Shown piece after piece: positions 1 through 64,000 of a stretch of 64,000 nucleotides of DNA (position 1 is the first letter of the stretch; each line of letters begins with the position of its first letter). The notes under the pieces are model-generated. The model saw nothing but the letters and a program-made list of their open reading frames with translations, was not told the DNA's origin and did no database searches. The translations under genes were made by a program, and so were the position numbers. This DNA comes from a virus: the IMG/VR virus record IMGVR_UViG_3300028558_000791, positions 310,001-374,000 of that record, one strand, 5' to 3'.

Positions 1-980
1 TTGCCATTCCATTTGTTTATGATGCTAGTTACTTGAAAACAAGCAGTACAGCAAATGCTGAAAGACCTTTGTTAGAGAAAATTATTAGAGACAGGTTGGC
101 AACACCCAAAGTATCTGATTCTGGTATTTCTGTGGCTGATACGGTTACCTACATACAAGGCAACAAGAACTTACAGGGAATAACCATAGGTGGAACTACT
201 CTTAGCAGTATTTTCAGCGGCAATGTGTATAAGCTATCCCAGCAACAAGCTTTTGCAGAATATCTATCTACTATCCGTTCATTAATGTTTAAACTAGTTG
301 ATTCTATGAGAATCATACATGCTCGACAAGGAAGCTATTACTGGCTACCAATTCCCGCAGTGCGCGGTCCTGAGGGCGGCTGTAGTATACGAGACGTACC
401 ACTCAGCAAGAATATTGACCCGGCTCTATTTACTATCAACGATTTTGACATCATTGAAAAGCAGGCTGGCGTTATTCTATCCAATCTAAACAGCTCATCC
501 GTTCAGCCATCTGTTACTCCAGACGCTGGAAGTTTTGCCTTTTCTAACTACAAGCTGACCTTTGATTCTAGTACCTCAGACTCCCAGGGTAACCTAAGCA
601 CTAGGTCACAAGATACCCTAACCAAAATTAGAACCAAGTCTTTAAAAGAGGCTTCTGAGGCTCTACAGATAATTGAAATGATTATGGGAGAGTTCAGCGG
701 TTTGGGTCTAGCTGATATTATTGCTATTATGGGCGCTCTCTATGTTATGCCGCTCAATGATCCTGATAGCAAAGGCACCGGCAACTTACTGGGATTTTTG
801 GATGATGATGCTGTTGTAAGAGCGGAAGAGATACTTGAACTCCCTGATAAGAGCCTACAGAACGTAAGGTCTGGAATCACTCCAGCGATGACTACTTTGT
901 GCAATACTGTCAATGGCTTTTACCAAATTATGGACCAGATTTTCCAAGACTACTTGAACAATGCTGCTCTCAACCTTTAA
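1..980 (+). CDS. Baseplate-region structural protein of unknown family, 5' end outside window
   Basis: The reading frame is open from the first complete codon at position 3, so the true start lies upstream and the TTG at 33 is not a convincing start. About 325 residues are visible. The sequence has no signal peptide or membrane segment. A Ser/Thr-rich middle is followed by a helical second half containing a repeated 'AIMGALYVMPL'-type hydrophobic stretch. I do not recognise the family. It lies directly before the gp25-like wedge and baseplate J-like genes, so a role in the tail or baseplate is inferred from position only. Confidence 0.75.
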   Translation, partial: AIPFVYDASYLKTSSTANAERPLLEKIIRDRLATPKVSDSGISVADTVTYIQGNKNLQGITIGGTTLSSIFSGNVYKLSQQQAFAEYLSTIRSLMFKLVDSMRIIHARQGSYYWLPIPAVRGPEGGCSIRDVPLSKNIDPALFTINDFDIIEKQAGVILSNLNSSSVQPSVTPDAGSFAFSNYKLTFDSSTSDSQGNLSTRSQDTLTKIRTKSLKEASEALQIIEMIMGEFSGLGLADIIAIMGALYVMPLNDPDSKGTGNLLGFLDDDAVVRAEEILELPDKSLQNVRSGITPAMTTLCNTVNGFYQIMDQIFQDYLNNAALNL

Positions 981-1011
981 TCCATTGGATTGCCTAATAA
1001 TTTTGCATTAC

Positions 1012-1020
1012 AAGGTGGAG
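1012..1020 (+). promoter_or_regulatory. Strong ribosome binding site that sets the gp25-like start
   Basis: The purine-rich run AAGGTGGAG lies five bases before the ATG at 1026. It decides against the upstream in-frame TTG at 990, which has no comparable site. Confidence 0.7.
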
Positions 1021-1025
1021 CCGGT

Positions 1026-1457
1026 ATGTCTTTTGACCTAAAAATAGTTAACGGGGATTTGGTTGTCAGCCAAAGTGCCCTTCAGACCGTGGAAGATAGC
1101 GAAAAGCTTATCCAAGACATCCTCAAGATTTGCTTGACGGACGTAGGGGGTAATCCCATACATCCGTCATATGGTTCTTTCTTGTCGAGATCAGTAATTG
1201 GGAACGCCCAACAGACTAGTGTAGTTGTGCAAATAGCTAAGTCACAACTCAATACTTGTTTGACGAATTTGCAGTATTTGCAAACCCTACAAATGAAATC
1301 TCTACAAAAAATGACTGCAGATGAGCAACTTGCAGCAATAACAGGTATATCTGTAGTAAGAAGTGCATTTGATCCAAGACTCTTCAACGTTAAAATCAGT
1401 TGTGTGACAAAAGGATTCAAACCAATCACTACTGCTTTTAGTATCTCAACAATTTAA
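1026..1457 (+). CDS. gp25/W-like baseplate wedge protein
   Basis: This 143-residue protein resembles the GPW/gp25 family, which forms part of the baseplate wedge in contractile tails. The N-terminal half shows the family pattern: a beta-strand opening 'FDLKIVNGDLVV', a helix with 'EKLIQDILKICLTD', then 'GGNPIHPSYGSFL' and 'VIGN'. The length fits the family. I chose the ATG at 1026 because a strong ribosome binding site precedes it; a longer frame from TTG 990 adds 12 residues without support. It sits just before a baseplate J-like gene, the usual order in myoviruses and related contractile systems. The family call is by motif and context, not by a search. Confidence 0.72.
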   Translation: MSFDLKIVNGDLVVSQSALQTVEDSEKLIQDILKICLTDVGGNPIHPSYGSFLSRSVIGNAQQTSVVVQIAKSQLNTCLTNLQYLQTLQMKSLQKMTADEQLAAITGISVVRSAFDPRLFNVKISCVTKGFKPITTAFSISTI

Positions 1458-1466
1458 GGATAGCTT

Positions 1467-4400
1467 ATGGTCACAATAAGGTCAGTAAATGAAATTATTG
1501 CCAACCTGATAGACTTTTTCAGAATGGCACAACCTAACCTGGACACTAAACCAGGTACTGTGGCTAGAGATCTGTTTATCGAAGGTCCATCATCTCAATT
1601 ATCCATTCTGTATGATGAGTTACAAGGTGTCTCTAATAAGCAGTCGCTAAGACTATCTATCGGAACAGATTTAGATAAACTGGGCAAAAACTTTGGGTTA
1701 ATTAGAAAGCAGTCTACTCCATCAACAGGTGTGGCTCTATTAACGTTCTCTTCCTTAAATTCCACTATTAATGTCAATAAGGGCTCTTCTATCTTTACAT
1801 CGGGTGGTTTAGGATTCACTGTGGTCAATGGTATTTCTATTGTTCCATCCAATATCAATTTCTATCGCTCAGTCGCCAGTAAGTTCGCTGCCCAACTTGC
1901 TTTCGTAGGAATCACAGACCAATACGCTGTTGAAGTTACGGTTATCGCCTCTGCTCCAGGTTCATCTGGAAACATTGGCCAATATACGCTATCTAAAATC
2001 AGTATACCAGGTATCAGTAATGTAACCAACGTTGCCAGTTTTGCCGGTGGAACTGACCAGGAAACTGATGCGGCCTTTAGAAACCGTGTTCTATCTACAT
2101 TCAGTGGTTCCAGCGTTGGAACTCAACTCGGTTATTTGAACGCAGCTCTAAGTGTGACTGGAGTTCAGGATGCCGTTGTAATTGAGCCAGGCGACCCGCT
2201 AATGACTCGTGATGGCACTGTAACAGAAACCATCAATGGCGTCTTAACAATCGTTTCAGAGGGTTCTGGAGGTAAAGTAGATATAGCAGTTTTAGGAACT
2301 AACGATGTTGCTAATACTGACACTTTTATTTATCAAGATAAAAGTAATAATAACGATCCTACTAACTCCAAAAATGACTTTGTGCTAGGCCAAATTATTG
2401 CAGATGCTAATTTAAGTGTTTCTCAAAAGAGAGTTAAAGACATAAAGAATGGCCAGCTCCCTGCCCAACCAGTAGATTCTATTATTCAGGTAACTGGCTC
2501 AATCAGTGGTTCTAACTTTATTCCATACTCAGTAGATCAATATGGTCGTGGCTCAGGTAACTATCAACTACAGAAAGATACTGGAGTTTATGGTGGTAGC
2601 CCATTCGGATTCGATACTTTCATTTGGAAGAACAATCAAATTGAATTCCAAGAAGATTTAATCAAGGGTCAGACTAACGGTCAAGATCCAACTACATTTA
2701 CTGAAGTACAACAAATTACCGATGCTCAGCAGCAGTTGGGCGTAACAAATGAAAATAGCACTGTAACTAGCGACCGCACTATCATTCAGTTACTACATAC
2801 TCCAGCCACTAACGTCACCAGAGTCTTCAATACAAATACTGGAGAAAGATATCTAATCACCAATCAGAATTTTGATAATACCGCCCCATTTAACACAACT
2901 GGTAGAATTAAAATTTCCGGTAACACATTACCTTCCCCTAGCGATATTCTTCAGGTAGATTATACTTGGGTTGTAGATTATGATAGATATTCTGATTTCG
3001 ACGGATTGCTTGACACTCAAAATCCAAGAACTGTTACTGATAGTATAGATTGGGGATATCCTTCTGCTATTAAGAGTGAATTTGTTGATTTTACTTTAAG
3101 TCCAGGAAATAACTTTTACGTAGGAACTGCATCCCATCCGGTTGATACTGTCATTTCAACTAATAGTTATCTGCAAGTAGATGGATATGTGCAAATAATT
3201 AAGTCTGGAGCCTTCGTCAATAGACTATCAGTAGTAGTAAGTAACTTAGAGAGTCCTACTACATCAGTAGATAGTATCGTTTGGAAAAACAACGGCACAG
3301 AACTATACAAGACTGCCCAAAATGATGGTTCCTTCTCTAATTTAGCCGGAGTAGTTGGAATTGATATTGTGTATACCACAACTATCATTTTGCCAACTGA
3401 TTCAGCCGCTCAGATAGGAGATAGGGTTTCTATCTACATGAACCTTAATAATATCTTCCAGTCCGGTGCCCTACAAGGTAGCAGTAACGGAGCGCAGATA
3501 ACGATACCATCTTTGTTGGTAGGTTCATCTACTGATAGAATTAACCTAAGAGTAACATACATTGCCAATGTCAATGATCTATTCTCTTCAGCAATTACTT
3601 CCCTTCCAACTAGCAGAGTTGGTAATGGTTATGCCCTTTCCACTAACAGTGGATTCAATAACTTTAGCATTGTCAATGTATCTAGACGTGAGAATCAGAT
3701 TGTTCAGCTCAATCTAAGCAATCAATTTTTCGTAGAACTAAATCTACCAAGCTCTGATTACAATTTGGATGCCGATAAGGTTCTTTCGGTAGTCAGATTG
3801 TCTGACGGCAAGGAACTATGGAATGCTGATCATGAAGGTCAAGCTACCGTTGGAACAGATGGTAATTACCAGCTCATACTAACAGGATTCAATACTCCTG
3901 TCACGGCTGACCGTGTGTTGATAATCTATTATGCTGACGACCTACGTCGCTTCCAGCCATTCAGTTTTGGCAACCAAATCATCAAGACTAAAATCAATAA
4001 TCTAGGTGTAGACCCTATTAGTAAGAACTTCACAGTTCCATTGATTGAGCTAACTGCTCAAGCTAGCGGATTGAATTTCGAAGTAGTTGAGCAAAACAGT
4101 GATACGGTTCTTTTCAATGTATTGGATGGATACCTAACTCCAATCAGCGCTACTCAAGCTAATCTAAATAGCTTAACTGTTAACTTTTCTAGTCTCCCAG
4201 ATTTGACAAACAAGCGTATTAAAATTACGGGAGCTATTGCTCCAAATAATGACGGGTATTATGATATCATCGATTATAATGTGATGACCAATAATATCAC
4301 CATCACCAACATACTAGATCATATTACCGCGAATCAAATTTCCATAGTAAGAGTATTGGATGGTAAAGAGTTATGGAACTATAGTGGCACTATTGATCAA

Positions 4401-5561
4401 GCAAATAATAGGTTGATCATCCCTAAAACTTCCAATGCTGTAGCTAATGACTTAGTTTATGTTATGTTTTTCAACTACAATAACCTAAGAAAAGCGCCAA
4501 CTAGAATCGTAGGAACCATTGTTGACCAAGTTGTCAATGTAGGAGTTATCTCTGTTATTGGAACTAGCATGGCTCTGGCGTCTGATGTTATCTTCACGGC
4601 CACGAGCACTGGCCTCCAGCAGAATTTACAAGAAGCTTTGCGCAAGGCTTTGGGTCTCAGCTCCACAGCCAGCATTCCGTCTACTATAAAGATTGCTAAG
4701 GTTGTTAAGGCTGAGAAGGTTCAGACATTCTCCGCCGGAAGCGATATTGTTACCAGCGTATTGTCTACGTTTGATGTAATTGGAACCACAATTGCTAACA
4801 ATCTATATTTTGCAGATACTATGCAATCCAATCCATTGTTACCAAATCTAGATTTCGTTCTTCCAGCTACCACTAATAATACTTTGACTGGTTCGAATAA
4901 TAACCTACCAACTGTAGGAGATTTGATTAGAGTATCTTTCTATTACACAACTGATAATGACTCTGAAAATCTGTCATATACTCGAATTGGTTCGTTATAT
5001 ACAAATAAGAAGTTCGCGTTGATTAACCAGATTTATGTGAATAGCGGATTTCAAGCGTCTCAGGCTACCAAGTTTAGCGCTACCTCATTTACCAAGCCAA
5101 GTGTCGGTGCCAGATATACAACCTTCTACAATTATCTTGCTCCAAAACAAAATGAAAGAATTCTGATACAGTATAACTATAACAAACTGATCTCAGATAC
5201 TACCTTCACAATTGAAGGAAGCCGCCCTATCAATGCTGACGTGTTAGTCAGATCCGCTAAGTTGATTCTAATTGACCTAACTATGAACGTAGTTATCAAC
5301 CAGAATTTCTTAACGACCTCCGCTACCGTTCTGCAGAACCTGCGTAATCAAATGGTAGCTGCCTTAACTACCACACAGCTAGGTCAAACTATAGACCAAA
5401 TAACGTTAATCAATATAGCTCAAGGCGTACAGGGTATAGATAGGGCAAGAATACTCTTCTTCAACGTAACCGGACTACCAGGTCAAGTACTTAGTATCGT
5501 TGCTAACGAAGACCAATACTTCCAGTCCAATAGCATCACCATAAACACTGAAACAAGATGA
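1467..5561 (+). CDS. Baseplate J-like protein, greatly enlarged
   Basis: This 1364-residue protein carries baseplate J (gpJ/gp47) hallmarks at its ends. Near the N-terminus are a helical region, then 'GTDLDKLGKNFGL' (about 67-79), a beta region ending 'PGSSGNIGQYTL' and 'GGTDQETDAAFRNRVL' (about 195-210), followed by 'GVQDAVV'. The C-terminal 100 residues resemble the J tail. Family members are usually 300-500 residues; the extra length is a Ser/Thr/Asn-rich beta insertion. Two copies of a short motif, 'DGKELWN', occur near residues 780 and 965, and a related motif is in the next gene. A ribosome binding site (AAGGAT) precedes the ATG. The gene overlaps the next by four bases. It should join the wedge to the baseplate periphery. 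Confidence 0.8.
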   Translation: MVTIRSVNEIIANLIDFFRMAQPNLDTKPGTVARDLFIEGPSSQLSILYDELQGVSNKQSLRLSIGTDLDKLGKNFGLIRKQSTPSTGVALLTFSSLNSTINVNKGSSIFTSGGLGFTVVNGISIVPSNINFYRSVASKFAAQLAFVGITDQYAVEVTVIASAPGSSGNIGQYTLSKISIPGISNVTNVASFAGGTDQETDAAFRNRVLSTFSGSSVGTQLGYLNAALSVTGVQDAVVIEPGDPLMTRDGTVTETINGVLTIVSEGSGGKVDIAVLGTNDVANTDTFIYQDKSNNNDPTNSKNDFVLGQIIADANLSVSQKRVKDIKNGQLPAQPVDSIIQVTGSISGSNFIPYSVDQYGRGSGNYQLQKDTGVYGGSPFGFDTFIWKNNQIEFQEDLIKGQTNGQDPTTFTEVQQITDAQQQLGVTNENSTVTSDRTIIQLLHTPATNVTRVFNTNTGERYLITNQNFDNTAPFNTTGRIKISGNTLPSPSDILQVDYTWVVDYDRYSDFDGLLDTQNPRTVTDSIDWGYPSAIKSEFVDFTLSPGNNFYVGTASHPVDTVISTNSYLQVDGYVQIIKSGAFVNRLSVVVSNLESPTTSVDSIVWKNNGTELYKTAQNDGSFSNLAGVVGIDIVYTTTIILPTDSAAQIGDRVSIYMNLNNIFQSGALQGSSNGAQITIPSLLVGSSTDRINLRVTYIANVNDLFSSAITSLPTSRVGNGYALSTNSGFNNFSIVNVSRRENQIVQLNLSNQFFVELNLPSSDYNLDADKVLSVVRLSDGKELWNADHEGQATVGTDGNYQLILTGFNTPVTADRVLIIYYADDLRRFQPFSFGNQIIKTKINNLGVDPISKNFTVPLIELTAQASGLNFEVVEQNSDTVLFNVLDGYLTPISATQANLNSLTVNFSSLPDLTNKRIKITGAIAPNNDGYYDIIDYNVMTNNITITNILDHITANQISIVRVLDGKELWNYSGTIDQANNRLIIPKTSNAVANDLVYVMFFNYNNLRKAPTRIVGTIVDQVVNVGVISVIGTSMALASDVIFTATSTGLQQNLQEALRKALGLSSTASIPSTIKIAKVVKAEKVQTFSAGSDIVTSVLSTFDVIGTTIANNLYFADTMQSNPLLPNLDFVLPATTNNTLTGSNNNLPTVGDLIRVSFYYTTDNDSENLSYTRIGSLYTNKKFALINQIYVNSGFQASQATKFSATSFTKPSVGARYTTFYNYLAPKQNERILIQYNYNKLISDTTFTIEGSRPINADVLVRSAKLILIDLTMNVVINQNFLTTSATVLQNLRNQMVAALTTTQLGQTIDQITLINIAQGVQGIDRARILFFNVTGLPGQVLSIVANEDQYFQSNSITINTETR

Positions 5562-8500
5562 TAGCAACTCTTAGAGTCGTCAATTTAGCTATAAACAGCA
5601 GCACTAGTATAGATGTTTCATTTACAGAAGCATTGACTGGTGATCTTGTGACTGGTAACGTCTCTATTCTTTCGCAGACCGAAAATGTTCCCAACTCAGA
5701 AGTTCTACAGATTTCTGTAAATGGAAATGTTCTTTCTATTACCTGCCAACCCCTCACACCATATTCGGCATTCTACTTACAGTTTCAATCTACCCCTGGT
5801 AATCCATTTATTTCTCTAAATGGAGACGCTAAAATTTCTGAGGATGGCGTCTCCAATAGGATGATTATTATTGGTCCATTACCATCTGACAATCCTGTTA
5901 ATGACTATCTACAGTCATTTTACCAAAACAACATTTACAAAACTAGTGATACCACAACGGTTGTAAATAAGTACATTCAATCTATTGCCGTTAATTTTGC
6001 TAGAGCATTATATGATATTAGGCAGCTTGGAAATGAGAACTATCTCTCATTTACCATAGTAGATGAAGTACACACAAAGGGAGAAACTCCTTTTGAAAGA
6101 CTATATGAAGAGGGAGCCTATGATGTATTTAGATTAGGTTTCGGTCTTTCAGAGGCGCCCGTATCTACTACATTTGTTTTTGATAGTTTTCCATCTTATC
6201 CAGTTACTTTGCAAAGACAATTGGTAACTGAGATTATTAAAGCTTCTTCTAACGATACTGATGGTACTTTTAATATCAATACTCTTGTTTTCAATCTAAG
6301 TAACAAGCCAGTTACTAGGGTAAATAGCATCACATTTACTTTAACTACTGCAGACCCAGTATTCGTTTACGATATTGATAAGCTCGGATACCAGATTCTA
6401 AATTCTACTTTTGACCAGGATTTTGCCTCTAGCTATTTGCTATTAGAAGACAACCAAGTCAAAATAAATGAGTCCATTCTAAGCGATCCTAATTTCTCTT
6501 TGGATCAGATATTCCATATTGTAATTGAGTACGAGTACAAAGGTTTAGGAATTCAAGTAGATCCTACTACGGTAAATACATTTGCGACCCTACAATCTGT
6601 TAGAGAAGTTCTACCTCCTATTATCAACATCTTCAGTTTAAAGCATGCTCCTATAACTGATGCATCTAATAATACTGTAACAACAGGCGGAGTATTTTTC
6701 ATAGATCCAAATTCTGGAACTGGTACTCCACATCCTGCATTCATGGTTGAAATACCATTCAGCCTCAGCGGTTTGCCATCCTCTCCAGGAGTTTACTCTA
6801 TAGACTATTCTACTGGAACTGTTTATGTATATGGTGCAAATAGCGATAATGATGGTACTGGACCGTCACCCCCACTAGCTACATACTACTATAAGTTTAC
6901 ATTCACTCCAGACATAGATTACGTTTATGATTCTGATTTGCTAGAATTGGTTGCATTACCATTAGGTAATTTGATTGACCAGGCTGGCACCATTGCATTC
7001 AATTATGAGCAAGTTTTAATTCCAGGCGTAGACTATGTTGCAGACACTCACATTGAGTCTATCAATGAAAGAATTGGCAATAAACTAAACGCCCTCAACT
7101 CTCTTACAACTCTACATTCACCAATCACTAATGTGTTTCAAATTTTCAACGAAACATCTGGTGAAATATACATTCTAGATAGATGGAATGATGACACTGT
7201 TTATTTCAGATTCAACAGCCCTCCAAGAGTATTAAACCAAATCGGAGAGAACTCTAAATTCTTCACGGTTACTAATGAGCTATTGGGAATTAATACTACT
7301 ACTACGAATGCTAATAACCTACGTATTTTCGTTATCCTATTAGCAAACAACACAATCATCAATTCATCACAAGATGGTATTGGTGCTTCGTTCAATACTA
7401 GTCTACAGTTCACGAATGGTAATGTTTTCAATAGAGAGCTGTGGTTTGACCAAGAATTCACTGCCGGTTTCAATGTAGATAGAATACAGGTTCCTGGTGA
7501 GTATGTTGTTGACTATAAGAATGGAGTTGTATACGTTGCAGTATCTTCAACCCAGAGTAATGACATTGGTACAGTTACGTACAAGAAAAACAGTATAGTT
7601 CCAAGTTTCCCACATGTCATTAGTGTAGATGATATCTATAACCGTATCAGCGTCCTAAATCCTAAGAACAAGCAGTTCTCATACTTATCATTCGGTGATG
7701 GATTCATAGTCCCACAGAATTTAGATATCTCTGATGAGGCTTTCCTTAATGGAGTTACATCATCTCCATATCAGATTTTCCAAAATCAGGTTGGGGCATT
7801 TGTACAATCCACATTCGTAAATGGCGTAACCAATGCCGTTAAGTATGTAAGAAGTGTTTATGAATTTAACGATCTAACTAACAGTAGCAACCCAATCAAT
7901 TTTGGAATTGTAAGTACTAGTAGTAATTTTAACATCACTGTTGGTTCAATCAATAGACAATCTTTTGAGAGCGTGCAGTTTGATGGTTCTAATTATTTCA
8001 TTACACTTAACGAAAACATACCATATCTTTCTCCAGGAATTACATTCACATTTGATGTGGTAAGAACATCTGATTTGCAACCACTATGGAATGGATCTGG
8101 AACTGTTGTACCGGGTAATCCACTCAAACTAATTCTTCCTGGCATTGGATCTCCTCAAATTGGAGATTTGGTAAAAGTAACTTACTCATTCTCAATTGTA
8201 CCATTAGAAAGAGTGATTGTAGATTATAATAAGGGAGATTTCTTTACTGACTATACGTATGTTGCCGATGAAATTCTAGTTAGTTACGAATATGGAGATA
8301 ACGTAATTGACTTCCGTAAGAATTTGAATTTGCCAACCGGCTCAAACTACTATGTATCTTACAAGGCTGGAGCGCTCCGTGATGCCCTTCTCAGGAACTT
8401 CGGAACATTGGTAAACGTTCCCGACTTATCTACTTTTGATTTGAGTTTGGATAGAGAAAGATACCGCGATGCCTTGTATGCCGCGCTTTCATCTTTTATT

Positions 8501-11500
8501 CAAGGACCAACCGTTGCTGCTATCAAGAACATTGGACAAGTTATTACACATGTTGAACCTGAGGTAATTGAATCGGCATTTGAAATCTGGTCATTAGGTA
8601 GCAGCCTATTGTTCCCAGTTAGTGTGCAAACTACTGGAAGCTTCCAGCTCTTACCAGCTCACTATGGTAATGGAGTGCTCATTGATCAGCCAGAACAAAC
8701 TATTACTATGCCTGTTAATTCAAACTTACGTTTGGAAGAAGGCACATTTGAAACTTGGGTACTACCACAATGGAACGGCTTAGATAATGATGCCTCATTG
8801 GCATTCCATATAACTAGAGATGGTTATGCTATAGATCCGTATAGACTATTTATCGGAGGATCAGAGTATCATCCAGAATTAGATGGTAAGTATAACTTCA
8901 CACTAAATAAGCAGTCAAATGTTACAGGTCGTCCTAATAGGAATAAAGACGGTATTTTCATCTATTATGATAAAGATATCTCTGGCAGCTTCTACCGTTG
9001 GTATGTGGAAGTTATCGATGGATATGTGGCTCCTGACAATCATATTTACCAATTCCAGATTTTCTCCTCAGGTAAATTCTACGATGTTAAACCTATTGGT
9101 GGGGTTAAGCCATCTAATATGAGTACCTTCACTGGTACTAGTAAAGTTAATCTAACCATTAGACCATCATTTGATGGATATGGAATTGATGAAGGTATTA
9201 CTTTTGTTTCTGATGTTGAGCATTACATTTTGGACTTTGGTTTGACCAAAGATTCCAATAGACTTTCTATTTTCAAAGATGTAAGTGGATACATGAACTT
9301 CCGAGTTTATGATAGAGACCACAAGATGTATACTATTAGTGCCGATGTATCATCTTGGAAAAATAACGTACCTCACATGGTAGCAGCTTCTTGGAAGTTG
9401 AATACTAAGAACAATCGTGATGAGATGCATTTGTTCATTGATGGGTTGGAAGTTCCAAATATCATCAAGTACGGACAGAAACTACAGCCGTATCTACATG
9501 AGAAATTTAGAACTGTTAACCCAGAAGAAATAGTGGGTCTAGCAACTCGCGATATCGTTGGTTCAACAGATTTGGCCACTTTAGAAGGTTCTACTCTAGT
9601 TACATCGAGTATCAACTTTAGTGATTTTAAAGTGTTCATTGGAGATACTATCTTCATTAACGAAAATGGATTTTCTCCGGTTGGATATACGATTATCAAT
9701 ATCAATGGCCAATCATTAACTCTAAATTCGGCGATGCCTGTCACTATGAATGGTGGTAGATTCTCTGTTAATCAGACTGAGTTCCCAGTTTCATCTGAGA
9801 TTAACATTGCTCCAAATATCGCAGTAACTACAGTACATACATTTGCTACCGGCACTGATCTAACTACAATCTCGGGATCTGCTACAGTAACATCTGTTGG
9901 AACTAACTTTAGTGCGTTGGGCGTCAAACCAGGCTTCATACTAAGAATAGATAATTCTTCTTTTGCTCTAACCTATAGCATTGTTCAAGTAAGTGGTAAT
10001 TCACTCACCATTACCGATCCATCTCCACTAAGTCTATCTGGAGTTACTTTCCAGATCTACTCAAATGTAGAGAACGAAATTCCTGGTGTTAGGGCGCTTC
10101 ATCCAGCCTACAGCATTACTCAAGATGCTAATTTCAATAATATTTTGACTGTATCAAATGATGTTTTTGCTAACGATCTAATCCTAATTAGAACGCTCGG
10201 CTTAAACTTTAAGGATATCAAAAAACAATATTATGTTTGGAGTTCTCAGATAGAGAACGTTCTACAGACTCAATTGCCTCCACCAATCAATTTGGACCAG
10301 GCCAACATCACTAGAATTATTACACCAACCACTGCTATTGGTCCAGCTAATTCTACTTTAATGGCAGGCGTATTTGTTTCTAACTATCTACCAACAGCAA
10401 AACCATCTAATGCTCAAGTTGGTAGAACTATACAAGCTACTATTAGCGGTACTAACGTTGATTTCTCTGTGCCAGTACAAGTTACTATTAATGGTATTTC
10501 AGGCATTAATACAATCAATGAGACTATTACATTTACTAACTATGGTACTCTAGATTTTACTAACACTTTTGTTACAGTTAACTACGTATGGGTTAATGTT
10601 AAACCAGTCAATGCAAGTAAAAATGCATTAGCATTAGAGTTGAGAGAAAAATACCCAATGACTCATGGCGAGTCCAGTGGTCTAGTTCCAGTTATTAGAT
10701 ATAGCTATCATATCAATGGAGGTTATACTCTAGGCGGTAATGGTATTGATAATACAGTAACCGATCTAAACAATACGTTTAGTGCGCTGGATATCAACAA
10801 CTATTTGATTATCCATTCGCCACCAACTGTAGCTGGATTCTATTTGATTACCGGGCTATCTACTGATAGACACTCAATAACTATTCAGCCAACTGCCGCA
10901 TCTTTCTCAGTGCCACTACCTTATTTTGCTAACGGAGCATACCAGGTACTAAACACTACGCAATATCGTAGCGGCTTGCAAAACGGATATTTTACTCTAG
11001 AAGCTGGAGTTCTTCCAGGTCAACAGTATTTCCTTGACCAAGGATTCTATGAACTAGAGTACTCTACTTACGCTAGAATTAAGTTTGATGCTCTTAACAC
11101 CAAGATGTATATCGGAAGTGATTTCCAGGGACATAGTCAAGCAAATTCTATTATCGACCAAGCAACTATCTACTCAATCATGTTGACCGATACTAGAGTT
11201 GGTGAAGTAATTGCCCTACACAAACATTCTGTCACCAAAGATTTCAACTCTCTAAGGCCACCTAAAGCAGACTCTAATACGTTAGCGCTGATTGACTTTG
11301 ATACTTATCCATTTACTAATGATGCCAGCTTTTATGCTAGCACCAACAATGACCATAAACATTTCCAATCAGATTTTACGGTTAATGATAACTTCAGTCA
11401 GAGCTTGGTAATCTTGGATGAGCCGCTAGTTTTATCTAACGATGGAATATTGGATACTAGACATCAAGGAACTATTGAATTCTGGATGAGTCCAATATTC

Positions 11501-12712
11501 GATACATCTAATGATCCAAACACTAGATACTACTTTGATGCCTTTGGCGCCGTAACTGAAACCGTCACTAGTGTTAGCAACGTAGCAGTCAAGTTGTCTT
11601 CTCCAGCTTCTAAGATTTTAAGTGTTACTCTGGCAGCAGGTGATCCTAAAATTGATTACTTTGCTGGTGGTCAGTTGGAGATTGATACTCAGCATGCCAT
11701 CCAAGAAGAATCTATGGTTACAGGAATGTCCATTGTAACAGTCTCTCAGCCAATTCTTCAAGTCATTACTGTTAAGATTGCAGGAGACCTAACTGAGAAG
11801 GATTACTTTGCTAACGGAAGCGTCGGAGCTGATGGAAAAACTATCTTCTTGGGTATCTCAACTCCACAAGCAAATGTAGATGTTATCGTTACTTATCAGA
11901 CAACGAGCAATAACAACGTCACGCTCAATACCCAGGTCATTAGACTCAACAGGAAGCTACCTGCGCAAAATTCTAAGGTTGTTGTAACCTATATTCCAAC
12001 CGGACTCCAGGGAGACCGCCTCTCAATTTATAAAGACCCATACGGTTACATTAATTTTACCATCCGTGCTTCTGACTCTGACTTTGTAGTTAGAGCGCCA
12101 GTTCGCTGGGCACAAAACACCTGGCACCGTGTCAAAGCAAGTTACAAGATCAATAATGGTCTTGGACAAGATGAAATGAGACTATTCCTAGATGGATATC
12201 AGTATACTGATGTGCTATTTGGTGAAGGACTGTCTTTTGGCAAGTTCCCAATGGTTTATGGTTCTGTAGCAGTAGGAGATGGTTACAGTTTGGTAGGCAG
12301 CATTTCTTTCAAGGACCCAATTAACACGCTGTATATTGGATCTGATTTTAATAAGAATAACCCAATCTATACCCTGTTGGATAATTTTAGGGTCAGCAAT
12401 CTCTCTAGACCGATCTATGCCCCTTATGGAGAGCCTCTAGATGCAAACTTTAGCAGTAACTTAAGTACGGTTTTCCCAGTTACAAAAGACTTATACACAA
12501 CTTTACTGATAGATTTTGACAGGTTGAATGCCTTGAATACAGATTTTGCCACTTTGATTGATAGAGCTAATGGAGCTTTTGATTTTACTGTGAATATCTT
12601 CGATTCTTTTGGTATAGTTAGTGGTAGTGCGAAAGTCAAAGAAGTACTTGAAAACCTTATCAATATCCTAAAGCCAGCCAACTGCAGGGTGTTTATTAAG
12701 TATATTACCTGA
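5558..12712 (+). CDS. Giant baseplate/tail protein with LamG-like domains
   Basis: This 2384-residue protein starts at an ATG overlapping the previous stop (ATGA). Two regions show concanavalin A/LamG-like strand patterns. The first has 'GTFETWVLPQW' near 1062, 'NRLSIFKD' near 1234 and 'MHLFIDG' near 1292; its expected closing strand 'MYIGSDF' appears only near 1851. The second has 'GTIEFWMSP' near 1971, 'DRLSIYKDPYGYINF' near 2153, 'MRLFLDG' near 2209 and 'LYIGSDF' near 2259. Between 1325 and 1430 two beta modules of about 80-100 residues repeat. LamG domains commonly bind glycans, so host-surface binding or baseplate assembly is likely. No enzyme motif is visible. It is followed eight bases later by another giant tail gene. 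Confidence 0.75.
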   Translation: MIATLRVVNLAINSSTSIDVSFTEALTGDLVTGNVSILSQTENVPNSEVLQISVNGNVLSITCQPLTPYSAFYLQFQSTPGNPFISLNGDAKISEDGVSNRMIIIGPLPSDNPVNDYLQSFYQNNIYKTSDTTTVVNKYIQSIAVNFARALYDIRQLGNENYLSFTIVDEVHTKGETPFERLYEEGAYDVFRLGFGLSEAPVSTTFVFDSFPSYPVTLQRQLVTEIIKASSNDTDGTFNINTLVFNLSNKPVTRVNSITFTLTTADPVFVYDIDKLGYQILNSTFDQDFASSYLLLEDNQVKINESILSDPNFSLDQIFHIVIEYEYKGLGIQVDPTTVNTFATLQSVREVLPPIINIFSLKHAPITDASNNTVTTGGVFFIDPNSGTGTPHPAFMVEIPFSLSGLPSSPGVYSIDYSTGTVYVYGANSDNDGTGPSPPLATYYYKFTFTPDIDYVYDSDLLELVALPLGNLIDQAGTIAFNYEQVLIPGVDYVADTHIESINERIGNKLNALNSLTTLHSPITNVFQIFNETSGEIYILDRWNDDTVYFRFNSPPRVLNQIGENSKFFTVTNELLGINTTTTNANNLRIFVILLANNTIINSSQDGIGASFNTSLQFTNGNVFNRELWFDQEFTAGFNVDRIQVPGEYVVDYKNGVVYVAVSSTQSNDIGTVTYKKNSIVPSFPHVISVDDIYNRISVLNPKNKQFSYLSFGDGFIVPQNLDISDEAFLNGVTSSPYQIFQNQVGAFVQSTFVNGVTNAVKYVRSVYEFNDLTNSSNPINFGIVSTSSNFNITVGSINRQSFESVQFDGSNYFITLNENIPYLSPGITFTFDVVRTSDLQPLWNGSGTVVPGNPLKLILPGIGSPQIGDLVKVTYSFSIVPLERVIVDYNKGDFFTDYTYVADEILVSYEYGDNVIDFRKNLNLPTGSNYYVSYKAGALRDALLRNFGTLVNVPDLSTFDLSLDRERYRDALYAALSSFIQGPTVAAIKNIGQVITHVEPEVIESAFEIWSLGSSLLFPVSVQTTGSFQLLPAHYGNGVLIDQPEQTITMPVNSNLRLEEGTFETWVLPQWNGLDNDASLAFHITRDGYAIDPYRLFIGGSEYHPELDGKYNFTLNKQSNVTGRPNRNKDGIFIYYDKDISGSFYRWYVEVIDGYVAPDNHIYQFQIFSSGKFYDVKPIGGVKPSNMSTFTGTSKVNLTIRPSFDGYGIDEGITFVSDVEHYILDFGLTKDSNRLSIFKDVSGYMNFRVYDRDHKMYTISADVSSWKNNVPHMVAASWKLNTKNNRDEMHLFIDGLEVPNIIKYGQKLQPYLHEKFRTVNPEEIVGLATRDIVGSTDLATLEGSTLVTSSINFSDFKVFIGDTIFINENGFSPVGYTIININGQSLTLNSAMPVTMNGGRFSVNQTEFPVSSEINIAPNIAVTTVHTFATGTDLTTISGSATVTSVGTNFSALGVKPGFILRIDNSSFALTYSIVQVSGNSLTITDPSPLSLSGVTFQIYSNVENEIPGVRALHPAYSITQDANFNNILTVSNDVFANDLILIRTLGLNFKDIKKQYYVWSSQIENVLQTQLPPPINLDQANITRIITPTTAIGPANSTLMAGVFVSNYLPTAKPSNAQVGRTIQATISGTNVDFSVPVQVTINGISGINTINETITFTNYGTLDFTNTFVTVNYVWVNVKPVNASKNALALELREKYPMTHGESSGLVPVIRYSYHINGGYTLGGNGIDNTVTDLNNTFSALDINNYLIIHSPPTVAGFYLITGLSTDRHSITIQPTAASFSVPLPYFANGAYQVLNTTQYRSGLQNGYFTLEAGVLPGQQYFLDQGFYELEYSTYARIKFDALNTKMYIGSDFQGHSQANSIIDQATIYSIMLTDTRVGEVIALHKHSVTKDFNSLRPPKADSNTLALIDFDTYPFTNDASFYASTNNDHKHFQSDFTVNDNFSQSLVILDEPLVLSNDGILDTRHQGTIEFWMSPIFDTSNDPNTRYYFDAFGAVTETVTSVSNVAVKLSSPASKILSVTLAAGDPKIDYFAGGQLEIDTQHAIQEESMVTGMSIVTVSQPILQVITVKIAGDLTEKDYFANGSVGADGKTIFLGISTPQANVDVIVTYQTTSNNNVTLNTQVIRLNRKLPAQNSKVVVTYIPTGLQGDRLSIYKDPYGYINFTIRASDSDFVVRAPVRWAQNTWHRVKASYKINNGLGQDEMRLFLDGYQYTDVLFGEGLSFGKFPMVYGSVAVGDGYSLVGSISFKDPINTLYIGSDFNKNNPIYTLLDNFRVSNLSRPIYAPYGEPLDANFSSNLSTVFPVTKDLYTTLLIDFDRLNALNTDFATLIDRANGAFDFTVNIFDSFGIVSGSAKVKEVLENLINILKPANCRVFIKYIT

Positions 12713-12720
12713 GAGAAGTA

Positions 12721-15700
12721 ATGACAAAGCGAGCCCCCGTATCCGTACAAAAACCAATTTGGTATGATGCCCAGCAGGTAGACGAGACCGATCTATCTTC
12801 TGAGCAGACAGCTAATGACACTATTGATGCTGCCATTATTAACAACCACATTGGAGACGGTGTTCTACCAGAGAACCTGGTGGCCAATGTTTTGTTTGAC
12901 TCCAGCCTAACCACTGGCTTTTTAGATGGTCTTGCCATTCAAACACAAGTTCAGCCCTCCGATAACAATTTCGGCAATCAACTTACCATCACCCTAACCG
13001 GCTCAAAGGCATCTGGCCATCGCCGTGTTAAAGTAGGTATTATTGGATTGGACTTTCAATCCAACTTGCAATATGAAACCTTTTATTTCAAGAGTAATGA
13101 AGTTCAAGTTAGCAGGCGCCATTTTACTAAAATTCTAGTGCTACTATTCAATGACTTTATTGGAGATGACGAGCTATCTTTCAATCTAGGTGGAAATATT
13201 GTTATTGCAGAGGCTCTGCCAATGACTCTTTCAAGAGATATTGTAATGATCTCACAAGAGCAACAGCCCAATCTATTCTTCAGAGACTTCTTCCTAGACT
13301 CTTCCATTAGTAAATTGTCTATCCAAACAATGTTGCAAGACGCGCTACCACTATACAACATAGATAGTCTCAATATCTTAGGCGCCCCACTTGATAATCT
13401 ACCAATTCTAAGTGGTGACGTTACTACTCAGATTGGACAAAAGTTTCAAGCTACCACCAATAGCGTTCAAAAGATTTCTCTATTACTATCCGTAAGAAAT
13501 CAGGTTGCAGGAAAAGAAGATGATTTAGTTTGGAGCGGAGATATTGTTGTTAGTATCTATCCTCTACAGACTAGCATTGATTGTCCAACAGACTTCTTAC
13601 CAAATCTACCAATCGATTTCTCGCCATCTAATATTCCAGTTGCTCAAATTAGCTATAACTATAATAGCTTAACTGCTGCTGGTATAGTTCTTGATTCAGT
13701 TCCACAGCCAGTAGACTTTGTATTTAGTAATAGTCCTGTTGCCGGCGGTAATCAAATGGTACCGGGCCAATACTATGCTCTTACCATTAAGCGTTCAGGT
13801 TCCGCCAATCAATGTGACATCTTAGTCGCAACTGGTCAAGATCTAATTACTAACTCCAGAATCACTACATTTACTGGGACATTATGGGTTGATATTCCTG
13901 ACCAAGATTTATGGTTTATTGTTTGGACAGATGCCGCTAAAGTGTCTGATGGACAAGCCTACGATCAAGGTCATGGTGTTACTATCCCTAAGACAACTAC
14001 CGATCCAACAACGTTGGCTACAGTAGATAATGTATTTGGTTCCAAGCAGTTCGTTGGTAATGATGTATTTAGAGCCGTTCTTGCGGCCGTTACCCAGGTT
14101 TCCGATCCTGTACCAGACCAGAGAACTGGTAACCCAGTTGATTCTCGTCAAGAATATGTTCCTCAAGTTACATTGATGAACAGCATTGACATTACCAATC
14201 TAGAAAAATCATCTGAGCCACTTATCCTTGGCGCTATCTCTGACAAGAACATTAAGTTCTTTGATGCAAGCCAGCAAATCATCAACTCTACATTGTATAG
14301 TGCTACGATGGTTAAAGATGAAATTGTTATTAGAATAGTTGATGACCCAACTGATACTGTAAGATTTGATTTATCAGTTAGTGGATTGGCAACTAGCCTA
14401 TTAAATGGTGATTTGGTTGGAGCTATTATTAGACCAGATGCTGCCGCTCCATTCACATCATATCGTTTGGCTGGCGCTAGACTATGTTCCATGATTTTAG
14501 GTGATGTAGATGGTAATGGAATTATCGATGAAAAAGATTTAGCTTTGTTGAATACGTTTGTTGGTTACAATATGAACGTTGGACTACCAGCTCATACCAA
14601 TATCGTAACAGACGGTTACACTACTACTTTCCAAAATGGATATCAAAGCCTTACTCAACCGTTCGCCAATCTATTCGGCATTAGCTTCCAGCTAATTAAC
14701 CCAAATGATGGTTCTGTTGTTGCTGCAGCTACTGATGGTGTTTTAGTTGCTAACCCATCCGATCCAACTTTAGCTCAATTTACTAGTGCGACTATACAAT
14801 TCAATACCATTGTTGGTCTCAGCTCTTACAAATTGGTTATTCTAAGCAGTGGTTCTAATGAAGCTGATTGGGGTGGCTGGAATATTACCGCACTAGACTC
14901 TAGTGTAGATGTTATTACTATTCAGAAGATATTGCTAACTGGAGACGTATTTGCCCAGATGCTAAGGGCTGATATCAACGGTGACTTTGCTGTTACTACA
15001 GCGGACGGATACTTACTCGGTAGTTACATTGATAGACTTCCAACCACGGCTATCCCTCCAGCTACATATCCAGCTCCAAGCACAAATCCATATACTAAAA
15101 TTGGAACTCGTTTTAACGTTATTAGATTAAGAGTGGAAGAGTTAGTAGATAGACTTGATGATTATACTGCTGATCCTAATACTCGTGCATTGACCGTCCA
15201 TCCACAACAAGACATCTTCTCTGGTGATGGTTACTTCGCCAACCATAATTTCTATACATCTCCAATCCAAATGGCTTTTACCAAGCAATTGGTCTGGGAC
15301 GCTTCATTGGTTATTACTAACGCTCATCCAAAGCTAGTACCAAGTGTATTCACGTCTGAAACTGGTGTTGTTCATAATGCTTGTGAGATAGAAGGCATTC
15401 AATGCAATGTCTATCCAGTCCCACAACCATTCGATCCAGGCAAGGTAGACTTCTTTGTACCTAACAACCTCATCATCGGTGATGGTGAGCTACAGCGTCC
15501 AGACGGATATTTCTACAAAGTAGACTTTGAAGTTGGTACAGTCGTTCTAGAGATTCCAGACGGATTGTTTGGTTCAGAACGAACTATTGACATCATGAAT
15601 GATTTTATCTCTGATTACACAGGCAATGGTGCGACTCGTCTTGGATTCCCATCCATGAGATTTGCAGACTGCTCTTATGTGCAGAGAGATGCTCTATCAA

Positions 15701-16746
15701 AGGATCAAATTAGATTTTCGGTTTCTGTGCAGTCTTTCTCACCAAATACAGCCGGTTTGAGTCCCGATGGATATACGGGAGCCATTGTAGATGGTAAGAT
15801 GGGTGTAAGCGTAGACTTTGAAACCGGCTTGCTCACATTGAACTTCAGTAATTTGTATCAGGACCCAACCCTCTTGACTCTAAGTACCAAGGTACAAGTC
15901 AATGTGTTCTTGAAGAAGGGCGGGTTTAACAACATGCCAATCTTCGTAGACTCTACTAAGGTCCAGAACATGCTAAGTTTGATTAGTGTCTTCAGCGGTG
16001 CCAATGATGGCGGCCCATCTGCTCTAGTAGATTTAGGTAATGATGTAACTGGAATCCTACCAATCTTGAATGGTGGTACCGGTCTCAATGCAGTAGGAGC
16101 TTTCGGAACCGTGCTCACAAGCACCGGAAGCGGACTAAGCTATCAATTCATTAATACTTTGCTCAACGTCATTCCATTCTCTAGTGGTATCCCATCTGCT
16201 GATAAGGTTCCAAAGCTTGATGGTTATGGATTCCTAGACCCAAGCTTTATGTACAAACAACCAATGTATATTGTTGGTGTGGCTGGAAACTACTCTAATG
16301 ATGGATATATTCCATCAGCCATTGGCGCCCTTACATTTAGACTAGATAGCTTCATTCTAGAAGGTCTAGATAGTATTAAGCTAGAGTGTATTCTAGAAAC
16401 TACTAATGTGGCTAGCACAGCAGGTCTACAGCTATTTAATGTAGATAACCACACTTATGTTCCTCTTAATGGATCTAGTACGGCTTTGATAACTACCAAT
16501 GTACAAGCAACGTACTTAGTATCTCAGGACCTAAAGGGATTGTTATACACGGGAGCTACGAACTTTGTATATGAAATCCATCTATTCTCGAATCCTGGTG
16601 GTTCATTGGATACGGGTATCTGCAAGATGGCAAGATTGGTTATGACATACAACAATTTGACTTTGAATGGAGTCTCTGCAATTGCACCTCCAGTATCTCA
16701 TAGCTACAACTTCGTACCGTTCCTACCAAGCCCAACTCCATCATAA
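12721..16746 (+). CDS. Fibre-like tail protein with dockerin-type calcium loops
   Basis: This 1341-residue protein belongs to the tail block. Two loops match the calcium-binding half of type I dockerins: 'DVDGNGIIDEKDLALLNTF' near residue 595 and 'DINGDFAVTTADGYLLGSYI' near residue 751. They are separated by about 135 residues of beta-rich sequence instead of the usual short linker. Near the C-terminus 'LNGGTGLNAVGAFGTVLTS' is a pattern common just before the ends of phage tail fibres. The start is an ATG preceded by GAGAGAAG, eight bases after the previous stop. Likely a tail fibre or baseplate-attached adhesin; the calcium loops may stabilise the fold. It is the last gene before a promoter, so it probably ends the baseplate unit. 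Confidence 0.7.
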   Translation: MTKRAPVSVQKPIWYDAQQVDETDLSSEQTANDTIDAAIINNHIGDGVLPENLVANVLFDSSLTTGFLDGLAIQTQVQPSDNNFGNQLTITLTGSKASGHRRVKVGIIGLDFQSNLQYETFYFKSNEVQVSRRHFTKILVLLFNDFIGDDELSFNLGGNIVIAEALPMTLSRDIVMISQEQQPNLFFRDFFLDSSISKLSIQTMLQDALPLYNIDSLNILGAPLDNLPILSGDVTTQIGQKFQATTNSVQKISLLLSVRNQVAGKEDDLVWSGDIVVSIYPLQTSIDCPTDFLPNLPIDFSPSNIPVAQISYNYNSLTAAGIVLDSVPQPVDFVFSNSPVAGGNQMVPGQYYALTIKRSGSANQCDILVATGQDLITNSRITTFTGTLWVDIPDQDLWFIVWTDAAKVSDGQAYDQGHGVTIPKTTTDPTTLATVDNVFGSKQFVGNDVFRAVLAAVTQVSDPVPDQRTGNPVDSRQEYVPQVTLMNSIDITNLEKSSEPLILGAISDKNIKFFDASQQIINSTLYSATMVKDEIVIRIVDDPTDTVRFDLSVSGLATSLLNGDLVGAIIRPDAAAPFTSYRLAGARLCSMILGDVDGNGIIDEKDLALLNTFVGYNMNVGLPAHTNIVTDGYTTTFQNGYQSLTQPFANLFGISFQLINPNDGSVVAAATDGVLVANPSDPTLAQFTSATIQFNTIVGLSSYKLVILSSGSNEADWGGWNITALDSSVDVITIQKILLTGDVFAQMLRADINGDFAVTTADGYLLGSYIDRLPTTAIPPATYPAPSTNPYTKIGTRFNVIRLRVEELVDRLDDYTADPNTRALTVHPQQDIFSGDGYFANHNFYTSPIQMAFTKQLVWDASLVITNAHPKLVPSVFTSETGVVHNACEIEGIQCNVYPVPQPFDPGKVDFFVPNNLIIGDGELQRPDGYFYKVDFEVGTVVLEIPDGLFGSERTIDIMNDFISDYTGNGATRLGFPSMRFADCSYVQRDALSKDQIRFSVSVQSFSPNTAGLSPDGYTGAIVDGKMGVSVDFETGLLTLNFSNLYQDPTLLTLSTKVQVNVFLKKGGFNNMPIFVDSTKVQNMLSLISVFSGANDGGPSALVDLGNDVTGILPILNGGTGLNAVGAFGTVLTSTGSGLSYQFINTLLNVIPFSSGIPSADKVPKLDGYGFLDPSFMYKQPMYIVGVAGNYSNDGYIPSAIGALTFRLDSFILEGLDSIKLECILETTNVASTAGLQLFNVDNHTYVPLNGSSTALITTNVQATYLVSQDLKGLLYTGATNFVYEIHLFSNPGGSLDTGICKMARLVMTYNNLTLNGVSAIAPPVSHSYNFVPFLPSPTPS

Positions 16747-16759
16747 TATTTGGCGGGCC

Positions 16760-16787
16760 TTGACATCCTAATTTTTAAGGCTACAAT
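16760..16787 (+). promoter_or_regulatory. Sigma-70-type promoter
   Basis: TTGACA at 16760-16765 and TACAAT at 16782-16787 are separated by 16 bases, close to the bacterial sigma-70 consensus. The pair lies in an 82-base gap between the tail block and the glycosyltransferase block. Transcription would begin about 35 bases before the ATG at 16829. Confidence 0.65.
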
Positions 16788-16828
16788 GCTCCTTACATAA
16801 GGATCGGTGTGCGCCGAATTGTGGAAAA

Positions 16829-17530
16829 ATGAGACGAGAAAAATGGTGGAAAATTTTCCATCTACCATCTCCAAAGGAGCTGGGGTGGACTACTAGCGAG
16901 TACAATGCGTTACCAATGGCTTTGTTCAAGAAAGCTAATGATGATACTCCTACTTGGGAAGACTGGGACGCAAAGATGCGTAAAGAGTATCCAGTGAGAT
17001 ATTTCTTTGCGGAGACTGTCCCCTATTGGTTTAGTACTATGATTAGAAGACGCGTCAAGGATGCTTGGTACTGGTTTAAATGCCACGTGTTACCCAGCCA
17101 CCAATATCATATGTTAGATCTTAGGCAGCCTAAGAACGAGTTCATGCACAGTTACAAATGGGGTTGGATTGATTCCGATACCAAAATTCTGTATGCACTC
17201 TTTAACATTCTCAATACTTTTGTCAAGGAAGAGCTGCCCCATATGTATTGCCCTAGTGAAGAGGATGTACAAACGGATGCTCACCTATTGCATCAACGTA
17301 ATCACTATCTAGAAATCAAGGCCATTCATTACTGGTGGAATGTTGAAAGATTACGCCAGAATAAGAATCACGCTGATGTTCTTTCTGCTTGGTCAGATGC
17401 TAAACATGCCAGCGATCCCAAAGAACACCAACTCTGGGATGATTTAAAGAAAATTGAAGCTGCCAATGAAGCCAAAGAGGATGAAATGATGGGCAGGCTA
17501 ATCAAGATCCGACGTTCTTTATGGACCTGA
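16829..17530 (+). CDS. Conserved-looking hypothetical protein, Trp/His-rich
   Basis: This 233-residue protein is rich in Trp, His, Lys and Glu and looks soluble. Notable stretches are 'VPYWFSTMIRRRVKDAWYWF' in the middle and a helical, charged C-terminal third. I do not assign a function. No P-loop, signal peptide or membrane segment is seen. It is the first gene behind a promoter and is followed 13 bases later by a glycosyltransferase, so it may serve in the same unit. The ribosome binding site before the ATG is weak (GTGGAAAA). Confidence 0.7.
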   Translation: MRREKWWKIFHLPSPKELGWTTSEYNALPMALFKKANDDTPTWEDWDAKMRKEYPVRYFFAETVPYWFSTMIRRRVKDAWYWFKCHVLPSHQYHMLDLRQPKNEFMHSYKWGWIDSDTKILYALFNILNTFVKEELPHMYCPSEEDVQTDAHLLHQRNHYLEIKAIHYWWNVERLRQNKNHADVLSAWSDAKHASDPKEHQLWDDLKKIEAANEAKEDEMMGRLIKIRRSLWT

Positions 17531-17543
17531 TATAGAAAGGTTC

Positions 17544-18680
17544 ATGAAGATTTGTTGGTTTGGATTTCTTGGAAAAAATCATAGTTGGTCAATTGTTGCA
17601 CAGAATCTCTCTAGAGAGTTTGTTAGGATGGGGCACCAGGTAGACTTGTTCTCCACCAATGGTACAGATCATTTTCCAGAAGATTTGAAACCATATCTAA
17701 AAGGTTCCATCACCGAAGATGAAGGCGTAGCCCCTGAGCAATTCTATGCTAAGGTGGCATCCAAGCTAGATGCCAATTATGATATGCAAATGTCGTATAC
17801 GGCACTCCGTAATTTCTGCAATTATTTCAGTAGAGGCGAAACCAATAGATTTGGTATTTGGAATTACGAAACAACCAAACTGCCCACCGCATTCTCTAGA
17901 TTTGGCAAGTGTGTAGATTTAGTTCTACCCTCATCTGAATTTTCTAAGAAGATTTTCACTGACAACGGAATGGCAGCAGATCACCAAGTGGTAGTGCCAC
18001 ATGGCATCTATCTTGATAGATTTGCCAACCTGGGAAAGTATCCTCTCAAAACTAAAAAGAAGTATAAGATACTGGCTAACATTGCACAGCCCCATTTACG
18101 AAAGAACATACCGGGGTTGCTAAGAGCATTTGGTAAAGCTTTTACTAGGAAAGATGATGTATGTTTGGTGCTGAAAGTCGCTCGTAAGAGCCCTCAGCCA
18201 GGATTTGATGTGCCGTTTAACGATATCATGGCTCGTTGGCAAAAGGAATTTCCTCAGCACGCTGAAGTTGAAATTATCGACAAGTTCATTGTCGATATTG
18301 AAACTCTTTACAATGCTTGTGACGTTGTATATACTATGGCACATGCTGAATGTTTCTGGATGCCTGGTCTAGAAGGATTTGCGGCTAACAAGATTGTTGT
18401 AGCTCCACGCTATGGCGGTCAGCTTGACTATATGAATGATGAGAACTCTATCCTAATAGATGGTAAGATAATTAGGGCCGACGTACGTATGCAATATTGG
18501 GAACCATCTTCATATGCAGAAGTATTTGATCCAAATCAAGATCAAGCCGCCGAGAAGCTCAAGCACCTCATCGCAAACTATGATGACTACCTAAAGAAAT
18601 TCTCTCCGGGCATGCAAGAGACGGCACATAAGTTTACGTGGGAGAATGCGGCCAAACAAATTATAGGACTATGTAAATGA
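17544..18680 (+). CDS. GT4-family glycosyltransferase
   Basis: This 378-residue protein has the two-Rossmann-domain outline of GT-B enzymes. The N-terminus 'MKICWFGFLGKNHSWSIVA' gives a first strand and loop. The middle has 'VLPSSEFSKKIF' and 'VVPHGIYLDRF', typical of GT4 members where the linker enters the second domain, then 'KILANIAQPHLRKNIPGLL'. The C-terminal 'HAECFWMPGLEGFAAN' is the donor-sugar EX7E-type region, with Glu residues in 'AECFWMPGLE'. It probably transfers a sugar from a nucleotide donor in the cytoplasm. AAAGG precedes the ATG. The stop overlaps the next gene by four bases, and that gene is also a glycosyltransferase. Substrate is unknown. Confidence 0.82.
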   Translation: MKICWFGFLGKNHSWSIVAQNLSREFVRMGHQVDLFSTNGTDHFPEDLKPYLKGSITEDEGVAPEQFYAKVASKLDANYDMQMSYTALRNFCNYFSRGETNRFGIWNYETTKLPTAFSRFGKCVDLVLPSSEFSKKIFTDNGMAADHQVVVPHGIYLDRFANLGKYPLKTKKKYKILANIAQPHLRKNIPGLLRAFGKAFTRKDDVCLVLKVARKSPQPGFDVPFNDIMARWQKEFPQHAEVEIIDKFIVDIETLYNACDVVYTMAHAECFWMPGLEGFAANKIVVAPRYGGQLDYMNDENSILIDGKIIRADVRMQYWEPSSYAEVFDPNQDQAAEKLKHLIANYDDYLKKFSPGMQETAHKFTWENAAKQIIGLCK

Positions 18681-19468
18681 CCGATCCAAAGAAAGTTGAA
18701 CTTGGTTTCACGGTGAAAGAAAAAATTGGTATTGGAATAGTAAACCCACGGGGAATCTATCGATCCCTTAGTATTGTTATTCCTGTGTTCAATAAGTGGA
18801 ACTTTACCAAGTCTTGTCTGAATGACTTAGCTCAGCTACCAGAAGATCATGAAATCATTATCATCGATAATGCTAGTTCAGATGAAACTCAACAAGAAAT
18901 CGAGAAACTAATCAATGACCTTAGAGAAAAATATCCTTCAAGCGCTTACGTCCGTTATGTTAGGAATGAAGAAAACACTTTTCACTCTAAAGCTTGCAAT
19001 CAAGGCTTTAAAATCGCGAGTGGTGAAAATGTTCTGTTCCTGAACAATGATATTAGAGTTAGGGCTAACCATACAGGTTGGACCAAAGCTATCATTGATG
19101 CTTGTAAGGCTGGTGGAATAGTAGGGCCGACCATGGGACTACTAGATAAAGATCTAAACTTCGTTAAAGAGGCTAACCAGCAACTAACTGGTAATTGTTA
19201 TCTAGGTGGTTGGTGCATTGCTGCCTCAAAAGAGACTTGGAAGCGGTTGGACACTGGTGATAATAAAGTTTGGAATGAAGACTTCCCGTTCTATTTCAAT
19301 GACACTGATTTGAGTTTTCGTGCTCGTCAGAAGAAAGTAGCATTGACTGTAATCGCTGTGCCAGAGGTAGCCCATTTTGGCAAAGTGTCTGCTGCCCAGA
19401 TCAACATTCCAAAATTATATCAAGAAGGTAGAAATGTCTTTCTCAAGAAGTGGGCAAGGGGCCGTTAA
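18677..19468 (+). CDS. GT2-family glycosyltransferase
   Basis: This 263-residue protein has the GT-A fold of family 2. 'LSIVIPVFNKWNFTKSCL' is the first strand, 'EIIIIDNASSDET' binds the nucleotide, and 'NVLFLNNDIRV' holds the metal-binding position, an N-N-D variant of the DXD motif also seen in rhamnosyltransferase-like enzymes. 'FPFYFNDTDLSFRARQ' matches the usual acceptor-site D-D/N-D-T-D region. It starts within the stop of the preceding GT4 gene (ATGA) and its end is overlapped by the next reading frame. It likely extends a glycan made with its neighbours. Confidence 0.82.
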   Translation: MTDPKKVELGFTVKEKIGIGIVNPRGIYRSLSIVIPVFNKWNFTKSCLNDLAQLPEDHEIIIIDNASSDETQQEIEKLINDLREKYPSSAYVRYVRNEENTFHSKACNQGFKIASGENVLFLNNDIRVRANHTGWTKAIIDACKAGGIVGPTMGLLDKDLNFVKEANQQLTGNCYLGGWCIAASKETWKRLDTGDNKVWNEDFPFYFNDTDLSFRARQKKVALTVIAVPEVAHFGKVSAAQINIPKLYQEGRNVFLKKWARGR

Positions 19469-19805
19469 TTCGGTTGGCAAATGCCATTTTGGTAAATGGT
19501 ATCTTCATCAAACGTCTGAGAAGATGGATGCGTGGAAGAAGCCTGTTGTAGATCCGATCCAGGATATTATGGTTGTAGACGGTTACATACGAATCATTCG
19601 TCAAAATATAGATGTGGCCTCTCAAAAATTCGAATACAGTATTTTCTTTGTTGGTGAAGCAAATTTTTTGAGAGAGCATTTCAAAAGTTTTAGGCCAGAA
19701 TACGAAGATCATACAACTAAACTTGAATTTGAAAGTATTCAGGCCGCTAAAGATTATATTGACAAATTCATTGAGCGATTAGACAATCTCATAGCATTCA
19801 TCTAA
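19434..19805 (+). CDS. Hypothetical protein overlapping the GT2 gene
   Basis: A 123-residue protein of unknown family. The ATG at 19434 lies inside the end of the GT2 gene (35-base overlap) and is preceded by GAAGGTAG at a good distance; an upstream in-frame ATG at 19377 would give a longer overlap and lacks such a site. The protein is Phe/Lys/Asp-rich, with a predicted beta-sheet middle ('DGYIRIIRQNIDV') and a helical C-terminus ('KDYIDKFIERLDNLIAF'). It ends in tandem stops TAA TAG. The gene fills the space between the glycosyltransferase and Fpg genes and nothing else reads there. Confidence 0.62.
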   Translation: MSFSRSGQGAVNSVGKCHFGKWYLHQTSEKMDAWKKPVVDPIQDIMVVDGYIRIIRQNIDVASQKFEYSIFFVGEANFLREHFKSFRPEYEDHTTKLEFESIQAAKDYIDKFIERLDNLIAFI

Positions 19806-19821
19806 TAGGAGTATATGTGTT

Positions 19822-20658
19822 ATGCCGGAAGGCCCCGAAGTTAAACTCAGTGCAGATTTGATTAGACCATTAGTTGTTGGAAAGAAAGTTATCAATGCTT
19901 TCCCAGGAAAGAATAGTAGATATGCTGGTAGTAACCCAGAAGGATTTGCTAAGTTTTTAGATTCTCTTTCTGAAGTGGAAGTAAGAGTAACTGAGATAAA
20001 TATTGTAGGTAAGTTTATGTACTGGAAGTTTAGTAATGAGTGGTATCTCATGAATACTTTTGGTATGAGTGGACAATGGTCTGCGGAGGCTGGTAAACAT
20101 CCTAGTTTTGGATTCTACTTTAGTGAAAATTGGCCTAATATTGAGTCTACTATGTACTTCAATGACCCGCGCCATTTCGGTACCATTAAGTTTGTGAATT
20201 CCAAGAAAGAGCTAGAGAAAAAACTTCAGGAATTAGGCTGGGATCCCTTGTCGATGCCCCTTGACAAAAGCCTAAAGTGGCTTACATTTCAGCTATCAAA
20301 AAGCAGTAAATCCATTGCGGAAGCGTTGATGGACCAAGGCTTATTTTCAGGCGTTGGAAACTATATTAGGGCCGAAGCGTTATATGCATGTAAGATTTCC
20401 CCGTGGCGCAAAGCTAATCAACTTTCCCAGGATGAGGTCAAAACTTTGTGCCAAGCTATCGTTGATGTAATGCAAGAGTCATATCAACAACAAGGTGCTA
20501 CCATTCATACTTACAAGACTGCGTATGGCGAAGAAGGTAAGTATTCAGGTTTCTTTAAAGTATACGGTAAAGCAAAAGACCCATTAGGCAATAAGATAAT
20601 CAAACAACAGACACCAGATAAAAGAACTATTCACTGGTGTCCTGACATTCAAGTATAA
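19822..20658 (+). CDS. Fpg/Nei-type DNA glycosylase lacking the zinc finger
   Basis: The 278-residue protein begins 'MPEGPEV', so that Pro2 is the expected Schiff-base nucleophile and Glu3 the helper acid after Met removal. 'VGKFMYWKF' carries the conserved beta-hairpin Lys and 'NTFGMSGQW' the next signature. The helix-two-turn-helix is 'DQGLFSGVGNYIRAEAL' (about 171-187). Family members cut oxidised bases such as 8-oxoguanine and nick the strand. The C-terminus, 'FKVYGKAKDPLGNKI' to 'RTIHWCPDIQV', aligns with the family finger but three of four zinc Cys are gone while the finger Arg is kept. This matches the known zincless-finger branch. It may protect phage DNA or act in repair. Confidence 0.88.
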   Translation: MPEGPEVKLSADLIRPLVVGKKVINAFPGKNSRYAGSNPEGFAKFLDSLSEVEVRVTEINIVGKFMYWKFSNEWYLMNTFGMSGQWSAEAGKHPSFGFYFSENWPNIESTMYFNDPRHFGTIKFVNSKKELEKKLQELGWDPLSMPLDKSLKWLTFQLSKSSKSIAEALMDQGLFSGVGNYIRAEALYACKISPWRKANQLSQDEVKTLCQAIVDVMQESYQQQGATIHTYKTAYGEEGKYSGFFKVYGKAKDPLGNKIIKQQTPDKRTIHWCPDIQV

Positions 20659-20668
20659 GGTATCATTC

Positions 20669-21661
20669 ATGTCTCCTACATTAATCAAAATCCTCGTAGC
20701 CGTTGGTGCTGTATTGACCATTGGCGTTGTAGGTCTAATCATCTACAATCAAATTCAAATCAGAAAACAGAATGATGCTATTCAATCTCAATTAGTTGAA
20801 CAACGATCATTAGTTGACGGCATTGTAAGAAGCCAGAATCAATATGCCACCAAGAGTGATGTTGATAAGTTTGCTAAGGACAATGGCATTAACCTAAACG
20901 CTATTCAATCTGATCTGGACAAACTACATGGAGAGATTAGCGCCGTAAACGTAGCCATCTCTACCAGCCAAGGCCAGCATGGCACCAACATTCCAAGCGT
21001 CAAGCCTACTCCAAGCAACCCAGTCAACCCTAACCCGGTGGACCCAGCCAACCCGGATCCTTTTGGTTATCAAAAATCTCAGCAGAATTTGGCTTTGAAT
21101 GAAGACTTCGGCACAATCAAGGTTCCGTTTGGCAGTGTCGGCTTCTCTGCTTGGCAGAAAGACCCATGGAGCGTGGATGTTAATCCAAGACAATACAACG
21201 TAGACACGGTTGTTGGGACTGACGAGAACCAGAGACAGTATTTCTACAATAAGTTTAGCGTAGTCACTGGAGATAAAACGTACGAAATCCCAATCAAGAC
21301 AGCTACTACTAAGCAAGAGTTCCCGACTGCTAAGTGGAGTTGGTGGAATCCAAGACTCCTAATGGGTCTGGATGGTGGCGTCAACATCACTAATGTCAAA
21401 GGAGAATTCACGCCACATGTTGGCGTTGGCATTATGTCCTATGGACAGTATAAAACTACGCCAGACTTCTCAATCTTAGAGGTGGGTGTAGGGTATGGAA
21501 CCATAAACAAGACTGGTCAAGTAGTGGTTACACCAGTTGCCTACAACATAGGTAAGAATCTGTTCTCACCACTGATGAACAACACATATATTGGCCCAAG
21601 CCTTTCAATTGGCACTGACGGTTCCATTGGAGCTGGAGCGGGCGTAAGGGTAGGTTTTTGA
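20669..21661 (+). CDS. Membrane-anchored protein with coiled coil and beta-rich C-terminus
   Basis: The 330-residue protein has one hydrophobic segment at about 5-26 ('LVAVGAVLTIGVVGLIIY' lies within it) followed by a charged helical stretch to about 100 that looks like a coiled coil. A Pro/Asn linker rich in 'NPVNPNPVDPANP' follows (about 110-130). The rest is beta-rich and Gly-rich, ending 'AGAGVRVGF' with a terminal Phe, reminiscent of outer-membrane beta strands. I do not recognise the family. A spanin-like or host-envelope role is possible but unproven. AAGGT precedes the ATG. The stop overlaps the next GT2 start (TGATG). Confidence 0.68.
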   Translation: MSPTLIKILVAVGAVLTIGVVGLIIYNQIQIRKQNDAIQSQLVEQRSLVDGIVRSQNQYATKSDVDKFAKDNGINLNAIQSDLDKLHGEISAVNVAISTSQGQHGTNIPSVKPTPSNPVNPNPVDPANPDPFGYQKSQQNLALNEDFGTIKVPFGSVGFSAWQKDPWSVDVNPRQYNVDTVVGTDENQRQYFYNKFSVVTGDKTYEIPIKTATTKQEFPTAKWSWWNPRLLMGLDGGVNITNVKGEFTPHVGVGIMSYGQYKTTPDFSILEVGVGYGTINKTGQVVVTPVAYNIGKNLFSPLMNNTYIGPSLSIGTDGSIGAGAGVRVGF

Positions 21662-22500
21662 TGTTACATATTCTCACTTTGACATGGAACGCTGCTGATA
21701 AGCTATCTAAATTGCATGAGACTCTTATGCCTGCTCTAGAAGGTATTGATTTCAAATGGTGGATCAAGGATAACGCTTCTAAAGATGATACAGTAGCCGT
21801 GGCCTCTACATGGGGAGATAAGGTAACTGTTATCCCTTACAAGGATAACCGCCAGAACTTCTCTGAAGGCTGCAACTTTCTCTTCAATGAGGCAAAACCC
21901 GCTGATGATGATTATGTCATGTTACTAAACAATGATATCGTTTTCAATGATACTGATTCTATCAAGAAGATGTTGGCCATTATTGAAAATGATGATTCAG
22001 TAGGAATGGTAGGCGCCCGCTTACTGTACACCAACACTGATCAGCTTCAGCACTGTGGCGTGGTATTCAATCCAACCTATAAGACTCCAATGCATTTCCG
22101 TGCAGGTCAGAAATCAGACAATGATGCCGAGCGAGATCGCGAGTTCCAAGTAGTCACTGGCGCCGTTTGTATCACCAAAGCAGAATACTTCCGTAAGGCT
22201 AATACGACCACTAAGTCTGGTATTGCTGGAATGGATGAGAGCTATCATTGGGCTTTTGATGATGTGGATTTGTGTCTGTCCATTAAGTACAATCTAAAGA
22301 AGAAAATTGTGTATTGTGGTAGGACCAATATCTTCCATGAAGAAAGTGCATCTCTCAAGAAGAACCAAGTCAATAAACTATTTTTGACTCACAACCTACA
22401 ATATCTTTTTGGAAAATGGCAGGGCCGCTACGATATAGATCAGGAAGCCTATGCTAAGGATTCCAGGCTCAACCTTTATCGAGGTCCTAGTGTCGGTTGA
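21661..22500 (+). CDS. GT2-family glycosyltransferase
   Basis: A 279-residue GT-A enzyme. The ATG at 21661 shares a base with the previous stop; the TTG one codon earlier is less likely. 'MLHILTLTWNAADKL' opens the fold, 'WWIKDNASKDDT' is the nucleotide-binding region and 'DYVMLLNNDIVF' is the NND variant of the DXD motif. 'WAFDDVDLCLSIKY' corresponds to the catalytic acidic region. It resembles the GT2 enzyme at 18677 in layout but is clearly divergent. Together with the GT4 and the dehydratase it suggests assembly of a short glycan. Substrate and acceptor are unknown. Confidence 0.8.
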   Translation: MLHILTLTWNAADKLSKLHETLMPALEGIDFKWWIKDNASKDDTVAVASTWGDKVTVIPYKDNRQNFSEGCNFLFNEAKPADDDYVMLLNNDIVFNDTDSIKKMLAIIENDDSVGMVGARLLYTNTDQLQHCGVVFNPTYKTPMHFRAGQKSDNDAERDREFQVVTGAVCITKAEYFRKANTTTKSGIAGMDESYHWAFDDVDLCLSIKYNLKKKIVYCGRTNIFHEESASLKKNQVNKLFLTHNLQYLFGKWQGRYDIDQEAYAKDSRLNLYRGPSVG

Positions 22501-22711
22501 GTTAGGGTTGTACCAGCACTCCAAGGGCGGCCTTTACTGGGTAATTGGTATTGGAAAACACTCAGAGACTTTAGAGGAGATGGTTGTATATCAAAAGTAT
22601 TATGGCCCTGACGATCTTGGTGAAATATGGGTTCGACCTTTAAGCATGTGGTCTGAAGAAGTGAAACCTGGAGTTCCTCGTTTCCGAAAAGTAGATGATG
22701 TTGTGAAATAA
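22490..22711 (+). CDS. DUF1653-like small protein
   Basis: This protein of about 73 residues matches the DUF1653 pattern: 'YQHSKGGLYWVIGIGKHSET', 'MVVYQKYY', 'IWVRPLSMW' and 'PRFRKV'. The family is small, widespread in bacteria and phages, and without a proven function. The GTG at 22490 has GAGGT just upstream and gives the usual family length; an ATG at 22451 would add 13 residues and overlap the glycosyltransferase by 50 bases. It is followed seven bases later by the dehydratase gene. Confidence 0.75.
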   Translation: MSVELGLYQHSKGGLYWVIGIGKHSETLEEMVVYQKYYGPDDLGEIWVRPLSMWSEEVKPGVPRFRKVDDVVK

Positions 22712-22718
22712 GGTGTAA

Positions 22719-23693
22719 ATGAAAAAAGTTCTTGTAACAGGTACATGTGGTTTTATCTTTAGTAACTTTATTCGTAAAGCCATCTACGACCAAAATCAGA
22801 GAAGATCTCAAGATAAGGATTACACTTTTGTTAGCGTAGACCGTGTTACGGCTAATGCCATCAATTCTATGTATTGGAACAAGAACCATATCTTCCACCC
22901 GGCTGACATTCGTGACCAACATGTCATGGATGTAATCTTCCAATTTGAGAAGCCAGATATTGTTATCCATGGAGCGGCTGAGACCTTCGTGGATACATCG
23001 TTGAAAGACCCGAACTCTTTCGTAACCTCTAATGTGCTAGGCACCCAAGTTATCATTAACTCGTGCCTCAAACACAAAGTGGAGAGGATGATTTACATTT
23101 CCACAGATGAAGTGTATGGTCACCTTACCAGCGAGTCAGAGGCCGCCTGGAAGGAAGATGCGCCCCTCAATCCTAGAAACCCCTATTCAGCCTCTAAGGC
23201 TGCCGGGGAGCTAATGGTCAGAGCAGCCCACCAGACTCATGGATTAATTTATAACATTACTAGAAGCTCCAACTGCTATGGTCCCCGCCAGCTTCCTGAA
23301 AAGCTGGTGCCCAAGGCAATAAAGTGTGTTATGGATGGACAGAAAATCCCAATTTACGGTCAAGGTCAACAGATTAGAGATTGGACCTATGTAGCAGATA
23401 ATTGTACTGCCATAATGACAGTTTTAAACCAAGGTAAACCTAATGAGGTTTACAATATTTCCGCTAATCAGGAATTTACCAATATTGAAACTATTAACTT
23501 AGTTTGTAATGCCATGGGTAAGGGTCACGACTTGATATCCTTCATTCCAGATCCGAGAACCGGGCATGATTTTAGGTACGCGATTGATACTAGTAAAATT
23601 CGAGAGCTGGGCTGGAAGCCAACTTACAAATTTAAGGATGGCATCAGAGATACAGTACAGTGGTATCTAGATAACCAATGGTTTTTGAAGTGA
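22719..23693 (+). CDS. dTDP-glucose 4,6-dehydratase-like SDR enzyme
   Basis: This 324-residue extended SDR protein resembles RmlB. The cofactor loop is 'VTGTCGFIFSNF', where the third Gly of GXXGXXG is replaced by Phe. 'VIHGAAETFVDTSL' and 'YISTDEVYG' (Thr-Asp-Glu triad, as in dehydratases) are present, with the 'YSASK' catalytic Tyr/Lys. 'GQQIRDWTYVADNC' and 'GWKPTYKFKDGIRDTV' are typical of the C-terminal domain. The reaction would convert dTDP-glucose to the 4-keto-6-deoxy sugar, the start of rhamnose and related deoxysugars. AAGGTG precedes the ATG. It sits with three glycosyltransferases, so it may feed their donors. The later steps (RmlC/D) are not visible here. Confidence 0.82.
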   Translation: MKKVLVTGTCGFIFSNFIRKAIYDQNQRRSQDKDYTFVSVDRVTANAINSMYWNKNHIFHPADIRDQHVMDVIFQFEKPDIVIHGAAETFVDTSLKDPNSFVTSNVLGTQVIINSCLKHKVERMIYISTDEVYGHLTSESEAAWKEDAPLNPRNPYSASKAAGELMVRAAHQTHGLIYNITRSSNCYGPRQLPEKLVPKAIKCVMDGQKIPIYGQGQQIRDWTYVADNCTAIMTVLNQGKPNEVYNISANQEFTNIETINLVCNAMGKGHDLISFIPDPRTGHDFRYAIDTSKIRELGWKPTYKFKDGIRDTVQWYLDNQWFLK

Positions 23694-23718
23694 TATAGTA
23701 GGACGCACAGGAGAAATA

Positions 23719-25077
23719 ATGCCCGCAACGTCAGTAACCGAACAAGATCAAAAAGAAGAAGTCATGGATGATGTATCCAATGAAGAAGTAAAGCCGTCTG
23801 AAACAGTAGACGTCAGCAAATTAGCAGCACTAAAGGCCAAGAGCCAAGCCAAGCAAGAGGAGAGTAAGATGGCAGCAAAGATTGTGTCAAAGAAAGACAG
23901 AAGTATCACATTAGGAGTTCTAGGATCAGGCCAGGCCGGTTCCAGAATTGCTGAAGCTTTCTACAAGCTCGGCTATGATGCTGTCGCAGTCAACACTGCC
24001 ATGCAGGATCTCAAGTTTATTGATATCCCAGATTCTAACAAGCTGCTGCTTGAGTACGGTTTGGGTGGAGCTGCCAAGGAAACCGAAATTGGTCGTGCGG
24101 CTGCTGAAGCTCATCGTGGAGAGATTCTCCAATTGGTTAATGAGAAGCTACAAAACTCGCAGGTCAACGTACTTTGCTTGAGTTTGGGTGGCGGTTCTGG
24201 TGCAGGTTCTTGCGATACTATGGTAGACATTCTATCATCTCTAGGTAAGCCACTTGTCGTTGTCACTGTACTTCCAATGGATACAGAAGACGCACAGACC
24301 AAGGCTAACGCATTAGAAACTCTTTCTAAGCTAGCTAAGGCAACACAAACTAAGAAGGTCAATAACCTAATTGTAGTAGACAATGCTAAGATTGAAGCTA
24401 TCTACCACAATATTAGCCAGGTTGATTTCTACGGCATTGCCAATAAAGCCATCGTAGAACCAATTGATATCTTCAATACACTTTCATCCTTACCATCAGC
24501 AGTCAAGGGACTAGATCCAATGGAATGGGGAAAGCTCTTTACAGATGGTGAGGGTTTAACTGTCTATGGTGAATTGACCATTGAAAACTTTGCCGAAGAT
24601 ACTGCTATTGCAGAAGCTGTCGTCAATAACTTGAATGGTAACTTGCTAGCTGGCGGTTTCGATCTAAAGCAGTCTAGATATGTTGGCGTTATCATTGCTG
24701 CCAACAAAGAAGTCTGGTCCAAAATCCCAAGCTCCAGTATTACTTATGCTATGGCCATGGTTAATGATCAATGTGGATCACCAAAGGGCGTATTCAAAGG
24801 TATCTACACTATAGAGACCCCAGACCCAGTAGTCAAGGTATACTCTATGTTTACTGGTCTCGGCTTACCAGAATCACGTATCACTCAACTAAAGAAGGAT
24901 ACGGCAGCCATGCAACAGAATGTCAAGGGTAAGGATGAGCAGCGCAACCTATCTCTCAATCTAGACACCGGTACTAATGAAACTGTCTCTGCTGCCCAAA
25001 AGGTTAAAGAGAAGATTGCGGCTAAGTCTTCTGCTTTCGGTAAGTTGGTTGGTGGTGTTGTTGACAGGAGAAAATAA
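23719..25077 (+). CDS. Tubulin/FtsZ-like GTPase
   Basis: This 452-residue protein has the tubulin-superfamily GTP-binding layout. 'GVLGSGQAGSRIAEAF' (about 66-81) is the first phosphate loop, 'VAVNTAMQDL' the next loop, and 'GGGSGAGS' (157-164) the tubulin signature. 'GLDPMEW' (264-270) could be the T7 loop with Asp and Glu kept but the usual Asn replaced. An N-terminal extension of about 55 charged residues precedes the domain. Phages are known to carry tubulin homologues (PhuZ, TubZ) that position DNA or segregate replicons; this one looks closer to FtsZ/CetZ by eye. AGGAG precedes the ATG, and the stop overlaps the next gene. It likely forms filaments in the infected cell. Confidence 0.82.
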   Translation: MPATSVTEQDQKEEVMDDVSNEEVKPSETVDVSKLAALKAKSQAKQEESKMAAKIVSKKDRSITLGVLGSGQAGSRIAEAFYKLGYDAVAVNTAMQDLKFIDIPDSNKLLLEYGLGGAAKETEIGRAAAEAHRGEILQLVNEKLQNSQVNVLCLSLGGGSGAGSCDTMVDILSSLGKPLVVVTVLPMDTEDAQTKANALETLSKLAKATQTKKVNNLIVVDNAKIEAIYHNISQVDFYGIANKAIVEPIDIFNTLSSLPSAVKGLDPMEWGKLFTDGEGLTVYGELTIENFAEDTAIAEAVVNNLNGNLLAGGFDLKQSRYVGVIIAANKEVWSKIPSSSITYAMAMVNDQCGSPKGVFKGIYTIETPDPVVKVYSMFTGLGLPESRITQLKKDTAAMQQNVKGKDEQRNLSLNLDTGTNETVSAAQKVKEKIAAKSSAFGKLVGGVVDRRK

Positions 25078-25310
25078 TGGATGTTCTAGATCACACAGAA
25101 ACATCTTCTCCAACTCTAATGAAAGATATTTTTACCAATCTCATTGGAGAAGATGTTTCTGTTTACATCAGTGGCAGCAGTAGTACTACTACGTTGAATG
25201 GACAGTTACAGTCTTACAATGGGTTTGTTTTACATCTCACTTCCAATGGTGGTAGGTATCATTCTTACATACCGGCCGATAAAGTATCCGCAATCTGTAG
25301 TGGTAAATAA
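25077..25310 (+). CDS. Small Sm-like protein
   Basis: The 77-residue protein has the pattern of a small Sm-type beta barrel: a short helix 'LMKDIFTNLIGEDVSVYIS', then a strand ending in 'LNGQLQSYNGFVLHL', then a strand pair closing with 'YIPADKVSAI'. The start overlaps the stop of the tubulin-like gene (TAATG), so the two are probably translated together. Two neighbours and a gene at 29181 share the outline. Sm-like proteins often form rings that bind RNA, but this assignment rests on pattern only. Confidence 0.55.
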   Translation: MDVLDHTETSSPTLMKDIFTNLIGEDVSVYISGSSSTTTLNGQLQSYNGFVLHLTSNGGRYHSYIPADKVSAICSGK

Positions 25311-25609
25311 TGGAAACTGATATTCTAAAACACTTCATTGGTAAGGATGTAGAAATTCTTGTCTCTGGTGTTTGGATTGAAGGTCATATGCAGCCTATTG
25401 CAAAAGGGGTTGTAACTTTAGTGCCTATAGGAGAGGCTAGTTCTTTTTATGGGCCAGCCGCCTGTAAGACAGAAGTGATTGTAGCAATTAGACAAGTGAT
25501 TCGTTCTGGTGTAAAGTTGGCCGAGCCAATACCAGAGATAAATCAAGACCCACCGATTAGATCAAGCATGGAGTCAATTACTCCAGGACAACGTTTCAAG
25601 AGGAAATAA
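25310..25609 (+). CDS. Small Sm-like protein
   Basis: A 99-residue protein opening 'METDILKHFIGKDVEILVSG', which parallels the start of its upstream neighbour. A beta-rich centre of about 55 residues follows, then a Pro/Arg tail without clear fold ('PEINQDPPIRSSMESI'). The ATG overlaps the previous stop (TAATG) and the stop overlaps the next ATG. Function unknown; a divergent Sm-type barrel is the best guess. Confidence 0.52.
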   Translation: METDILKHFIGKDVEILVSGVWIEGHMQPIAKGVVTLVPIGEASSFYGPAACKTEVIVAIRQVIRSGVKLAEPIPEINQDPPIRSSMESITPGQRFKRK

Positions 25610-25896
25610 TGAAAAGACTAAAGAGAGTAACCAAGCGCGAGAAGAAAGCAATGCTCAAATTCCTTAAGGACATGGAGGCTAACCAACCCAAATCCGATGT
25701 TGCTGTTAAGCCTAAGACTTCCAAAGTGAAGGTTGTAATTACTCTAACTAAATTCTTGGAGAACCAAGCTAAGAAGAAGTTAGCTAAGGCAATTCATCGT
25801 GAAGAGAAGCGTAATCTCAAAGCAGCAGCTAAGGGACAAAAGAAGCCAAATCATACGCATGACCATGACCACGAACATGAACATGAGCACAAATGA
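25609..25896 (+). CDS. Lys-rich protein with His/Asp/Glu C-terminal tail
   Basis: A 95-residue, strongly basic protein (many Lys) with alternating helix-forming stretches such as 'KKLAKAIHREEKRNLKAAAK'. The last 14 residues read 'HTHDHDHEHEHEHK', an alternating His/acid tract that could bind divalent metals such as zinc or nickel. The basic body suggests nucleic acid contact. No known family is recognised. It is placed between Sm-like genes with one-base and four-base overlaps, so translation is probably coupled. Confidence 0.62.
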   Translation: MKRLKRVTKREKKAMLKFLKDMEANQPKSDVAVKPKTSKVKVVITLTKFLENQAKKKLAKAIHREEKRNLKAAAKGQKKPNHTHDHDHEHEHEHK

Positions 25897-26147
25897 GATA
25901 TGAGATTCTAACCAACTATTTCGGGCAGCATGTAGAGGTTGGTATTATCAACAAGATTTTTAGCGGTATCCTAAGGCAAGCCGAATCAGATGGTGGTTTG
26001 AATGATATTGTAGAAATCGAACCAGGTAACGATTATGCTAGAAAACGCTATGGTTCCGCTATCTTAGATGTGAATACAATCACTTCTATCAGGGCAATTA
26101 AACCGCATACAGATGAAGATGACGACTGTTGTGAAGACAGTCCATAA
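25893..26147 (+). CDS. Small Sm-like protein with acidic Cys tail
   Basis: An 84-residue protein starting 'MRYEILTNYFGQHVEVGI', again like its neighbours, with a beta-rich core and closing strand 'LDVNTITSIRAIK'. The C-terminus is acidic and ends 'DEDDDCCEDSP', with two adjacent Cys that could bind metal. The ATG overlaps the previous stop (ATGA). It is the last of this small-gene run before the muramidase. Confidence 0.52.
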   Translation: MRYEILTNYFGQHVEVGIINKIFSGILRQAESDGGLNDIVEIEPGNDYARKRYGSAILDVNTITSIRAIKPHTDEDDDCCEDSP

Positions 26148-26168
26148 CTAAAGTAATTGGCGGTATGT

Positions 26169-27008
26169 ATGACAAACTTGATTAAGGGCCTTGACGTTTC
26201 GATCATTCAAGGAAACATAGATTTCAAAGCCGTAGCGGCGACCGGAGTTCAATTTGTAGTTTGCCGTTGTGGTGTTGGTAACGGTGGAATTGATTCCAAG
26301 TACAAACAGAACATTGCAAATGCTAGAGCCGCTGGCCTTAAGGTCATGGCATACCATTTCATTTACCCTTTGCCTCCCCTAGCTTCCCAACCTCTACGTG
26401 ACCCAAAGCTCCAAGCCAAGATGCACGTAGACGCTGCTGGTGGAGAACTAGCAGCTTGTGACTTAGAGTGGCCAGCCCCAGAAGATTGGGGTAAGTGGGG
26501 ATGTACTGCCGCTCAGATTACTGCGTGGTCTATTGCATATCTCGAAGAGTATGAACGTCTATCTGGTATTAGGCCAATTGTCTATACCTATCCATACTTC
26601 GCCAAGGCTATCAACCTACCAGCTTCATTTGGTGAGAAGTATAAGCTATGGATTGCTAGCTACCAAACTGGTGCTCCACTTATTCCAAAGCCTTGGACTG
26701 ATTGGGTCATGTGGCAATATTCTGGAGGAACTGGACCTGAAGCCCAGCATCTTCCAAGCGGTGCTCCAGTTGATGGTGATAGAGTTAGAGACTTATCACT
26801 ATGGGACGTAGAAGAGGCCCCTGAGCCCGCTCCAGAGCCAGTACCAGAGCCTGATCCAGTTCCTGCTCCACCAGACCCAGTTCCAGAAGAGCCGGCTCCT
26901 GTGCCCGCCCCAGCGCCACCAGTAGAGCCTGTTGTGGCTAAGGCAAATCCTTTGTTACAATTTTTTCAACTCTTCTCTGGACTATTTGGCAAGCTCCTCA
27001 AGAGATAA
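26169..27008 (+). CDS. GH25 muramidase (endolysin) with Pro-rich linker
   Basis: With the ATG at 26169 the protein has 279 residues and opens 'KGLDVSIIQGNIDF', the usual start of GH25 lysozymes. Asp9 and the Asp98-x-Glu100 pair in 'ACDLEW' are the expected catalytic acids. The domain ends near 'WQYSGGTGPEAQ'. Next comes a Pro/Glu/Ala linker of about 50 residues (from 'APEPAPEPVPEPDP'), then a hydrophobic helix 'LLQFFQLFSGLFGKLLKR'. The enzyme cuts the MurNAc-GlcNAc bond of peptidoglycan. It could serve lysis or be a virion enzyme; no signal peptide is present, and the hydrophobic tail may help it reach the membrane. A TTG start at 26157 is less likely. Confidence 0.87.
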   Translation: MTNLIKGLDVSIIQGNIDFKAVAATGVQFVVCRCGVGNGGIDSKYKQNIANARAAGLKVMAYHFIYPLPPLASQPLRDPKLQAKMHVDAAGGELAACDLEWPAPEDWGKWGCTAAQITAWSIAYLEEYERLSGIRPIVYTYPYFAKAINLPASFGEKYKLWIASYQTGAPLIPKPWTDWVMWQYSGGTGPEAQHLPSGAPVDGDRVRDLSLWDVEEAPEPAPEPVPEPDPVPAPPDPVPEEPAPVPAPAPPVEPVVAKANPLLQFFQLFSGLFGKLLKR

Positions 27009-27046
27009 AACTCAGCGATTCTGAGATGTAGATTTGTCGAGAAAAA

Positions 27047-27068
27047 GGTACCAGTTATATATGGTATC
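27047..27068 (+). repeat. Inverted repeat just before the helicase start
   Basis: GGTACCA at 27047-27053 can pair with TGGTATC at 27062-27068 (one G-T pair) around an eight-base loop. The AAAAAGG run lies just upstream, and the ATG is four bases downstream. Folded, the hairpin would bring the ribosome site near the start codon. A weak promoter-like pair (TTGTCG, 16 bases, TATATA) overlaps it. Confidence 0.4.
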
Positions 27069-27071
27069 TGT

Positions 27072-28598
27072 ATGGCAAAGATCATCATCAAAGGCAATAC
27101 CTCGCAAATTATCGAAGAGACGGATGTAGACCACATCTTAGCTCTCGATAAGCATTTGTCATTTTACGTAATAGGTGCCGAGCACACTGCCGCCTTCAAG
27201 GGATATCTAAATCGTGATGGAGACTGGGTCAAGTGGGATGGCTTCAAAAAGCTTCTCACGCCAACTTTACAGTTTCCTACTGGGTTAGTTGATCGTATCA
27301 AAGACTTCTATCAAGAGGCAAACAAACCACTTGAGATTCTAGATAAACGAACTAGTAAATCTGTCGGAAAGCCGCGTAATATTCTCGACAATTTGAAAAA
27401 GATTGGCAAACCGCCCTACCCCTATCAAACGGAAATTCTCGATGTCATTGACAAATATGATCGAGGAATTATTAAAGTAGCTACGGGTGGAGGAAAGTCT
27501 CTCATCGCTGCGCTCATTGCCGCAAAATTAGGAAAGAAGACGATCATCTATGTCATAGGTAAAGACCTACTTTACCAATTCCATGATTTCTTCACCCAGT
27601 GCTTTGATGAGCCTATTGGTATTATTGGTGACGGTCAATGTGTAATTCATGATATCAACATAGCAAGTGTCTGGACCATTGGTCAGGCTATTGGTATGAA
27701 GAAGAATGAAATCCTATTAGACTCTGACGATGATGAGAATCCACTTAACAAGGAGAAGTACACTAGCATTCTAAAAATGATGAAGGAGACTAAACTCCAC
27801 ATTATCGACGAGTGCCATATGTCAGCCTGCGAAACCATTCAACAGGTTTTCAAACACTCAGCATCAGAATACATCTACGGACTCAGCGGTTCTCCATGGC
27901 GTGATGACGGCGCTGACTTGATGATTGAGTCTATCCTTGGCAAATACATTGTCAACATTCCAGCTTCCCGCCTTATCAAAGAAGGCTACCTAGCTAAACC
28001 ATTTATCAAATTCAGAGTTACACCACCCTACCCATATGAATTAGAAAGACAATACCAATCCATATACAAAAAGTATGTAGTTGAGAATGATGTGCGTAAT
28101 GGTCTGGTTCTTGATGCCGCTAAAACATTAGTTGCCAAGGGATATCAAACGTTAGTTCTATTCAACAGCCTCAAGCATGGCAAGATTCTATACGATCTAT
28201 TCGAAGAACACATGACGTGCGCTTTGTTAGACGGATCGAATGACAAAGATGAAAGAGAAAAAGTCAAGAAAGACTTGATGAACCACAAAATTGATTGTGT
28301 TCTCGCCTCCCGCATCTTTGATATAGGCGTAGACATCCCTAGCCTGTCCGGCTTGGTAATCGCTTGTGGTGGCAAGTCTACTGTCAAGGCTTTGCAGAGA
28401 GTAGGTCGAGTTATCCGCAAGTATCCTGGCAAGAAGTTTGCAGTGATTATTGATTTTGCTGACCAAGCGCCATTCTTAGACAACCACTCTAAAATTAGGC
28501 ACCGCATCTATACGTCAGAAGATGGTTTTGATGTGGCCTGGCCAAAAGAAGTAAAGCAATCAAGGAAGAGAAAGAAGAAAGATGAGCAAGACGAATGA
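27072..28598 (+). CDS. SF2 helicase, UvsW-like
   Basis: This 508-residue protein carries superfamily 2 motifs in order: 'PPYPYQTEILDVI' (Q-type), 'VATGGGKS' Walker A with Lys142, 'LHIIDECHM' (Asp246 to His249, a DECH form of DEAD), 'GLSGSPWRDD' motif III, 'TLVLFNSLKHG' and 'DIGVDIPSLSGLVIA' plus 'ALQRVGRVIRKY' motifs V-VI. The first 110 residues form a separate N-terminal domain. UvsW-type helicases unwind branched DNA and resolve replication intermediates. A basic tail 'SRKRKKKDEQDE' overlaps the next gene. The ATG has an unusual leader with an inverted repeat. It begins a run of replication genes. Confidence 0.83.
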   Translation: MAKIIIKGNTSQIIEETDVDHILALDKHLSFYVIGAEHTAAFKGYLNRDGDWVKWDGFKKLLTPTLQFPTGLVDRIKDFYQEANKPLEILDKRTSKSVGKPRNILDNLKKIGKPPYPYQTEILDVIDKYDRGIIKVATGGGKSLIAALIAAKLGKKTIIYVIGKDLLYQFHDFFTQCFDEPIGIIGDGQCVIHDINIASVWTIGQAIGMKKNEILLDSDDDENPLNKEKYTSILKMMKETKLHIIDECHMSACETIQQVFKHSASEYIYGLSGSPWRDDGADLMIESILGKYIVNIPASRLIKEGYLAKPFIKFRVTPPYPYELERQYQSIYKKYVVENDVRNGLVLDAAKTLVAKGYQTLVLFNSLKHGKILYDLFEEHMTCALLDGSNDKDEREKVKKDLMNHKIDCVLASRIFDIGVDIPSLSGLVIACGGKSTVKALQRVGRVIRKYPGKKFAVIIDFADQAPFLDNHSKIRHRIYTSEDGFDVAWPKEVKQSRKRKKKDEQDE

Positions 28599-29184
28599 TG
28601 ATGGAGGCGATCTGACGCCCATTCCGAATGACAAATACAAAAAGTTCTTCGAAAAGTTTGCTGAGATTGAAACCCTGGATGTGTCGCAATGGAAGGTTGC
28701 TCACATCCTTGGTTATTTCTGCAAGAAGTATAAGCAGACTTATGGGATTGATTACTCCTGGAAGTTCAATAATCAAAGCCCCAATAAGTCCTTCGAGGTT
28801 TGGCAAGCCAATACATTAGCGGCCAAGTTATCTGCCAATCCCAAGATTCTACGAGACTACATAGACTGGGTATACACTAACTATGTGCCCAAAACTAAGG
28901 CTCGTTTCCGTTCAGTTTCTTTCATTACCAAGGATGAGATTGTTCAAGACTACAAGATGAATGTACTGCTAGCAGGACAGAAGAATCTTCAGGTAGATCG
29001 TTCAACTCAACTGCCACCAAACTACATTGAGATTATGAAAGAGATTGGCGGGGTCAATGTCTCCAGTTATGGAGACTTGGCGTTCTTATCACACATGGAT
29101 CCAATGCCAGATAATCTAGCCAAGGCATTAGAGAAGCTTGCTGAGTTTGGATTGGACCAAGCTGTATTGAAGAGGATTGTATGA
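28582..29184 (+). CDS. Hypothetical protein of the replication block
   Basis: A 200-residue mostly helical protein with no recognised domain. It overlaps the helicase end by 17 bases and ends in a four-base overlap with the next gene. The middle holds 'KILRDYIDWVYTNYVPK' and the C-terminus repeats Leu/Ala helix heptads ('NLAKALEKLAEFGLDQAVL'). Its position between a branched-DNA helicase and a DnaC-like loader suggests a replication accessory role, but nothing in the sequence proves it. Confidence 0.65.
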   Translation: MSKTNDDGGDLTPIPNDKYKKFFEKFAEIETLDVSQWKVAHILGYFCKKYKQTYGIDYSWKFNNQSPNKSFEVWQANTLAAKLSANPKILRDYIDWVYTNYVPKTKARFRSVSFITKDEIVQDYKMNVLLAGQKNLQVDRSTQLPPNYIEIMKEIGGVNVSSYGDLAFLSHMDPMPDNLAKALEKLAEFGLDQAVLKRIV

Positions 29185-29669
29185 ACACTGGACCACTATT
29201 TCTGATAAACAAAGACCAACACGTCAAGTGCTTCTTACGAAGCGGAATGGTGCTTGAAGGAATCGTGGAAGAATACACGATGTCTCAGGTTGTATTGCGA
29301 TCATTAAGCGACGGAAGCTTAATCATTATACATCATCCTGGCGAAGATATAGTGCTGACCAAGGTTATGCCAGACGTTGTGGCACAGGAAGTCCCAGTTC
29401 AGCCAAAAGCTCCAGTAATTCCTAATGACAATCCTGTCAAAGAAAAGCTACAGGAAGTATTGCAAACTGAGGATCCTGAGCTTCAAAAACTAAGCATTGA
29501 AGAACTACGTCAACTAGTTCAAGAGCAGGATAGGCAAATCATTGCTCAGAAAAGAAGAGAACATTTTGGGTCACCCGGTAATGCTAAGATGACCAAATAT
29601 AGTTCACCATACCAGCCAGGGAAGATCCCTTCTTGGGCTTATGGACGTCCGCCTCGTAAGGGAGAATAA
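29181..29669 (+). CDS. Sm-like N-terminal domain with helical C-terminal tail
   Basis: In this 162-residue protein the first 65 residues match the Sm/Hfq strand pattern: 'KDQHVKCFLRSGMVLEGIVE' gives strands 1-2, 'QVVLRSLSDGSLIIIHHPGE' strands 3-4, then 'DIVLTKV'. A helical stretch from about residue 90 ('LQKLSIEELRQLVQEQDRQI') follows, then a disordered basic end. Sm-type rings bind RNA; this is inference from the pattern. It is the best of the four Sm-like candidates here. It overlaps the upstream gene by four bases and the loader gene by one base. Confidence 0.62.
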   Translation: MNTGPLFLINKDQHVKCFLRSGMVLEGIVEEYTMSQVVLRSLSDGSLIIIHHPGEDIVLTKVMPDVVAQEVPVQPKAPVIPNDNPVKEKLQEVLQTEDPELQKLSIEELRQLVQEQDRQIIAQKRREHFGSPGNAKMTKYSSPYQPGKIPSWAYGRPPRKGE

Positions 29670-30379
29670 TGGAACCTATTGATTTTATCAGAAGCCGAGC
29701 CCTCAATAACATCCCTGCCAAGAAGCTCCAGGAAGAACTTGACGCCATCAATGCGAGTTCTGATTCAATAGAGGTAAAGCATGTCAAGCTTATCGCAACC
29801 AATAGGTATGCGGAAAGCAACATTCCTATCGAGTATTGGAAACTCAAGATGGAAAAAGACTTCGTTGGAGATCCTCGTCTCAAACAGAAGTATGGCGAGT
29901 ACATTGCTGACCTAAAGCTTTCCCATCAGAGTGGCTCGTCTTTCTGTTTAGCGGGCGGGCATGGTGTTGGTAAAACAATGACCATGGCCTGTATTCTAAA
30001 GAAGGCAAGTCAAAAGGGCTATTCGTGTCTCTATACAACTCTTAGTGATATTGTCAGTGTACTGATTCAAGCTCCGCCAGAGGATAGATTCCTGGCTCGC
30101 CAAGAGCTTATCAAGGTAGATTTCCTAGTCATTGATGAGTTTGATCCTAGATTTATGGCTTCAGAGAATGCAGCCGATCTATATGCAAGAACATTAGAAA
30201 GTATCTTCCGTACTCGTAGCTCTAATAAGCAGCCCACATTAATGTGCACTAATAGTCCAAACGTGGTAGAGAGCTTCCATGGCTCATTGAAGGCTAGCAT
30301 CAATAGCTTGATGAAGGGATACATCAAGGTGTTTCCTGTGTTGGGTGAAGATATTAGACAGCAGCGGGGTGTTAAATGA
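29669..30379 (+). CDS. DnaC/IstB-like AAA+ helicase loader
   Basis: This 236-residue ATPase has Walker A 'GGHGVGKT' (Lys102) and Walker B 'FLVIDEFD' (about 152-159), with 'LMCTNSPNVVESF' as the sensor-1 region and 'IRQQRG' at the end as a likely arginine region. The N-terminal 80 residues are the helical part that normally contacts the replicative helicase. Its stop overlaps the DnaB-like gene (ATGA), a strong context for a loader-helicase pair. It should load the helicase onto single-stranded DNA at the phage origin or forks. Confidence 0.8.
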   Translation: MEPIDFIRSRALNNIPAKKLQEELDAINASSDSIEVKHVKLIATNRYAESNIPIEYWKLKMEKDFVGDPRLKQKYGEYIADLKLSHQSGSSFCLAGGHGVGKTMTMACILKKASQKGYSCLYTTLSDIVSVLIQAPPEDRFLARQELIKVDFLVIDEFDPRFMASENAADLYARTLESIFRTRSSNKQPTLMCTNSPNVVESFHGSLKASINSLMKGYIKVFPVLGEDIRQQRGVK

Positions 30380-31785
30380 GTTTCGACGATTTGGAAATGA
30401 GAGTTCTCAAGACCATTACAACAAACAAAAAGTTTGGTCTTGATTTCGCCAATGAAAATGACCCTAAGCTATTCTCGGGTGAGTTGTGGAATTTTGCCAA
30501 TGTAGTAATTGGATACATCAAAACTCACAAAGACCTACCCACTATTCGTGTAATCAACGAAAAGCTATCTAAAGGCAACAACGAAAACTTACTCAAGAAG
30601 ATCAACTCAGTTTGGGAAAGCCTTCAAAAGGTTCAAGCTGATGATAAAGAGTATAAGCACGATCTAGAAAAGATGAAGAAGCGCTTTGCTGAAAAGGCGC
30701 TTATCGATACTAGCGGTATGCTAGGCAAACTAGAGCCTGGTAACATTGATGTTGGTAAAGCAGTTGTTGAATTGCAAAAAACCATTCAATCTATCAAGGG
30801 CCTAAGTCAGACTCGTACGTTCGAGCGTAGAACGCTTAAAGACGATGTGCCATTCTTCCGTGATGAGTACAACGCTAAACTACAAGATCCAAACTTTGAT
30901 GCTGGCATTAAGACTGGATATTCATTCCTTGACCACGTTACTGATGGTTTACGTGGCGGGGAGCTGTTGCTTATCGGTGGTGAGTCTGGTGCTGGTAAGT
31001 CCATGCTTCTAATGAATATGGCGATACAGATTTGGTTGGGCGAAAACAATATCGATATGACGGAGAACTTTTTGCCGGGCAACAACGTCATGTATTTCTC
31101 ATTGGAAATGCCATTCAAGCCTTGCCGTAACCGTGTGCTTGGTAGGTTGTCATCTAATCCAACTAAGTTGATTCGTACGGCCAAGCTGAATAACGAAGAA
31201 GCGGCCAAGCTGAAGAAGGTTTTGAAATTCGTTGGCAACTACCCGAATCAGTTCGAGGTCATTGACATCCCTCGTGGTGCCACCATGGAGAGCCTAGAAC
31301 TAATTTTTGAAGAAGCCAAAGTCATGTATGACCCAAAGGTCATTGTCATCGACTACCTCGGTCTAATGGACTATGAGGGCGGCAAGGAGATGGACGACTG
31401 GCTCAAGCTAGGAAAGATAGCAGAACGTATCCACGAGTTCGCTCGTGTCCATGGCGTAACTGTTCTAAGTGCTGTCCAGCTCAATCGTTCCAAAGGAGCC
31501 AAGGAAGAGGACAAGATTGGTTTACATCGTATTGGTCGTTCCGCTTTGATTATGACTAATGCTAACATTGCCATTCAAATTGAGACTAGAGCTAACGAGA
31601 AAAACTTCCCAGATATGAAGTACCATGTCATCAAGAACCGTGACGGTGAACTGGGTGATGGTCGATTGATCAAGAACCTGGCCTGTGGTACCCTTTTAGA
31701 CGAAAAAACTGAGGAAGATCCTACTACTTTCGAGATGCGTGACCCTGATGATATTTCAGAAAAGATTGAATTATTAGACATATAA
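30376..31785 (+). CDS. DnaB-like replicative helicase
   Basis: The 469-residue protein has a helical N-terminal domain (about 1-150) and a RecA-like motor domain beginning 'GIKTGYSFLDHVTDGLRGGE'. Walker A is 'IGGESGAGKS' (Lys208), 'NVMYFSLEMPFKPCRNR' is the H1a region, 'VIVIDYLGLMDYEGGKE' is Walker B and 'TVLSAVQLNRSKG' a DnaB motif. These match the DnaB/RepA hexameric helicase family that unwinds duplex DNA 5' to 3'. It follows its putative loader. The C-terminus is acidic. The gene ends in tandem stops (TAA TAG). Confidence 0.83.
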   Translation: MSFDDLEMRVLKTITTNKKFGLDFANENDPKLFSGELWNFANVVIGYIKTHKDLPTIRVINEKLSKGNNENLLKKINSVWESLQKVQADDKEYKHDLEKMKKRFAEKALIDTSGMLGKLEPGNIDVGKAVVELQKTIQSIKGLSQTRTFERRTLKDDVPFFRDEYNAKLQDPNFDAGIKTGYSFLDHVTDGLRGGELLLIGGESGAGKSMLLMNMAIQIWLGENNIDMTENFLPGNNVMYFSLEMPFKPCRNRVLGRLSSNPTKLIRTAKLNNEEAAKLKKVLKFVGNYPNQFEVIDIPRGATMESLELIFEEAKVMYDPKVIVIDYLGLMDYEGGKEMDDWLKLGKIAERIHEFARVHGVTVLSAVQLNRSKGAKEEDKIGLHRIGRSALIMTNANIAIQIETRANEKNFPDMKYHVIKNRDGELGDGRLIKNLACGTLLDEKTEEDPTTFEMRDPDDISEKIELLDI

Positions 31786-31796
31786 TAGAGGTCAAA

Positions 31797-31970
31797 ATGC
31801 AGGACAAAGTAGTGGCGGAAGCCGTCAGAATAGAGTACGAAGAAAAGACCGGAAAGCTGTATATTGTTTTCGAGGTCAAGGACGAAAAGTACAAACAAGA
31901 CATCAAAGCTAATTGGACAAAAGATATAGAATATAAACTAGTAGATAAGTTTTTAGTGCAAGGTGACTAA
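31797..31970 (+). CDS. Small hypothetical protein (57 residues)
   Basis: The short frame begins at an ATG preceded by AGAGGTCAAA and ends in a stop overlapping the next ATG (TAATG). The product is charged, opening 'MQDKVVAEAVRIEYEEKTGK' and ending 'DKFLVQGD', with an alternating beta pattern. It fills the gap behind the helicase gene, has a good ribosome site and a coupled neighbour, so it is likely real. Function unknown. Confidence 0.6.
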   Translation: MQDKVVAEAVRIEYEEKTGKLYIVFEVKDEKYKQDIKANWTKDIEYKLVDKFLVQGD

Positions 31971-32317
31971 TGAACATAATCCAGATAGAAAATTTGAGGG
32001 CCCTAATCGATTTACAGTATCCTCACATTTGTATATACGAAGGGGACTTTAGACAATTTATGAATATACCTTGGGAGGCAAAACGCTTCTATCCGCTTCG
32101 AACACGAGGTGGCTGGTATGAGAAAAAGGGGTTCTTTCACAATGGTAGAACAACAGTCTGGGCAACTCTTAGCATGAAACAGAATCACATTAAGATTGCA
32201 GACAAAGAGATTCCAACTCTAACTTCAGGCGCCCACTGGACAAAGGATTTTTCTTTTGAAGAAGCAGGAAGTGCCGATGTCATTCGAAGGATGATGAAAC
32301 TAAAGGCTTTCTGGTAA
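31970..32317 (+). CDS. Hypothetical protein
   Basis: A 115-residue protein rich in aromatic and basic residues, such as 'AKRFYPLRTRGGWYEKKGFF' in the middle, which looks like beta hairpins. No recognised motif. The ATG overlaps the previous stop by one base (TAATG). It is followed by a zinc-ribbon gene. Confidence 0.65.
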   Translation: MNIIQIENLRALIDLQYPHICIYEGDFRQFMNIPWEAKRFYPLRTRGGWYEKKGFFHNGRTTVWATLSMKQNHIKIADKEIPTLTSGAHWTKDFSFEEAGSADVIRRMMKLKAFW

Positions 32318-32326
32318 GAGGACAAT

Positions 32327-32635
32327 ATGCCAACATATGAACATAGATGCGATACGTGTAAACATGAGTGGGAAGCTGATTATTCAATCAAAGCTGATCC
32401 ACCAAAAGAATGCCCTGAGTGTAAAGCCGAGACAGTTACTCGTCTTATCTCTGGCGCTCCAAGGGGAGTAGTTGAATTATATGGCCAAGACCTAGTTGAT
32501 AAGATTAAGTCTGATGCTAAGAAAACTAAAGCCGAAGCTGCAAAAGATGAAAAGGTATATGCTAACCTTCTAGGTGAAGACAGATACCAGAGCATGCAGA
32601 CACAGATAGACCGAAACAAACGCGAGCGCCGATGA
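32327..32635 (+). CDS. FmdB-like zinc-ribbon protein
   Basis: A 102-residue protein with the FmdB signature: 'MPTYEHRCDTCKHEWEA', then 'CPECKAETVTRLISGAPRG'. The two CxxC pairs should hold one zinc. A helical, Lys-rich tail of about 50 residues follows. FmdB-type proteins are small putative regulators, and their function is poorly known. AGAGG precedes the ATG. Another, shorter zinc ribbon of the same type is at 32866. Confidence 0.75.
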   Translation: MPTYEHRCDTCKHEWEADYSIKADPPKECPECKAETVTRLISGAPRGVVELYGQDLVDKIKSDAKKTKAEAAKDEKVYANLLGEDRYQSMQTQIDRNKRERR

Positions 32636-32859
32636 ATGCATCTCGCCGTGTCCAGTTATCCGCTAGCATGTTAGCCTGTAACTATATTGTTAAGAAATTA
32701 TTGATGAGAATTGCCGAAGTGGAGTCCGATACGGAAACTTCTTTAGATGACAAGGTTTCTCAAATCAAAAACATTAAGGACGAAATAACGAAAGTTGGCA
32801 CGGAAATTGACAGCATAAAAAAAGAGATTACATTGCTAAATGCATATAACGTAAATTGA
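32632..32859 (+). CDS. Small coiled-coil protein
   Basis: A 75-residue protein overlapping the zinc-ribbon gene by four bases. The last 40 residues follow a heptad pattern ('DDKVSQIKNIKDEITKVGTE') typical of a coiled coil, so it probably forms oligomers. No family is recognised. Confidence 0.6.
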   Translation: MNASRRVQLSASMLACNYIVKKLLMRIAEVESDTETSLDDKVSQIKNIKDEITKVGTEIDSIKKEITLLNAYNVN

Positions 32860-32865
32860 GGATAA

Positions 32866-33060
32866 ATGCCTACGTACCTGTATGAGTGCTCCGTTCATGG
32901 AGAGTTTGAACATCAACATTCAATAAATGATCAGTTAGAGTGTTGCCCTAAGTGCCAGGCGGAAACCCCTCCAGTGGAAACGAAGGTCAAGAGGCTAATT
33001 GCTGGCGGTAGTGGCTTCATACTAAATGGGAGTGGTTGGGCCAAAGACAACTATAGCTAA
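32866..33060 (+). CDS. Short FmdB-like zinc ribbon
   Basis: A 64-residue protein opening 'MPTYLYECSVHGEFEH', parallel to the first FmdB-like gene, with 'CCPKCQAE' as the second half and 'KVKRLIAGGSGF' next. In the first ribbon half the second Cys is replaced (C-x-x-H in 'ECSVHG'), so zinc would be held by Cys3His-type ligands. GAGGATAA precedes the ATG. It lacks the helical tail of its paralogue. Confidence 0.66.
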   Translation: MPTYLYECSVHGEFEHQHSINDQLECCPKCQAETPPVETKVKRLIAGGSGFILNGSGWAKDNYS

Positions 33061-33061
33061 C

Positions 33062-33208
33062 ATGAAACACAACGGCAGGGGCAGCGATAAACATAAACTG
33101 GAGCAGGTGATCGAGCTGCTCAAATTCGCTTTGACTCTTGACGATGAAGAGATAATGAAGTCCACCGTTGAATCTGTTATTGAGATTCTTGAAGAAGAAA
33201 TTAAGTAA
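33062..33208 (+). CDS. Small helical protein (48 residues)
   Basis: The ATG at 33062 directly follows the zinc-ribbon stop. The product opens 'MKHNGRGSDKHKLEQVIELL' and continues as acidic helix to 'EILEEEIK'. An in-frame ATG at 33026 would overlap the upstream gene. No clear ribosome site is present for either. Likely a small binding protein; low certainty. Confidence 0.45.
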   Translation: MKHNGRGSDKHKLEQVIELLKFALTLDDEEIMKSTVESVIEILEEEIK

Positions 33209-33244
33209 GTGAATCGTTACCTTGTAATGTATGAAGACCTAATT

Positions 33245-33275
33245 TTGTAAGCCCGTATCAATAACAGAGTATACT
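33245..33275 (+). promoter_or_regulatory. Possible promoter before the sigma-factor gene
   Basis: TATACT at 33270-33275 is a good -10 match in a 97-base gap. The best upstream match is TTGTAA at 33245-33250, 19 bases away, which is long. Position before a sigma gene supports a promoter, but the -35 is weak. Confidence 0.35.
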
Positions 33276-33305
33276 ATTACTTTCGACTAAAGTGAGAAGA
33301 ATAAA

Positions 33306-33935
33306 ATGCTGACAGACCAAGAAGCACATGACCTGATGGTTAAGTTTATCGACCTTAGAACCCAGTTTTCCGAAACTGGAGATTCTAAGATTGAGGCTCA
33401 ACTGAAGCGTCATGAACAAGAGTGCATTGAGAAATTTCGATATCTAGTAACCATGAAAACTGGCCGCTATAAGGCGTTCAGTAATTATGAAGATTTGAAT
33501 CAAGAGGGCTTCGAAGCTCTGATCAAAGCAATGAAAACCTTTAAGCCAAACAAGGGTTCGTTTTTTGCGTGGGCGCACAATTACATTGGTACTCGTATTT
33601 CGAGAAGTGCCAATTTGCACACGACAATTCGTTTTCCATTAAAGGTTGCTAAGGCCAATACCCCACACAAGGAATCTGTAATGCCTGTGCAGGTAGAGGA
33701 ACGCTATTGCCCTGATAAGGAGCTTGAGGAATCTCAAACCACTCATGCCATTCAAGATGCTCTTTCTGTCCTAACCAAAGAACAGAAGGAGATTATTAAC
33801 CTGGCATATGGCTTTGATGGTGACAAGCCTATGTCCATTAACAAGATATGTAAGAAACTAAACATATCTCGATTGAGCTGTATCAAAACGATTAACAGCG
33901 CTCTTTCTTCGATGAAAGAAAACATCAAAATTTAA
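33306..33935 (+). CDS. Sigma-70-family RNA polymerase sigma factor
   Basis: The 209-residue protein has sigma region 2 in 'NYEDLNQEGFEALIKAMKTF' and 'GSFFAWAHNYIGTRISR' (about 57-100), with the polymerase-binding helix and the -10 reading face. Region 4 is the C-terminal 'LTKEQKEIINLAYGFDGD' to 'INKICKKLNISRLSC', a helix-turn-helix for the -35 element. Regions 1 and 3 are short or missing, like ECF-type or phage sigmas. It probably redirects host polymerase to phage genes at a later stage. A nearly promoterless gap with TATACT precedes it. Confidence 0.8.
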   Translation: MLTDQEAHDLMVKFIDLRTQFSETGDSKIEAQLKRHEQECIEKFRYLVTMKTGRYKAFSNYEDLNQEGFEALIKAMKTFKPNKGSFFAWAHNYIGTRISRSANLHTTIRFPLKVAKANTPHKESVMPVQVEERYCPDKELEESQTTHAIQDALSVLTKEQKEIINLAYGFDGDKPMSINKICKKLNISRLSCIKTINSALSSMKENIKI

Positions 33936-33992
33936 CCGTCTACTGTATCTACAATATAGGGACTTTAACTTAATTCCTCTAAAGGATGGATT

Positions 33993-36503
33993 ATGCAGGG
34001 ATACACTTATTCTCAGGTTTATGAAGCGTCAATTGAATACTTTGCTGGTGATGAATTTGCTGCTAAGGTTTTCGTTGACAAATATGCTTTGCAAGACCTG
34101 AGCGGAACTTACTTAGAACTTACTCCAGCGGCAATGCATCGCCGTTTGGCCAAGGAGTTTGCACGCATTGAACAAAACTATCCAAACCCTCTTGATGAGG
34201 AGGTAATTTTTTCATTGCTAGATCATTACAAATATATTGTACCACAAGGCAGTCCTATGTCTGCTATTGGTAATCCTTATCAGATGCAGAGTTTATCGAA
34301 TTGCTTCGTGATTCAAGGCGTGCATTCAGATAAGTTTGATTCCTATGGTGGCATCATGCTTGCTGATCAAGAACTAGCCCAAATCATGAAACGTAGGGGT
34401 GGTGTAGGATTAGACATTTCTGGCATCCGACCTAAAGATGTAATCACTAACAACGCAGCTAAGACCACTGATGGTCTTGGCGTTTTCATGGAACGTTTTT
34501 CTAATACCTGCCGTGAGGTAGCTCAGAATGGTAGACGTGGTGCAGAAATGATCACCATCTCTATCAATCATCCTGAAATTGAAACATTCATCAATATCAA
34601 GCGTAATCTCACTAAGGTAACTGGAGCTAATATTTCCATTCGTCTTAATGATGACTTTATGCAAGCAGTTAAAGACGATCAAGGATACACACTACGTTGG
34701 CCAGTAGAATCCTCTCCAGAAACAGCAAGAGTAACAAAAACAGTTAGAGCCAGAGACATATGGGATCAAATCATAGACTCCGCTTGGACATCCGCCGAGC
34801 CGGGTCTTTTGTTTTGGGATACTGTCAAGAAGCATACTCCATCTGACATCTATCATGAGTTTGGTCATAACTCCATCTCCACTAATCCATGTGGTGAGAT
34901 TGTATTACCGGCCTATGATGCTTGTCGTTTGCTCGTTCTTAATCTAGTTTCTTACGTCAATAACCCATTTACCAAAGATGCCGTATTCGATTTTAAGAAA
35001 TTCCATCGGCACACGTTGATAGCTCAGCGTCTAATGGACGATATCATTGATTTAGAGATTGAGTGCATCGATAGAATCCTTGCCAAGATCAAAGCTGACC
35101 CTGAGCCGGACGAAGTCAAGGCAGTCGAACTGGCCTTATGGCACAAGATTCGTAACATGAACACCTCTGGCCGTAGAACCGGTTTAGGCATCACTGCGCT
35201 CGGCGATACACTAGCTATGCTTGGCATCAAATATGGCGCTCCAGAATCTATTGAAGTTACTCGTAAGATTTATCGTGCTTTGGCCGTAGGCTCACACACA
35301 TCTTCTTGCATCATGGCAAAGGAACGTGGAGCATTCCCAATCTTCAATTATGATCTGGAAAAAGATCACAAGTACCTCAATGCTATCTTTGACGATTGCA
35401 CTCGGGAAGTCAGGCGGATGTGGAAGAAGACTGGTAGAAGAAACATTGCCAATACTACTACTGCACCAGCGGGCTCAGTGTCTTCACAGACTCAAACGAC
35501 CTCTGGTATTGAGCCGGCATTTATGCTTTCCTATGTTCGTCGTAAGAAACACAATCCATCTGATAAGAATGCTCGTGTAGACTTCGTAGATGCAATGGGT
35601 GACCAGTGGCAGGAGTTTACTGTGTACCACCATGGTGTCAAGCTATGGATGGAAGCAACTGGTGAAACCGACATCACTAAGTCACCATACTATGGCGCTA
35701 CCTCTAATGAAATTGATTGGGTTGCCTCCGTAGATATGCAAGCTGCTGCTCAAGACTCAATTGATCATAGTATCAGCAAGACTTGTAACTTACCAGAAGA
35801 TATCTCTAAGGATATCGTATCTCAGGTCTATATGAGGGCTTGGGAAAAGGGATGTAAGGGTTTCACTGTCTATCGCGATAAATGTCGTGATGGTGTATTG
35901 ATTAGCTCATCTAAGTCTAATAGTAAGAAAGCTCAAGATGGTAGGCCATTAGAGATTGAAACACACATGGCACCAAAGCGCCCCCTTGAACTACCTTGTG
36001 ATATTAAGAAGGCTAAGGTCCAGGGTGAACAGTGGACTCTTTTTGTGGGAATGTTCAACGGTAAACCATACGAAATATTTGGAGGTTTGTCTAAGTATGT
36101 AGACATTCCAAACAAATACAAAATGGGTAGAGTTGTCAAGAATGGTAAAGTAGAAGATATTACCACTTACAATTTGATTATTGGTGAAGGTGAAGATCAG
36201 ATGTTGATCAAAGACATTGCAAACGTTTTTGAGAATGCTAACTTTGGAGCTTTCACTCGTACTATTTCTCTAGCTTTACGTCATGGTACTCCGGTACAAT
36301 ATGTAGTAGAGCAACTTCAGAAAGATAAGTATTCTGATGTAACGTCTTTTTCTAAAATAGCAGCTAGAGTTCTAAAGAGCTATATTGCCGATGGAACTAA
36401 ATCAACTGCTGAGAAAAAATGTCCTAAATGCCATATGGAAAACAACTTTGCATATCAGGAAAAATGCCTGACTTGTATGGGTTGCGGATGGAGTAAGTGC
36501 TAA
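33993..36503 (+). CDS. nrdJ: Class II (B12-dependent) ribonucleotide reductase
   Basis: This 836-residue protein is a ribonucleotide reductase of the adenosylcobalamin type. 'QSLSNCFVIQG' holds Cys104, 'STNPCGEIVLP' holds Cys300 (thiyl radical) with Asn298 and Glu302, and 'YDACRLLVL' holds Cys311; Cys104/Cys311 should form the redox pair, with the class II 11-residue spacing from Cys300. 'APAGSVSSQTQTTSGIEPAF' is the usual phosphate-site region. The C-terminus has a CxxC ribbon plus 'CMGCGWSKC', characteristic of class II enzymes. No small subunit gene is near, which also fits class II. It makes deoxynucleotides for phage replication, independent of oxygen but needing host B12. AAAGGATGG precedes the ATG. 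Confidence 0.9.
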   Translation: MQGYTYSQVYEASIEYFAGDEFAAKVFVDKYALQDLSGTYLELTPAAMHRRLAKEFARIEQNYPNPLDEEVIFSLLDHYKYIVPQGSPMSAIGNPYQMQSLSNCFVIQGVHSDKFDSYGGIMLADQELAQIMKRRGGVGLDISGIRPKDVITNNAAKTTDGLGVFMERFSNTCREVAQNGRRGAEMITISINHPEIETFINIKRNLTKVTGANISIRLNDDFMQAVKDDQGYTLRWPVESSPETARVTKTVRARDIWDQIIDSAWTSAEPGLLFWDTVKKHTPSDIYHEFGHNSISTNPCGEIVLPAYDACRLLVLNLVSYVNNPFTKDAVFDFKKFHRHTLIAQRLMDDIIDLEIECIDRILAKIKADPEPDEVKAVELALWHKIRNMNTSGRRTGLGITALGDTLAMLGIKYGAPESIEVTRKIYRALAVGSHTSSCIMAKERGAFPIFNYDLEKDHKYLNAIFDDCTREVRRMWKKTGRRNIANTTTAPAGSVSSQTQTTSGIEPAFMLSYVRRKKHNPSDKNARVDFVDAMGDQWQEFTVYHHGVKLWMEATGETDITKSPYYGATSNEIDWVASVDMQAAAQDSIDHSISKTCNLPEDISKDIVSQVYMRAWEKGCKGFTVYRDKCRDGVLISSSKSNSKKAQDGRPLEIETHMAPKRPLELPCDIKKAKVQGEQWTLFVGMFNGKPYEIFGGLSKYVDIPNKYKMGRVVKNGKVEDITTYNLIIGEGEDQMLIKDIANVFENANFGAFTRTISLALRHGTPVQYVVEQLQKDKYSDVTSFSKIAARVLKSYIADGTKSTAEKKCPKCHMENNFAYQEKCLTCMGCGWSKC

Positions 36504-36529
36504 TATCAATTAACTAGCATTGGATAAAG

Positions 36530-36931
36530 ATGAAAGGCACGATACTTCTCGATTATAGCGAGAATACCCACCAGATTGAAGACGAAGAAAAAGCTAGATT
36601 CCTTAAAGGAATTCTAGAAATGTGCTTCAATGACGCTGAAAACGTGAAAACCCAAATTCAATCAATTTGGACTTCGGATGGGGTATTACCAGCTTCCCAA
36701 AAAGTAAAATTGAGAGGTATCCTCGCTACTTACGGCATACAGGTTATAGATGATCTTGACGGCCACATGCAGATATACTTAGAAAATGAGTTAATTGCTG
36801 AATGGCACAAGTGTACCTATAAACTTAAAAGAGACCTGCGTGCTATAGATCCGCGAAAGCGTGTTTATCTTGAAATGGAAGTTAATTGTTGGTCAGTTTT
36901 TGACGACAAAGAGGAACAAGAGATAGAATGA
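36530..36931 (+). CDS. Hypothetical protein
   Basis: A 133-residue acidic protein with mixed helix and strand and no recognised motif ('MKGTILLDYSENTHQIEDEE' at the start). It overlaps the PIN-PhoH gene by four bases, which suggests coupled translation. Function unknown. Confidence 0.62.
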   Translation: MKGTILLDYSENTHQIEDEEKARFLKGILEMCFNDAENVKTQIQSIWTSDGVLPASQKVKLRGILATYGIQVIDDLDGHMQIYLENELIAEWHKCTYKLKRDLRAIDPRKRVYLEMEVNCWSVFDDKEEQEIE

Positions 36932-38238
36932 GAAAAACTTACGTACTTGATACTAGTACCTTGATCACCGATCCCGTAGCTTACAAATCATTTATGCACA
37001 GCGATGTGGTAATTCCAATCGCTGTTCTTAATGAACTTGACAAATTAAAGAAAGGTTCAAGTGAAGCTGGCAGAAATGCCAGAGTCGCAATTAGATTACT
37101 AGATGAAATCTGCGATAGAGGCGATATTAGCATGGGTATTTTGCTTGATGATGATATCATGCTCAGTGTAGATGCTACCTATCTTGATTGTTCTCAGCCA
37201 CCATATCTTGGATTCGGCGATCCAAATTATGGTGATACTCAAATCCTTGCCTGCTTACAGTCTCACTGGCTCAGACACCCAGAGCGTGATGTTGCATTAA
37301 TTAGTAACGACATCAACTTGCGTGTAAAAGCCAAGTCACGTTCTATTGATGCGGAATCACATGATGGTGGTGAGTATTCACTTAGCGATCTTTACTCTGG
37401 CGCCTCGATAGTCAATCATGAGGATGCTGGTGTGGCCTTGCTCCAAGATGGTAAGATTGATCCGCGTGTCTTTGGCATTAGACTCAATATGCACGAGTGT
37501 GTATTGTTCCAGGCTGACAACGGTGATGGTCTTTGCATGGGTCGTAAGGTAGCGAATGACTGTGTCAAACTAATCCGTAAACAATACCCTTGGAATATCT
37601 CTGCCCGTAATAAGGAACAGAGCTTCGCCATGGATCTAATTATGGATAGAAACGTTGACCTAGTTACCCTAATTGGTAAGGCTGGTACCGGTAAAAGCTT
37701 AATCGTATTAGCAACTGCTCTAGAATTAGTTCTTAGCAGAAAAGAATATGACAAATTCATTATCTATCGTCCAATTCAGCCAGTTGGTAATGACATTGGT
37801 TATTTGCCAGGAACTATGGAAGAAAAGTTGGCCCCATGGTTTAGTGCCATTATGGACAATTTCGAAATGCTCTTTACCACCAAAGCTGGTGGAGACTGGA
37901 AGCGTGAGTTAGAAATGTACCAGAAAAAGGGCAGAATTGAGATGGAAGCTATTACCTATATTCGTGGTCGTAGTATTCCGAATGCTATTATCCTAGTCGA
38001 TGAGTGCCAAAACTTGAGCAAAGAGGATGTAAAAACTATCCTAACTCGTGCTGGAGAAGGTACAAAAATCATCTTGACAGGTGATATAGAGCAGATTGAT
38101 AATTCATTGCTAGATGCTACCAGCAACGGATTAACACATGTTATCGAGAAGTTTAAGGATTCTGAGTTGGCTGGTCACGTTACCTTCACTCAGGGTGAGC
38201 GTAGCAAGTTGGCAACTAAAGCCGCTGAAATTTTGTAA
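36928..38238 (+). CDS. PIN-PhoH2-type protein (nuclease plus ATPase)
   Basis: The 436-residue protein joins two domains. The N-terminal PIN domain starts 'VLDTSTLI' (Asp8), then 'VLNELDKLKKG' (Glu36), 'GDTQILACL' and 'VALISNDINLRVKA' with further acids, giving a metal-dependent RNase site. The C-terminal PhoH domain has Walker A 'LIGKAGTGKS', 'IYRPIQPVGNDIGYLPG' and Walker B 'AIILVDECQNL', then 'IILTGDIEQID'. PhoH2 proteins unwind and cut RNA. In this window it would act on phage or host transcripts. AGATAGA and the four-base overlap with the upstream gene provide the start. Confidence 0.86.
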   Translation: MRKTYVLDTSTLITDPVAYKSFMHSDVVIPIAVLNELDKLKKGSSEAGRNARVAIRLLDEICDRGDISMGILLDDDIMLSVDATYLDCSQPPYLGFGDPNYGDTQILACLQSHWLRHPERDVALISNDINLRVKAKSRSIDAESHDGGEYSLSDLYSGASIVNHEDAGVALLQDGKIDPRVFGIRLNMHECVLFQADNGDGLCMGRKVANDCVKLIRKQYPWNISARNKEQSFAMDLIMDRNVDLVTLIGKAGTGKSLIVLATALELVLSRKEYDKFIIYRPIQPVGNDIGYLPGTMEEKLAPWFSAIMDNFEMLFTTKAGGDWKRELEMYQKKGRIEMEAITYIRGRSIPNAIILVDECQNLSKEDVKTILTRAGEGTKIILTGDIEQIDNSLLDATSNGLTHVIEKFKDSELAGHVTFTQGERSKLATKAAEIL

Positions 38239-38247
38239 GGAGTTTTC

Positions 38248-38625
38248 ATGACTAAGAAGAAGAATTCTCAACCAGGAGCACCTGAAGTAGTATTGACGCC
38301 AGATGAATCCTCGGCTGAAGCACCTACTACCAATGTGAATGGCGTCCCACTTGGTTCTGTAGTTCCAATGACAGTGCCAGGGGCCCCAAGCAGACTAACC
38401 GATATGGATAGAATGGCCTTGGAACTAGCTAGACAACAAAGACTAACCACTTTAGCTGAAGCTAGAGCTGCCGTTGCTCAGACTGAAAAATCTGAGTTAG
38501 CCTATAAGTATGTGGTCCTCCAATTGTATATGAAGTACGGCCTAACCGATGCTGATGCCATTAGCGAAGCTGGTGATATTATCAAGGGTGGCGCACTACC
38601 TCAGAACCAACCAAAGCAGCAGTAA
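38248..38625 (+). CDS. Hypothetical protein with disordered N-terminus
   Basis: A 125-residue protein. The first 45 residues are Pro/Ser/Thr-rich and probably unstructured. The remainder is helical and Ala/Leu-rich ('TDMDRMALELARQQRL'). AAGGAG precedes the ATG and the stop overlaps the next start by one base. Function unknown. Confidence 0.65.
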   Translation: MTKKKNSQPGAPEVVLTPDESSAEAPTTNVNGVPLGSVVPMTVPGAPSRLTDMDRMALELARQQRLTTLAEARAAVAQTEKSELAYKYVVLQLYMKYGLTDADAISEAGDIIKGGALPQNQPKQQ

Positions 38626-38909
38626 TGCAATTTGAAGAGCTTATTGGTCTGATTAAGATTAGAGAATACGTTGTCAATTCTACCGCTCTTCCTACTATCG
38701 ATAGGAAGACGGTAAATGAGTTGAATGGTATTCTCCTATTATTGGACAAAAAGATTATCGGACTCTTGACAGGCGCGGACTTCAAGGATTACATTGGCTA
38801 CCATGACGTGCAAGCTGCCAAAGAAGCAGCGGCCCGTATCACGAACATCTATTCGGGCATTGATAATAAGAACGCTGCCCTTCACAAACACATTAAAAAC
38901 CAGAAGTAA
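38625..38909 (+). CDS. Hypothetical helical protein
   Basis: A 94-residue mainly helical protein, opening 'MQFEELIGLIKIREYV' with a basic end ('ALHKHIKNQK'). It starts in the stop of the previous gene and ends in tandem TAA TAG. No family recognised. Confidence 0.63.
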   Translation: MQFEELIGLIKIREYVVNSTALPTIDRKTVNELNGILLLLDKKIIGLLTGADFKDYIGYHDVQAAKEAAARITNIYSGIDNKNAALHKHIKNQK

Positions 38910-38919
38910 TAGGTAACAT

Positions 38920-39723
38920 ATGAGAATGAACGCTCCCAAAGAGCTGTTCAGCGAAAACAGCTTGGTTCGTCTAAAAGACAAGGACTGGTTGGAGAAACAA
39001 AGGGTCGCCGGCAGAATTGCTGCCGAGACCCTTTTGCTTTTGGAGGGTTTCGTCAAAGGACGAACTTTCCATTCTCTTCTAGCTCTTAATGAAGTAGCAG
39101 AACATTACATCACTAAGAATGGTGGAACTGCAACCTTCAAAGGCTACAAAGGATTCCCTGCCGGTGTCTGTATCTCTGTCAACAAGGAAATGGTCCATGG
39201 TATCCCCAAGGATATTGTCCTAGATGATGGTGATATTGTCAGCTTTGATTTAGGCGTGACTTACCAAGGTGCTATTGCTGATACGGCTATCACCTGTATC
39301 TTCGGCACTCCCAAATCAGAAAGACATGTTACCCTTGTTAAAGCTACTGAAGAGTCTTTGATGAAAGGCATTGAAGCCATTCAAGTGGGCAGTCGTCTAG
39401 GTGTAATTGGTCAGGCCATTTCCAAACACGCAAAGACCTATGGGTTTGGCGTCATCAATAACTATGGTGGGCACGGATTAGATTGGGACGTTCCCCATGC
39501 TCCGCCCTTCGTGGAAAACAAATCAGATGAGACTCGTGGAATTAGAATTCAACCAGGATTAGCCATTGCTATAGAGCCGATGCTCGTGCTTGGTTCTACC
39601 AGTACCACCACACTGAGTGATGGTTGGACTGTGGTAACACCTGATTTGAGTGCTCATTTTGAACACTCAGTCTATGTTCATGAAGACCATGTCGAAATCA
39701 TTACCGATAGGAGCAAACTATGA
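38920..39723 (+). CDS. Type I methionine aminopeptidase
   Basis: A 267-residue MetAP. All five metal ligands are visible: Asp110 in 'SFDLG', Asp121 in 'IADTA', His185 in 'YGGHGL', Glu219 in 'IEPM' and Glu248 in 'FEHS', with His93 in 'MVHGIP' as the substrate-side His. Spacing between the two Asp is 11, as in the family. The enzyme removes N-terminal Met from new proteins. Why a phage needs its own copy is unclear; it could process abundant virion proteins or, in this window, the Fpg-like protein whose active site is the residue after Met. Four-base overlap with the next gene. Confidence 0.9.
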   Translation: MRMNAPKELFSENSLVRLKDKDWLEKQRVAGRIAAETLLLLEGFVKGRTFHSLLALNEVAEHYITKNGGTATFKGYKGFPAGVCISVNKEMVHGIPKDIVLDDGDIVSFDLGVTYQGAIADTAITCIFGTPKSERHVTLVKATEESLMKGIEAIQVGSRLGVIGQAISKHAKTYGFGVINNYGGHGLDWDVPHAPPFVENKSDETRGIRIQPGLAIAIEPMLVLGSTSTTTLSDGWTVVTPDLSAHFEHSVYVHEDHVEIITDRSKL

Positions 39724-39989
39724 TTACTAAAGAGTCAGTGGTTGCGCAACTTAATAGACTGTTACAGTTAGATAGAAATCTAACTGAAAAACTGATAGAT
39801 ACTCGTTATCCGGTTACTAATGAATACGCAGACTCAGAAGAGTTTATTTGTATGGTAGATGATCCTAACAATCCAGTAGCTGGTATGCTTGGTGTACTCA
39901 ATGGACTGCTAAATGAAGATATTCCAATTGCAGCGGTCTATGATGAGGATATGAAACTAATCATGTTTGTACTAGCTGAAAGGCCCTAA
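39720..39989 (+). CDS. Hypothetical protein
   Basis: An 89-residue acidic protein with mixed helix and strand. The end 'IAAVYDEDMKLIMFVLAE' forms a strand pair. Four-base overlap upstream and one-base overlap downstream. No function recognised. Confidence 0.62.
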   Translation: MITKESVVAQLNRLLQLDRNLTEKLIDTRYPVTNEYADSEEFICMVDDPNNPVAGMLGVLNGLLNEDIPIAAVYDEDMKLIMFVLAERP

Positions 39990-40192
39990 TGTTTATCGTA
40001 GATGTACTAATGCCTTGGGATGATATTCCTAACATGAAGGTAAACTATCAAGAAACCTTTGCAGGTGCATTAAGTGCGGCCGAAAGAATCGTACAAGAGT
40101 CTGGCGGAGCTAGGCGTATTGAGATTTTTGAAGCCGATGAAAAGCACTCTAAGAATAAAAGGCTGATTGCCTCTCTAAGGACAATCAGATGA
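39989..40192 (+). CDS. Hypothetical protein
   Basis: A 67-residue protein with alternating helix and strand ('MFIVDVLMPWDDIPNMK'). It is coupled by one-base and four-base overlaps to its neighbours in a run of very small genes. No function recognised. Confidence 0.6.
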   Translation: MFIVDVLMPWDDIPNMKVNYQETFAGALSAAERIVQESGGARRIEIFEADEKHSKNKRLIASLRTIR

Positions 40193-40395
40193 ATGAGGGA
40201 GTCATTGAAGGCAACATCCGTATAATTGCTGATGGTCTTGATAGAGACTTGCCAGAAAATGAAATCATTGAGGCGTATATTGCCGTTGGTTTCGATATGG
40301 CAGATGTTACGCTTCTATTAGCGGCGGCCAGGCTATTACTTGGTGATCGTAAAAGTGCTCAGGCAGTCCGCGGCACATTCAGGAGAGTTACATGA
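40189..40395 (+). CDS. Hypothetical helical protein
   Basis: A 68-residue protein, mostly helical and Leu/Ala-rich ('MADVTLLLAAARLLLGD'), ending in a basic 'VRGTFRRVT'. It overlaps neighbours at both ends by four bases. No function recognised. Confidence 0.6.
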   Translation: MNEGVIEGNIRIIADGLDRDLPENEIIEAYIAVGFDMADVTLLLAAARLLLGDRKSAQAVRGTFRRVT

Positions 40396-40565
40396 AAATC
40401 ACATTCGATGATAAGAGCTATATTGAGTGTATCAAGTCAGCTAATCCTGGCAAGATAATCTTTACTATCTCTGCTAAGGATCACACTGACCCACTCAAGA
40501 AAATTACTAACGCAGTTGAGATTACTGTCGAAGAATTCAAGAAACTAATTTCTGATGTAACATGA
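40392..40565 (+). CDS. Small hypothetical protein (57 residues)
   Basis: The frame begins at an ATG overlapping the previous stop (ATGA) with AGGAGAG just upstream, and ends TGA overlapping the next ATG. The product opens 'MKITFDDKSYIECIKSANPG' and ends 'KKLISDVT', with a beta-alpha pattern. It is flanked by genes in the same coupled run, so it is probably real. Function unknown. Confidence 0.62.
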   Translation: MKITFDDKSYIECIKSANPGKIIFTISAKDHTDPLKKITNAVEITVEEFKKLISDVT

Positions 40566-40837
40566 TTGAAAATCGCTCCATAAGACTAGAAGACTATCTC
40601 AAGCAATACGACCTTGAGAAGAGTATTAGTTTTATGAGGGCGATTTTTCATTTCAGTTACACAAAAACTCGTGGTGATGATGGTGTTTATATTTGGTTTG
40701 GCGATAAAGATTGGGGTACTAATTCCAAATGCTTTATAGCTCATGTCGGCTATTGTTCATTCATCTTTATTGATTATACAGAAGATCAAGTGATCGACAA
40801 GTATGATCGATATTACAAACTAAAGGCATTTACATGA
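40562..40837 (+). CDS. Hypothetical protein
   Basis: A 91-residue aromatic-rich protein ('DGVYIWFGDKDWG', 'VGYCSFIFIDYTEDQV'). Likely a small alpha/beta fold. Four-base overlaps tie it to both neighbours. No family recognised. Confidence 0.6.
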   Translation: MIENRSIRLEDYLKQYDLEKSISFMRAIFHFSYTKTRGDDGVYIWFGDKDWGTNSKCFIAHVGYCSFIFIDYTEDQVIDKYDRYYKLKAFT

Positions 40838-41376
40838 AGGTATATTTTGTTGGCGCTCATAGCACTGGTAAGACGACGTGTGCTCGCTATGTTTCCGAGC
40901 AATACAAACTGCCTATGATTACAGAGGTGGCAAGAGCTGTCCTGTCTGAAAAGGAATTGCATTTAGATAGCTTGCGATACAATATGGATTTGGTAGATGA
41001 TTACCAACAGTCTATTTTCTACAGGCAGCTTTCTGAAGAAACAAAGCATGATACTTTTGTCTCAGATAGAAGTTTTGACTGTCTTGCTTACGCGGCCCAG
41101 CATACGCGCATTCTATCTAAGTTACTTACCAGCGATCAGATGATGCCGTATGTTGAAAAACTAAGGGACTCAGACGTATTTATATTCTTCGTTCGACCCT
41201 CCAAGGCTACCCTGAAGGCTGACGGCGTACGAGAAAGTTTAACGTGGGATGGCGTGGTCGCAATCGATGCCATGGTGAAGTTTATGTTAGAGATGTGGCA
41301 GCTTAAGCACTATCAGATTAATATGGAGAATATGCAAGAGCGTATTCAGCTAATTAACGCGGTGCTTGAGCGATAA
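40834..41376 (+). CDS. P-loop kinase-like ATPase (NadR/AAA_28 type)
   Basis: The 180-residue protein opens 'MKVYFVGAHSTGKTT', with Walker A Lys13. The later 'TFVSDRSFDCLAYAAQH' is a D-R-S-F motif of the lid and base-contact region of the NadR/AAA_28 type of nucleotide kinases. 'IFFVRPSKATLKADGVRESL' follows the lid. It should phosphorylate a nucleoside or nicotinamide-type substrate, but the substrate cannot be read. The 3' end overlaps the convergent methyltransferase-like gene by 23 bases, an uncommon arrangement that leaves no room for a separate terminator. Confidence 0.75.
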   Translation: MKVYFVGAHSTGKTTCARYVSEQYKLPMITEVARAVLSEKELHLDSLRYNMDLVDDYQQSIFYRQLSEETKHDTFVSDRSFDCLAYAAQHTRILSKLLTSDQMMPYVEKLRDSDVFIFFVRPSKATLKADGVRESLTWDGVVAIDAMVKFMLEMWQLKHYQINMENMQERIQLINAVLER

Positions 41377-42193
41377 ACGTCTGACAACACTCTCCAAACT
41401 GATAAGTGGGTTTTACCACTGTAACAGCAGAAAATCTAGTATTCAGAATGGCAGTAAGCTCGCTAACCGTTGGAAAGTGATGTTTAGCCGTTTTGCCCCT
41501 ATATACATCTATGGTAGCAACATCGGCCGGAGAGAATCCGTTATGTGGAGACGCTTTAAGTATCATCTGCACGGCCTTCCAGACATCATCTTGGCTGACG
41601 CCCTCTTCAAATGATCTTTGGAGCGCCATAGCTACCCTAAATTTGAATTCATGAAAGTTGATATGATAACCGTCACTATAACCATCATGAACATCGTGAA
41701 GAATAGTTGTAACGGTTTCTCTTCTTTCGGGCATTACAAAACAGCGAGTTAGAAAAATGCCATTATTATCTAGCGCCAAAGATACTCTAGTAACTAATCT
41801 TGACACACCTTCTGGATTGAAAAATACTAACGATCCATCTGCCAAAACAATGTCTTTTGATCTATTTACTATGTAGTAGTTAAACCAGTCCCCATGAACG
41901 GCGGTACGTTGGTTAGGAATATCTCCTGGCCAGACATACTGAATCATGGCCTCAGACTTATCTATAGCTAATAGGTTAGTGGGAGTTGGGAAATTCATAG
42001 TAGCAATTTCAGGAGTAACTCCTAATAAAACAGCTTGAGCATATCCGTCAACAGGCGCATATCCATCTGAGGACCAAACACCAAGTGAATCCTCTAAGAT
42101 AGTTGTATCTTCGATATTTGGTCGCAATGGTGGTGCCCAATGGTCCCACATGGTGGCAATGGCATTCCATGTATCTTGTAAGTCATTTGGCAT
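41354..42193 (-). CDS. SAM-dependent methyltransferase-like protein
   Basis: A 279-residue protein resembling class I methyltransferases. 'QAVLLGVTPEIATM' could be the first glycine-poor loop, and 'NLLAIDKSEAMIQYVW' shows the acidic end of strand 2 ('AIDKSEAM') that binds SAM. 'DIVLADGSLVFF' is a plausible strand 4. The N-terminal 40 residues are unusual. No target is identifiable. A GGAGA site precedes the ATG. The gene overlaps the PaaK-like gene by 11 bases, so the pair is translated together, and both lie downstream of a fibre gene. Confidence in the fold is moderate, in the substrate nil. Confidence 0.6.
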   Translation of the reverse strand: MPNDLQDTWNAIATMWDHWAPPLRPNIEDTTILEDSLGVWSSDGYAPVDGYAQAVLLGVTPEIATMNFPTPTNLLAIDKSEAMIQYVWPGDIPNQRTAVHGDWFNYYIVNRSKDIVLADGSLVFFNPEGVSRLVTRVSLALDNNGIFLTRCFVMPERRETVTTILHDVHDGYSDGYHINFHEFKFRVAMALQRSFEEGVSQDDVWKAVQMILKASPHNGFSPADVATIDVYRGKTAKHHFPTVSELTAILNTRFSAVTVVKPTYQFGECCQTFIAQAPR

Positions 42194-43586
42194 TGATATT
42201 CTCCGGCTCTACAACGATTATTTTCAATTTTCCATTAGGACGTTCGATAACTTCGCTCTTCTTTATATCGACATGAACAGTAGATTCTACCTCTTCTTGA
42301 ATGCATTGAATCATTTTTAACCCATGTTCGTCGGTCCACTCTTTATTAGGAACTACTCTTAATGTGAAGTTATCGATATTGTGTTGAATAACTTGGAACT
42401 GACGAACCCCGCCTATTTGACGTATACCTAACATAATTCCAGTAGATACTTTACGACGATTGCCGGCTAAGAATAGCATTGGATGCCTTCTACCATTGAT
42501 ATGTTTTAGAAGTGGTAAACCGCGACCACAGGAACAAGGCTCATTGGCAAGCGTTACTTCGTCAATGATATCGTATCTAATAAATGGATTAATAAAATTG
42601 GTTAAGCTTGTAACAACTAGCTTACCAGTTTCTCCAGGCTTACATGGATTATTTTGTTCATTCAGAACTTCTACGTATACACTCTCTGCATGGATATGTA
42701 ATCCATTACCAGTCGGACAAGAAGATGCAATGTAACCGGTTTCGTTAGCCGAATAAAGATTGACTACTTTGGCTCCAAAAGTTCTTTCAAGTCTTTCTTT
42801 AATTTGTGGAGTAAGAGTCTCTCCAATGGTTTGGATTGTTTCCAAGTCTGGTAGTTTTCTACCACTCTCTTCAACCAAATCAGCTAACACTTCTAAATTA
42901 GAAGGCATACTGATTAGATAATTTGGATTAACAGTTCTGAGCCAAGTTAATTGGACTTTAGGGTCTTGACGTATATCCATACCATGAACTGGTACGCATT
43001 TGAAGACACTGTATCCATGAACTTTTGGTAGCCAAGTAGGTATTGAAATGCCCTTAACAGCAATTTCATAGTCGCTCTTGTTCATACCAATCAATCTAAT
43101 AGATGCCATACGTTTCATGGGGTCCATGCCACCCCATTCAAAATCACGCATAGCCATTGCTTGCCACCACAAATTATCTCTATCTGTTTTGTATAGAGAG
43201 ATAGGCGTGCCGTTAGTTCCTGAAGTATGTATAGGCGAGGGGCTTGGAATCATCCCTTCTGGTAGTTTACTAACCTTAATACTAGAGTAATGATCTTGAT
43301 ACTTCTTGCGAGTTAGTAGTGGTATTTTTCTAAACTCTTGAAAACTTGTAATTGGTTTCCTTCCAATACCACACTGATCTAACATCAGCCTATAGTAAGG
43401 CGAGTTATCATAAGAGTGTTGTAGTAGATTATTTATCTGTTGAAGTTGGGCCTGCTCTAATTGTTCCGGACTTAACCATTGTGTTTTAGTTAGTTCAGTA
43501 TAGGCGCTAACAACAGACGTAAACTCAGGAATAGGAACCATCGGCCAGGTTGAGCCTGGAGTGGATGTAAACTTAAAAAAACTCAT
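42183..43586 (-). CDS. PaaK/CapK-like adenylate-forming enzyme
   Basis: This 467-residue protein resembles phenylacetate-CoA ligase and CapK-type proteins. 'IHTSGTNGTPISLYKT' (about 120-133) is the ATP-binding loop, 'NLYSANETGYIASSCP' the next family block and 'FIRYDIIDEVTL' the ribose-contact motif, followed by 'CSCGRGLPLLKHINGRR'. The family activates a carboxylate as an acyl-adenylate and usually passes it to CoA or another acceptor. Its closest relatives outside catabolism occur in capsule and surface-polymer clusters. It lies 23 bases after a fibre gene and overlaps the methyltransferase-like gene. The acid it activates is unknown; no obvious ribosome site was seen. Confidence 0.78.
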   Translation of the reverse strand: MSFFKFTSTPGSTWPMVPIPEFTSVVSAYTELTKTQWLSPEQLEQAQLQQINNLLQHSYDNSPYYRLMLDQCGIGRKPITSFQEFRKIPLLTRKKYQDHYSSIKVSKLPEGMIPSPSPIHTSGTNGTPISLYKTDRDNLWWQAMAMRDFEWGGMDPMKRMASIRLIGMNKSDYEIAVKGISIPTWLPKVHGYSVFKCVPVHGMDIRQDPKVQLTWLRTVNPNYLISMPSNLEVLADLVEESGRKLPDLETIQTIGETLTPQIKERLERTFGAKVVNLYSANETGYIASSCPTGNGLHIHAESVYVEVLNEQNNPCKPGETGKLVVTSLTNFINPFIRYDIIDEVTLANEPCSCGRGLPLLKHINGRRHPMLFLAGNRRKVSTGIMLGIRQIGGVRQFQVIQHNIDNFTLRVVPNKEWTDEHGLKMIQCIQEEVESTVHVDIKKSEVIERPNGKLKIIVVEPENINAK

Positions 43587-43609
43587 TGTGACTTAGATAT
43601 AACCAAAGG

Positions 43610-46600
43610 TTAACCGCCAGTAAATCCAGGAACCTCAAACCATTCGGCTGTGGCCATTACACTTATTATATTGGTTGCATCGCCCCTAAAATTAAATCTG
43701 ATAATGTTATCAGACGCACTAATACTAAAGTCCCAAACGGTTCCATTTGGAACATCATGTATAACAAATTGATCATCAATAATTGCTGTGCCGTTAACAT
43801 TATGAACTAAAATTTGACGACTGAACATTGCAGCTTGTTCATTATTGATGCTATTGGCAATACATGTGACTCTCATAGCATAAGCTTGACCTGGCTCTAG
43901 GAATAACTCTCCACTAAATTCATCTCTAAGTGTTATTGGAGCTTCATTAAATGAAGTTCCTTTTACAAAGTATCTTGCAAATTGAGCATCTCCGGGACTA
44001 CCTAAATAGCCGCCTGCATGAGATAGTTGTCCGGTTCTTATTGCTTTACCACCATGTCCGCCAGGAACGGTTCCATAATCTGCGGTAACACTGTTTTGAT
44101 AGCCGCCGCCAATGGTTCCTTTACCGGCTGAAATGCTGTTATTAATTCCTCCAGCAATTACGCTATAGCCATCACCACCAGAGATGACGTTATTAGTGCC
44201 ACCACCAACTGTATCAAAGTGGTCTTGTGTTCTATTGCTAGAACCTCCAGCAATTGTTCCATATGGTTGAGTAACGGTGTTGTTAGAACCGCCACCAATG
44301 GAAGCGTCGTTTGCACCAGATAAAACTTGGTTAAACTGGCCGCCACTAATGACTGCATATGATGCGCTATTATTGTTGTTAGCGCCACCACTTATTACGG
44401 CTCCAGAGCTGTTGCTGACGTCATTACCAATACCTCCAGCAATCGTGGCATAATCTGCTGTAACAATAGCATGGCCATGACCTCCACTGATAGTGCCTCC
44501 TGTAGTGTCACCAATGGAATGTCCTTCTCCGCCAACAATAACATTCCATTTACGGCCAGGCGTGCCAGTACTATAAATAGTGTTATTGCCACCACCACCA
44601 ATAAATGAGAATGTTGGTGGTCCACCGAGACCACTAGTATCATAAATTAAGTTACTGAATCCACCAAGTATTACGTCATATTCGCCTTGTGATTTGTTAT
44701 TAAGACCACTTAGAATGACCGCATAGTTGTTGCCAGTGCCGGGTGATAGGTATGGGTTAGTTTGTTCAGCAAAATTTAACTGACCTGAAAATGCGGGACT
44801 GACATCTGATTGATTTAGTTTGGTAGATACTAAATTAGAACGACCAATAACATCATCAAATACTATATCTCCCTGAAACCATTTAGCTGAAAATGGGCCA
44901 GCCCAAGATTCGTTGAACTGATTTGAACTATTATCAATGCTTACAATTGAGTTTCCGCCAGGATTAGCTACCCAAGTATAATTATTGTAGGAATCGTAAG
45001 CCATTCCCATAAATGGAGCGCCACTTAATCCAGATGTTGGAATCTTAATGGTAGCTGTTATTGATGGAGAACTAGTTATAGCTGTAGATACTCTAAAGAC
45101 AGTATTGTTACTATCATTAATCCAGATATCACCATCGTTATTACCATCAGAGATGATGTCTCCAGCAAAACCACCAAGACTTAAAAGTCCATTTGCTCCG
45201 CTATTAAGATTTTGGAACTCAAACTCTTGAAGAAGTTGGCTTCCCAAAGAAGTGGTCCATAATCCCCAACCAAAAGAATTGTGATGTACTGGTACAACAC
45301 CGCCGAGTTGATAACCTGGTGTATAACCCGAACCATTACCATAGTTACCAAATATAGTGCTGAGGCCGTCATCAACAGAACAGAACTGGTAGATATAGCC
45401 GGCACTGCCGGTGACTAGATAACCACCTTCGCCACCAATGAAGCACATATCTTCCCAGTCGGCCGTGCCGTTTGGTATGATTTGGAAAAGATCCGGATCA
45501 ATTTCAGTAGGGTAATTTGCAATCATATCAGAGATACTAAATCTCTGAACAACATCAGGTTGCGGATCGCTGACTGGACCTCTAGCCTTACATACTACCC
45601 AAAGGTAGTCTGCATTTCCGGTAGTGGTGATAGCTGTTGTCTGTCCAGTTTCAGTTCCTTTGGAATTACCAACACCAACAACTGCGGCACTGTTCTTATT
45701 GATAACATATACTTTACCACTATTATTAGAGGTTACATATACATTTGTTGAGTCGCCAGTAATTTTCCAACCTTGGAACGATCCTGACAAGCCAACATTA
45801 TTAGATAATACTGGGGAACCAGATGTAACATTTAGTTTTTGAACAGTTGGGGTCGAGGCATTAGTAACCCATAAATCATATGTTGCTGAATCAAACCATA
45901 AACCTACTGGGGTGATAAATAATTGATCTGGGACCAATCTCAAATTATCATATACATTACCTGGTGGTGGTAAAGTTCCAGCATCAATATTCAGATTTAC
46001 TGTATCAAATGCGCCCGATGAAAAAGTTCCGCCGCTTGGAATATTAATTGTTCCAAATGCTCCGATTCCAGTTCCATTATTTTGAAATTGCAATTGATTG
46101 GTAGATGATGGAATAGATGTGTATACAATTTCTAATTGACCACCAAAGAATTTAACCCAAGCTTCTGTACCTAATCCGGTAGAGATAGCATCCATACCGC
46201 CAGCGTAGCCACCAGTACTTAAGGTCCAAATATAAGTGCCATCAAAAGCTGGCATACCAAAACCGTATGGAGAATGACTTACTGAAGCAATTACAGCCTC
46301 ACTACCAAGCGTTGTTGATATTCTATATGCTACTGAACCATTATTAGTTTGCCAAATAGTGGAATCATCACTTATAATACATCGTCCCACACTAGGGTTA
46401 GCTGTAGGTATGAATGCAATAGGCGCAGAAAGATTAGATGGATCAAATCTATGAATGCCTCCACTACTCTCATGGAAATTATTAACCCATAAGCTTCCAA
46501 AAGCAAACGTGCAACCATATGCTACACCAAGACCAGGACTATCTTCGGTATATGAATCAAGCACAGTCATACTTGATGGATCTATTTTGTAAATCTTTCC

Positions 46601-47623
46601 ACCATCATATCCGCCGCTTGTGACAAATAGGAAGCCACCACCAAAACACATATTACCATAATATGATCCAGAAGCATCGGGACCTAGTGTCTGAAGAGGT
46701 GGTACTGAATTAGGGTATGCTAGAAGTGCAGCAGATTTAGAATATTTCTCAACTCTAGAGTTATTAAGTGGCGTACTGGTACTTGGGCCAGTAGAAACAT
46801 AAATATTGTTTCCATCAACAGCAATATCAAGGAAAAATTCTCCAGTACTACCAGTAGAAATTCTACCAACTATATTATTAGTTGCTCTTTCGATAATGAA
46901 AATGTGACCATAAGGGAAACTGGCTGGTCCAACTTGGTTATATCCAAGAGATGTAACAAAAATGTGAGTGTCATCTGATGTTAGTAACCCACTATTATTG
47001 CTTAGTGGTAGCTCAACTATCTTTGTAATTTCAGGGGTAGCAGGGTTTATTCTAAGTACGCCATTGCTTCCGCCATTGGAGACCCACAAATCTGTTCCAT
47101 CAAATATGATTCCAGCAGGCCCCTGAAAAGACTCTTTAGCTTGGAGATATTTGCCCGCATCATTATTGAATTCACCTTGATGACCTTTTCTTACAGGAAT
47201 AGTATTGATACCAATTACTTCTTGTGTAACTGGATTTCCTTGTAAGTCACCAGCAAAATGTACGTTAGCTGGTTGAGTGCCTGGTGTCCAGGCAAGTCCG
47301 TCCCAGACATATACATCACCAGGAGCTGGAGGGACGGTAGAAATAGGGCGGCCGTGAATACCAATGACCTGGGGATGTTCTAATGTTCCGCCCAAATCAT
47401 TTTCAAGTTCAATTACTCTTAAATTGCCAACAATATTTTCAAGTGCATCAAAGCGAGCACGAACGGTGGCATAAAGACCACTTGGTTTTACTCCTAGTTC
47501 CTCTTCAATGGCGATTATCGCCACTCTTAATTGCTCAACAGATCCGCCAGTTACTGGCTGTCCGTCAAGAATTGGCTTGAGGGTGAAAACGGTGTCTATG
47601 GCTGCTGGGTATTTTGTTACCAT
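43610..47623 (-). CDS. Large tail fibre with beta-propeller-like and YadA-head-like repeats
   Basis: This 1337-residue protein starts with a helical stalk-like region ('SVEQLRVAIIAIEEELG'), then 'VWDGLAWTPG', a motif common in phage fibre N-termini. Residues about 155-900 hold repeats of the YncE/NHL beta-propeller pattern, for example 'FDGTDLWVSNGGSNGVLRI' and 'SDDTHIFVTS'. From about 975 to 1200 a dozen turns of 'GGxxN' type follow, such as 'ATIAGGIGNDVSNSSGAVIS' and 'YGTIAGGSSNRT', matching the left-handed parallel roll of the YadA adhesin head. 'GGYLGSPGDAQ' precedes the C-terminal domain, as in other phage fibres. It should form trimers and bind the host. It is expressed from the divergent control region. 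Confidence 0.82.
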   Translation of the reverse strand: MVTKYPAAIDTVFTLKPILDGQPVTGGSVEQLRVAIIAIEEELGVKPSGLYATVRARFDALENIVGNLRVIELENDLGGTLEHPQVIGIHGRPISTVPPAPGDVYVWDGLAWTPGTQPANVHFAGDLQGNPVTQEVIGINTIPVRKGHQGEFNNDAGKYLQAKESFQGPAGIIFDGTDLWVSNGGSNGVLRINPATPEITKIVELPLSNNSGLLTSDDTHIFVTSLGYNQVGPASFPYGHIFIIERATNNIVGRISTGSTGEFFLDIAVDGNNIYVSTGPSTSTPLNNSRVEKYSKSAALLAYPNSVPPLQTLGPDASGSYYGNMCFGGGFLFVTSGGYDGGKIYKIDPSSMTVLDSYTEDSPGLGVAYGCTFAFGSLWVNNFHESSGGIHRFDPSNLSAPIAFIPTANPSVGRCIISDDSTIWQTNNGSVAYRISTTLGSEAVIASVSHSPYGFGMPAFDGTYIWTLSTGGYAGGMDAISTGLGTEAWVKFFGGQLEIVYTSIPSSTNQLQFQNNGTGIGAFGTINIPSGGTFSSGAFDTVNLNIDAGTLPPPGNVYDNLRLVPDQLFITPVGLWFDSATYDLWVTNASTPTVQKLNVTSGSPVLSNNVGLSGSFQGWKITGDSTNVYVTSNNSGKVYVINKNSAAVVGVGNSKGTETGQTTAITTTGNADYLWVVCKARGPVSDPQPDVVQRFSISDMIANYPTEIDPDLFQIIPNGTADWEDMCFIGGEGGYLVTGSAGYIYQFCSVDDGLSTIFGNYGNGSGYTPGYQLGGVVPVHHNSFGWGLWTTSLGSQLLQEFEFQNLNSGANGLLSLGGFAGDIISDGNNDGDIWINDSNNTVFRVSTAITSSPSITATIKIPTSGLSGAPFMGMAYDSYNNYTWVANPGGNSIVSIDNSSNQFNESWAGPFSAKWFQGDIVFDDVIGRSNLVSTKLNQSDVSPAFSGQLNFAEQTNPYLSPGTGNNYAVILSGLNNKSQGEYDVILGGFSNLIYDTSGLGGPPTFSFIGGGGNNTIYSTGTPGRKWNVIVGGEGHSIGDTTGGTISGGHGHAIVTADYATIAGGIGNDVSNSSGAVISGGANNNNSASYAVISGGQFNQVLSGANDASIGGGSNNTVTQPYGTIAGGSSNRTQDHFDTVGGGTNNVISGGDGYSVIAGGINNSISAGKGTIGGGYQNSVTADYGTVPGGHGGKAIRTGQLSHAGGYLGSPGDAQFARYFVKGTSFNEAPITLRDEFSGELFLEPGQAYAMRVTCIANSINNEQAAMFSRQILVHNVNGTAIIDDQFVIHDVPNGTVWDFSISASDNIIRFNFRGDATNIISVMATAEWFEVPGFTGG
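43990..44700 (-). repeat. YadA-head-like coding repeat of the fibre
   Basis: About twelve repeats of roughly 14-17 codons encode 'GG-x-x-N' turns with alternating hydrophobic residues. The pattern is seen in the translation; the DNA copies are related but not identical. Confidence 0.7.
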
Positions 47624-47640
47624 CTTGTAAGTCCTGCTAT

Positions 47641-47728
47641 AATATCAAAATTTTAGCATAAGCAGAGAATCTGACTATCTATATCTGAAGAACTCTTAAA
47701 GTCAAGAATATACTAAAATTTTGATATT
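47641..47728. promoter_or_regulatory. Divergent control region with perfect 16-bp inverted repeat
   Basis: The left arm AATATCAAAATTTTAG (47641-47656) is the exact reverse complement of the right arm CTAAAATTTTGATATT (47713-47728). Read outward in each direction both arms follow TATGC or TATAC, giving a shared 20-base element TAT(A/G)CTAAAATTTTGATATT upstream of each fibre gene. TATACT at 47709-47714 is a good -10. The region is the only gap of more than 100 bases and lies between divergent fibre genes, so it probably holds matching promoters or a regulator site. Confidence 0.6.
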
Positions 47729-47757
47729 CTTGTGAGCTTTTAGTTCAATGAGGATAC

Positions 47758-49425
47758 ATGAGCGGAATTTTAACTCCAGGATACCTAAGGTGGGATGGCA
47801 CCAAATATGTTCTAGACCACGATGTAGAAATCGTTGGTCCATCAGGCTCACAGGGTCCGGCAGGTATTGCCGGACCAGTGGGTCCAGCCGGTCCTAATGG
47901 TACTGCTTCAGGCGATCTGTTAGGAACTTTCCCAGGTCCCATATCAGTGGTTGGCCTAACCGGCATCTCTGGCACTGTCAGTTATGGCTCGGCCGTAACC
48001 AATCCAACGATTACTCAAGTAGCTACGGCAGGTACAACCGGCCAATCAATGACCTGGAAAGCACAGAATGCTACCCTATTCGGTGGTAATGCCGTAATTC
48101 AAAGTGGAACTGGTACTACTGCTGGTCTTATTCAATTTTTAGTAGGTAATACCGCTGCAGCATATTTTGATTCCAATCAGGCTTTTAGATTTGGACCAAA
48201 TGCTACCTCCACCGTAACAGGGCCAAATGGAGTTTCTCCATTAGCTGGTACTGATTATATCTTTGGAAACAATGCTGCCGGAAGTATATTGTCTGAAATA
48301 TTTACAGAATCATCTTCACAAAGAGCTGGTTACTTTGCATACAATGCAGCGGCTGGTGGAACTGGTGTCAGCGGAATCAGTATACAGTCTCCTGGAACAA
48401 CTTATACTGTTGGAGCATACCAGGGTCAGGGAGTTATCGAGCAATCAGGTCTCGCAACTTCTGCAATGATTTTTAGCAAAGTCTTGGGCGACGGTTCATC
48501 TCGTGGTGTGACTGGTCGCGTTTTCCAATCTGGAGCTTGGAGCATTGGAGATTTAAGCAGTTCATCTTCTTTTAACCAAGCCGGTTTAACTGGTCCAGTA
48601 ATGAATTTCGCTCCTGTCGGTGGAACTTTGACCACTACATCTGGCCAAGCCCTAATATTCGCACAAAGTTTCGGACCAAGCAGCCAGGGCCTTCTTAACC
48701 TTCAAGGAAATATTGGAGTTAACTTACTATCTGGAACTACATTAGTAGCAAATACTTTAGCTTCTAAGTTTATTACTAATGTTGGTAGAAGAATTAAAGT
48801 TAGAACTACTACAACTACTCCTGATACTATGACGGGAGCTGATGAGGTTCTTTCTATTGGTGCAATCGCAACTCCTTTTACTGTTAATTTACCAGCCACT
48901 CCAACATCTGGTGATACCTATATTATTAAGGATGCTCTGGGAAATGCGGGTAACTTTAATATTACTGTGTCTGGTAACGGTAGCAACATTGACGGATTCT
49001 CAACTATACTTATTAGCACCAACTATACAGAAGCATCTTTTGTATACAACGGTACGACATGGATTTCATCGCTAACCAACAATATCTCACCAAATACCGG
49101 ATACTCTTCTGTTATAAACGTAGCAAGCGGCGGTAGCGCTAGTATAGTAGGTCTTGATCAGCTTTTCGTTTGTGACCCAACTAGTAATACTTGTACTATT
49201 ACAGCTCCAGCAACCCCAACTGTTAACTTAAGATTTACTGTAAAGGATGCTACATTTACTGCTAATACACATAACATTGTTGTTCAGGGTAATGGTAGGA
49301 CACTAGAAGACCCGGCCACACTTGGTACATATACTTCCCCAATTAATATCAACGTAGCTGGCCGTTCAGCTACTTGGGCTTATGACCCAACCAGAAATAG
49401 ATACACCCTAGTTTCAAGGATATAA
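47758..49425 (+). CDS. Collagen-like tail fibre
   Basis: A 555-residue protein. Residues about 27-48 hold a short run of Gly-X-Y triplets ('GPSGSQGPAGIAGPVGPAGP'), which forms a collagen-type trimer. 'FPGPISVVGLTGISGTVSYG' follows. The rest is Ser/Thr/Gly/Asn-rich beta sheet, with two related C-terminal segments ('FTVNLPATPTSGDTYIIKD' and 'CTITAPATPTVNLRFTVKD'). Phage fibres often use collagen-like stalks with such beta heads. GAGGA precedes the ATG. It is transcribed divergently from the fibre at 43610. No enzyme motif is visible. Confidence 0.76.
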   Translation: MSGILTPGYLRWDGTKYVLDHDVEIVGPSGSQGPAGIAGPVGPAGPNGTASGDLLGTFPGPISVVGLTGISGTVSYGSAVTNPTITQVATAGTTGQSMTWKAQNATLFGGNAVIQSGTGTTAGLIQFLVGNTAAAYFDSNQAFRFGPNATSTVTGPNGVSPLAGTDYIFGNNAAGSILSEIFTESSSQRAGYFAYNAAAGGTGVSGISIQSPGTTYTVGAYQGQGVIEQSGLATSAMIFSKVLGDGSSRGVTGRVFQSGAWSIGDLSSSSSFNQAGLTGPVMNFAPVGGTLTTTSGQALIFAQSFGPSSQGLLNLQGNIGVNLLSGTTLVANTLASKFITNVGRRIKVRTTTTTPDTMTGADEVLSIGAIATPFTVNLPATPTSGDTYIIKDALGNAGNFNITVSGNGSNIDGFSTILISTNYTEASFVYNGTTWISSLTNNISPNTGYSSVINVASGGSASIVGLDQLFVCDPTSNTCTITAPATPTVNLRFTVKDATFTANTHNIVVQGNGRTLEDPATLGTYTSPININVAGRSATWAYDPTRNRYTLVSRI

Positions 49426-49427
49426 GA

Positions 49428-49787
49428 ATGAACTCTGTAGATAAATTATTCAAATTGGCCGATCGTTTGGCTCGTAAAATCTCATTGGGACAAAAGGTTG
49501 CTGGTGACTTTCAAGATGTATTGCAAGCAGCCGGTTTATGGGATAAAGCAGCAGAAGTATCTCCAATGTTAGCTACTGCTGGAGTAGATGATGGTCCTGT
49601 TGCCATAACTATTCATTTTGATAAGGCTTTGAATATTAAGTTTCTTGTTAGTGCCACTCCACCAGCAGCCGCCACTAAATTAGCAGCTATGCTTACCGCT
49701 AAATATGCTGCTGCAATGAAGGCAGCCGTAGTTGCTGCTAAGCTCACGGTTATGGAAACTATGGATGTTAAGTGGTTAACCTTCTAA
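49428..49787 (+). CDS. Hypothetical Ala-rich protein
   Basis: A 119-residue protein opening with a helix 'MNSVDKLFKLADRLARKI', then a strand pair, then an Ala/Lys-rich helix ('AAKLTVMETMDVK'). AAGGA precedes the ATG, two bases after the fibre stop. It may be a small assembly partner of the fibre or of the oxidoreductase, but this is inferred from position. Confidence 0.58.
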   Translation: MNSVDKLFKLADRLARKISLGQKVAGDFQDVLQAAGLWDKAAEVSPMLATAGVDDGPVAITIHFDKALNIKFLVSATPPAAATKLAAMLTAKYAAAMKAAVVAAKLTVMETMDVKWLTF

Positions 49788-49818
49788 AGAAATTCTAACC
49801 CCGATATAATATGAGGGC

Positions 49819-51027
49819 ATGAAAGATTTTGATGTCGGTATTATTGGGGCTGGTGTAGCGGGCGCTTTTGCAACTTTGAAGTTAGCAAAAGACCATAAAA
49901 ACGTTAAAGCTATTCTTTTTGATTTGGGTAGACCTCCTATGAAGCGCAGAAGACAACTGGAAGGTTGGCTTGGCTGCTTGCCAAATAGTGATGGAAAACT
50001 ATATCAATCTGATGTGTCCAAAGTTGCAGAACTTACTGGACTTCGCAGAGCCAAATCGGCTCACACTTGGTTTCGACATGTATTAGAACAAGTCGATGAA
50101 TTCAAAGTAATCAAAGACCGCGCTCCTACAACGTCTTTGGAAAAGAAAATCAAGAAGCTAGGATATGATATTGCTCTCAACGATCATATTCAGATCTATC
50201 CAAAAGAGATTCATGCCCTATCTAAACACATGGCTGAACTTATTGAGGTAGGCAAGAATATTACTTTCAATTTTGATAGTGAAGTTGTTAGAATAGTTAA
50301 GCAGAAGAATGTCTTCGTTATCACTACTGAAGAACATGAATATCGCTGCAAGAAAATTATCATTGCTGTTGGTAGAAGTGGCTGGCGTTGGGCTAGAGCA
50401 CTATATGGTAGCTTTGGAATTGTAGATAATAATGACATTGCTCGTTTTGGTATTCGTGTAGAAACTAACTCTAGCGTTATGAAGGATTTCAATAGATCCA
50501 ATTGTACTCTTACTAAGTCCGACCTAGAGATAGGACCATTATCTTGGTATGGTACTGTTATTCCAGAAGACCATATAGATTTAGCTATTTCAGCTTTCCG
50601 TTCCAATGAGAATAGATGGAAGACGGATAAAGTTTCGTTTAATCTAATAGGTAATAGACCATTTCCTGATACTGGATTTGAACAGACAGATAGAATTGGA
50701 AAACTAACTTTCGTTCTTGCCAATGACAGAATTATTAAAGAAAGAGTCTCTACTATTTTAACTGGTAAGAGTCGAATATCTATTATCCCAGAGTATGAAT
50801 GGTTAAAGCCAGTCATTACTGAGCTATCTGCTATTATACCAGAGATTACTACCAAAGCTTACTTCCATGTTCCTACTATCGTACCATCTGCTCCCAAGAT
50901 AAACATTGGAGATAATTTGGAAACTGAAGTAGATGGAATGTTTGTGGCTGGCGAAAGCGCTGGTATCCATGGTATATTATCAGCAGGCATCATGGGCATC
51001 ATTGCGGCAGATGCCGTATGCAAATGA
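49819..51027 (+). CDS. FAD-dependent oxidoreductase-like protein
   Basis: This 402-residue protein opens 'DVGIIGAGVAGAFATLKLA', a GxGxxG dinucleotide site, and 'AILFDLGRP' places an acidic strand-2 residue as usual for FAD. The middle 'CKKIIIAVGRSGW' matches the second Rossmann part of the HI0933/BaiN and NAD(P)/FAD dehydrogenase type, and 'GMFVAGESAGIHGILSAGIM' matches the C-terminal FAD-binding GD-like motif. It should perform a flavin redox reaction; the substrate is unknown. The ATG has a close GAGGG. It sits between a fibre gene and an exonuclease gene, an unusual setting for such an enzyme in a phage. Confidence 0.8.
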   Translation: MKDFDVGIIGAGVAGAFATLKLAKDHKNVKAILFDLGRPPMKRRRQLEGWLGCLPNSDGKLYQSDVSKVAELTGLRRAKSAHTWFRHVLEQVDEFKVIKDRAPTTSLEKKIKKLGYDIALNDHIQIYPKEIHALSKHMAELIEVGKNITFNFDSEVVRIVKQKNVFVITTEEHEYRCKKIIIAVGRSGWRWARALYGSFGIVDNNDIARFGIRVETNSSVMKDFNRSNCTLTKSDLEIGPLSWYGTVIPEDHIDLAISAFRSNENRWKTDKVSFNLIGNRPFPDTGFEQTDRIGKLTFVLANDRIIKERVSTILTGKSRISIIPEYEWLKPVITELSAIIPEITTKAYFHVPTIVPSAPKINIGDNLETEVDGMFVAGESAGIHGILSAGIMGIIAADAVCK

Positions 51028-51034
51028 GATAAAC

Positions 51035-51406
51035 ATGCCAACTAAAACACAGACTAAAACTAATACAGATGCAACACCCAATCTACCTCAAGTAGGTGAA
51101 GAGGGGAAAGACGGTAATACCAAATACAGTCTTAGTAAATTCGAATATGATTTGTATCATGAAGAAGATGACAAAGCCGAAAAGGTAATTAGAGTAAAAC
51201 GAATTGCTATGCCCAATAAAGGCGAGAAGTGGAAAATCTTTGAAGATAATAAAGTGATGTTTATTGTCGAAGGCTCTAAGCTAAATAACAAAGAAAAAGA
51301 TTTCTTGCGCACAATTGACGGCGTAAATTTCCTGATTACTCAATACAAGGCCGGCATCAAGTCCTTCAATGCTCTGAAAAACGAGATCAAGAAAAAACTA
51401 AAATAA
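51035..51406 (+). CDS. Hypothetical basic protein
   Basis: A 123-residue protein starting at the ATG at 51035, seven bases after the oxidoreductase stop; an in-frame ATG at 50933 would overlap it by about 95 bases. The first 30 residues are polar and likely disordered, the rest is mixed helix and strand with a Lys-rich end ('ALKNEIKKKLK'). Tandem stops (TAA TAG) close it. No family recognised. Confidence 0.6.
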   Translation: MPTKTQTKTNTDATPNLPQVGEEGKDGNTKYSLSKFEYDLYHEEDDKAEKVIRVKRIAMPNKGEKWKIFEDNKVMFIVEGSKLNNKEKDFLRTIDGVNFLITQYKAGIKSFNALKNEIKKKLK

Positions 51407-51412
51407 TAGGGG

Positions 51413-51440
51413 TTGACTCTCGGCCCTCGATTCTTACATT
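51413..51440 (+). promoter_or_regulatory. Sigma-70-type promoter
   Basis: TTGACT at 51413-51418 and TACATT at 51435-51440 have a 16-base spacer, the same spacing as the promoter at 16760. They lie just behind a gene with tandem stops and upstream of the exonuclease gene at 51473. Confidence 0.5.
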
Positions 51441-51472
51441 AGTCGGAGCATCCAGCACTAGAGGTGTATTGT

Positions 51473-52093
51473 ATGAATTATGTATTTTATGTTGCCGATA
51501 TTGAAACGACTGGACTAGACGCTCGCAAACATGATGTGATTGAGTTGTCTCTCCATCGCTTGGGCGATTCCAGCGAGAATGCCCAGAAAACCTGGTGTCT
51601 AAAACCACTAACACCAGAAACCACCGAAGCAGCCGCGCTGAAAATTAACGGCCACAAACTAGAGGACATAACCCATAAGACCAAAGAAGGTCGTGAGCGT
51701 TATCTGGATCCAATTCCTACACTAGTTGAGATTGAAGATTGGTTAGCTGAAGATGGCGTGCCTGCTGAGAAGCGCTTTCTCATTGGTCAGAACATTGCCT
51801 TCGATAAAGAACGATTGGTTCAATTGTGGAATAAGTGCGATTCAGATGGATCATTTCCGTTTGGACGCAGACTGATTGATACCATGATTGTTGAGTTGTT
51901 CTTTGACTTCTGTAAGGGCCAGTTCGCAGAAGGATATAGTCTAAAGAATTTAGGCAAGAAGTATGGTATTAAGAACGATAAGGCTCACACCGCTGCGGCT
52001 GACGTAAAGGCTACTAAAGAAATCTTTGAGAAGCAGGTTGAGTTGATGCAGAAACTTATCAAGTTAGGTGTAGAAGCTAAGCTGTTTGAATGA
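51473..52093 (+). CDS. DnaQ-like DEDDh 3'-5' exonuclease
   Basis: A 206-residue protein. 'VADIETTGLDARKHDVIEL' supplies the first Asp and Glu (Asp9, Glu11), 'IGQNIAFDKERLVQLW' the second Asp and 'KAHTAAADVKAT' the His and last Asp of the DEDDh set. Such enzymes degrade single-stranded DNA or RNA from the 3' end, as the DNA polymerase III proofreading subunit or RNase T does. It might support replication fidelity or nucleotide recycling. I chose the ATG at 51473, with AGAGG upstream, over the GTG at 51464. It overlaps the next gene by four bases. Confidence 0.82.
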   Translation: MNYVFYVADIETTGLDARKHDVIELSLHRLGDSSENAQKTWCLKPLTPETTEAAALKINGHKLEDITHKTKEGRERYLDPIPTLVEIEDWLAEDGVPAEKRFLIGQNIAFDKERLVQLWNKCDSDGSFPFGRRLIDTMIVELFFDFCKGQFAEGYSLKNLGKKYGIKNDKAHTAAADVKATKEIFEKQVELMQKLIKLGVEAKLFE

Positions 52094-53067
52094 AGATATT
52101 GTACGCGGCCTCTAACAATCAGAATGCCAAGATTCAGCTCTCACGTTTCCTAAGGGCTATGGAAGGATCTGCGCATCAGATTAAGATTGCAGCGTATAAA
52201 AAATCGTCTCTTAAGAATGTTAATATCGATTGGACTCTAGACGCACTATTAAACATCTATCGACCAGACTTACTGTCCCTGTACGGTGACAACTTAAACA
52301 TCTATCTGGAGCAAGTCAAGAGCTATGCGCCTGATTTAATTATTAGTGACTTAGAGTATTTCACCAGCAGTGTAGCTATCGATTTGAACATCACCCTGTG
52401 GCAGTGTAGTTCCTCACTAATCAACTACGCCCTTGTTAGGAATGAGAAGTATAATCTTGGTCTCTTCAAATATCATGCGCATGCATTGAATAGAGATACT
52501 ATACATTCTCAGAGAATGATAAACGTTCTAGATAACTCCAATCGTAATTTTGTATACTCCCATTTCGGTGACATGGATGAACCCCCAACGCTGTTAGATG
52601 GATTTCAATGGGTGCGTCCCTATCATCAAATCGCCAGGAATTCTATCCCTTGCCAACATCACATAACTGCGGCCTTTTCTGTACTTGATAAGCACGTGAT
52701 AGATTTTTTGAAGAAGTATCCCGATAGTGTAGCTTTCATGGATGATCCGCAAGAACGCTATCAAAACGTGCAGGTCAAGGATATAAGGATCGTAGACGAG
52801 TATTACTGTAATCTCAAAAATTCTGCATTCTACATTTGCCAGGGCCAAACTAGTTTCTTGGCAGATGCTTTTTACAATGGTAAGTACGCTCTAATCTTTC
52901 CAGATTATGAGGATGCTGAGTCTATTACTAATAGTCAGCTTGCTCAGAAAATAGGCATTGGACGTATTATGATTTTCACAGAGGGACTAGATGGTTTCTC
53001 CATGAAAGTTGAGCCTGCGTGCTCAGACTCAATTAAGTATCTGCACGAACATATAGAGGAACTATGA
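52090..53067 (+). CDS. GT-B-like glycosyltransferase, MurG/UGT type
   Basis: A 325-residue protein opening 'MKILYAASNNQNAKIQLSRF' with a loop as in GT-B N-domains. 'YAPDLIISDLEYF' is a typical strand-loop in MurG-like and UGT-like enzymes. Near the C-terminus 'FYICQGQTSFLADAFYNGKY' and 'IFPDYEDAESITNSQLAQKI' match the donor-binding region of GT28-type proteins, where a Gln/Asp contacts the sugar nucleotide. The match is by pattern. ATGA joins it to the exonuclease and to the HAD gene. It would add a sugar from UDP or dTDP to an unknown acceptor. Confidence 0.58.
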   Translation: MKILYAASNNQNAKIQLSRFLRAMEGSAHQIKIAAYKKSSLKNVNIDWTLDALLNIYRPDLLSLYGDNLNIYLEQVKSYAPDLIISDLEYFTSSVAIDLNITLWQCSSSLINYALVRNEKYNLGLFKYHAHALNRDTIHSQRMINVLDNSNRNFVYSHFGDMDEPPTLLDGFQWVRPYHQIARNSIPCQHHITAAFSVLDKHVIDFLKKYPDSVAFMDDPQERYQNVQVKDIRIVDEYYCNLKNSAFYICQGQTSFLADAFYNGKYALIFPDYEDAESITNSQLAQKIGIGRIMIFTEGLDGFSMKVEPACSDSIKYLHEHIEEL

Positions 53068-53708
53068 AGTATGTAGCCTTAGATATTGGTAACGTACTAT
53101 GTCACGTTGACTTTACCGAATTTCTAAACGATTTATCGGCCGAGATGAACATATCTTTAGAAGATGCTATGTACTTCTTGAATCGAAGTCAGAAGCAACA
53201 TGACTTAGGACTTACTGTAATGAAAGATGAGTTGCATGACCATCTTCATCTCAAATCCCCGGTGGTCATAGATAAACTATTGCGATCTTGGAATAGATCT
53301 ATTCAACCAAATTTACATGTTCTAGATATGTACAACTCTATGACTGAGAAGCATGGGCTCCAAGTAGCCTTATTATCCAATATCGGTATTGAACATGCTA
53401 AACAGGCCGAGAATATCCTGTCCCATGGCGGATTCTTTGAAGGAGCTATCAAACATTTCAGTTGTAATGTTGGCGCCCGCAAACCTACCAGTCTATTTTA
53501 CCAAAGCTTTCTAATGGAATATCCAGAATTCCATGGATGTGTATATGTAGATGACGTTCTAGAGAACTTAGAAACTGGTAGAAGATATGGATTTCAGTCC
53601 TATCATTTTGACTTATCTAAGATGGACACTAGTAAAGAATTACCTGAAATTGAGAAGATGATACTAGAAGTAGCTGAAGTCCAGCAGAAAAACCCACGTT
53701 GGCACTGA
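53064..53708 (+). CDS. HAD-family phosphatase-like protein
   Basis: The 214-residue protein shows HAD motifs: 'MKYVALDIGNVL' with nucleophile Asp7 (here DIGN, as in YihX-like members), 'VALLSNIGIEH' with Ser for motif II, 'GARKPTSLFY' with the motif III Lys and 'GCVYVDDVLENL' with the acidic motif IV. A helical cap lies between motif I and II. It may remove phosphate from a sugar phosphate, which would fit the GT-B neighbour upstream (four-base overlap), but substrates are not readable. Confidence 0.75.
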   Translation: MKYVALDIGNVLCHVDFTEFLNDLSAEMNISLEDAMYFLNRSQKQHDLGLTVMKDELHDHLHLKSPVVIDKLLRSWNRSIQPNLHVLDMYNSMTEKHGLQVALLSNIGIEHAKQAENILSHGGFFEGAIKHFSCNVGARKPTSLFYQSFLMEYPEFHGCVYVDDVLENLETGRRYGFQSYHFDLSKMDTSKELPEIEKMILEVAEVQQKNPRWH

Positions 53709-53745
53709 TATATTCACTGTTAGAGCCGTCTATAAAGGATATTAT

Positions 53746-54243
53746 ATGAATAAAGATAACAACGCATCCAATGTCGCCAAGCAATTTCAACCAAAAGGTC
53801 GAGTCAAGGTAATCAACGGAAGCATTTTAGCACCAGAGAACGCAGGACTACGTTTTGTATTGAACGTTGTAAACATGGCTGGCAAGATTGACAGTCCTCT
53901 TTACCCGGTTTTCGAGAAGAAGTGGCCAACTGTTAAGCGTGAAGCTAAGGGTTGGTTCAATGCCCGTGATAACAAGTACAAGCTAGGTGCAGTCGCTACT
54001 AACGCTGTTCAGAGTGACACTTGGGTACTTAGTATGCTATGTCAAAATGCCGAGTTAGAAACTGATTCTGCAGGACTTACTGCCTGTTTGAAGGAAATCT
54101 GCAAGATGGCCAAGTATGAGAGAGCAAGCGTTCATGTTTCTACTCTATTGACTACTGCCCTTCCAGAGTTGCAGGAACTCCTCACTACGGAGTTAGTTGA
54201 CAATGGTGTTTCAGTTTACTTCTACGAAGAGCCGCAAGCTTAA
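53746..54243 (+). CDS. Macro-domain-like protein
   Basis: A 165-residue protein with a macro-like pattern: 'RVKVINGSILAPENAG' as the first strand, 'FVLNVVNMAGKIDSPLYPV' around the usual ligand loop, 'YKLGAVATNAVQSDTWVLSM' as the middle strands and 'ACLKEICKMAKYERASVHVS' as the helix-strand before a final strand 'NGVSVYFY'. Macro domains bind ADP-ribose or hydrolyse its derivatives. The signature glycine loops are poor, so this is a tentative call. AAAGGAT precedes the ATG and the stop overlaps the next gene (TAATG). Confidence 0.45.
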   Translation: MNKDNNASNVAKQFQPKGRVKVINGSILAPENAGLRFVLNVVNMAGKIDSPLYPVFEKKWPTVKREAKGWFNARDNKYKLGAVATNAVQSDTWVLSMLCQNAELETDSAGLTACLKEICKMAKYERASVHVSTLLTTALPELQELLTTELVDNGVSVYFYEEPQA

Positions 54244-54413
54244 TGACCAAGCTAACTGAGACTGTTACTGTAACAAGAGAAGTTCCTTCTCATATTGCAG
54301 ACCTTGTTAGATTTGCGCGGATTGTCTGCGCTCATGATGTGAATACCCTAGATGATAGCGATTTAATTAGGATGGCTAGAGACTTTTGGGACTCGCAGCA
54401 TGGTGAAGACTAA
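54243..54413 (+). CDS. Small hypothetical protein (56 residues)
   Basis: The frame starts at the ATG that overlaps the previous stop and ends directly before the next ATG. The product has a Thr/Val start 'MTKLTETVTVTREVPSH' and an Arg/Asp helix ending 'DFWDSQHGED'. Continuous coupling with both neighbours supports it. Function unknown. Confidence 0.6.
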   Translation: MTKLTETVTVTREVPSHIADLVRFARIVCAHDVNTLDDSDLIRMARDFWDSQHGED

Positions 54414-54878
54414 ATGTTGCGCCTGATTAACATCGGGGCAGGAAACTATGATCTCATTACGGATGTTGAAGAAGTCATAATTCCGCATACTGACATGACA
54501 AAACTCAAACCGGGAGACCGAGTTGATTGTCGTGTGAAGGCGTCCACCATAGTCAGCCCCTATAAAAGCTATGATGAGATTCAGACTTTCGAGATTGTCG
54601 CCATTGACAATCAAGGGTACTATCTTTACGTACCCCATTATTATTCATTGAAGGGCACTACGGTAGCCAATAGCTATCGGTGTAAACAGCTAGGAATTGA
54701 TAAGAAGTTCCTAGACGAAAACATCCTCTATATTCAAGGTAATATGGTAGCGCATGTTCATGAGAAAATGGACGGCTTATCATGTTGTATTTGTCGTGAG
54801 TTCTATAGGTATGCGGAGCCAAATCAGCCTAATGATACCTTGATTTGCTATTCTTGTCGTCAAAATCCATATCGATAA
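54414..54878 (+). CDS. Hypothetical protein with C-terminal zinc-binding Cys
   Basis: A 154-residue beta-rich protein ('PGDRVDCRVKASTIVSPYKS') with a compact C-terminal end carrying Cys pairs 'CCIC' and 'CYSC', which look like a zinc ribbon. The start is the ATG right after the previous stop. Family unknown; the ribbon may bind nucleic acid or another protein. Confidence 0.6.
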   Translation: MLRLINIGAGNYDLITDVEEVIIPHTDMTKLKPGDRVDCRVKASTIVSPYKSYDEIQTFEIVAIDNQGYYLYVPHYYSLKGTTVANSYRCKQLGIDKKFLDENILYIQGNMVAHVHEKMDGLSCCICREFYRYAEPNQPNDTLICYSCRQNPYR

Positions 54879-54893
54879 CTAAGTATTATAGGT

Positions 54894-55670
54894 ATGGCAG
54901 ATTTGGATGACAGCTATTTCGAGACTCTTATTAATCAAACAAAGGGTCTGTTTGGCAATAAAAACCAGCAGAGTGCGCCGGCCTCCCCAACCCCAGGCGG
55001 GCAGGGAAAGCAATTTGTAGTGTCTCCTGGAGGCTTCACGGCCCCAATCCATGGTGCCTGGCACAACTTGGGCGGATTCGCCCCCAGCATGAAGCGCTAC
55101 GATGATGATCCAAAGGCTGCAAAAGGCCGTGGACATTTTGGTGTTGACATGAGCGCTGCTGCCGGAACCCCAGTCTATGCCCTCACTTCAGGCACAGTCA
55201 ATACTGTAGGTACTGACCCAATGGGTGGTAACATCGTAGGCGTTCAACATGCCAATGGTCTATGGTCCTATTACGCCCATCTTTCTACTGCCAGTGTGCA
55301 GAAGGGGGATAAGGTAGATTCCAATACTGTAATTGGTACCGTAGGTAATACGGGCAATGCCGGTAACCCCAATGACCCCCTAAAGACGCAAGAGGGTGGA
55401 AGAACCTGGCCTCACTGTCATTTTGGTATTAAAGAGAATGGTAGCTGGGTTGACCCTGCCAAGTACATTACTATTCCCGCTTATGATCCTAGTTTTGCTA
55501 AGAATCCATCCAAGTATCAAAAATTTTGGGTATCTGATCAGGCCAAGCAAGATGCAGAAGCATTCAACATGAAAGACCACCTCTCTAAACGTAGAGTGGC
55601 CTTCTCTAAAGATGTTGATACATTAATGAAGGTTGCGTTTGAGTACGCTAAAGCCATTAAGAAAACTTAA
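54894..55670 (+). CDS. M23-family zinc endopeptidase
   Basis: In this 258-residue protein the LytM/M23 zinc site is visible: His81 and Asp85 in 'HFGVDMSAAAG', His129 in 'YAHLSTAS', His174 and His176 in 'PHCHFG'. 'GTPVYALTSGTV' is the usual strand. The enzyme cleaves peptide crosslinks of peptidoglycan. A Ser/Pro/Gln-rich N-terminal arm precedes the domain and a helical C-terminal arm follows; no signal peptide is seen, so a virion location is as likely as a lysis role. Its TAA overlaps the convergent gene stop (TTAA shared). Confidence 0.85.
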   Translation: MADLDDSYFETLINQTKGLFGNKNQQSAPASPTPGGQGKQFVVSPGGFTAPIHGAWHNLGGFAPSMKRYDDDPKAAKGRGHFGVDMSAAAGTPVYALTSGTVNTVGTDPMGGNIVGVQHANGLWSYYAHLSTASVQKGDKVDSNTVIGTVGNTGNAGNPNDPLKTQEGGRTWPHCHFGIKENGSWVDPAKYITIPAYDPSFAKNPSKYQKFWVSDQAKQDAEAFNMKDHLSKRRVAFSKDVDTLMKVAFEYAKAIKKT

Positions 55671-55987
55671 CGATCAATCCAGGTAAGGACAACCTCTATA
55701 TTAGAGAGCGCGTGCCCACTGGGCGGAATCAATAGTGGTGCGCCCATCGAGAACCATACTTCATACCTATTGGTGCTAGTATTAAATCCTTGCAACTTGA
55801 AATAGGTATTGAATCCGTATGTTACTCTAGTGGTCGGATTAAACGCTACAAATTGAATCGATGGATTATAGGCAGTGGTAACAAAATTGCTTTGGTAATC
55901 ATGTATTCCTTGACTTCCTGAATATTGTCCAGTCCAAGTTTTAAATAACACATTACCGAAAACACCTAAATCTGTAGTGGTTGACAT
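55667..55987 (-). CDS. Small tail-array protein, paralogue of 63068 gene
   Basis: A 106-residue beta-rich protein. The C-terminal 'FKLQGFNTSTNRYEVWF' and 'PPSGHALSNIEVVLTWIDR' closely parallel 'YKLSGFNQNTSSYETWI' and 'PPSGNTLSNIKIVARWIQ' in the gene at 63068, so the two are paralogues. AAGGATAAAC precedes its ATG. It closes the leftward array. A small tail or fibre-associated role is inferred. Confidence 0.62.
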   Translation of the reverse strand: MSTTTDLGVFGNVLFKTWTGQYSGSQGIHDYQSNFVTTAYNPSIQFVAFNPTTRVTYGFNTYFKLQGFNTSTNRYEVWFSMGAPLLIPPSGHALSNIEVVLTWIDR

Positions 55988-55996
55988 AGTTTATCC

Positions 55997-58753
55997 TTAT
56001 GGGTTCAATCCGCCGGCACCATTCCATCTCATATAGATTCCATTTTGGAGATGTAGAAATTGTGCGGTTCCATTAACAGTACCACCACCAGTATATGGAT
56101 TTAGTCCATTAGTATTGTTTAATGTAAAGTGAGTATTATCAACTACTGTAATAACAAAAGTTCCATTAGCAACAGTATTGCCTGTTACTCCAGTAATGAC
56201 CACCGTCTGTCCAGTTACTAATGTATTAGTTGCAGATGTTGTAATTTGGATTGGTGATGTAGCGGTCGCTCCAGTTACCGTTAGGGATGTCGTGTTATCG
56301 GTGCTTAAAGTAAAGGTTCCAAAGTTAGCTCTTCCTTGTCTAATATTTGGCGCAGTTCCCATAAATCTCTGATTGATAGTATTTACAGTTAAACCACCAA
56401 TAGCAATTGGTAAGCTACCTACGTTATCTGTTGCTGTTCCGCCCCAAATTTCCCAAGGCAATAACTCTGTAGTTCCTGTAAATGGACTATCTCCGGCATT
56501 CGTGGCGTAAGCTGGACTTGCACCAGAAACTCCATCCGCATTTGCCCAGCCCGAAATTAAACAGGTTTCAGGTGCAGAATCTCTGAACGTGTAGCCAAAA
56601 TTATTGGAGTTACCCACTCTCATTTGAATTCCACTATAATCAACAGTATTAACTCCACCATAGACAAATGGTCTATTGGTAGTTGGAGCTAATGGCGATG
56701 GCTCATTGCTAGGTATTCCCATTAGAAGGAGTCCATTGGCGCCTGCACCCTGTGTTCTAGCATACATGAAAACTGATTGACCAAGATCATCACCCATTAC
56801 AGTCATACGATAAGCAATAGCTCCAGTTGTTGAAGCTCCAACAACCGATGCCGCATAAGGTGAAACGGGATTGTTTCCTAAATATTGCGATATGCTGCTA
56901 GTTATTCCGCCTATAGGCCAGTCACCATTTAAGACTCCGCCGAAACCAACACTTACTGATGTTGGAGGCATATTTGGAATGTTAAATGGTTCAACGGCCA
57001 TTCTAGATTGCCATGCAGTTGAGTGCGGGCTTTGTAGAATAATCTTACTATTAAATGAATATCCATCACCACCAGTATATCCAATACGACTTATAGATCC
57101 GGAAGTGGTAGAGGTACCATTACCAATAGACCCATTGAGTGTAAACGTATTACTTCCATTAGTTGTAATTGTCCAAGTGCCATTAGCATTTGTATTTCCA
57201 GTCACACCAGCTATAGTAACTCTTTGACCAGTTAAAAATTGATTGATCGTATTCAAATTAGGTGTAACTTGAATAGGTGCCGTGTTTGTTGTTGATAGCA
57301 TTCCTAAACCAGTAATAAAAGTATTATTTGGGTAGGACGCGTAAAATGAAACTTGAGTTTCAACTTCATACAACCACCAATCCATAGTCTCGTTAGGTGG
57401 AGTATCAGTAGAGCGATAATCAATTGTATAGCCGTTGAAATTATTAACTGTGTTACCAGTAGTCATTGTGCCAGTTCCACCAGTACATCCTGTAAATTGC
57501 GTGCCGCCTGAAATTCCGGTATATGCTACTGTCTGTACCCCTGTAGTTGTAAAGACAAAAATGTTTCCGCTAGTTGGGAATCCGGCCGTGGAAGCGACAT
57601 TTATAGTAGACTGTGGAAGTGATGCATTGTTAGAGCCGACAGCAATAGTGGTGCTGTTGCCAGTATTAGCGGCAGAGATTTTGAAAGCGCCAGAGTTTTT
57701 GGTTGTATAACTGGAACTTTTTAGTACTAGTATTCTACCTGCATCTCCTGTAGTTGGTGCAGTTCCAGATACTACAACTCTAGCAGATTGTGGAATGCTA
57801 ACAGCATAGACTGAGTTAGCGCCAGTCACATTTATCTGTGCTCCCGTTCCTCCAGCAACAGTACCAGATGCGACTAGCATACCTGTAGGTGTTAGAGTTC
57901 CAGAAAAAGCGGTGTAGGCAGCGCCATCAGCCTTAGAACCAACCAGCGTTAATTGTGTCGGGCTAGTAACAACAGTTGGCCATAGTCCATTAAGATTGGC
58001 TGTACCGGCAATTCCGGATGTTAAAACATACTGGCCACTCGTTACTCCGTGTGGTACTTGAGTTGTAATGGTTGCATACTGATTAAGCGTAGTAGTAGCG
58101 GCCGATATTTTAGTTGGTCCACAGAAGATAGTGCTTGCAGCAGAGGTGACAGCATTACCTGTAGCCATAGAACCGGTGCCACCTAGACATCCAGTAAAGG
58201 TCGTTGCACCAATTCCAGTATATGTTACTAGTTGAGTGCCTGCGGAGGTAACGACATAGATAGATCCACTAGTAGGAAATCCTGCTGTTGTGGCTACGTT
58301 GATAGTTGCTTGCGGAAGAGATGCTCCGTTAGATCCTGAAGTTATTGTTGTGGCTTGACCAGATGACATACTACCAGTTCCACCAGTGCAATTTAAGAAT
58401 GCATTAGCTGTAGTACCGGAATATTTGACAGCCTGAATCCCACCAGAAGTATTGACATAAATAGTTCCAGAATTAGGGAAACTAGTTGTTGATATTACAT
58501 TGATGATAGATTGCGGAAGTGATTGTCCATTTGACCCAGCAGCTACGGAGGTTCCATTGCTGGCCGTAAATGTTTGCACATTTGAGTTGTTGATATCCCA
58601 TCCAGTATTAGAAACAACAGAATGACCTAATATTTTGTGCATGAAGACTGGCAACAAATATTGCTGTGTAACCCAGAAGTAATTGACACCACCACCAGGA
58701 GCAAAATATCCAGTGGTTGCCATAGGATAGTCTCTTAGAATATGAACAGCCAT
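55997..58753 (-). CDS. Modular tail protein of the leftward array
   Basis: A 918-residue protein with at least three copies of module A ('SLPQATINVATTAGFPTSG' ... 'FTGCLGGTGSMATGNAV') and two copies of an FCCH-like module B ('GVTGNTNANGTWTIT', 'FTLNGSIGNG'). A GRILVLKS segment also occurs in the 60737 gene. The C-terminal 'GTAPNIRQGRANFGTFTL' and 'NGIYMRWNGAGGLNP' resemble the ends of its neighbours. AGGAGG precedes the ATG. Such modules are typical for phage tail and receptor proteins of variable length. No enzyme motif is present. The ATG overlaps the next gene's stop. Confidence 0.68.
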   Translation of the reverse strand: MAVHILRDYPMATTGYFAPGGGVNYFWVTQQYLLPVFMHKILGHSVVSNTGWDINNSNVQTFTASNGTSVAAGSNGQSLPQSIINVISTTSFPNSGTIYVNTSGGIQAVKYSGTTANAFLNCTGGTGSMSSGQATTITSGSNGASLPQATINVATTAGFPTSGSIYVVTSAGTQLVTYTGIGATTFTGCLGGTGSMATGNAVTSAASTIFCGPTKISAATTTLNQYATITTQVPHGVTSGQYVLTSGIAGTANLNGLWPTVVTSPTQLTLVGSKADGAAYTAFSGTLTPTGMLVASGTVAGGTGAQINVTGANSVYAVSIPQSARVVVSGTAPTTGDAGRILVLKSSSYTTKNSGAFKISAANTGNSTTIAVGSNNASLPQSTINVASTAGFPTSGNIFVFTTTGVQTVAYTGISGGTQFTGCTGGTGTMTTGNTVNNFNGYTIDYRSTDTPPNETMDWWLYEVETQVSFYASYPNNTFITGLGMLSTTNTAPIQVTPNLNTINQFLTGQRVTIAGVTGNTNANGTWTITTNGSNTFTLNGSIGNGTSTTSGSISRIGYTGGDGYSFNSKIILQSPHSTAWQSRMAVEPFNIPNMPPTSVSVGFGGVLNGDWPIGGITSSISQYLGNNPVSPYAASVVGASTTGAIAYRMTVMGDDLGQSVFMYARTQGAGANGLLLMGIPSNEPSPLAPTTNRPFVYGGVNTVDYSGIQMRVGNSNNFGYTFRDSAPETCLISGWANADGVSGASPAYATNAGDSPFTGTTELLPWEIWGGTATDNVGSLPIAIGGLTVNTINQRFMGTAPNIRQGRANFGTFTLSTDNTTSLTVTGATATSPIQITTSATNTLVTGQTVVITGVTGNTVANGTFVITVVDNTHFTLNNTNGLNPYTGGGTVNGTAQFLHLQNGIYMRWNGAGGLNP
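57447..57655 (-). repeat. Module A, third copy in the 55997 gene
   Basis: This copy encodes 'SLPQSTINVASTAGFPTSG' and ends in 'CTGGTGTMTTGNTV', separated from the tandem pair by about 490 bases. Confidence 0.62.
58144..58560 (-). repeat. Module A, two tandem copies in the 55997 gene
   Basis: Two neighbouring copies of about 65-70 codons encode the SLPQ...GFPTSG...GGTG...TG pattern. A third copy is at about 57447-57655. Confidence 0.65.
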
Positions 58754-60729
58754 TACGTTCCTCCTGCCAGTACGTTATACGGTAGGATAGAACCATCCCA
58801 AGGAAGTAATATTCCATTAACTAAATGGATAAACTCACCACTATTTCCAACTAAATAAAATTGTGGTAATGTACCGCCCGTAAACTGCATTGGTCTCATT
58901 CTAGCTCTTGCAAATGAATACTGTCCAGCAGTTGAAGATACTGACATTAAAGCATCACTATATATAACTTGTCCAGTTTTATTTTGATAGGATAGGAATG
59001 TTGATAGGTTAAATCCTACAGTATATGCTGGCAAGATATTTCCTGGAGTACCTATAGTGCCTCCCGTATCACCGCCAAGATTTCTTGTTATCAATTGATG
59101 GGATCTAGTAACTCCATCAAATCCGACCATACCAAAAGATGTAGAAACGGAATCTGTAGTGTTACTTGCAGTTAACCCATTGCCACCAACTAGTATGGCT
59201 AGTAAATTAGGATCTTGTGCTTGCGTATACAATCTAGTTGGAGTGCAAGCCATAAAGTATAATGCTTTAGCGTTCGCTGCACCGTTGGAGTTAGCAGATT
59301 GAACATGGCCAAAGAAAAAGTCAGTATCGGCGAAAATTGTAACGAACCCACTTACGTTTATGTTTGCGCCGTTCAAAGTCACACCGTTAGCACTTGTTCT
59401 TTCTGTCATAGCTGAATTAGAGCCTGTTCCAGAAAAAGTAGCTCCAGACCAGCTACCATTAGGAGATCCTGCCATTCCAAAAGTTCCGAAAGCATTAGCC
59501 GCTCCTCTTAAGAAGAATTGAAATTGGCTTGGGGCTTGTCCAAAATTGATGTTAGCAGCTCCATTCATGGTTCCTACAAAATAGTTACCATTAGCTACTG
59601 CCAACTGAGATGCTGCTACAATATCAATTACTCTGTAGCTAAGTGAAGCTCTAGATGTTAGATTGTTTTTAAGAGTTGATATGTCTGTTGTTCCGCCGCT
59701 AAATGGAACCAATTGCAATTGTGTATTTGATGGCACAGCTACAATCTTGTAAATAGAGTCATCTGTACTTGCCGGATTAACAGATACATTTCCATTAGTG
59801 AACATAGTGCCGGTGCCTCCAGTACATCCAGTAAATATCTGTCCCGTAACAGCATTACCAGTAGTCATAGCTCCAGTACCACCCGTACATCCAGTAAAGC
59901 TAGTTGCAGTTACTCCAGTATATGTTACTACTTGTGCGGCGTTAGCATTCGTAATTACATTGATAGTTCCACTTGTTGGAAATCCGGTTGTGGATCCTAC
60001 ATTGATTGTTGCTTGAGGAAGTGATTGTCCATTAGATCCGACTGCAATAGTAGTATTAACTATTCCAGTATAAGCAACTGTTTGAGTACCAGCATTTGTT
60101 ACTACAAATATGGTTCCACTGTTTGCGAACCCAAGAGTGGATCCTACATTTATATTTGACTGTGGTAGTGTTTGTCCAACAGAAGCCTGACTAACTCCTG
60201 TATTAGCTCCAGCCAACCAGACAACTACATGCTTACCTATCATAGTAGCTGGACTAAATGGAGTTGAGGCAGAAGCTGTTAAGGTGCTACCGATAGAAGA
60301 GGTGACTCCATCGTTTCCTACAGCCAAAACACTTGCTCCCTCAAAAAATCCGGCCGGACCGCTGGTTGGAGAAATTGGCATTCCTCCCGGTACAAATACT
60401 TGACCACCACTAGTATAAGTGGCATTGCCAACAGCTCCATTCAAACTGAATTGAGTAGAGCTTACAACGGTAACGTTCCAACCACCATTGGCATTGGTAT
60501 TTCCACCTACGTTATATACGCCGACTAATTGGTTATTAGATAGATTATGGGGAGTGGAGGTAGTTATTGTAATTGGGTTGGCATTAGAGGCTGCAATTAC
60601 GTTAAGCATTTGGTTAGTGCCATTGACGCAATACGCCCAAAACTCATAGCACAACTTCATGAAGATAGGGATATCCTTACCATTCGTTCCTGTTGTGTAT
60701 TGTAAACCTCTAAGTAATTTTAAAGCCAT
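58753..60729 (-). CDS. Modular tail protein of the leftward array
   Basis: A 658-residue protein with a conserved short opening ('MALKLLRGLQYTTGTNG') resembling the array neighbours. It holds an N-terminal module B ('GGNTNANGGWNVTVVS', 'FSLNGAVGNATYTSGG') and a nested pair of module A. The C-terminal 'EFIHLVNGILLPWDGSILP' matches its neighbours' ends. AAGGATAAA precedes the ATG, with the same leader seen at the 55987 gene. Likely a tail or receptor-binding component. Confidence 0.66.
   Translation of the reverse strand: MALKLLRGLQYTTGTNGKDIPIFMKLCYEFWAYCVNGTNQMLNVIAASNANPITITTSTPHNLSNNQLVGVYNVGGNTNANGGWNVTVVSSTQFSLNGAVGNATYTSGGQVFVPGGMPISPTSGPAGFFEGASVLAVGNDGVTSSIGSTLTASASTPFSPATMIGKHVVVWLAGANTGVSQASVGQTLPQSNINVGSTLGFANSGTIFVVTNAGTQTVAYTGIVNTTIAVGSNGQSLPQATINVGSTTGFPTSGTINVITNANAAQVVTYTGVTATSFTGCTGGTGAMTTGNAVTGQIFTGCTGGTGTMFTNGNVSVNPASTDDSIYKIVAVPSNTQLQLVPFSGGTTDISTLKNNLTSRASLSYRVIDIVAASQLAVANGNYFVGTMNGAANINFGQAPSQFQFFLRGAANAFGTFGMAGSPNGSWSGATFSGTGSNSAMTERTSANGVTLNGANINVSGFVTIFADTDFFFGHVQSANSNGAANAKALYFMACTPTRLYTQAQDPNLLAILVGGNGLTASNTTDSVSTSFGMVGFDGVTRSHQLITRNLGGDTGGTIGTPGNILPAYTVGFNLSTFLSYQNKTGQVIYSDALMSVSSTAGQYSFARARMRPMQFTGGTLPQFYLVGNSGEFIHLVNGILLPWDGSILPYNVLAGGT
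59803..60175 (-). repeat. Nested pair of module A in the 58753 gene
   Basis: One copy seems to be interrupted by another: its front half ('TLPQSNINVGSTLGFANSG' to 'TVAYTGI') is followed by a full second copy, and only then comes the missing rear half ('QIFTGCTGGTGTMF'). The inner copy spans about 59843-60062. Confidence 0.6.
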
Positions 60730-60736
60730 TTTATCC

Positions 60737-63058
60737 TTATGCTACCACTGGCGGACCGCCCCACAATAACCACAAACCCCTTCTCATATGTTGTCCAACA
60801 AGATCAGTGGTTGTGGTAAATTCAGAGAAATTAGCTCTTCCTTCCCTTATATGCGCAATAGTTCCCAGGAACCTTCCTTCTAGTCTGGGGAAGCCATAAT
60901 TGATGGCTGCCGAGCCGTTCCAAGTGTTTACAATTCCAGCCATTACATCTACTGGATACAGTTCTGTTCCGCCAAGCCAAGGGGATTCGCCAGCGCTACC
61001 ATCAAAAATTGGACTGCCTTGTTGTCCATTTCCAAAAATATAAGCCAACAATGTAATATTCAGTGTAACTGGTAATGGAACTTGGCCAATAGCTGACTGA
61101 ATAGTTATGCCTTGTGTATTACCGCCTCCAATATTTCCCGGATACCAACTCATATCGTTTAAGCTATTCCCGCTACCTGAACTTAATCCCGAACCAATAA
61201 CAAATAATCTAGCTTCATTGTTTGGTGGTAATGGAACTATTTCCTGAGCTGGTAGTCCAAATGTTAGGAAGTATGATCTTGGAGTACTGGCATTTCCTGG
61301 TCTACGACCAAATATTGAAACACCATAACCATCATCATCTCCTGCTAAAGTAATTCTATAAGGCATAGAATTAGTTCCAGCAGGGATATTTGTATTATCA
61401 CCAAATCCTAAAGTTCCACCTTGCAAATTATTGCTATTTGAATTGTAATATAGTGCAGTGTGAAGATGTGGCCCTCCAACCGCAAAGTCTCCAGAAGCAT
61501 TGCCACCAAATCCAGGAGCAAAACTTATTAACGGGCACTCAGAGCTAACGCCCCCAGTTCCAACTGAAGAATCATCAACTGTTTCATGACAAATTCTAAC
61601 TTGCCAGGCCAAAGCATGCGGGCTTTGAAGAATAAGTCTTGGTGTCGTAGAAGTTCCATTACCCCTATATTGTAAAGTAGTATTTCCATTAGAAGCACCT
61701 TGAATTGGCGAAGAGCCATCTTTTTCATATAGATACCAATTCATACTATCAGATGGTTCTGCTGGCGGAAGATTAGGTGAGAAGTAAATTGTACCACCAG
61801 TTGACATGGATCCAGTTCCTCCCGTACATCCTGTGAATGTAGTCCCGGTCGATCCTGTGTATGAAACTTTTTGTACACCAGCAGATGTTGTTACATAGAT
61901 GGTTCCACTGTTAGGATTGAATCCTGCTACCACTGCATTACCAGTACTCATAAGGCCAAACCCACCTAAACATCCTGTGAATGTGGTCGCTGTAGTTCCA
62001 GTATAGCTAACTAACTGTTTACCATTATCAGTTGAAACCCAAATGTTTCCGGCAGTAGGAAATCCCGTAGTAGAAGCTACTGTGATAGTACCGGCAGTCG
62101 CTGTTGGCAATCTGGTCGCATTGGAGGCGGATGCAATTGTTGTTGTAGCAGTAGTTGTTGAAGCGACGTTAATAGTTGCTTGCGGCAAAGATTGACCGTT
62201 AGATCCAGAAGCAATCGTAGTGGTAGTTGCAGAAACTATTGTAGAGAATCCAATGACACCTGTACCACCCGAACATCCTGTGAAAGTGGTAGCCGTTATT
62301 CCGGTATAGCTAACTGTTTGCCTACCGGTACTAGTATAAACAAATAGAGTTCCGCTACTTGGAAATGGTGTAGTGGATGGGACCGTTAAGGTAGTTTGAG
62401 GTAGAGTAGTTGCATTGTTAGCTACACCATTTCCAGTTCTCATAGCTCCAGTGCCACCCGTACAACCGGTGAAAGTAGTAGCCGTTTTTGCAGTATAGGT
62501 TACAGTTTGCACGCCGTTATCAGTATACACTAAAATAGTTCCACTAGCGGGAAATACTGTTGTTGAGCTTACGTTAATAGTGCTTGTAGGAAGAGAAATG
62601 GCATTAGAGCTAGATATGATTGTTGTATCTGGAGTAATTGATGTCCCACTTCTATAATCAATGACATAAGAATTAGTGCCAGTATCAAATCCGGTAATTA
62701 GAAAACAACCTGAATTAGATTGTGGATTAGCCGTACTTCTTAGGACTAGTATTCTACCCTTATCGGTAGCAGAAACTGTTCTAGTCCCTGATGGAATAGA
62801 AACGTTCAACTCGGTATTCAAACCTAGATTGATTCCGGCTCGTGAGCCGCCAGCAAAAGTTGGGGCACCAGTAGGAGTAGAGTCGGCGGTAGAGATTAGT
62901 AACGTTCCAACAGAATTTATGTTGTAGTTCGTATCACCAACATAGGTATACAACAAAACTCTTCTTAAAAAGATCGTTGATAGATACGAGCCAATGAATG
63001 TAGAGGTTGTAGTATTGAAATTCTGTGTTACATAATCTCTGAGTAAATGCCTTACCAT
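60737..63058 (-). CDS. Modular tail protein of the leftward array
   Basis: A 773-residue protein with four copies of module A between about 61795 and 62632, one of them nested. 'GRILVLRSTANPQSNSG' recalls the 55997 gene. The C-terminal 'TIAHIREGRANFSEFTTT' and 'MRRGLWLLWGGPPVVA' match the end of the partial gene at 63559. TAAAGGTAAAA precedes the ATG. It is the central gene of the array, likely a tail or receptor-binding protein. Confidence 0.66.
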   Translation of the reverse strand: MVRHLLRDYVTQNFNTTTSTFIGSYLSTIFLRRVLLYTYVGDTNYNINSVGTLLISTADSTPTGAPTFAGGSRAGINLGLNTELNVSIPSGTRTVSATDKGRILVLRSTANPQSNSGCFLITGFDTGTNSYVIDYRSGTSITPDTTIISSSNAISLPTSTINVSSTTVFPASGTILVYTDNGVQTVTYTAKTATTFTGCTGGTGAMRTGNGVANNATTLPQTTLTVPSTTPFPSSGTLFVYTSTGRQTVSYTGITATTFTGCSGGTGVIGFSTIVSATTTTIASGSNGQSLPQATINVASTTTATTTIASASNATRLPTATAGTITVASTTGFPTAGNIWVSTDNGKQLVSYTGTTATTFTGCLGGFGLMSTGNAVVAGFNPNSGTIYVTTSAGVQKVSYTGSTGTTFTGCTGGTGSMSTGGTIYFSPNLPPAEPSDSMNWYLYEKDGSSPIQGASNGNTTLQYRGNGTSTTPRLILQSPHALAWQVRICHETVDDSSVGTGGVSSECPLISFAPGFGGNASGDFAVGGPHLHTALYYNSNSNNLQGGTLGFGDNTNIPAGTNSMPYRITLAGDDDGYGVSIFGRRPGNASTPRSYFLTFGLPAQEIVPLPPNNEARLFVIGSGLSSGSGNSLNDMSWYPGNIGGGNTQGITIQSAIGQVPLPVTLNITLLAYIFGNGQQGSPIFDGSAGESPWLGGTELYPVDVMAGIVNTWNGSAAINYGFPRLEGRFLGTIAHIREGRANFSEFTTTTDLVGQHMRRGLWLLWGGPPVVA
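61795..62632 (-). repeat. Module A, four copies including a nested one, in the 60737 gene
   Basis: Two full copies are followed by one that stops after 'SLPQATINVASTT', an inserted copy (about 61930-62160), and the rest of the interrupted copy ('AGFNPNSGTIYVTTSAG'). Confidence 0.62.
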
Positions 63059-63067
63059 ATTTTACCT

Positions 63068-63562
63068 TTACTGGATCCATCTTGCTACTATTTTTATGTT
63101 GGAAAGAGTATTTCCAGAAGGAGGAGCGAAGAAAACATTCAAATCTACATTGGGTGGGTTTCTAGTTGGATCAAACACTTCAGGACGCGGCACGATTTCT
63201 TCTGAAATTATCCATGTTTCGTAGGAGCTAGTGTTCTGATTAAACCCAGATAGTTTGTAATATATCTGTTGGTCTTTAGGATGAGGATAAACTGTGTTAG
63301 TGTCTAGTTGAACTGTTTGAAAATTCAATTCTGGAATGGCACTATAGTTATCTATAAACCCATTATATCCTTGATCTCTGAATGAGCTTGATAGGTTTTG
63401 GACTGTATTGCCTCCGTAATTGCCATTATTACCTTCATACAACACATTGAATTCGCCTTGTGAACCTTTTGGTAGTACAGATCCGCCAAAATTTTGATCG
63501 AATCCTTGATAGGGAAGAGTGCTTCCGGCAGTGTTAATTCCTAAATCAGCGGAGTTACTCAT
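63068..63562 (-). CDS. Small tail-array protein
   Basis: A 164-residue protein starting at the ATG at 63562, which overlaps the upstream stop (ATGA); a start at 63586 would extend it by eight residues. Near the N-terminus 'GSQGEFNVLYEGNNGNYGG' is beta-rich. The C-terminal region is paralogous to the gene at 55667 (see there). Function in the tail inferred from the array. Confidence 0.63.
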   Translation of the reverse strand: MSNSADLGINTAGSTLPYQGFDQNFGGSVLPKGSQGEFNVLYEGNNGNYGGNTVQNLSSSFRDQGYNGFIDNYSAIPELNFQTVQLDTNTVYPHPKDQQIYYKLSGFNQNTSSYETWIISEEIVPRPEVFDPTRNPPNVDLNVFFAPPSGNTLSNIKIVARWIQ

Positions 63563-64000
63563 GGTACGACCTGTGGACCATTCCAAGTTACATAAACACC
63601 ATTTCTCATATGCTGCCAGGAATGATTGGCATCGGTGGTTAGTGAATACTCACCAAAGTTAGATCGGCCCGCTCTTAGATGAGGAACAGTTCCAATAATT
63701 CTTGGTTCAAGAGGAAATAAGGTTTGTGAGACGCCGCTATAACCACTAAAAGTAGTTGCTGTTCCATTAACAATATCTACCGAGAATAGTTCTGTGGCAT
63801 TTAACCATACACCATCGGTTGCGCTACCATCGAATCCGGGGCTATTAAATTGACCTACCCCTGTAGTATAAGTCCAAAGAGACGGCACACTACTGCATGG
63901 TAGTCCGCCCTGTGATTGACTAACGCCTTGACCTAGATTGGAATCGGGTGTCGATCCGTTGCTGGCAAATACGTTTCCTGGAGACCAACCAACATTATTT
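63559..64000 (-). CDS. Modular tail protein, 5' end outside window
   Basis: The reading frame is open to the right edge, so the start lies beyond the window; the GTG at 63888 is not needed as a start. About 146 residues are visible. The end 'TVPHLRAGRSNFGEYSLTTD' and 'MRNGVYVTWNGPQVVP' parallel the ends of the 60737 and 55997 proteins. It is the fourth large member of the tail array. Confidence 0.64.
   Translation of the reverse strand, partial: NNVGWSPGNVFASNGSTPDSNLGQGVSQSQGGLPCSSVPSLWTYTTGVGQFNSPGFDGSATDGVWLNATELFSVDIVNGTATTFSGYSGVSQTLFPLEPRIIGTVPHLRAGRSNFGEYSLTTDANHSWQHMRNGVYVTWNGPQVVP

Follow-up and report, generated by a model that had tools for sequence, protein, structure and literature searches.

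Surface fibres and adhesins modified by enzymes that are encoded beside them are already known, from the HMW1C systems and from virion glycosylation. In the HMW1A-HMW1B-HMW1C arrangement, GT41 enzymes act as a third partner and glycosylate two-partner adhesins (PMC3983070), and these giant adhesins are modified in the cytosol, ahead of their secretion (PMC3983070, PMC2877744). Glycosylation of the virion is also known for mycobacteriophages (Freeman et al. 2023, cited in PMC12619734); the enzymes of the known cases are glycosyltransferases acting upon capsid and tail-tube subunits, and no ligase or methyltransferase cassette is known among them at a fibre. Two members of the PaaK family, NatL2 (PMC7204872) and ClxA (PMC12519233), form esters or amides directly, without a carrier.

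The locus described here lies in a window of 64,000 nucleotides, which corresponds to positions 310001-374000 of a virus (phage) record of 480,838 bp. As in the HMW1C/GT41 systems, the enzyme genes adjoin that of a giant surface protein built of repeats, and the subfamily to which the window ligase belongs often adjoins TPR-GT41 genes in bacteria. Unlike those systems, the window operon is without a glycosyltransferase and instead has a predicted acid-activating ligase and a methyltransferase, and the presumptive partner is a phage fibre rather than a two-partner-secreted adhesin. The mycobacteriophage cases share with our proposal the modification of virion proteins by phage-encoded enzymes. 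NatL2 and ClxA have the ANL fold and PaaK-type family of the window ligase and provide a precedent for the joining of an acid to an alcohol or amine, although their substrates are small aromatic molecules and their identity to it in structural alignments is ~21-24%. The PaaK/CapK-like proteins of exopolysaccharide clusters share superfamily and residue pattern with the window ligase, but they form a separate clade and have different neighbours from those of its subfamily. In the literature that we searched, we found no link between PaaK-type ligases and phage fibres, nor any PaaK subfamily with a coupled methyltransferase common to phage fibres and bacterial adhesins.

Layout of the fibre locus

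Three open reading frames follow one another on the minus strand: first the fibre, then the PaaK-like ligase and last the methyltransferase-like gene. The putative host-contact fibre (43610..47623, 1337 aa) was delimited by ORF calling and characterized by repeat counts and homologue comparison; 23 bases separate it from the ORF of the ligase (42183..43586, 467 aa), a predicted adenylate-forming enzyme of a fibre/adhesin-linked subfamily that was identified through profiles, a tree, a structure model and catalytic residues. The class I SAM-dependent methyltransferase-like protein (41354..42193, 279 aa), assigned from homologues and an alignment to what we refer to as the 'LLGVTPE' family, begins within the end of the ligase, such that the ligase stop and methyltransferase start overlap by 11 bases (42183..42193, minus strand, ATGCCAAATGA). 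The ORF positions bear out the preliminary description, which had assigned the trio to a single operon and noted that the two enzyme genes overlap by 11 bases. The 3' end of the methyltransferase overlaps by 23 bases with a convergent AAA_28 nucleotide/nucleoside kinase-like gene (40834..41376, plus strand; Pfam), and on the other side a second fibre-like gene (47758..49425, plus strand), with a collagen-like G-P-x stretch and a match to a T4-type proximal tail fibre family, diverges from the first. As both neighbours are on the plus strand, the three genes constitute an isolated unit on the minus strand. Promoter and terminator scans of the operon gave results barely above those for shuffled sequence. 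A weak glycosyltransferase-like gene is found at 52090-53067, 5 kb from the pair.

The fibre itself matches no Pfam and no PHROG family, so its name is one that we infer, from its GGxxN repeats, from homologous repeat proteins and from a kept N-terminal domain. Residues 1-144, which resemble an attachment domain, share 71% identity with their counterparts in L030/L031, the closest relatives; a central repeat region appears propeller-like by eye, and it is followed by a beta-roll-like GGxxN region (approximately residues 941-1230; 43934..44803, minus strand, limits approximate) and a C-terminal domain beyond. The GGxxN region, which we propose as the target of modification, contains 13 such motifs, where shuffled sequence has a mean of 1.2 and a maximum of 6. 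The window fibre is 34.8% identical over 273 aa, without composition correction, to a fibre of another phage lineage (L201); homologous repeat proteins match the Pfam UspA1 adhesin repeat (UspA1_rep, in L200) and, under its curated cut-off, LbR_Ice_bind (in L213). The low-complexity filtering of BLAST may have masked repeats of the GGxxN type.

A search with ribonucleotide reductase recovered 23 IMG/VR contigs, and roughly a dozen of these are syntenic with the window. These relatives keep their genes up to the AAA_28 kinase, which is therein conserved and marks the left border of the variable region; what lies beyond is a hypervariable fibre locus. In the two closest relatives the shared fibre N-terminus is succeeded by other proteins and by no enzymes. 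The ligase is absent from every searched relative of the window phage, a tblastn search of their loci returned neither ligase nor methyltransferase, and the ligase-free relatives have no ORF with at least 4 GGxxN motifs. As such, the literal trio is not conserved within the phage's own lineage, and the pair was either gained in the lineage of the window phage or lost in the others. A conserved three-gene operon was therefore set aside as a description of the locus, given that relatives keep the fibre locus without either enzyme.

The ligase and methyltransferase families

From its sequence and modelled fold, the window ligase is predicted to be an ANL enzyme of the PaaK type. It matches the Pfam AMP-binding family at 9e-11, the NCBIfam model for DVU_1553-type AMP-dependent CoA ligases (NF045666) at 2.5e-41 (141.9 bits, below the equivalog cut-off of 300 bits) and that for PaaK phenylacetate-CoA ligase (TIGR02155) at 8e-26 (90.4 bits, below the equivalog cut-off of 646 bits); several PaaK-like NCBIfam models match it in all, each under its curated cut-off, and PaaK-like crystal structures are matched by its sequence. 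An AlphaFold2 model built on an alignment of 13 sequences (pLDDT 78.6) found 4r1l as its best Foldseek match in the PDB (E 6.7e-31), with PaaK1 (2y27) among the top matches, the large RMSD of these structural matches being attributable to domain orientation or to poorly modelled parts. The catalytic set is invariant in the alignment, namely E282 (the A5 Glu), D342 (the A7 Asp), the G365-R366 hinge and the C-terminal K453, and a Cys-His-Cys-Cys set (C290/H297/C351/C353) is likewise kept. The P-loop reads SGTNG, where relatives have SGSTG, SGTTG or SGTSG (motif S-G-[ST]-[TS]-G). The lack of key residues in the ligase, which the preliminary description had named as a ground for refuting its proposal, is not borne out: a single P-loop Thr is replaced, by Asn.

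In a tree of 97 sequences, prepared by a quick method and rooted at the midpoint, 11 ligases form a clade (SH-aLRT 99) to which 86 other PaaK/CapK proteins do not belong. The clade contains the window ligase, all of the methyltransferase-linked ligases and the fibre-linked ligases, and outside it are the catabolic PaaK proteins and the PaaK/CapK proteins of polysaccharide clusters. Profile scores for the ligase are bimodal in 399 genomes of one order, with 50 matches listed at E <=1e-104 and then a gap to 1e-82; the subfamily matches at 1e-104 or better often comprise two or three tandem copies. The earlier association of PaaK/CapK relatives with surface-polymer genes accordingly holds for the generic group and fails for the subfamily of the window, on the evidence of this tree and of the neighbourhood test described below, and on the same two grounds we set aside the identification of the ligase as a generic CapK polysaccharide gene.

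The window methyltransferase has no Pfam match of its own, including to Methyltransf_11/25, and its structure model (pLDDT 31.7) is unusable. A first scan of genome contigs with it returned nothing, whole-genome searches later found its family, and direct homologue searches in phages, plasmids and IMG/VR gave none. The family call nonetheless probably holds, because full-length homologues (25-35% identical, from the whole-genome search) include proteins of 28-35% identity that match Methyltransf_11. Residues common to the alignment include W9, W16, the LGVTPE motif (LLGVTPE), D78, W88, W103 and D119; of these, LLGVTPE and D78 are candidates for SAM-binding motif I and for the acidic residue that comes after strand 2 of a Rossmann fold. 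Several other homologues adjoin groESL or, by motif only, an ATP-grasp-like gene instead of a ligase; for this neighbour of the rhizobial-type methyltransferases no PDB profile match backs the ATP-grasp identity.

Recurrence of the pair and of its neighbours

The ligase and methyltransferase genes are closely coupled to each other. They are adjacent at seven bacterial loci, in genomes G398 (L158), G799 (L203), G808 (L204), G880 (L205, where they are convergent), G544 (twice, L197 and L198) and G1048 (L214), and again in another phage contig, L165 (157,923 bp), which is unrelated to that of the window; 80 generic PaaK loci all lack the methyltransferase. The junction is an ATGA in L165 and L197, a GTGA in L158 and the 11 bases already described in the window. 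Most loci have the order methyltransferase-ligase, and the window and L198 have ligase-methyltransferase. In L165 the genes on either side of the pair are a putative VUT-type transporter and a putative Pth2; there is no fibre close by, nor a GGxxN fibre anywhere in the record, and this contig is the main counter-example to a role in fibre decoration. Several radical-SAM-like genes were noted by eye in the same record.

The association of subfamily ligases with fibres or adhesins and protein-modifying enzymes is a recurrent one. In another phage lineage (L200, L201/L202), found by the ligase profile alone, a GGxxN fibre is followed by a glycosyltransferase-like gene without a Pfam match and then by the ligase, the latter two overlapping by ATGA; the fibres of L200 and L201 have 35 and 45 GGxxN motifs, and neither contig has the methyltransferase. 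In a further contig (L213), found by fibre similarity alone, the GGxxN fibre is followed by a sulfotransferase and by a related pair of TPR/GT-like genes. Among the bacterial subfamily loci, an FHA-type adhesin accompanies a TPR-sulfotransferase at L158, L203 and L226, TPR-GT41 occurs with FecR at L197, L205, L216, L227, L228 and L232, and at L207 a FecR-TpsA-TpsB set stands beside the ligase. Several bacterial ligase copies are flanked by ornithine cyclodeaminase-like genes.

These markers are absent from the 80 generic PaaK loci except for one weak sulfotransferase, those loci not being taxon-matched. A matched test set 20 new subfamily loci against an equal number of generic PaaK loci from the same order, approximately 9 kb being covered on each side, with marker profiles trained on the first loci. 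FecR was present at 8/20 subfamily and 0/20 generic loci (Fisher, nominal p=0.003, such values being nominal because the loci come from related, non-independent genomes), GT41 at 4/20 and 0/20, TPS at 2/20 and 0/20, and sulfotransferase at 1/20 and 2/20, the two generic matches being weak. Any marker was seen at 10/20 subfamily loci versus 2/20 generic ones, and the remaining 10/20 subfamily loci were without any. The proposal that the trio be sought in other phages therefore has a divided outcome: the literal trio fails within its own lineage, and on unrelated backgrounds the ligase recurs both with the methyltransferase and, independently of that, with a fibre.

The role of the pair and its alternatives

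Judging from gene content and neighbourhood, the reading that we favour as the simplest, at about even odds, is that the two enzymes are a cassette which decorates the fibre. The ligase would adenylate a small carboxylic acid and would attach it to the GGxxN beta-roll of the fibre, on its residues or on a sugar that it already carries, either directly or by way of a thioester; the methyltransferase would methylate the acid before its transfer, or the group once attached; and the cassette would have arrived at the hypervariable fibre locus jointly with the domain of the fibre on which it acts. The fibre as substrate, the small acid as donor, the residue targeted and the order of steps are those that we infer. 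More tentatively still, the subfamily might belong to an exchangeable toolkit shared by phages and bacteria, in which a dedicated PaaK-subfamily ligase, alone or with the 'LLGVTPE' methyltransferase, and TPR-GT41 enzymes or TPR-sulfotransferases are deployed, such that non-sugar acylation and methylation of giant beta-roll or beta-helical fibre and adhesin repeats in the cytosol would tune adhesion and host range. Were fibre decoration to be correct, phage fibres would be a further class of enzymatically decorated virion protein, modified by a chemistry other than glycosylation, and the giant adhesins of bacteria would be decorated by the same enzymes. A PaaK subfamily now annotated as phenylacetate-CoA ligase would gain a function, and host recognition would have a chemical layer that sequence-based prediction of host range ignores.

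The pair could conversely make or tailor a free small molecule, or act upon a nucleotide or tRNA, and neighbour a fibre only because the locus takes up cargo. PaaK-family ligases do make small molecules, the fibre locus is hypervariable, the L165 pair has no fibre neighbour and shares its record with radical-SAM-like genes (by eye), and ornithine cyclodeaminase-like genes lie beside several bacterial copies. We nevertheless regard this account as rather unlikely, since a separate phage lineage also has the ligase linked to a fibre, one with the same type of repeat, the matched test shows the subfamily to be enriched in FecR neighbours, and an unsystematic look beside the pairs noticed no carrier-protein or peptide-synthetase genes. 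A similarly unlikely role, and one to which we would give slightly less credence, is the remodelling of a polysaccharide on the host surface, either capsule or O-antigen, whereby competing phages would be excluded or the host surface altered during infection; the PaaK/CapK-like genes of exopolysaccharide clusters may have such a remodelling role. On plasmids, the closest homologues of the ligase do reside in glycosyltransferase-rich polysaccharide clusters, a weak glycosyltransferase-like gene is within 5 kb (52090-53067), and a survey of jumbo phages reported gene clusters for capsule modification (PMC7824862). Against this, the tree places polysaccharide-cluster ligases outside the subfamily of the window ligase, genes for polysaccharide assembly were not recognised next to the window pair, and in bacteria the subfamily has FecR, TPS and GT41 at its loci where generic PaaK loci are without them.

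Decoration of the fibre would also be mistaken if the pair decorates adhesins in bacteria and the phage acquired its copy recently and by accident, without any function on the fibre, as its absence from all sampled relatives might imply. This we hold to be very improbable: both reading frames are intact and overlap, the catalytic residues of the ligase are kept, and the window fibre has a GGxxN domain that the ligase-free relatives do not. As for the distribution of the ligase among phages more generally, scans of IMG/VR with a single protein, or with two or three sequences, gave no matches. Matches to the ligase in a phage collection appear to stem from bacterial DNA or from faecal scaffolds without annotation, and were set aside; the record named 'Acinetobacter phage MD-2021a' contains a whole paa operon.

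The variable fibre locus and its enzyme genes

In the huge-phage group to which the window phage belongs, the fibres are encoded at a hypervariable locus (window 41376-52090, with L030-L050 as its counterparts in relatives), which is bordered by a conserved AAA_28 kinase on one side and a glycosyltransferase-like gene on the other. Fibre sets differ widely among the relatives, and homing-endonuclease-like genes and inversions are also present in their versions of the locus. An FAD-dependent oxidoreductase-like gene (49819-51027) separates the second fibre from the conserved block; it was not found in the relatives' loci examined, and is therefore perhaps another late arrival or a tailoring enzyme. 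A glycosyltransferase-like gene, weakly of the MJ1255 type (52090-53067), is shared with the relatives' loci L036 and L039 at ~50% identity, and occurs independently of the ligase. In another phage (IMGVR_UViG_3300020550_000015, L213:2676-11631), the genes behind a GGxxN-repeat fibre encode, in order, an RCC1-like protein, a TPR/GT-like product, a sulfotransferase and another TPR/GT-like product, possibly constituting a fibre sulfation and glycosylation locus.

Partners of the methyltransferase

At five loci of methyltransferase homologues (L159, L160, L161, L206 and L207), the adjoining protein family carries ATP-grasp-like motifs, with no Pfam or PDB profile match, and may take the ligase's place in activating the carboxylate. 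The methyltransferase-ligase pair of phage contig IMGVR_UViG_3300027712_001108 (L165/L254-L261) has a putative VUT-transporter gene and a putative Pth2 gene as its neighbours. Elsewhere in this contig, several genes were recognized by eye as radical-SAM-like.

Subfamily ligases in bacteria

Ornithine cyclodeaminase/mu-crystallin family genes adjoin subfamily ligases at L216, L218 and L220 (Pfam matches) and L215 (assigned by eye), and arginine/lysine/ornithine decarboxylase-like genes are also close to several of these ligases, neighbours which hint that the substrate may be amino-acid-like. Two or three tandem ligase copies are common (L220, L223, L224, L225, L232 and others), which suggests several substrates or sequential additions. 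The sulfotransferase-methyltransferase-ligase operon of bacterial genome G398 includes a glyoxalase/VOC-superfamily gene (L158:9606-10112). Separately from these loci, CAKLQH020000001.1 (L004), a record titled 'Acinetobacter phage MD-2021a', contains the whole of a bacterial paa catabolic operon and resembles a bacterial chromosome.

What the first reader, a model, noticed from the sequence alone, without database searches (positions are those of the whole stretch)
59803..62632. Tail-repeat modules inserted inside other copies of themselves
In two array genes, module A is split by a complete extra copy. In the 58753 gene the split falls at 'TVAYTGI / QIFTGC'; in the 60737 gene it falls at 'INVASTT / AGFNPN'. 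After removing the inner copy the outer copy reads correctly in each case. The split sites differ, so this is not a simple tandem duplication. It suggests a repeated intragenic insertion process that grows or diversifies receptor-type proteins.
Basis: partly seen in the sequence, partly recalled or inferred. Interest (0 to 1): 0.72.

Follow-up and report, generated by a model that had tools for sequence, protein, structure and literature searches.

The report
Phage domain nested inside itself
In a giant phage and its relatives, a small building block of virion surface proteins has been inserted in-frame, again and again, into loops of other copies of itself (Russian-doll fashion, up to about six levels deep), and related phages still show the empty, single-copy and nested stages side by side.

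Summary
In two window genes a complete ~68-aa module sits inside another copy. The rejoined outer halves score as whole modules (82 and 91 bits), and AlphaFold2 models the 58753-gene nested pair confidently (pLDDT 93.9). A neighbouring gene just outside the window holds a five-level self-nest wrapped in an apparently split FCCH-like domain. About ten independent nests use only three inter-strand loops, and opener and closer cut points match (r = 0.95, permutation P = 1.7e-4).

Relatives supply the missing test. At one site in the 58753 gene, two relatives are empty (one a distant outgroup), one carries a single module and four phages are nested. A second site, in the 55997 gene, shows empty, single and nested states too. 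So these are true in-frame insertions, not truncated tandem repeats.

No target duplication was detected, and no reverse transcriptase, Y1 transposase or resolvase; a RecA-like gene is present. Most likely, copies spread by phage recombination and survive only in loops that tolerate a folded insert. Recursive self-insertion is already known from HABAS domains of cyanobacterial RNA polymerase, so this is a new variant of a known kind. Insertion mechanism and receptor role remain inferred.

The parts
60397..60591 (-). FCCH-like (PF16190-type) domain in the 58753 gene; absent in L194 and L196 orthologs
60055..60201 (-). Nest 1, outer module, N-terminal part (profile 1-51), cut after ...TVAYTGI
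59848..60054 (-). Nest 1, complete inner module (profile 1-68); closest copy in the genome is 58148-58351 in the next gene (81.8% DNA identity)
59785..59847 (-). Nest 1, outer module, C-terminal part (profile 46-68), QIFTGC...
62423..62626 (-). Complete module, tandem copy 1 in the 60737 gene
62252..62422 (-). Module, tandem copy 2 (profile about 5-62) in the 60737 gene
62150..62221 (-). Nest 2, outer module, N-terminal part (profile 1-24), cut after ...INVASTT
61931..62143 (-). Nest 2, complete inner module (profile 1-68)
61790..61924 (-). Nest 2, outer module, C-terminal part (profile 24-67), AGFNPN...
58352..58552 (-). Module at site S0 (tandem copy 1) of the 55997 gene; absent in L005, L009, L099
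58148..58351 (-). Module at site S0 (tandem copy 2) of the 55997 gene
57446..57652 (-). Module at site S1 of the 55997 gene; site empty in L004, single here, in L009 and L099, nested in L005
55997..58753 (-). Gene with modules at S0 and S1 and FCCH-like domains
58753..60729 (-). Gene with nest 1
60737..63058 (-). Gene with nest 2

Best explanation
A ~68-residue beta-strand domain found in phage virion proteins has been copied many times, in frame, into surface loops: loops of unrelated scaffold domains, loops of an FCCH-like domain, and three particular inter-strand loops of other copies of itself. Repetition gives Russian-doll nests, five self-levels plus one FCCH level in the deepest case. 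Shown: presence or absence at fixed sites across relatives, complementarity of the split halves, loop position of the cuts (in a predicted model), and reuse of a site already occupied. Inferred: new copies arise by phage recombination or template switching between repeated, Thr/Gly/Ser-rich coding sequences (a RecA-like gene is present, no specialised transposase was found among those tested). Most products die, and only whole-module insertions into loops survive because the insert folds on its own and the host domain still closes around it. Also inferred: the proteins are virion surface or adhesion proteins, and nesting adds side-branch domains that diversify or extend the displayed surface without lengthening the main shaft.
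For: Profile hits show the nested order of partial and full copies, e.g. 1-23 | 1-68 | 24-68 and 1-28, 5-23, 1-35, 1-37, [1-68], 41-68, 39-67, 23-68, [1-68], 24-66 in the 1260-aa ORF. Cut complementarity r = 0.95, P = 1.7e-4; rejoined halves give full modules, 47-97 bits, P = 0.0016 against re-pairing. Ladder 1 (58753 gene): L196 and L194 empty, L005 single, L004 and window nested; L198 and L112/L007 nested. Ladder 2 (site S1, 55997 gene): L004 empty, window/L009/L099 single, L005 nested. In L194 and L010 one host copy is interrupted in two different loops. AF2 of nest 1: pLDDT 93.9, pTM 0.81; cuts at profile ~24, ~36-40 and ~46-50 fall between its strands. The inner copy of nest 1 is closest to a copy in the adjacent gene, not to its own outer copy. 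FCCH-like host split 3-46 / 46-64 around the deepest nest.
Against: No junction footprint was found, so the recombination step is inference. Copies are about 70-80% identical at DNA level, which leaves donor and recipient uncertain; in two of five nests tested the inner copy is nearest or second nearest to its own outer copy, which local duplication would also give. The five-level model was not confirmed structurally: AF2 with three sequences gave pLDDT 30. Nest O2 rejoins with only 47 bits, and the FCCH C-half in the 1260-aa ORF scores only about 8 bits. In the AF2 input for nest 1 the outer halves had only three sequences. No wet-lab evidence for function exists.
Confidence: 0.72

Rival explanations
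1. Truncated tandem arrays: the nests are tandem arrays of three or more modules in which the flanking copies lost their inner ends by in-frame deletions.
For: True tandem pairs exist beside the nests (60737 and 55997 genes).
Against: Cut points of left and right partial copies are complementary in about ten cases and mirrored in order in the five-level nest. Orthologs show a single uncut module at the exact site (L005; L009, L099). Deletions would have to stop at matching codons each time.
Confidence: 0.06
2. Separate half-module duplications: the N part and the C part were each duplicated (N-N-C-C), which looks nested without any insertion of a whole module.
For: In the first nest of the 1260-aa ORF the inner copy is closest to its own outer halves (77%, rank 1 of 12).
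Against: In three of four nests tested in this genome the inner copy is not closest to its outer copy (ranks 8, 8 and 7 of 12). The same whole module also occurs inserted in unrelated scaffolds, with empty alleles.
Confidence: 0.07
3. A dedicated in-frame mobile element: the module DNA is moved by a specific recombinase, reverse transcriptase or homing nuclease, like in-frame palindromic elements of Rickettsia.
For: Insert boundaries are nearly constant (TTI... to ...GNAV), and many genes are invaded. GIY-YIG and HNH nuclease genes are present.
Against: No RVT_1, Y1 transposase or resolvase match in the record. Flank repeats are not above chance (5.4 vs 4.9 +/- 1.2 nt). The nuclease genes lie far from these loci. 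Constant boundaries are also expected from selection for whole domains.
Confidence: 0.1

Closest known systems
HABAS domains recursively inserted into HABAS domains, Si3 of cyanobacterial RNA polymerase beta' (PMC11515920; six-level nest in Prochlorococcus rpoC2, PMC13114784)
   Same: A small beta domain inserted into other copies of itself, several levels deep, within one polypeptide; also inserted into unrelated proteins; mechanism stated there to be unclear.
   Different: Phage virion-type genes instead of RNA polymerase; whether the domains are related was not tested. The RNAP insertions are described as ancient and mostly retained; here empty, single and nested alleles coexist among related phages.
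Phage domain mosaicism / fragment shuffling in tail fibres and other tail proteins (PMC10684548)
   Same: Shared domains move among phage structural proteins.
   Different: That study describes domain combinations; a text search of its main text found no use of the word 'nested'.
Tandem BACON domain arrays of crAss-like phages (PMC6949934; title and abstract only)
   Same: Copy-number evolution of a repeated domain in phage proteins.
   Different: Those are head-to-tail arrays; here copies interrupt one another.
In-frame palindromic elements in Rickettsia genes (own knowledge)
   Same: Repeated in-frame insertion into coding sequence.
   Different: Those elements are short and palindromic; here the insert is a whole folded domain, and no inverted repeats of 30 bases or more were found in the region.

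Membership tests
Recursive domain self-insertion (architecture type of RNAP Si3) | A domain interrupted by a complete homologous copy, with outer halves that together make one domain | tested here: met
Recursive domain self-insertion (architecture type of RNAP Si3) | More than one level of nesting | tested here: met
   five self-levels in the 1260-aa ORF and its orthologs L086 and L117, sequence evidence only; AF2 of this nest was uninformative
HABAS domain family (CATH 2.40.50.100) | Sequence or fold similarity to HABAS domains | not tested
   No HABAS profile was compared. Pfam gave no family for the module, and the best PDB fold match was a phage GP4 portal-tail chain at E = 0.11.
Transposable element with target-site duplication | Short direct repeats flanking the insertion | tested here: inconclusive
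   Longest shared flank string 5.4 vs 4.9 +/- 1.2 in mismatched pairs; old insertions may have lost them.
Diversity-generating retroelement target | Reverse transcriptase (RVT_1) in the genome | tested here: not met
   no match in the 480,838-bp record; the record may be incomplete
E1_FCCH (PF16190) | Score above Pfam gathering cut-off | tested here: met
   55997 gene 53.3 bits and 1260-aa ORF 39.1 bits against cut-off 29.5; the 58753 gene scores below it, 21.2

The most novel reading that the evidence does not exclude
The module is a self-propagating in-frame coding element: a protein domain whose DNA is copied into new coding sites by a specific, still active phage mechanism and which tolerates reinsertion into itself, so that adhesin genes grow as trees rather than as chains.
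Probability: 0.12. Interest if true: 0.9.

Novelty: new variant of a known kind. Interest (0 to 1): 0.64.

Why it matters
How whole domains come to be inserted inside other domains is an open question; for the best known recursive case, RNA polymerase Si3, the authors state that the mechanism is unclear and the events ancient (PMC11515920). Here empty, single and nested alleles of the same site exist in related phages, so order, site choice and mechanism become testable. It also points to a way in which virion surface proteins could diversify by branching instead of lengthening.

Tried and rejected
AF2 of the 466-aa five-level nest failed with three sequences (pLDDT 30) and is not used. PDB sequence hits to Pizza/PknD propellers (E down to 7.6e-9) come from summing about 12 bits per repeat over a short stretch and were not taken as homology. 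Search for target-site duplications gave nothing above chance. Similarity of the joined outer copy of nest 1 to the orthologous single copy (L005, listed as L095) ranks 5th of 97 but does not stand out, so orthology rests on the flanking scaffold. No match to the locus or the module in the INPHARED phage records. Literature searches for phage self-nested domains found no such report; subscription papers are not covered. Simple tandem duplication, truncated arrays and half-module duplication were considered and disfavoured.

Full report
What is there. The window is bases 310001-374000 of a 480,838-bp viral record from IMG/VR. The record has contractile-tail genes (tail sheath PHROGs at L003:11762-14590; Baseplate_J at window 1467-5561). 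The finding lies in three neighbouring minus-strand genes, 55997-58753, 58753-60729 and 60737-63058. They carry a module of about 68 residues (consensus TTIAxxSNGxxLPQxTINVxSTTGFPTSGTIxVxTxxGxQxVTYTGTTATxFTGCTGGTGTMxTGxxV). A search with one copy finds 25 matches in this record.

The two nests are real. In gene 58753 the outer copy is cut at profile ~50 and in gene 60737 at ~24, each time around a complete 1-68 copy. Rejoined outer halves score 82.1 bits (positions 1-68) and 90.8 bits (1-66). AF2 models the 151-residue nest-1 segment at mean pLDDT 93.9 and pTM 0.81. The strands of the inner copy in that model are at profile about 17-19, 29-34, 40-45 and 51-53 (my numbering from the DSSP string), and the cut sites seen anywhere (about 24, 36-40, 46-50) fall between them.

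It goes deeper outside the window. The 1260-aa ORF at L001:10299-14078(-), G000:375298-379077, has one simple nest and then a large one: openers 1-28, 5-23, 1-35, 1-37, a full copy, closers 41-68, 39-67, 23-68, a full copy, closer 24-66. Read as brackets this is balanced, with mirrored cut sites. Two orthologs, 1257 aa in L117 and 1255 aa in L086, have the same order at about 68% identity to it. An FCCH-like domain appears split 3-46 / 46-64 around the whole nest plus a full FCCH copy in those orthologs; the C-half is weak, 6-8 bits.

Statistics. Over ten nested pairs, orthologs collapsed, end of opener and start of closer correlate at 0.95; random re-pairing reaches the observed fit with P = 1.7e-4. 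Over eight pairs, joining the nested partners gives better module scores than re-pairing, P = 0.0016. Pairs with the same cut class are interchangeable in these tests.

Comparative ladders. In the 58753 gene family the site before sTDDsIYrI is empty in L194 (60% identical to the window protein) and in the distant L196 (32%), holds one module in L005, and is nested in L004 and the window, also in L198 and L112/L007. The outgroup makes empty the likely ancestral state. In the 55997 gene family, site S1 is empty in L004, single in the window, L009 and L099, and nested in L005. Three more sites (S0, S2, S3) vary in presence, S3 lying in the last hairpin of an FCCH-like domain. In the 60737-type gene of L194 and L010 a host module carries inserts in two different loops, whereas the L085 ortholog (G003) carries inserts in only one.

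Mechanism. Flanks show no shared direct repeat above chance. The inner copy of nest 1 is most similar, 81.8% DNA, to a module of the adjacent gene; against its own outer copy, inner copies rank 8/12, 8/12, 1/12, 7/12 and 2/7. RVT_1, Y1_Tnp and Resolvase gave no match, while RecA-like, GIY-YIG and HNH_3 genes are present elsewhere in the record. I infer recombination between repeated coding sequence, filtered by folding.

What the proteins do. The module has no Pfam family. In PHROGs, 27 of 31 members match a baseplate wedge family and 22 a virion structural protein family at a permissive threshold, and the nested model matches predicted virion and baseplate proteins. Neighbouring ORFs have Laminin_G_3 lectin-fold domains. 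A virion surface or adhesion role is the natural reading but is untested.

Known and new. Recursive self-insertion is described for HABAS domains in cyanobacterial RNA polymerase, with a six-level nest reported (PMC11515920, PMC13114784). I found no report for phage proteins, within an open-access library only. The new points are the phage setting, the additional split FCCH-like host, and the co-existing empty, single and nested states.

Noticed in passing
G000:C1:375298-379077 (L001:10299-14078, minus): 1260-aa ORF just beyond the window with a five-level self-nest inside an apparently split FCCH-like domain; conserved in L117 and L086.
   Followed up: yes
L194:3901-6252 and L010:4011-6542: One host module interrupted in two different loops by separate inserts.
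   Followed up: partly
L010:4011-6542 C-terminus vs L004:2039-4318 and L198:3183-5477: An FCCH-like domain is present in one and absent in the others at the same scaffold loop (TLTTDN / QHLRRGIY), so this domain also appears to come and go in loops.
   Followed up: partly
L002:165-2816, L002:3314-7654, L003:9139-10416: The same module sits in unrelated proteins of the same phage: a long repeat-rich putative fibre, another fibre-like protein, and a glycine-rich protein matching a 'tail fiber assembly' PHROG.
   Followed up: partly
window 55667-55987 and 63068-63586: Two short minus-strand ORFs at the two ends of the three array genes share a C-terminal motif (kLxGFNxxtxxYExW...PPSGxxLSNIxxvxxWI), as if each accompanies an array gene; by eye only.
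   Followed up: no
window 23719-25077: Tubulin/FtsZ-type GTPase with a TubZ-like C-terminal domain (Pfam).
   Followed up: no
window 42183-43586 and 49819-51027: An AMP-binding-enzyme domain protein and an FAD/NAD-dependent oxidoreductase-like protein in the phage record.
   Followed up: no
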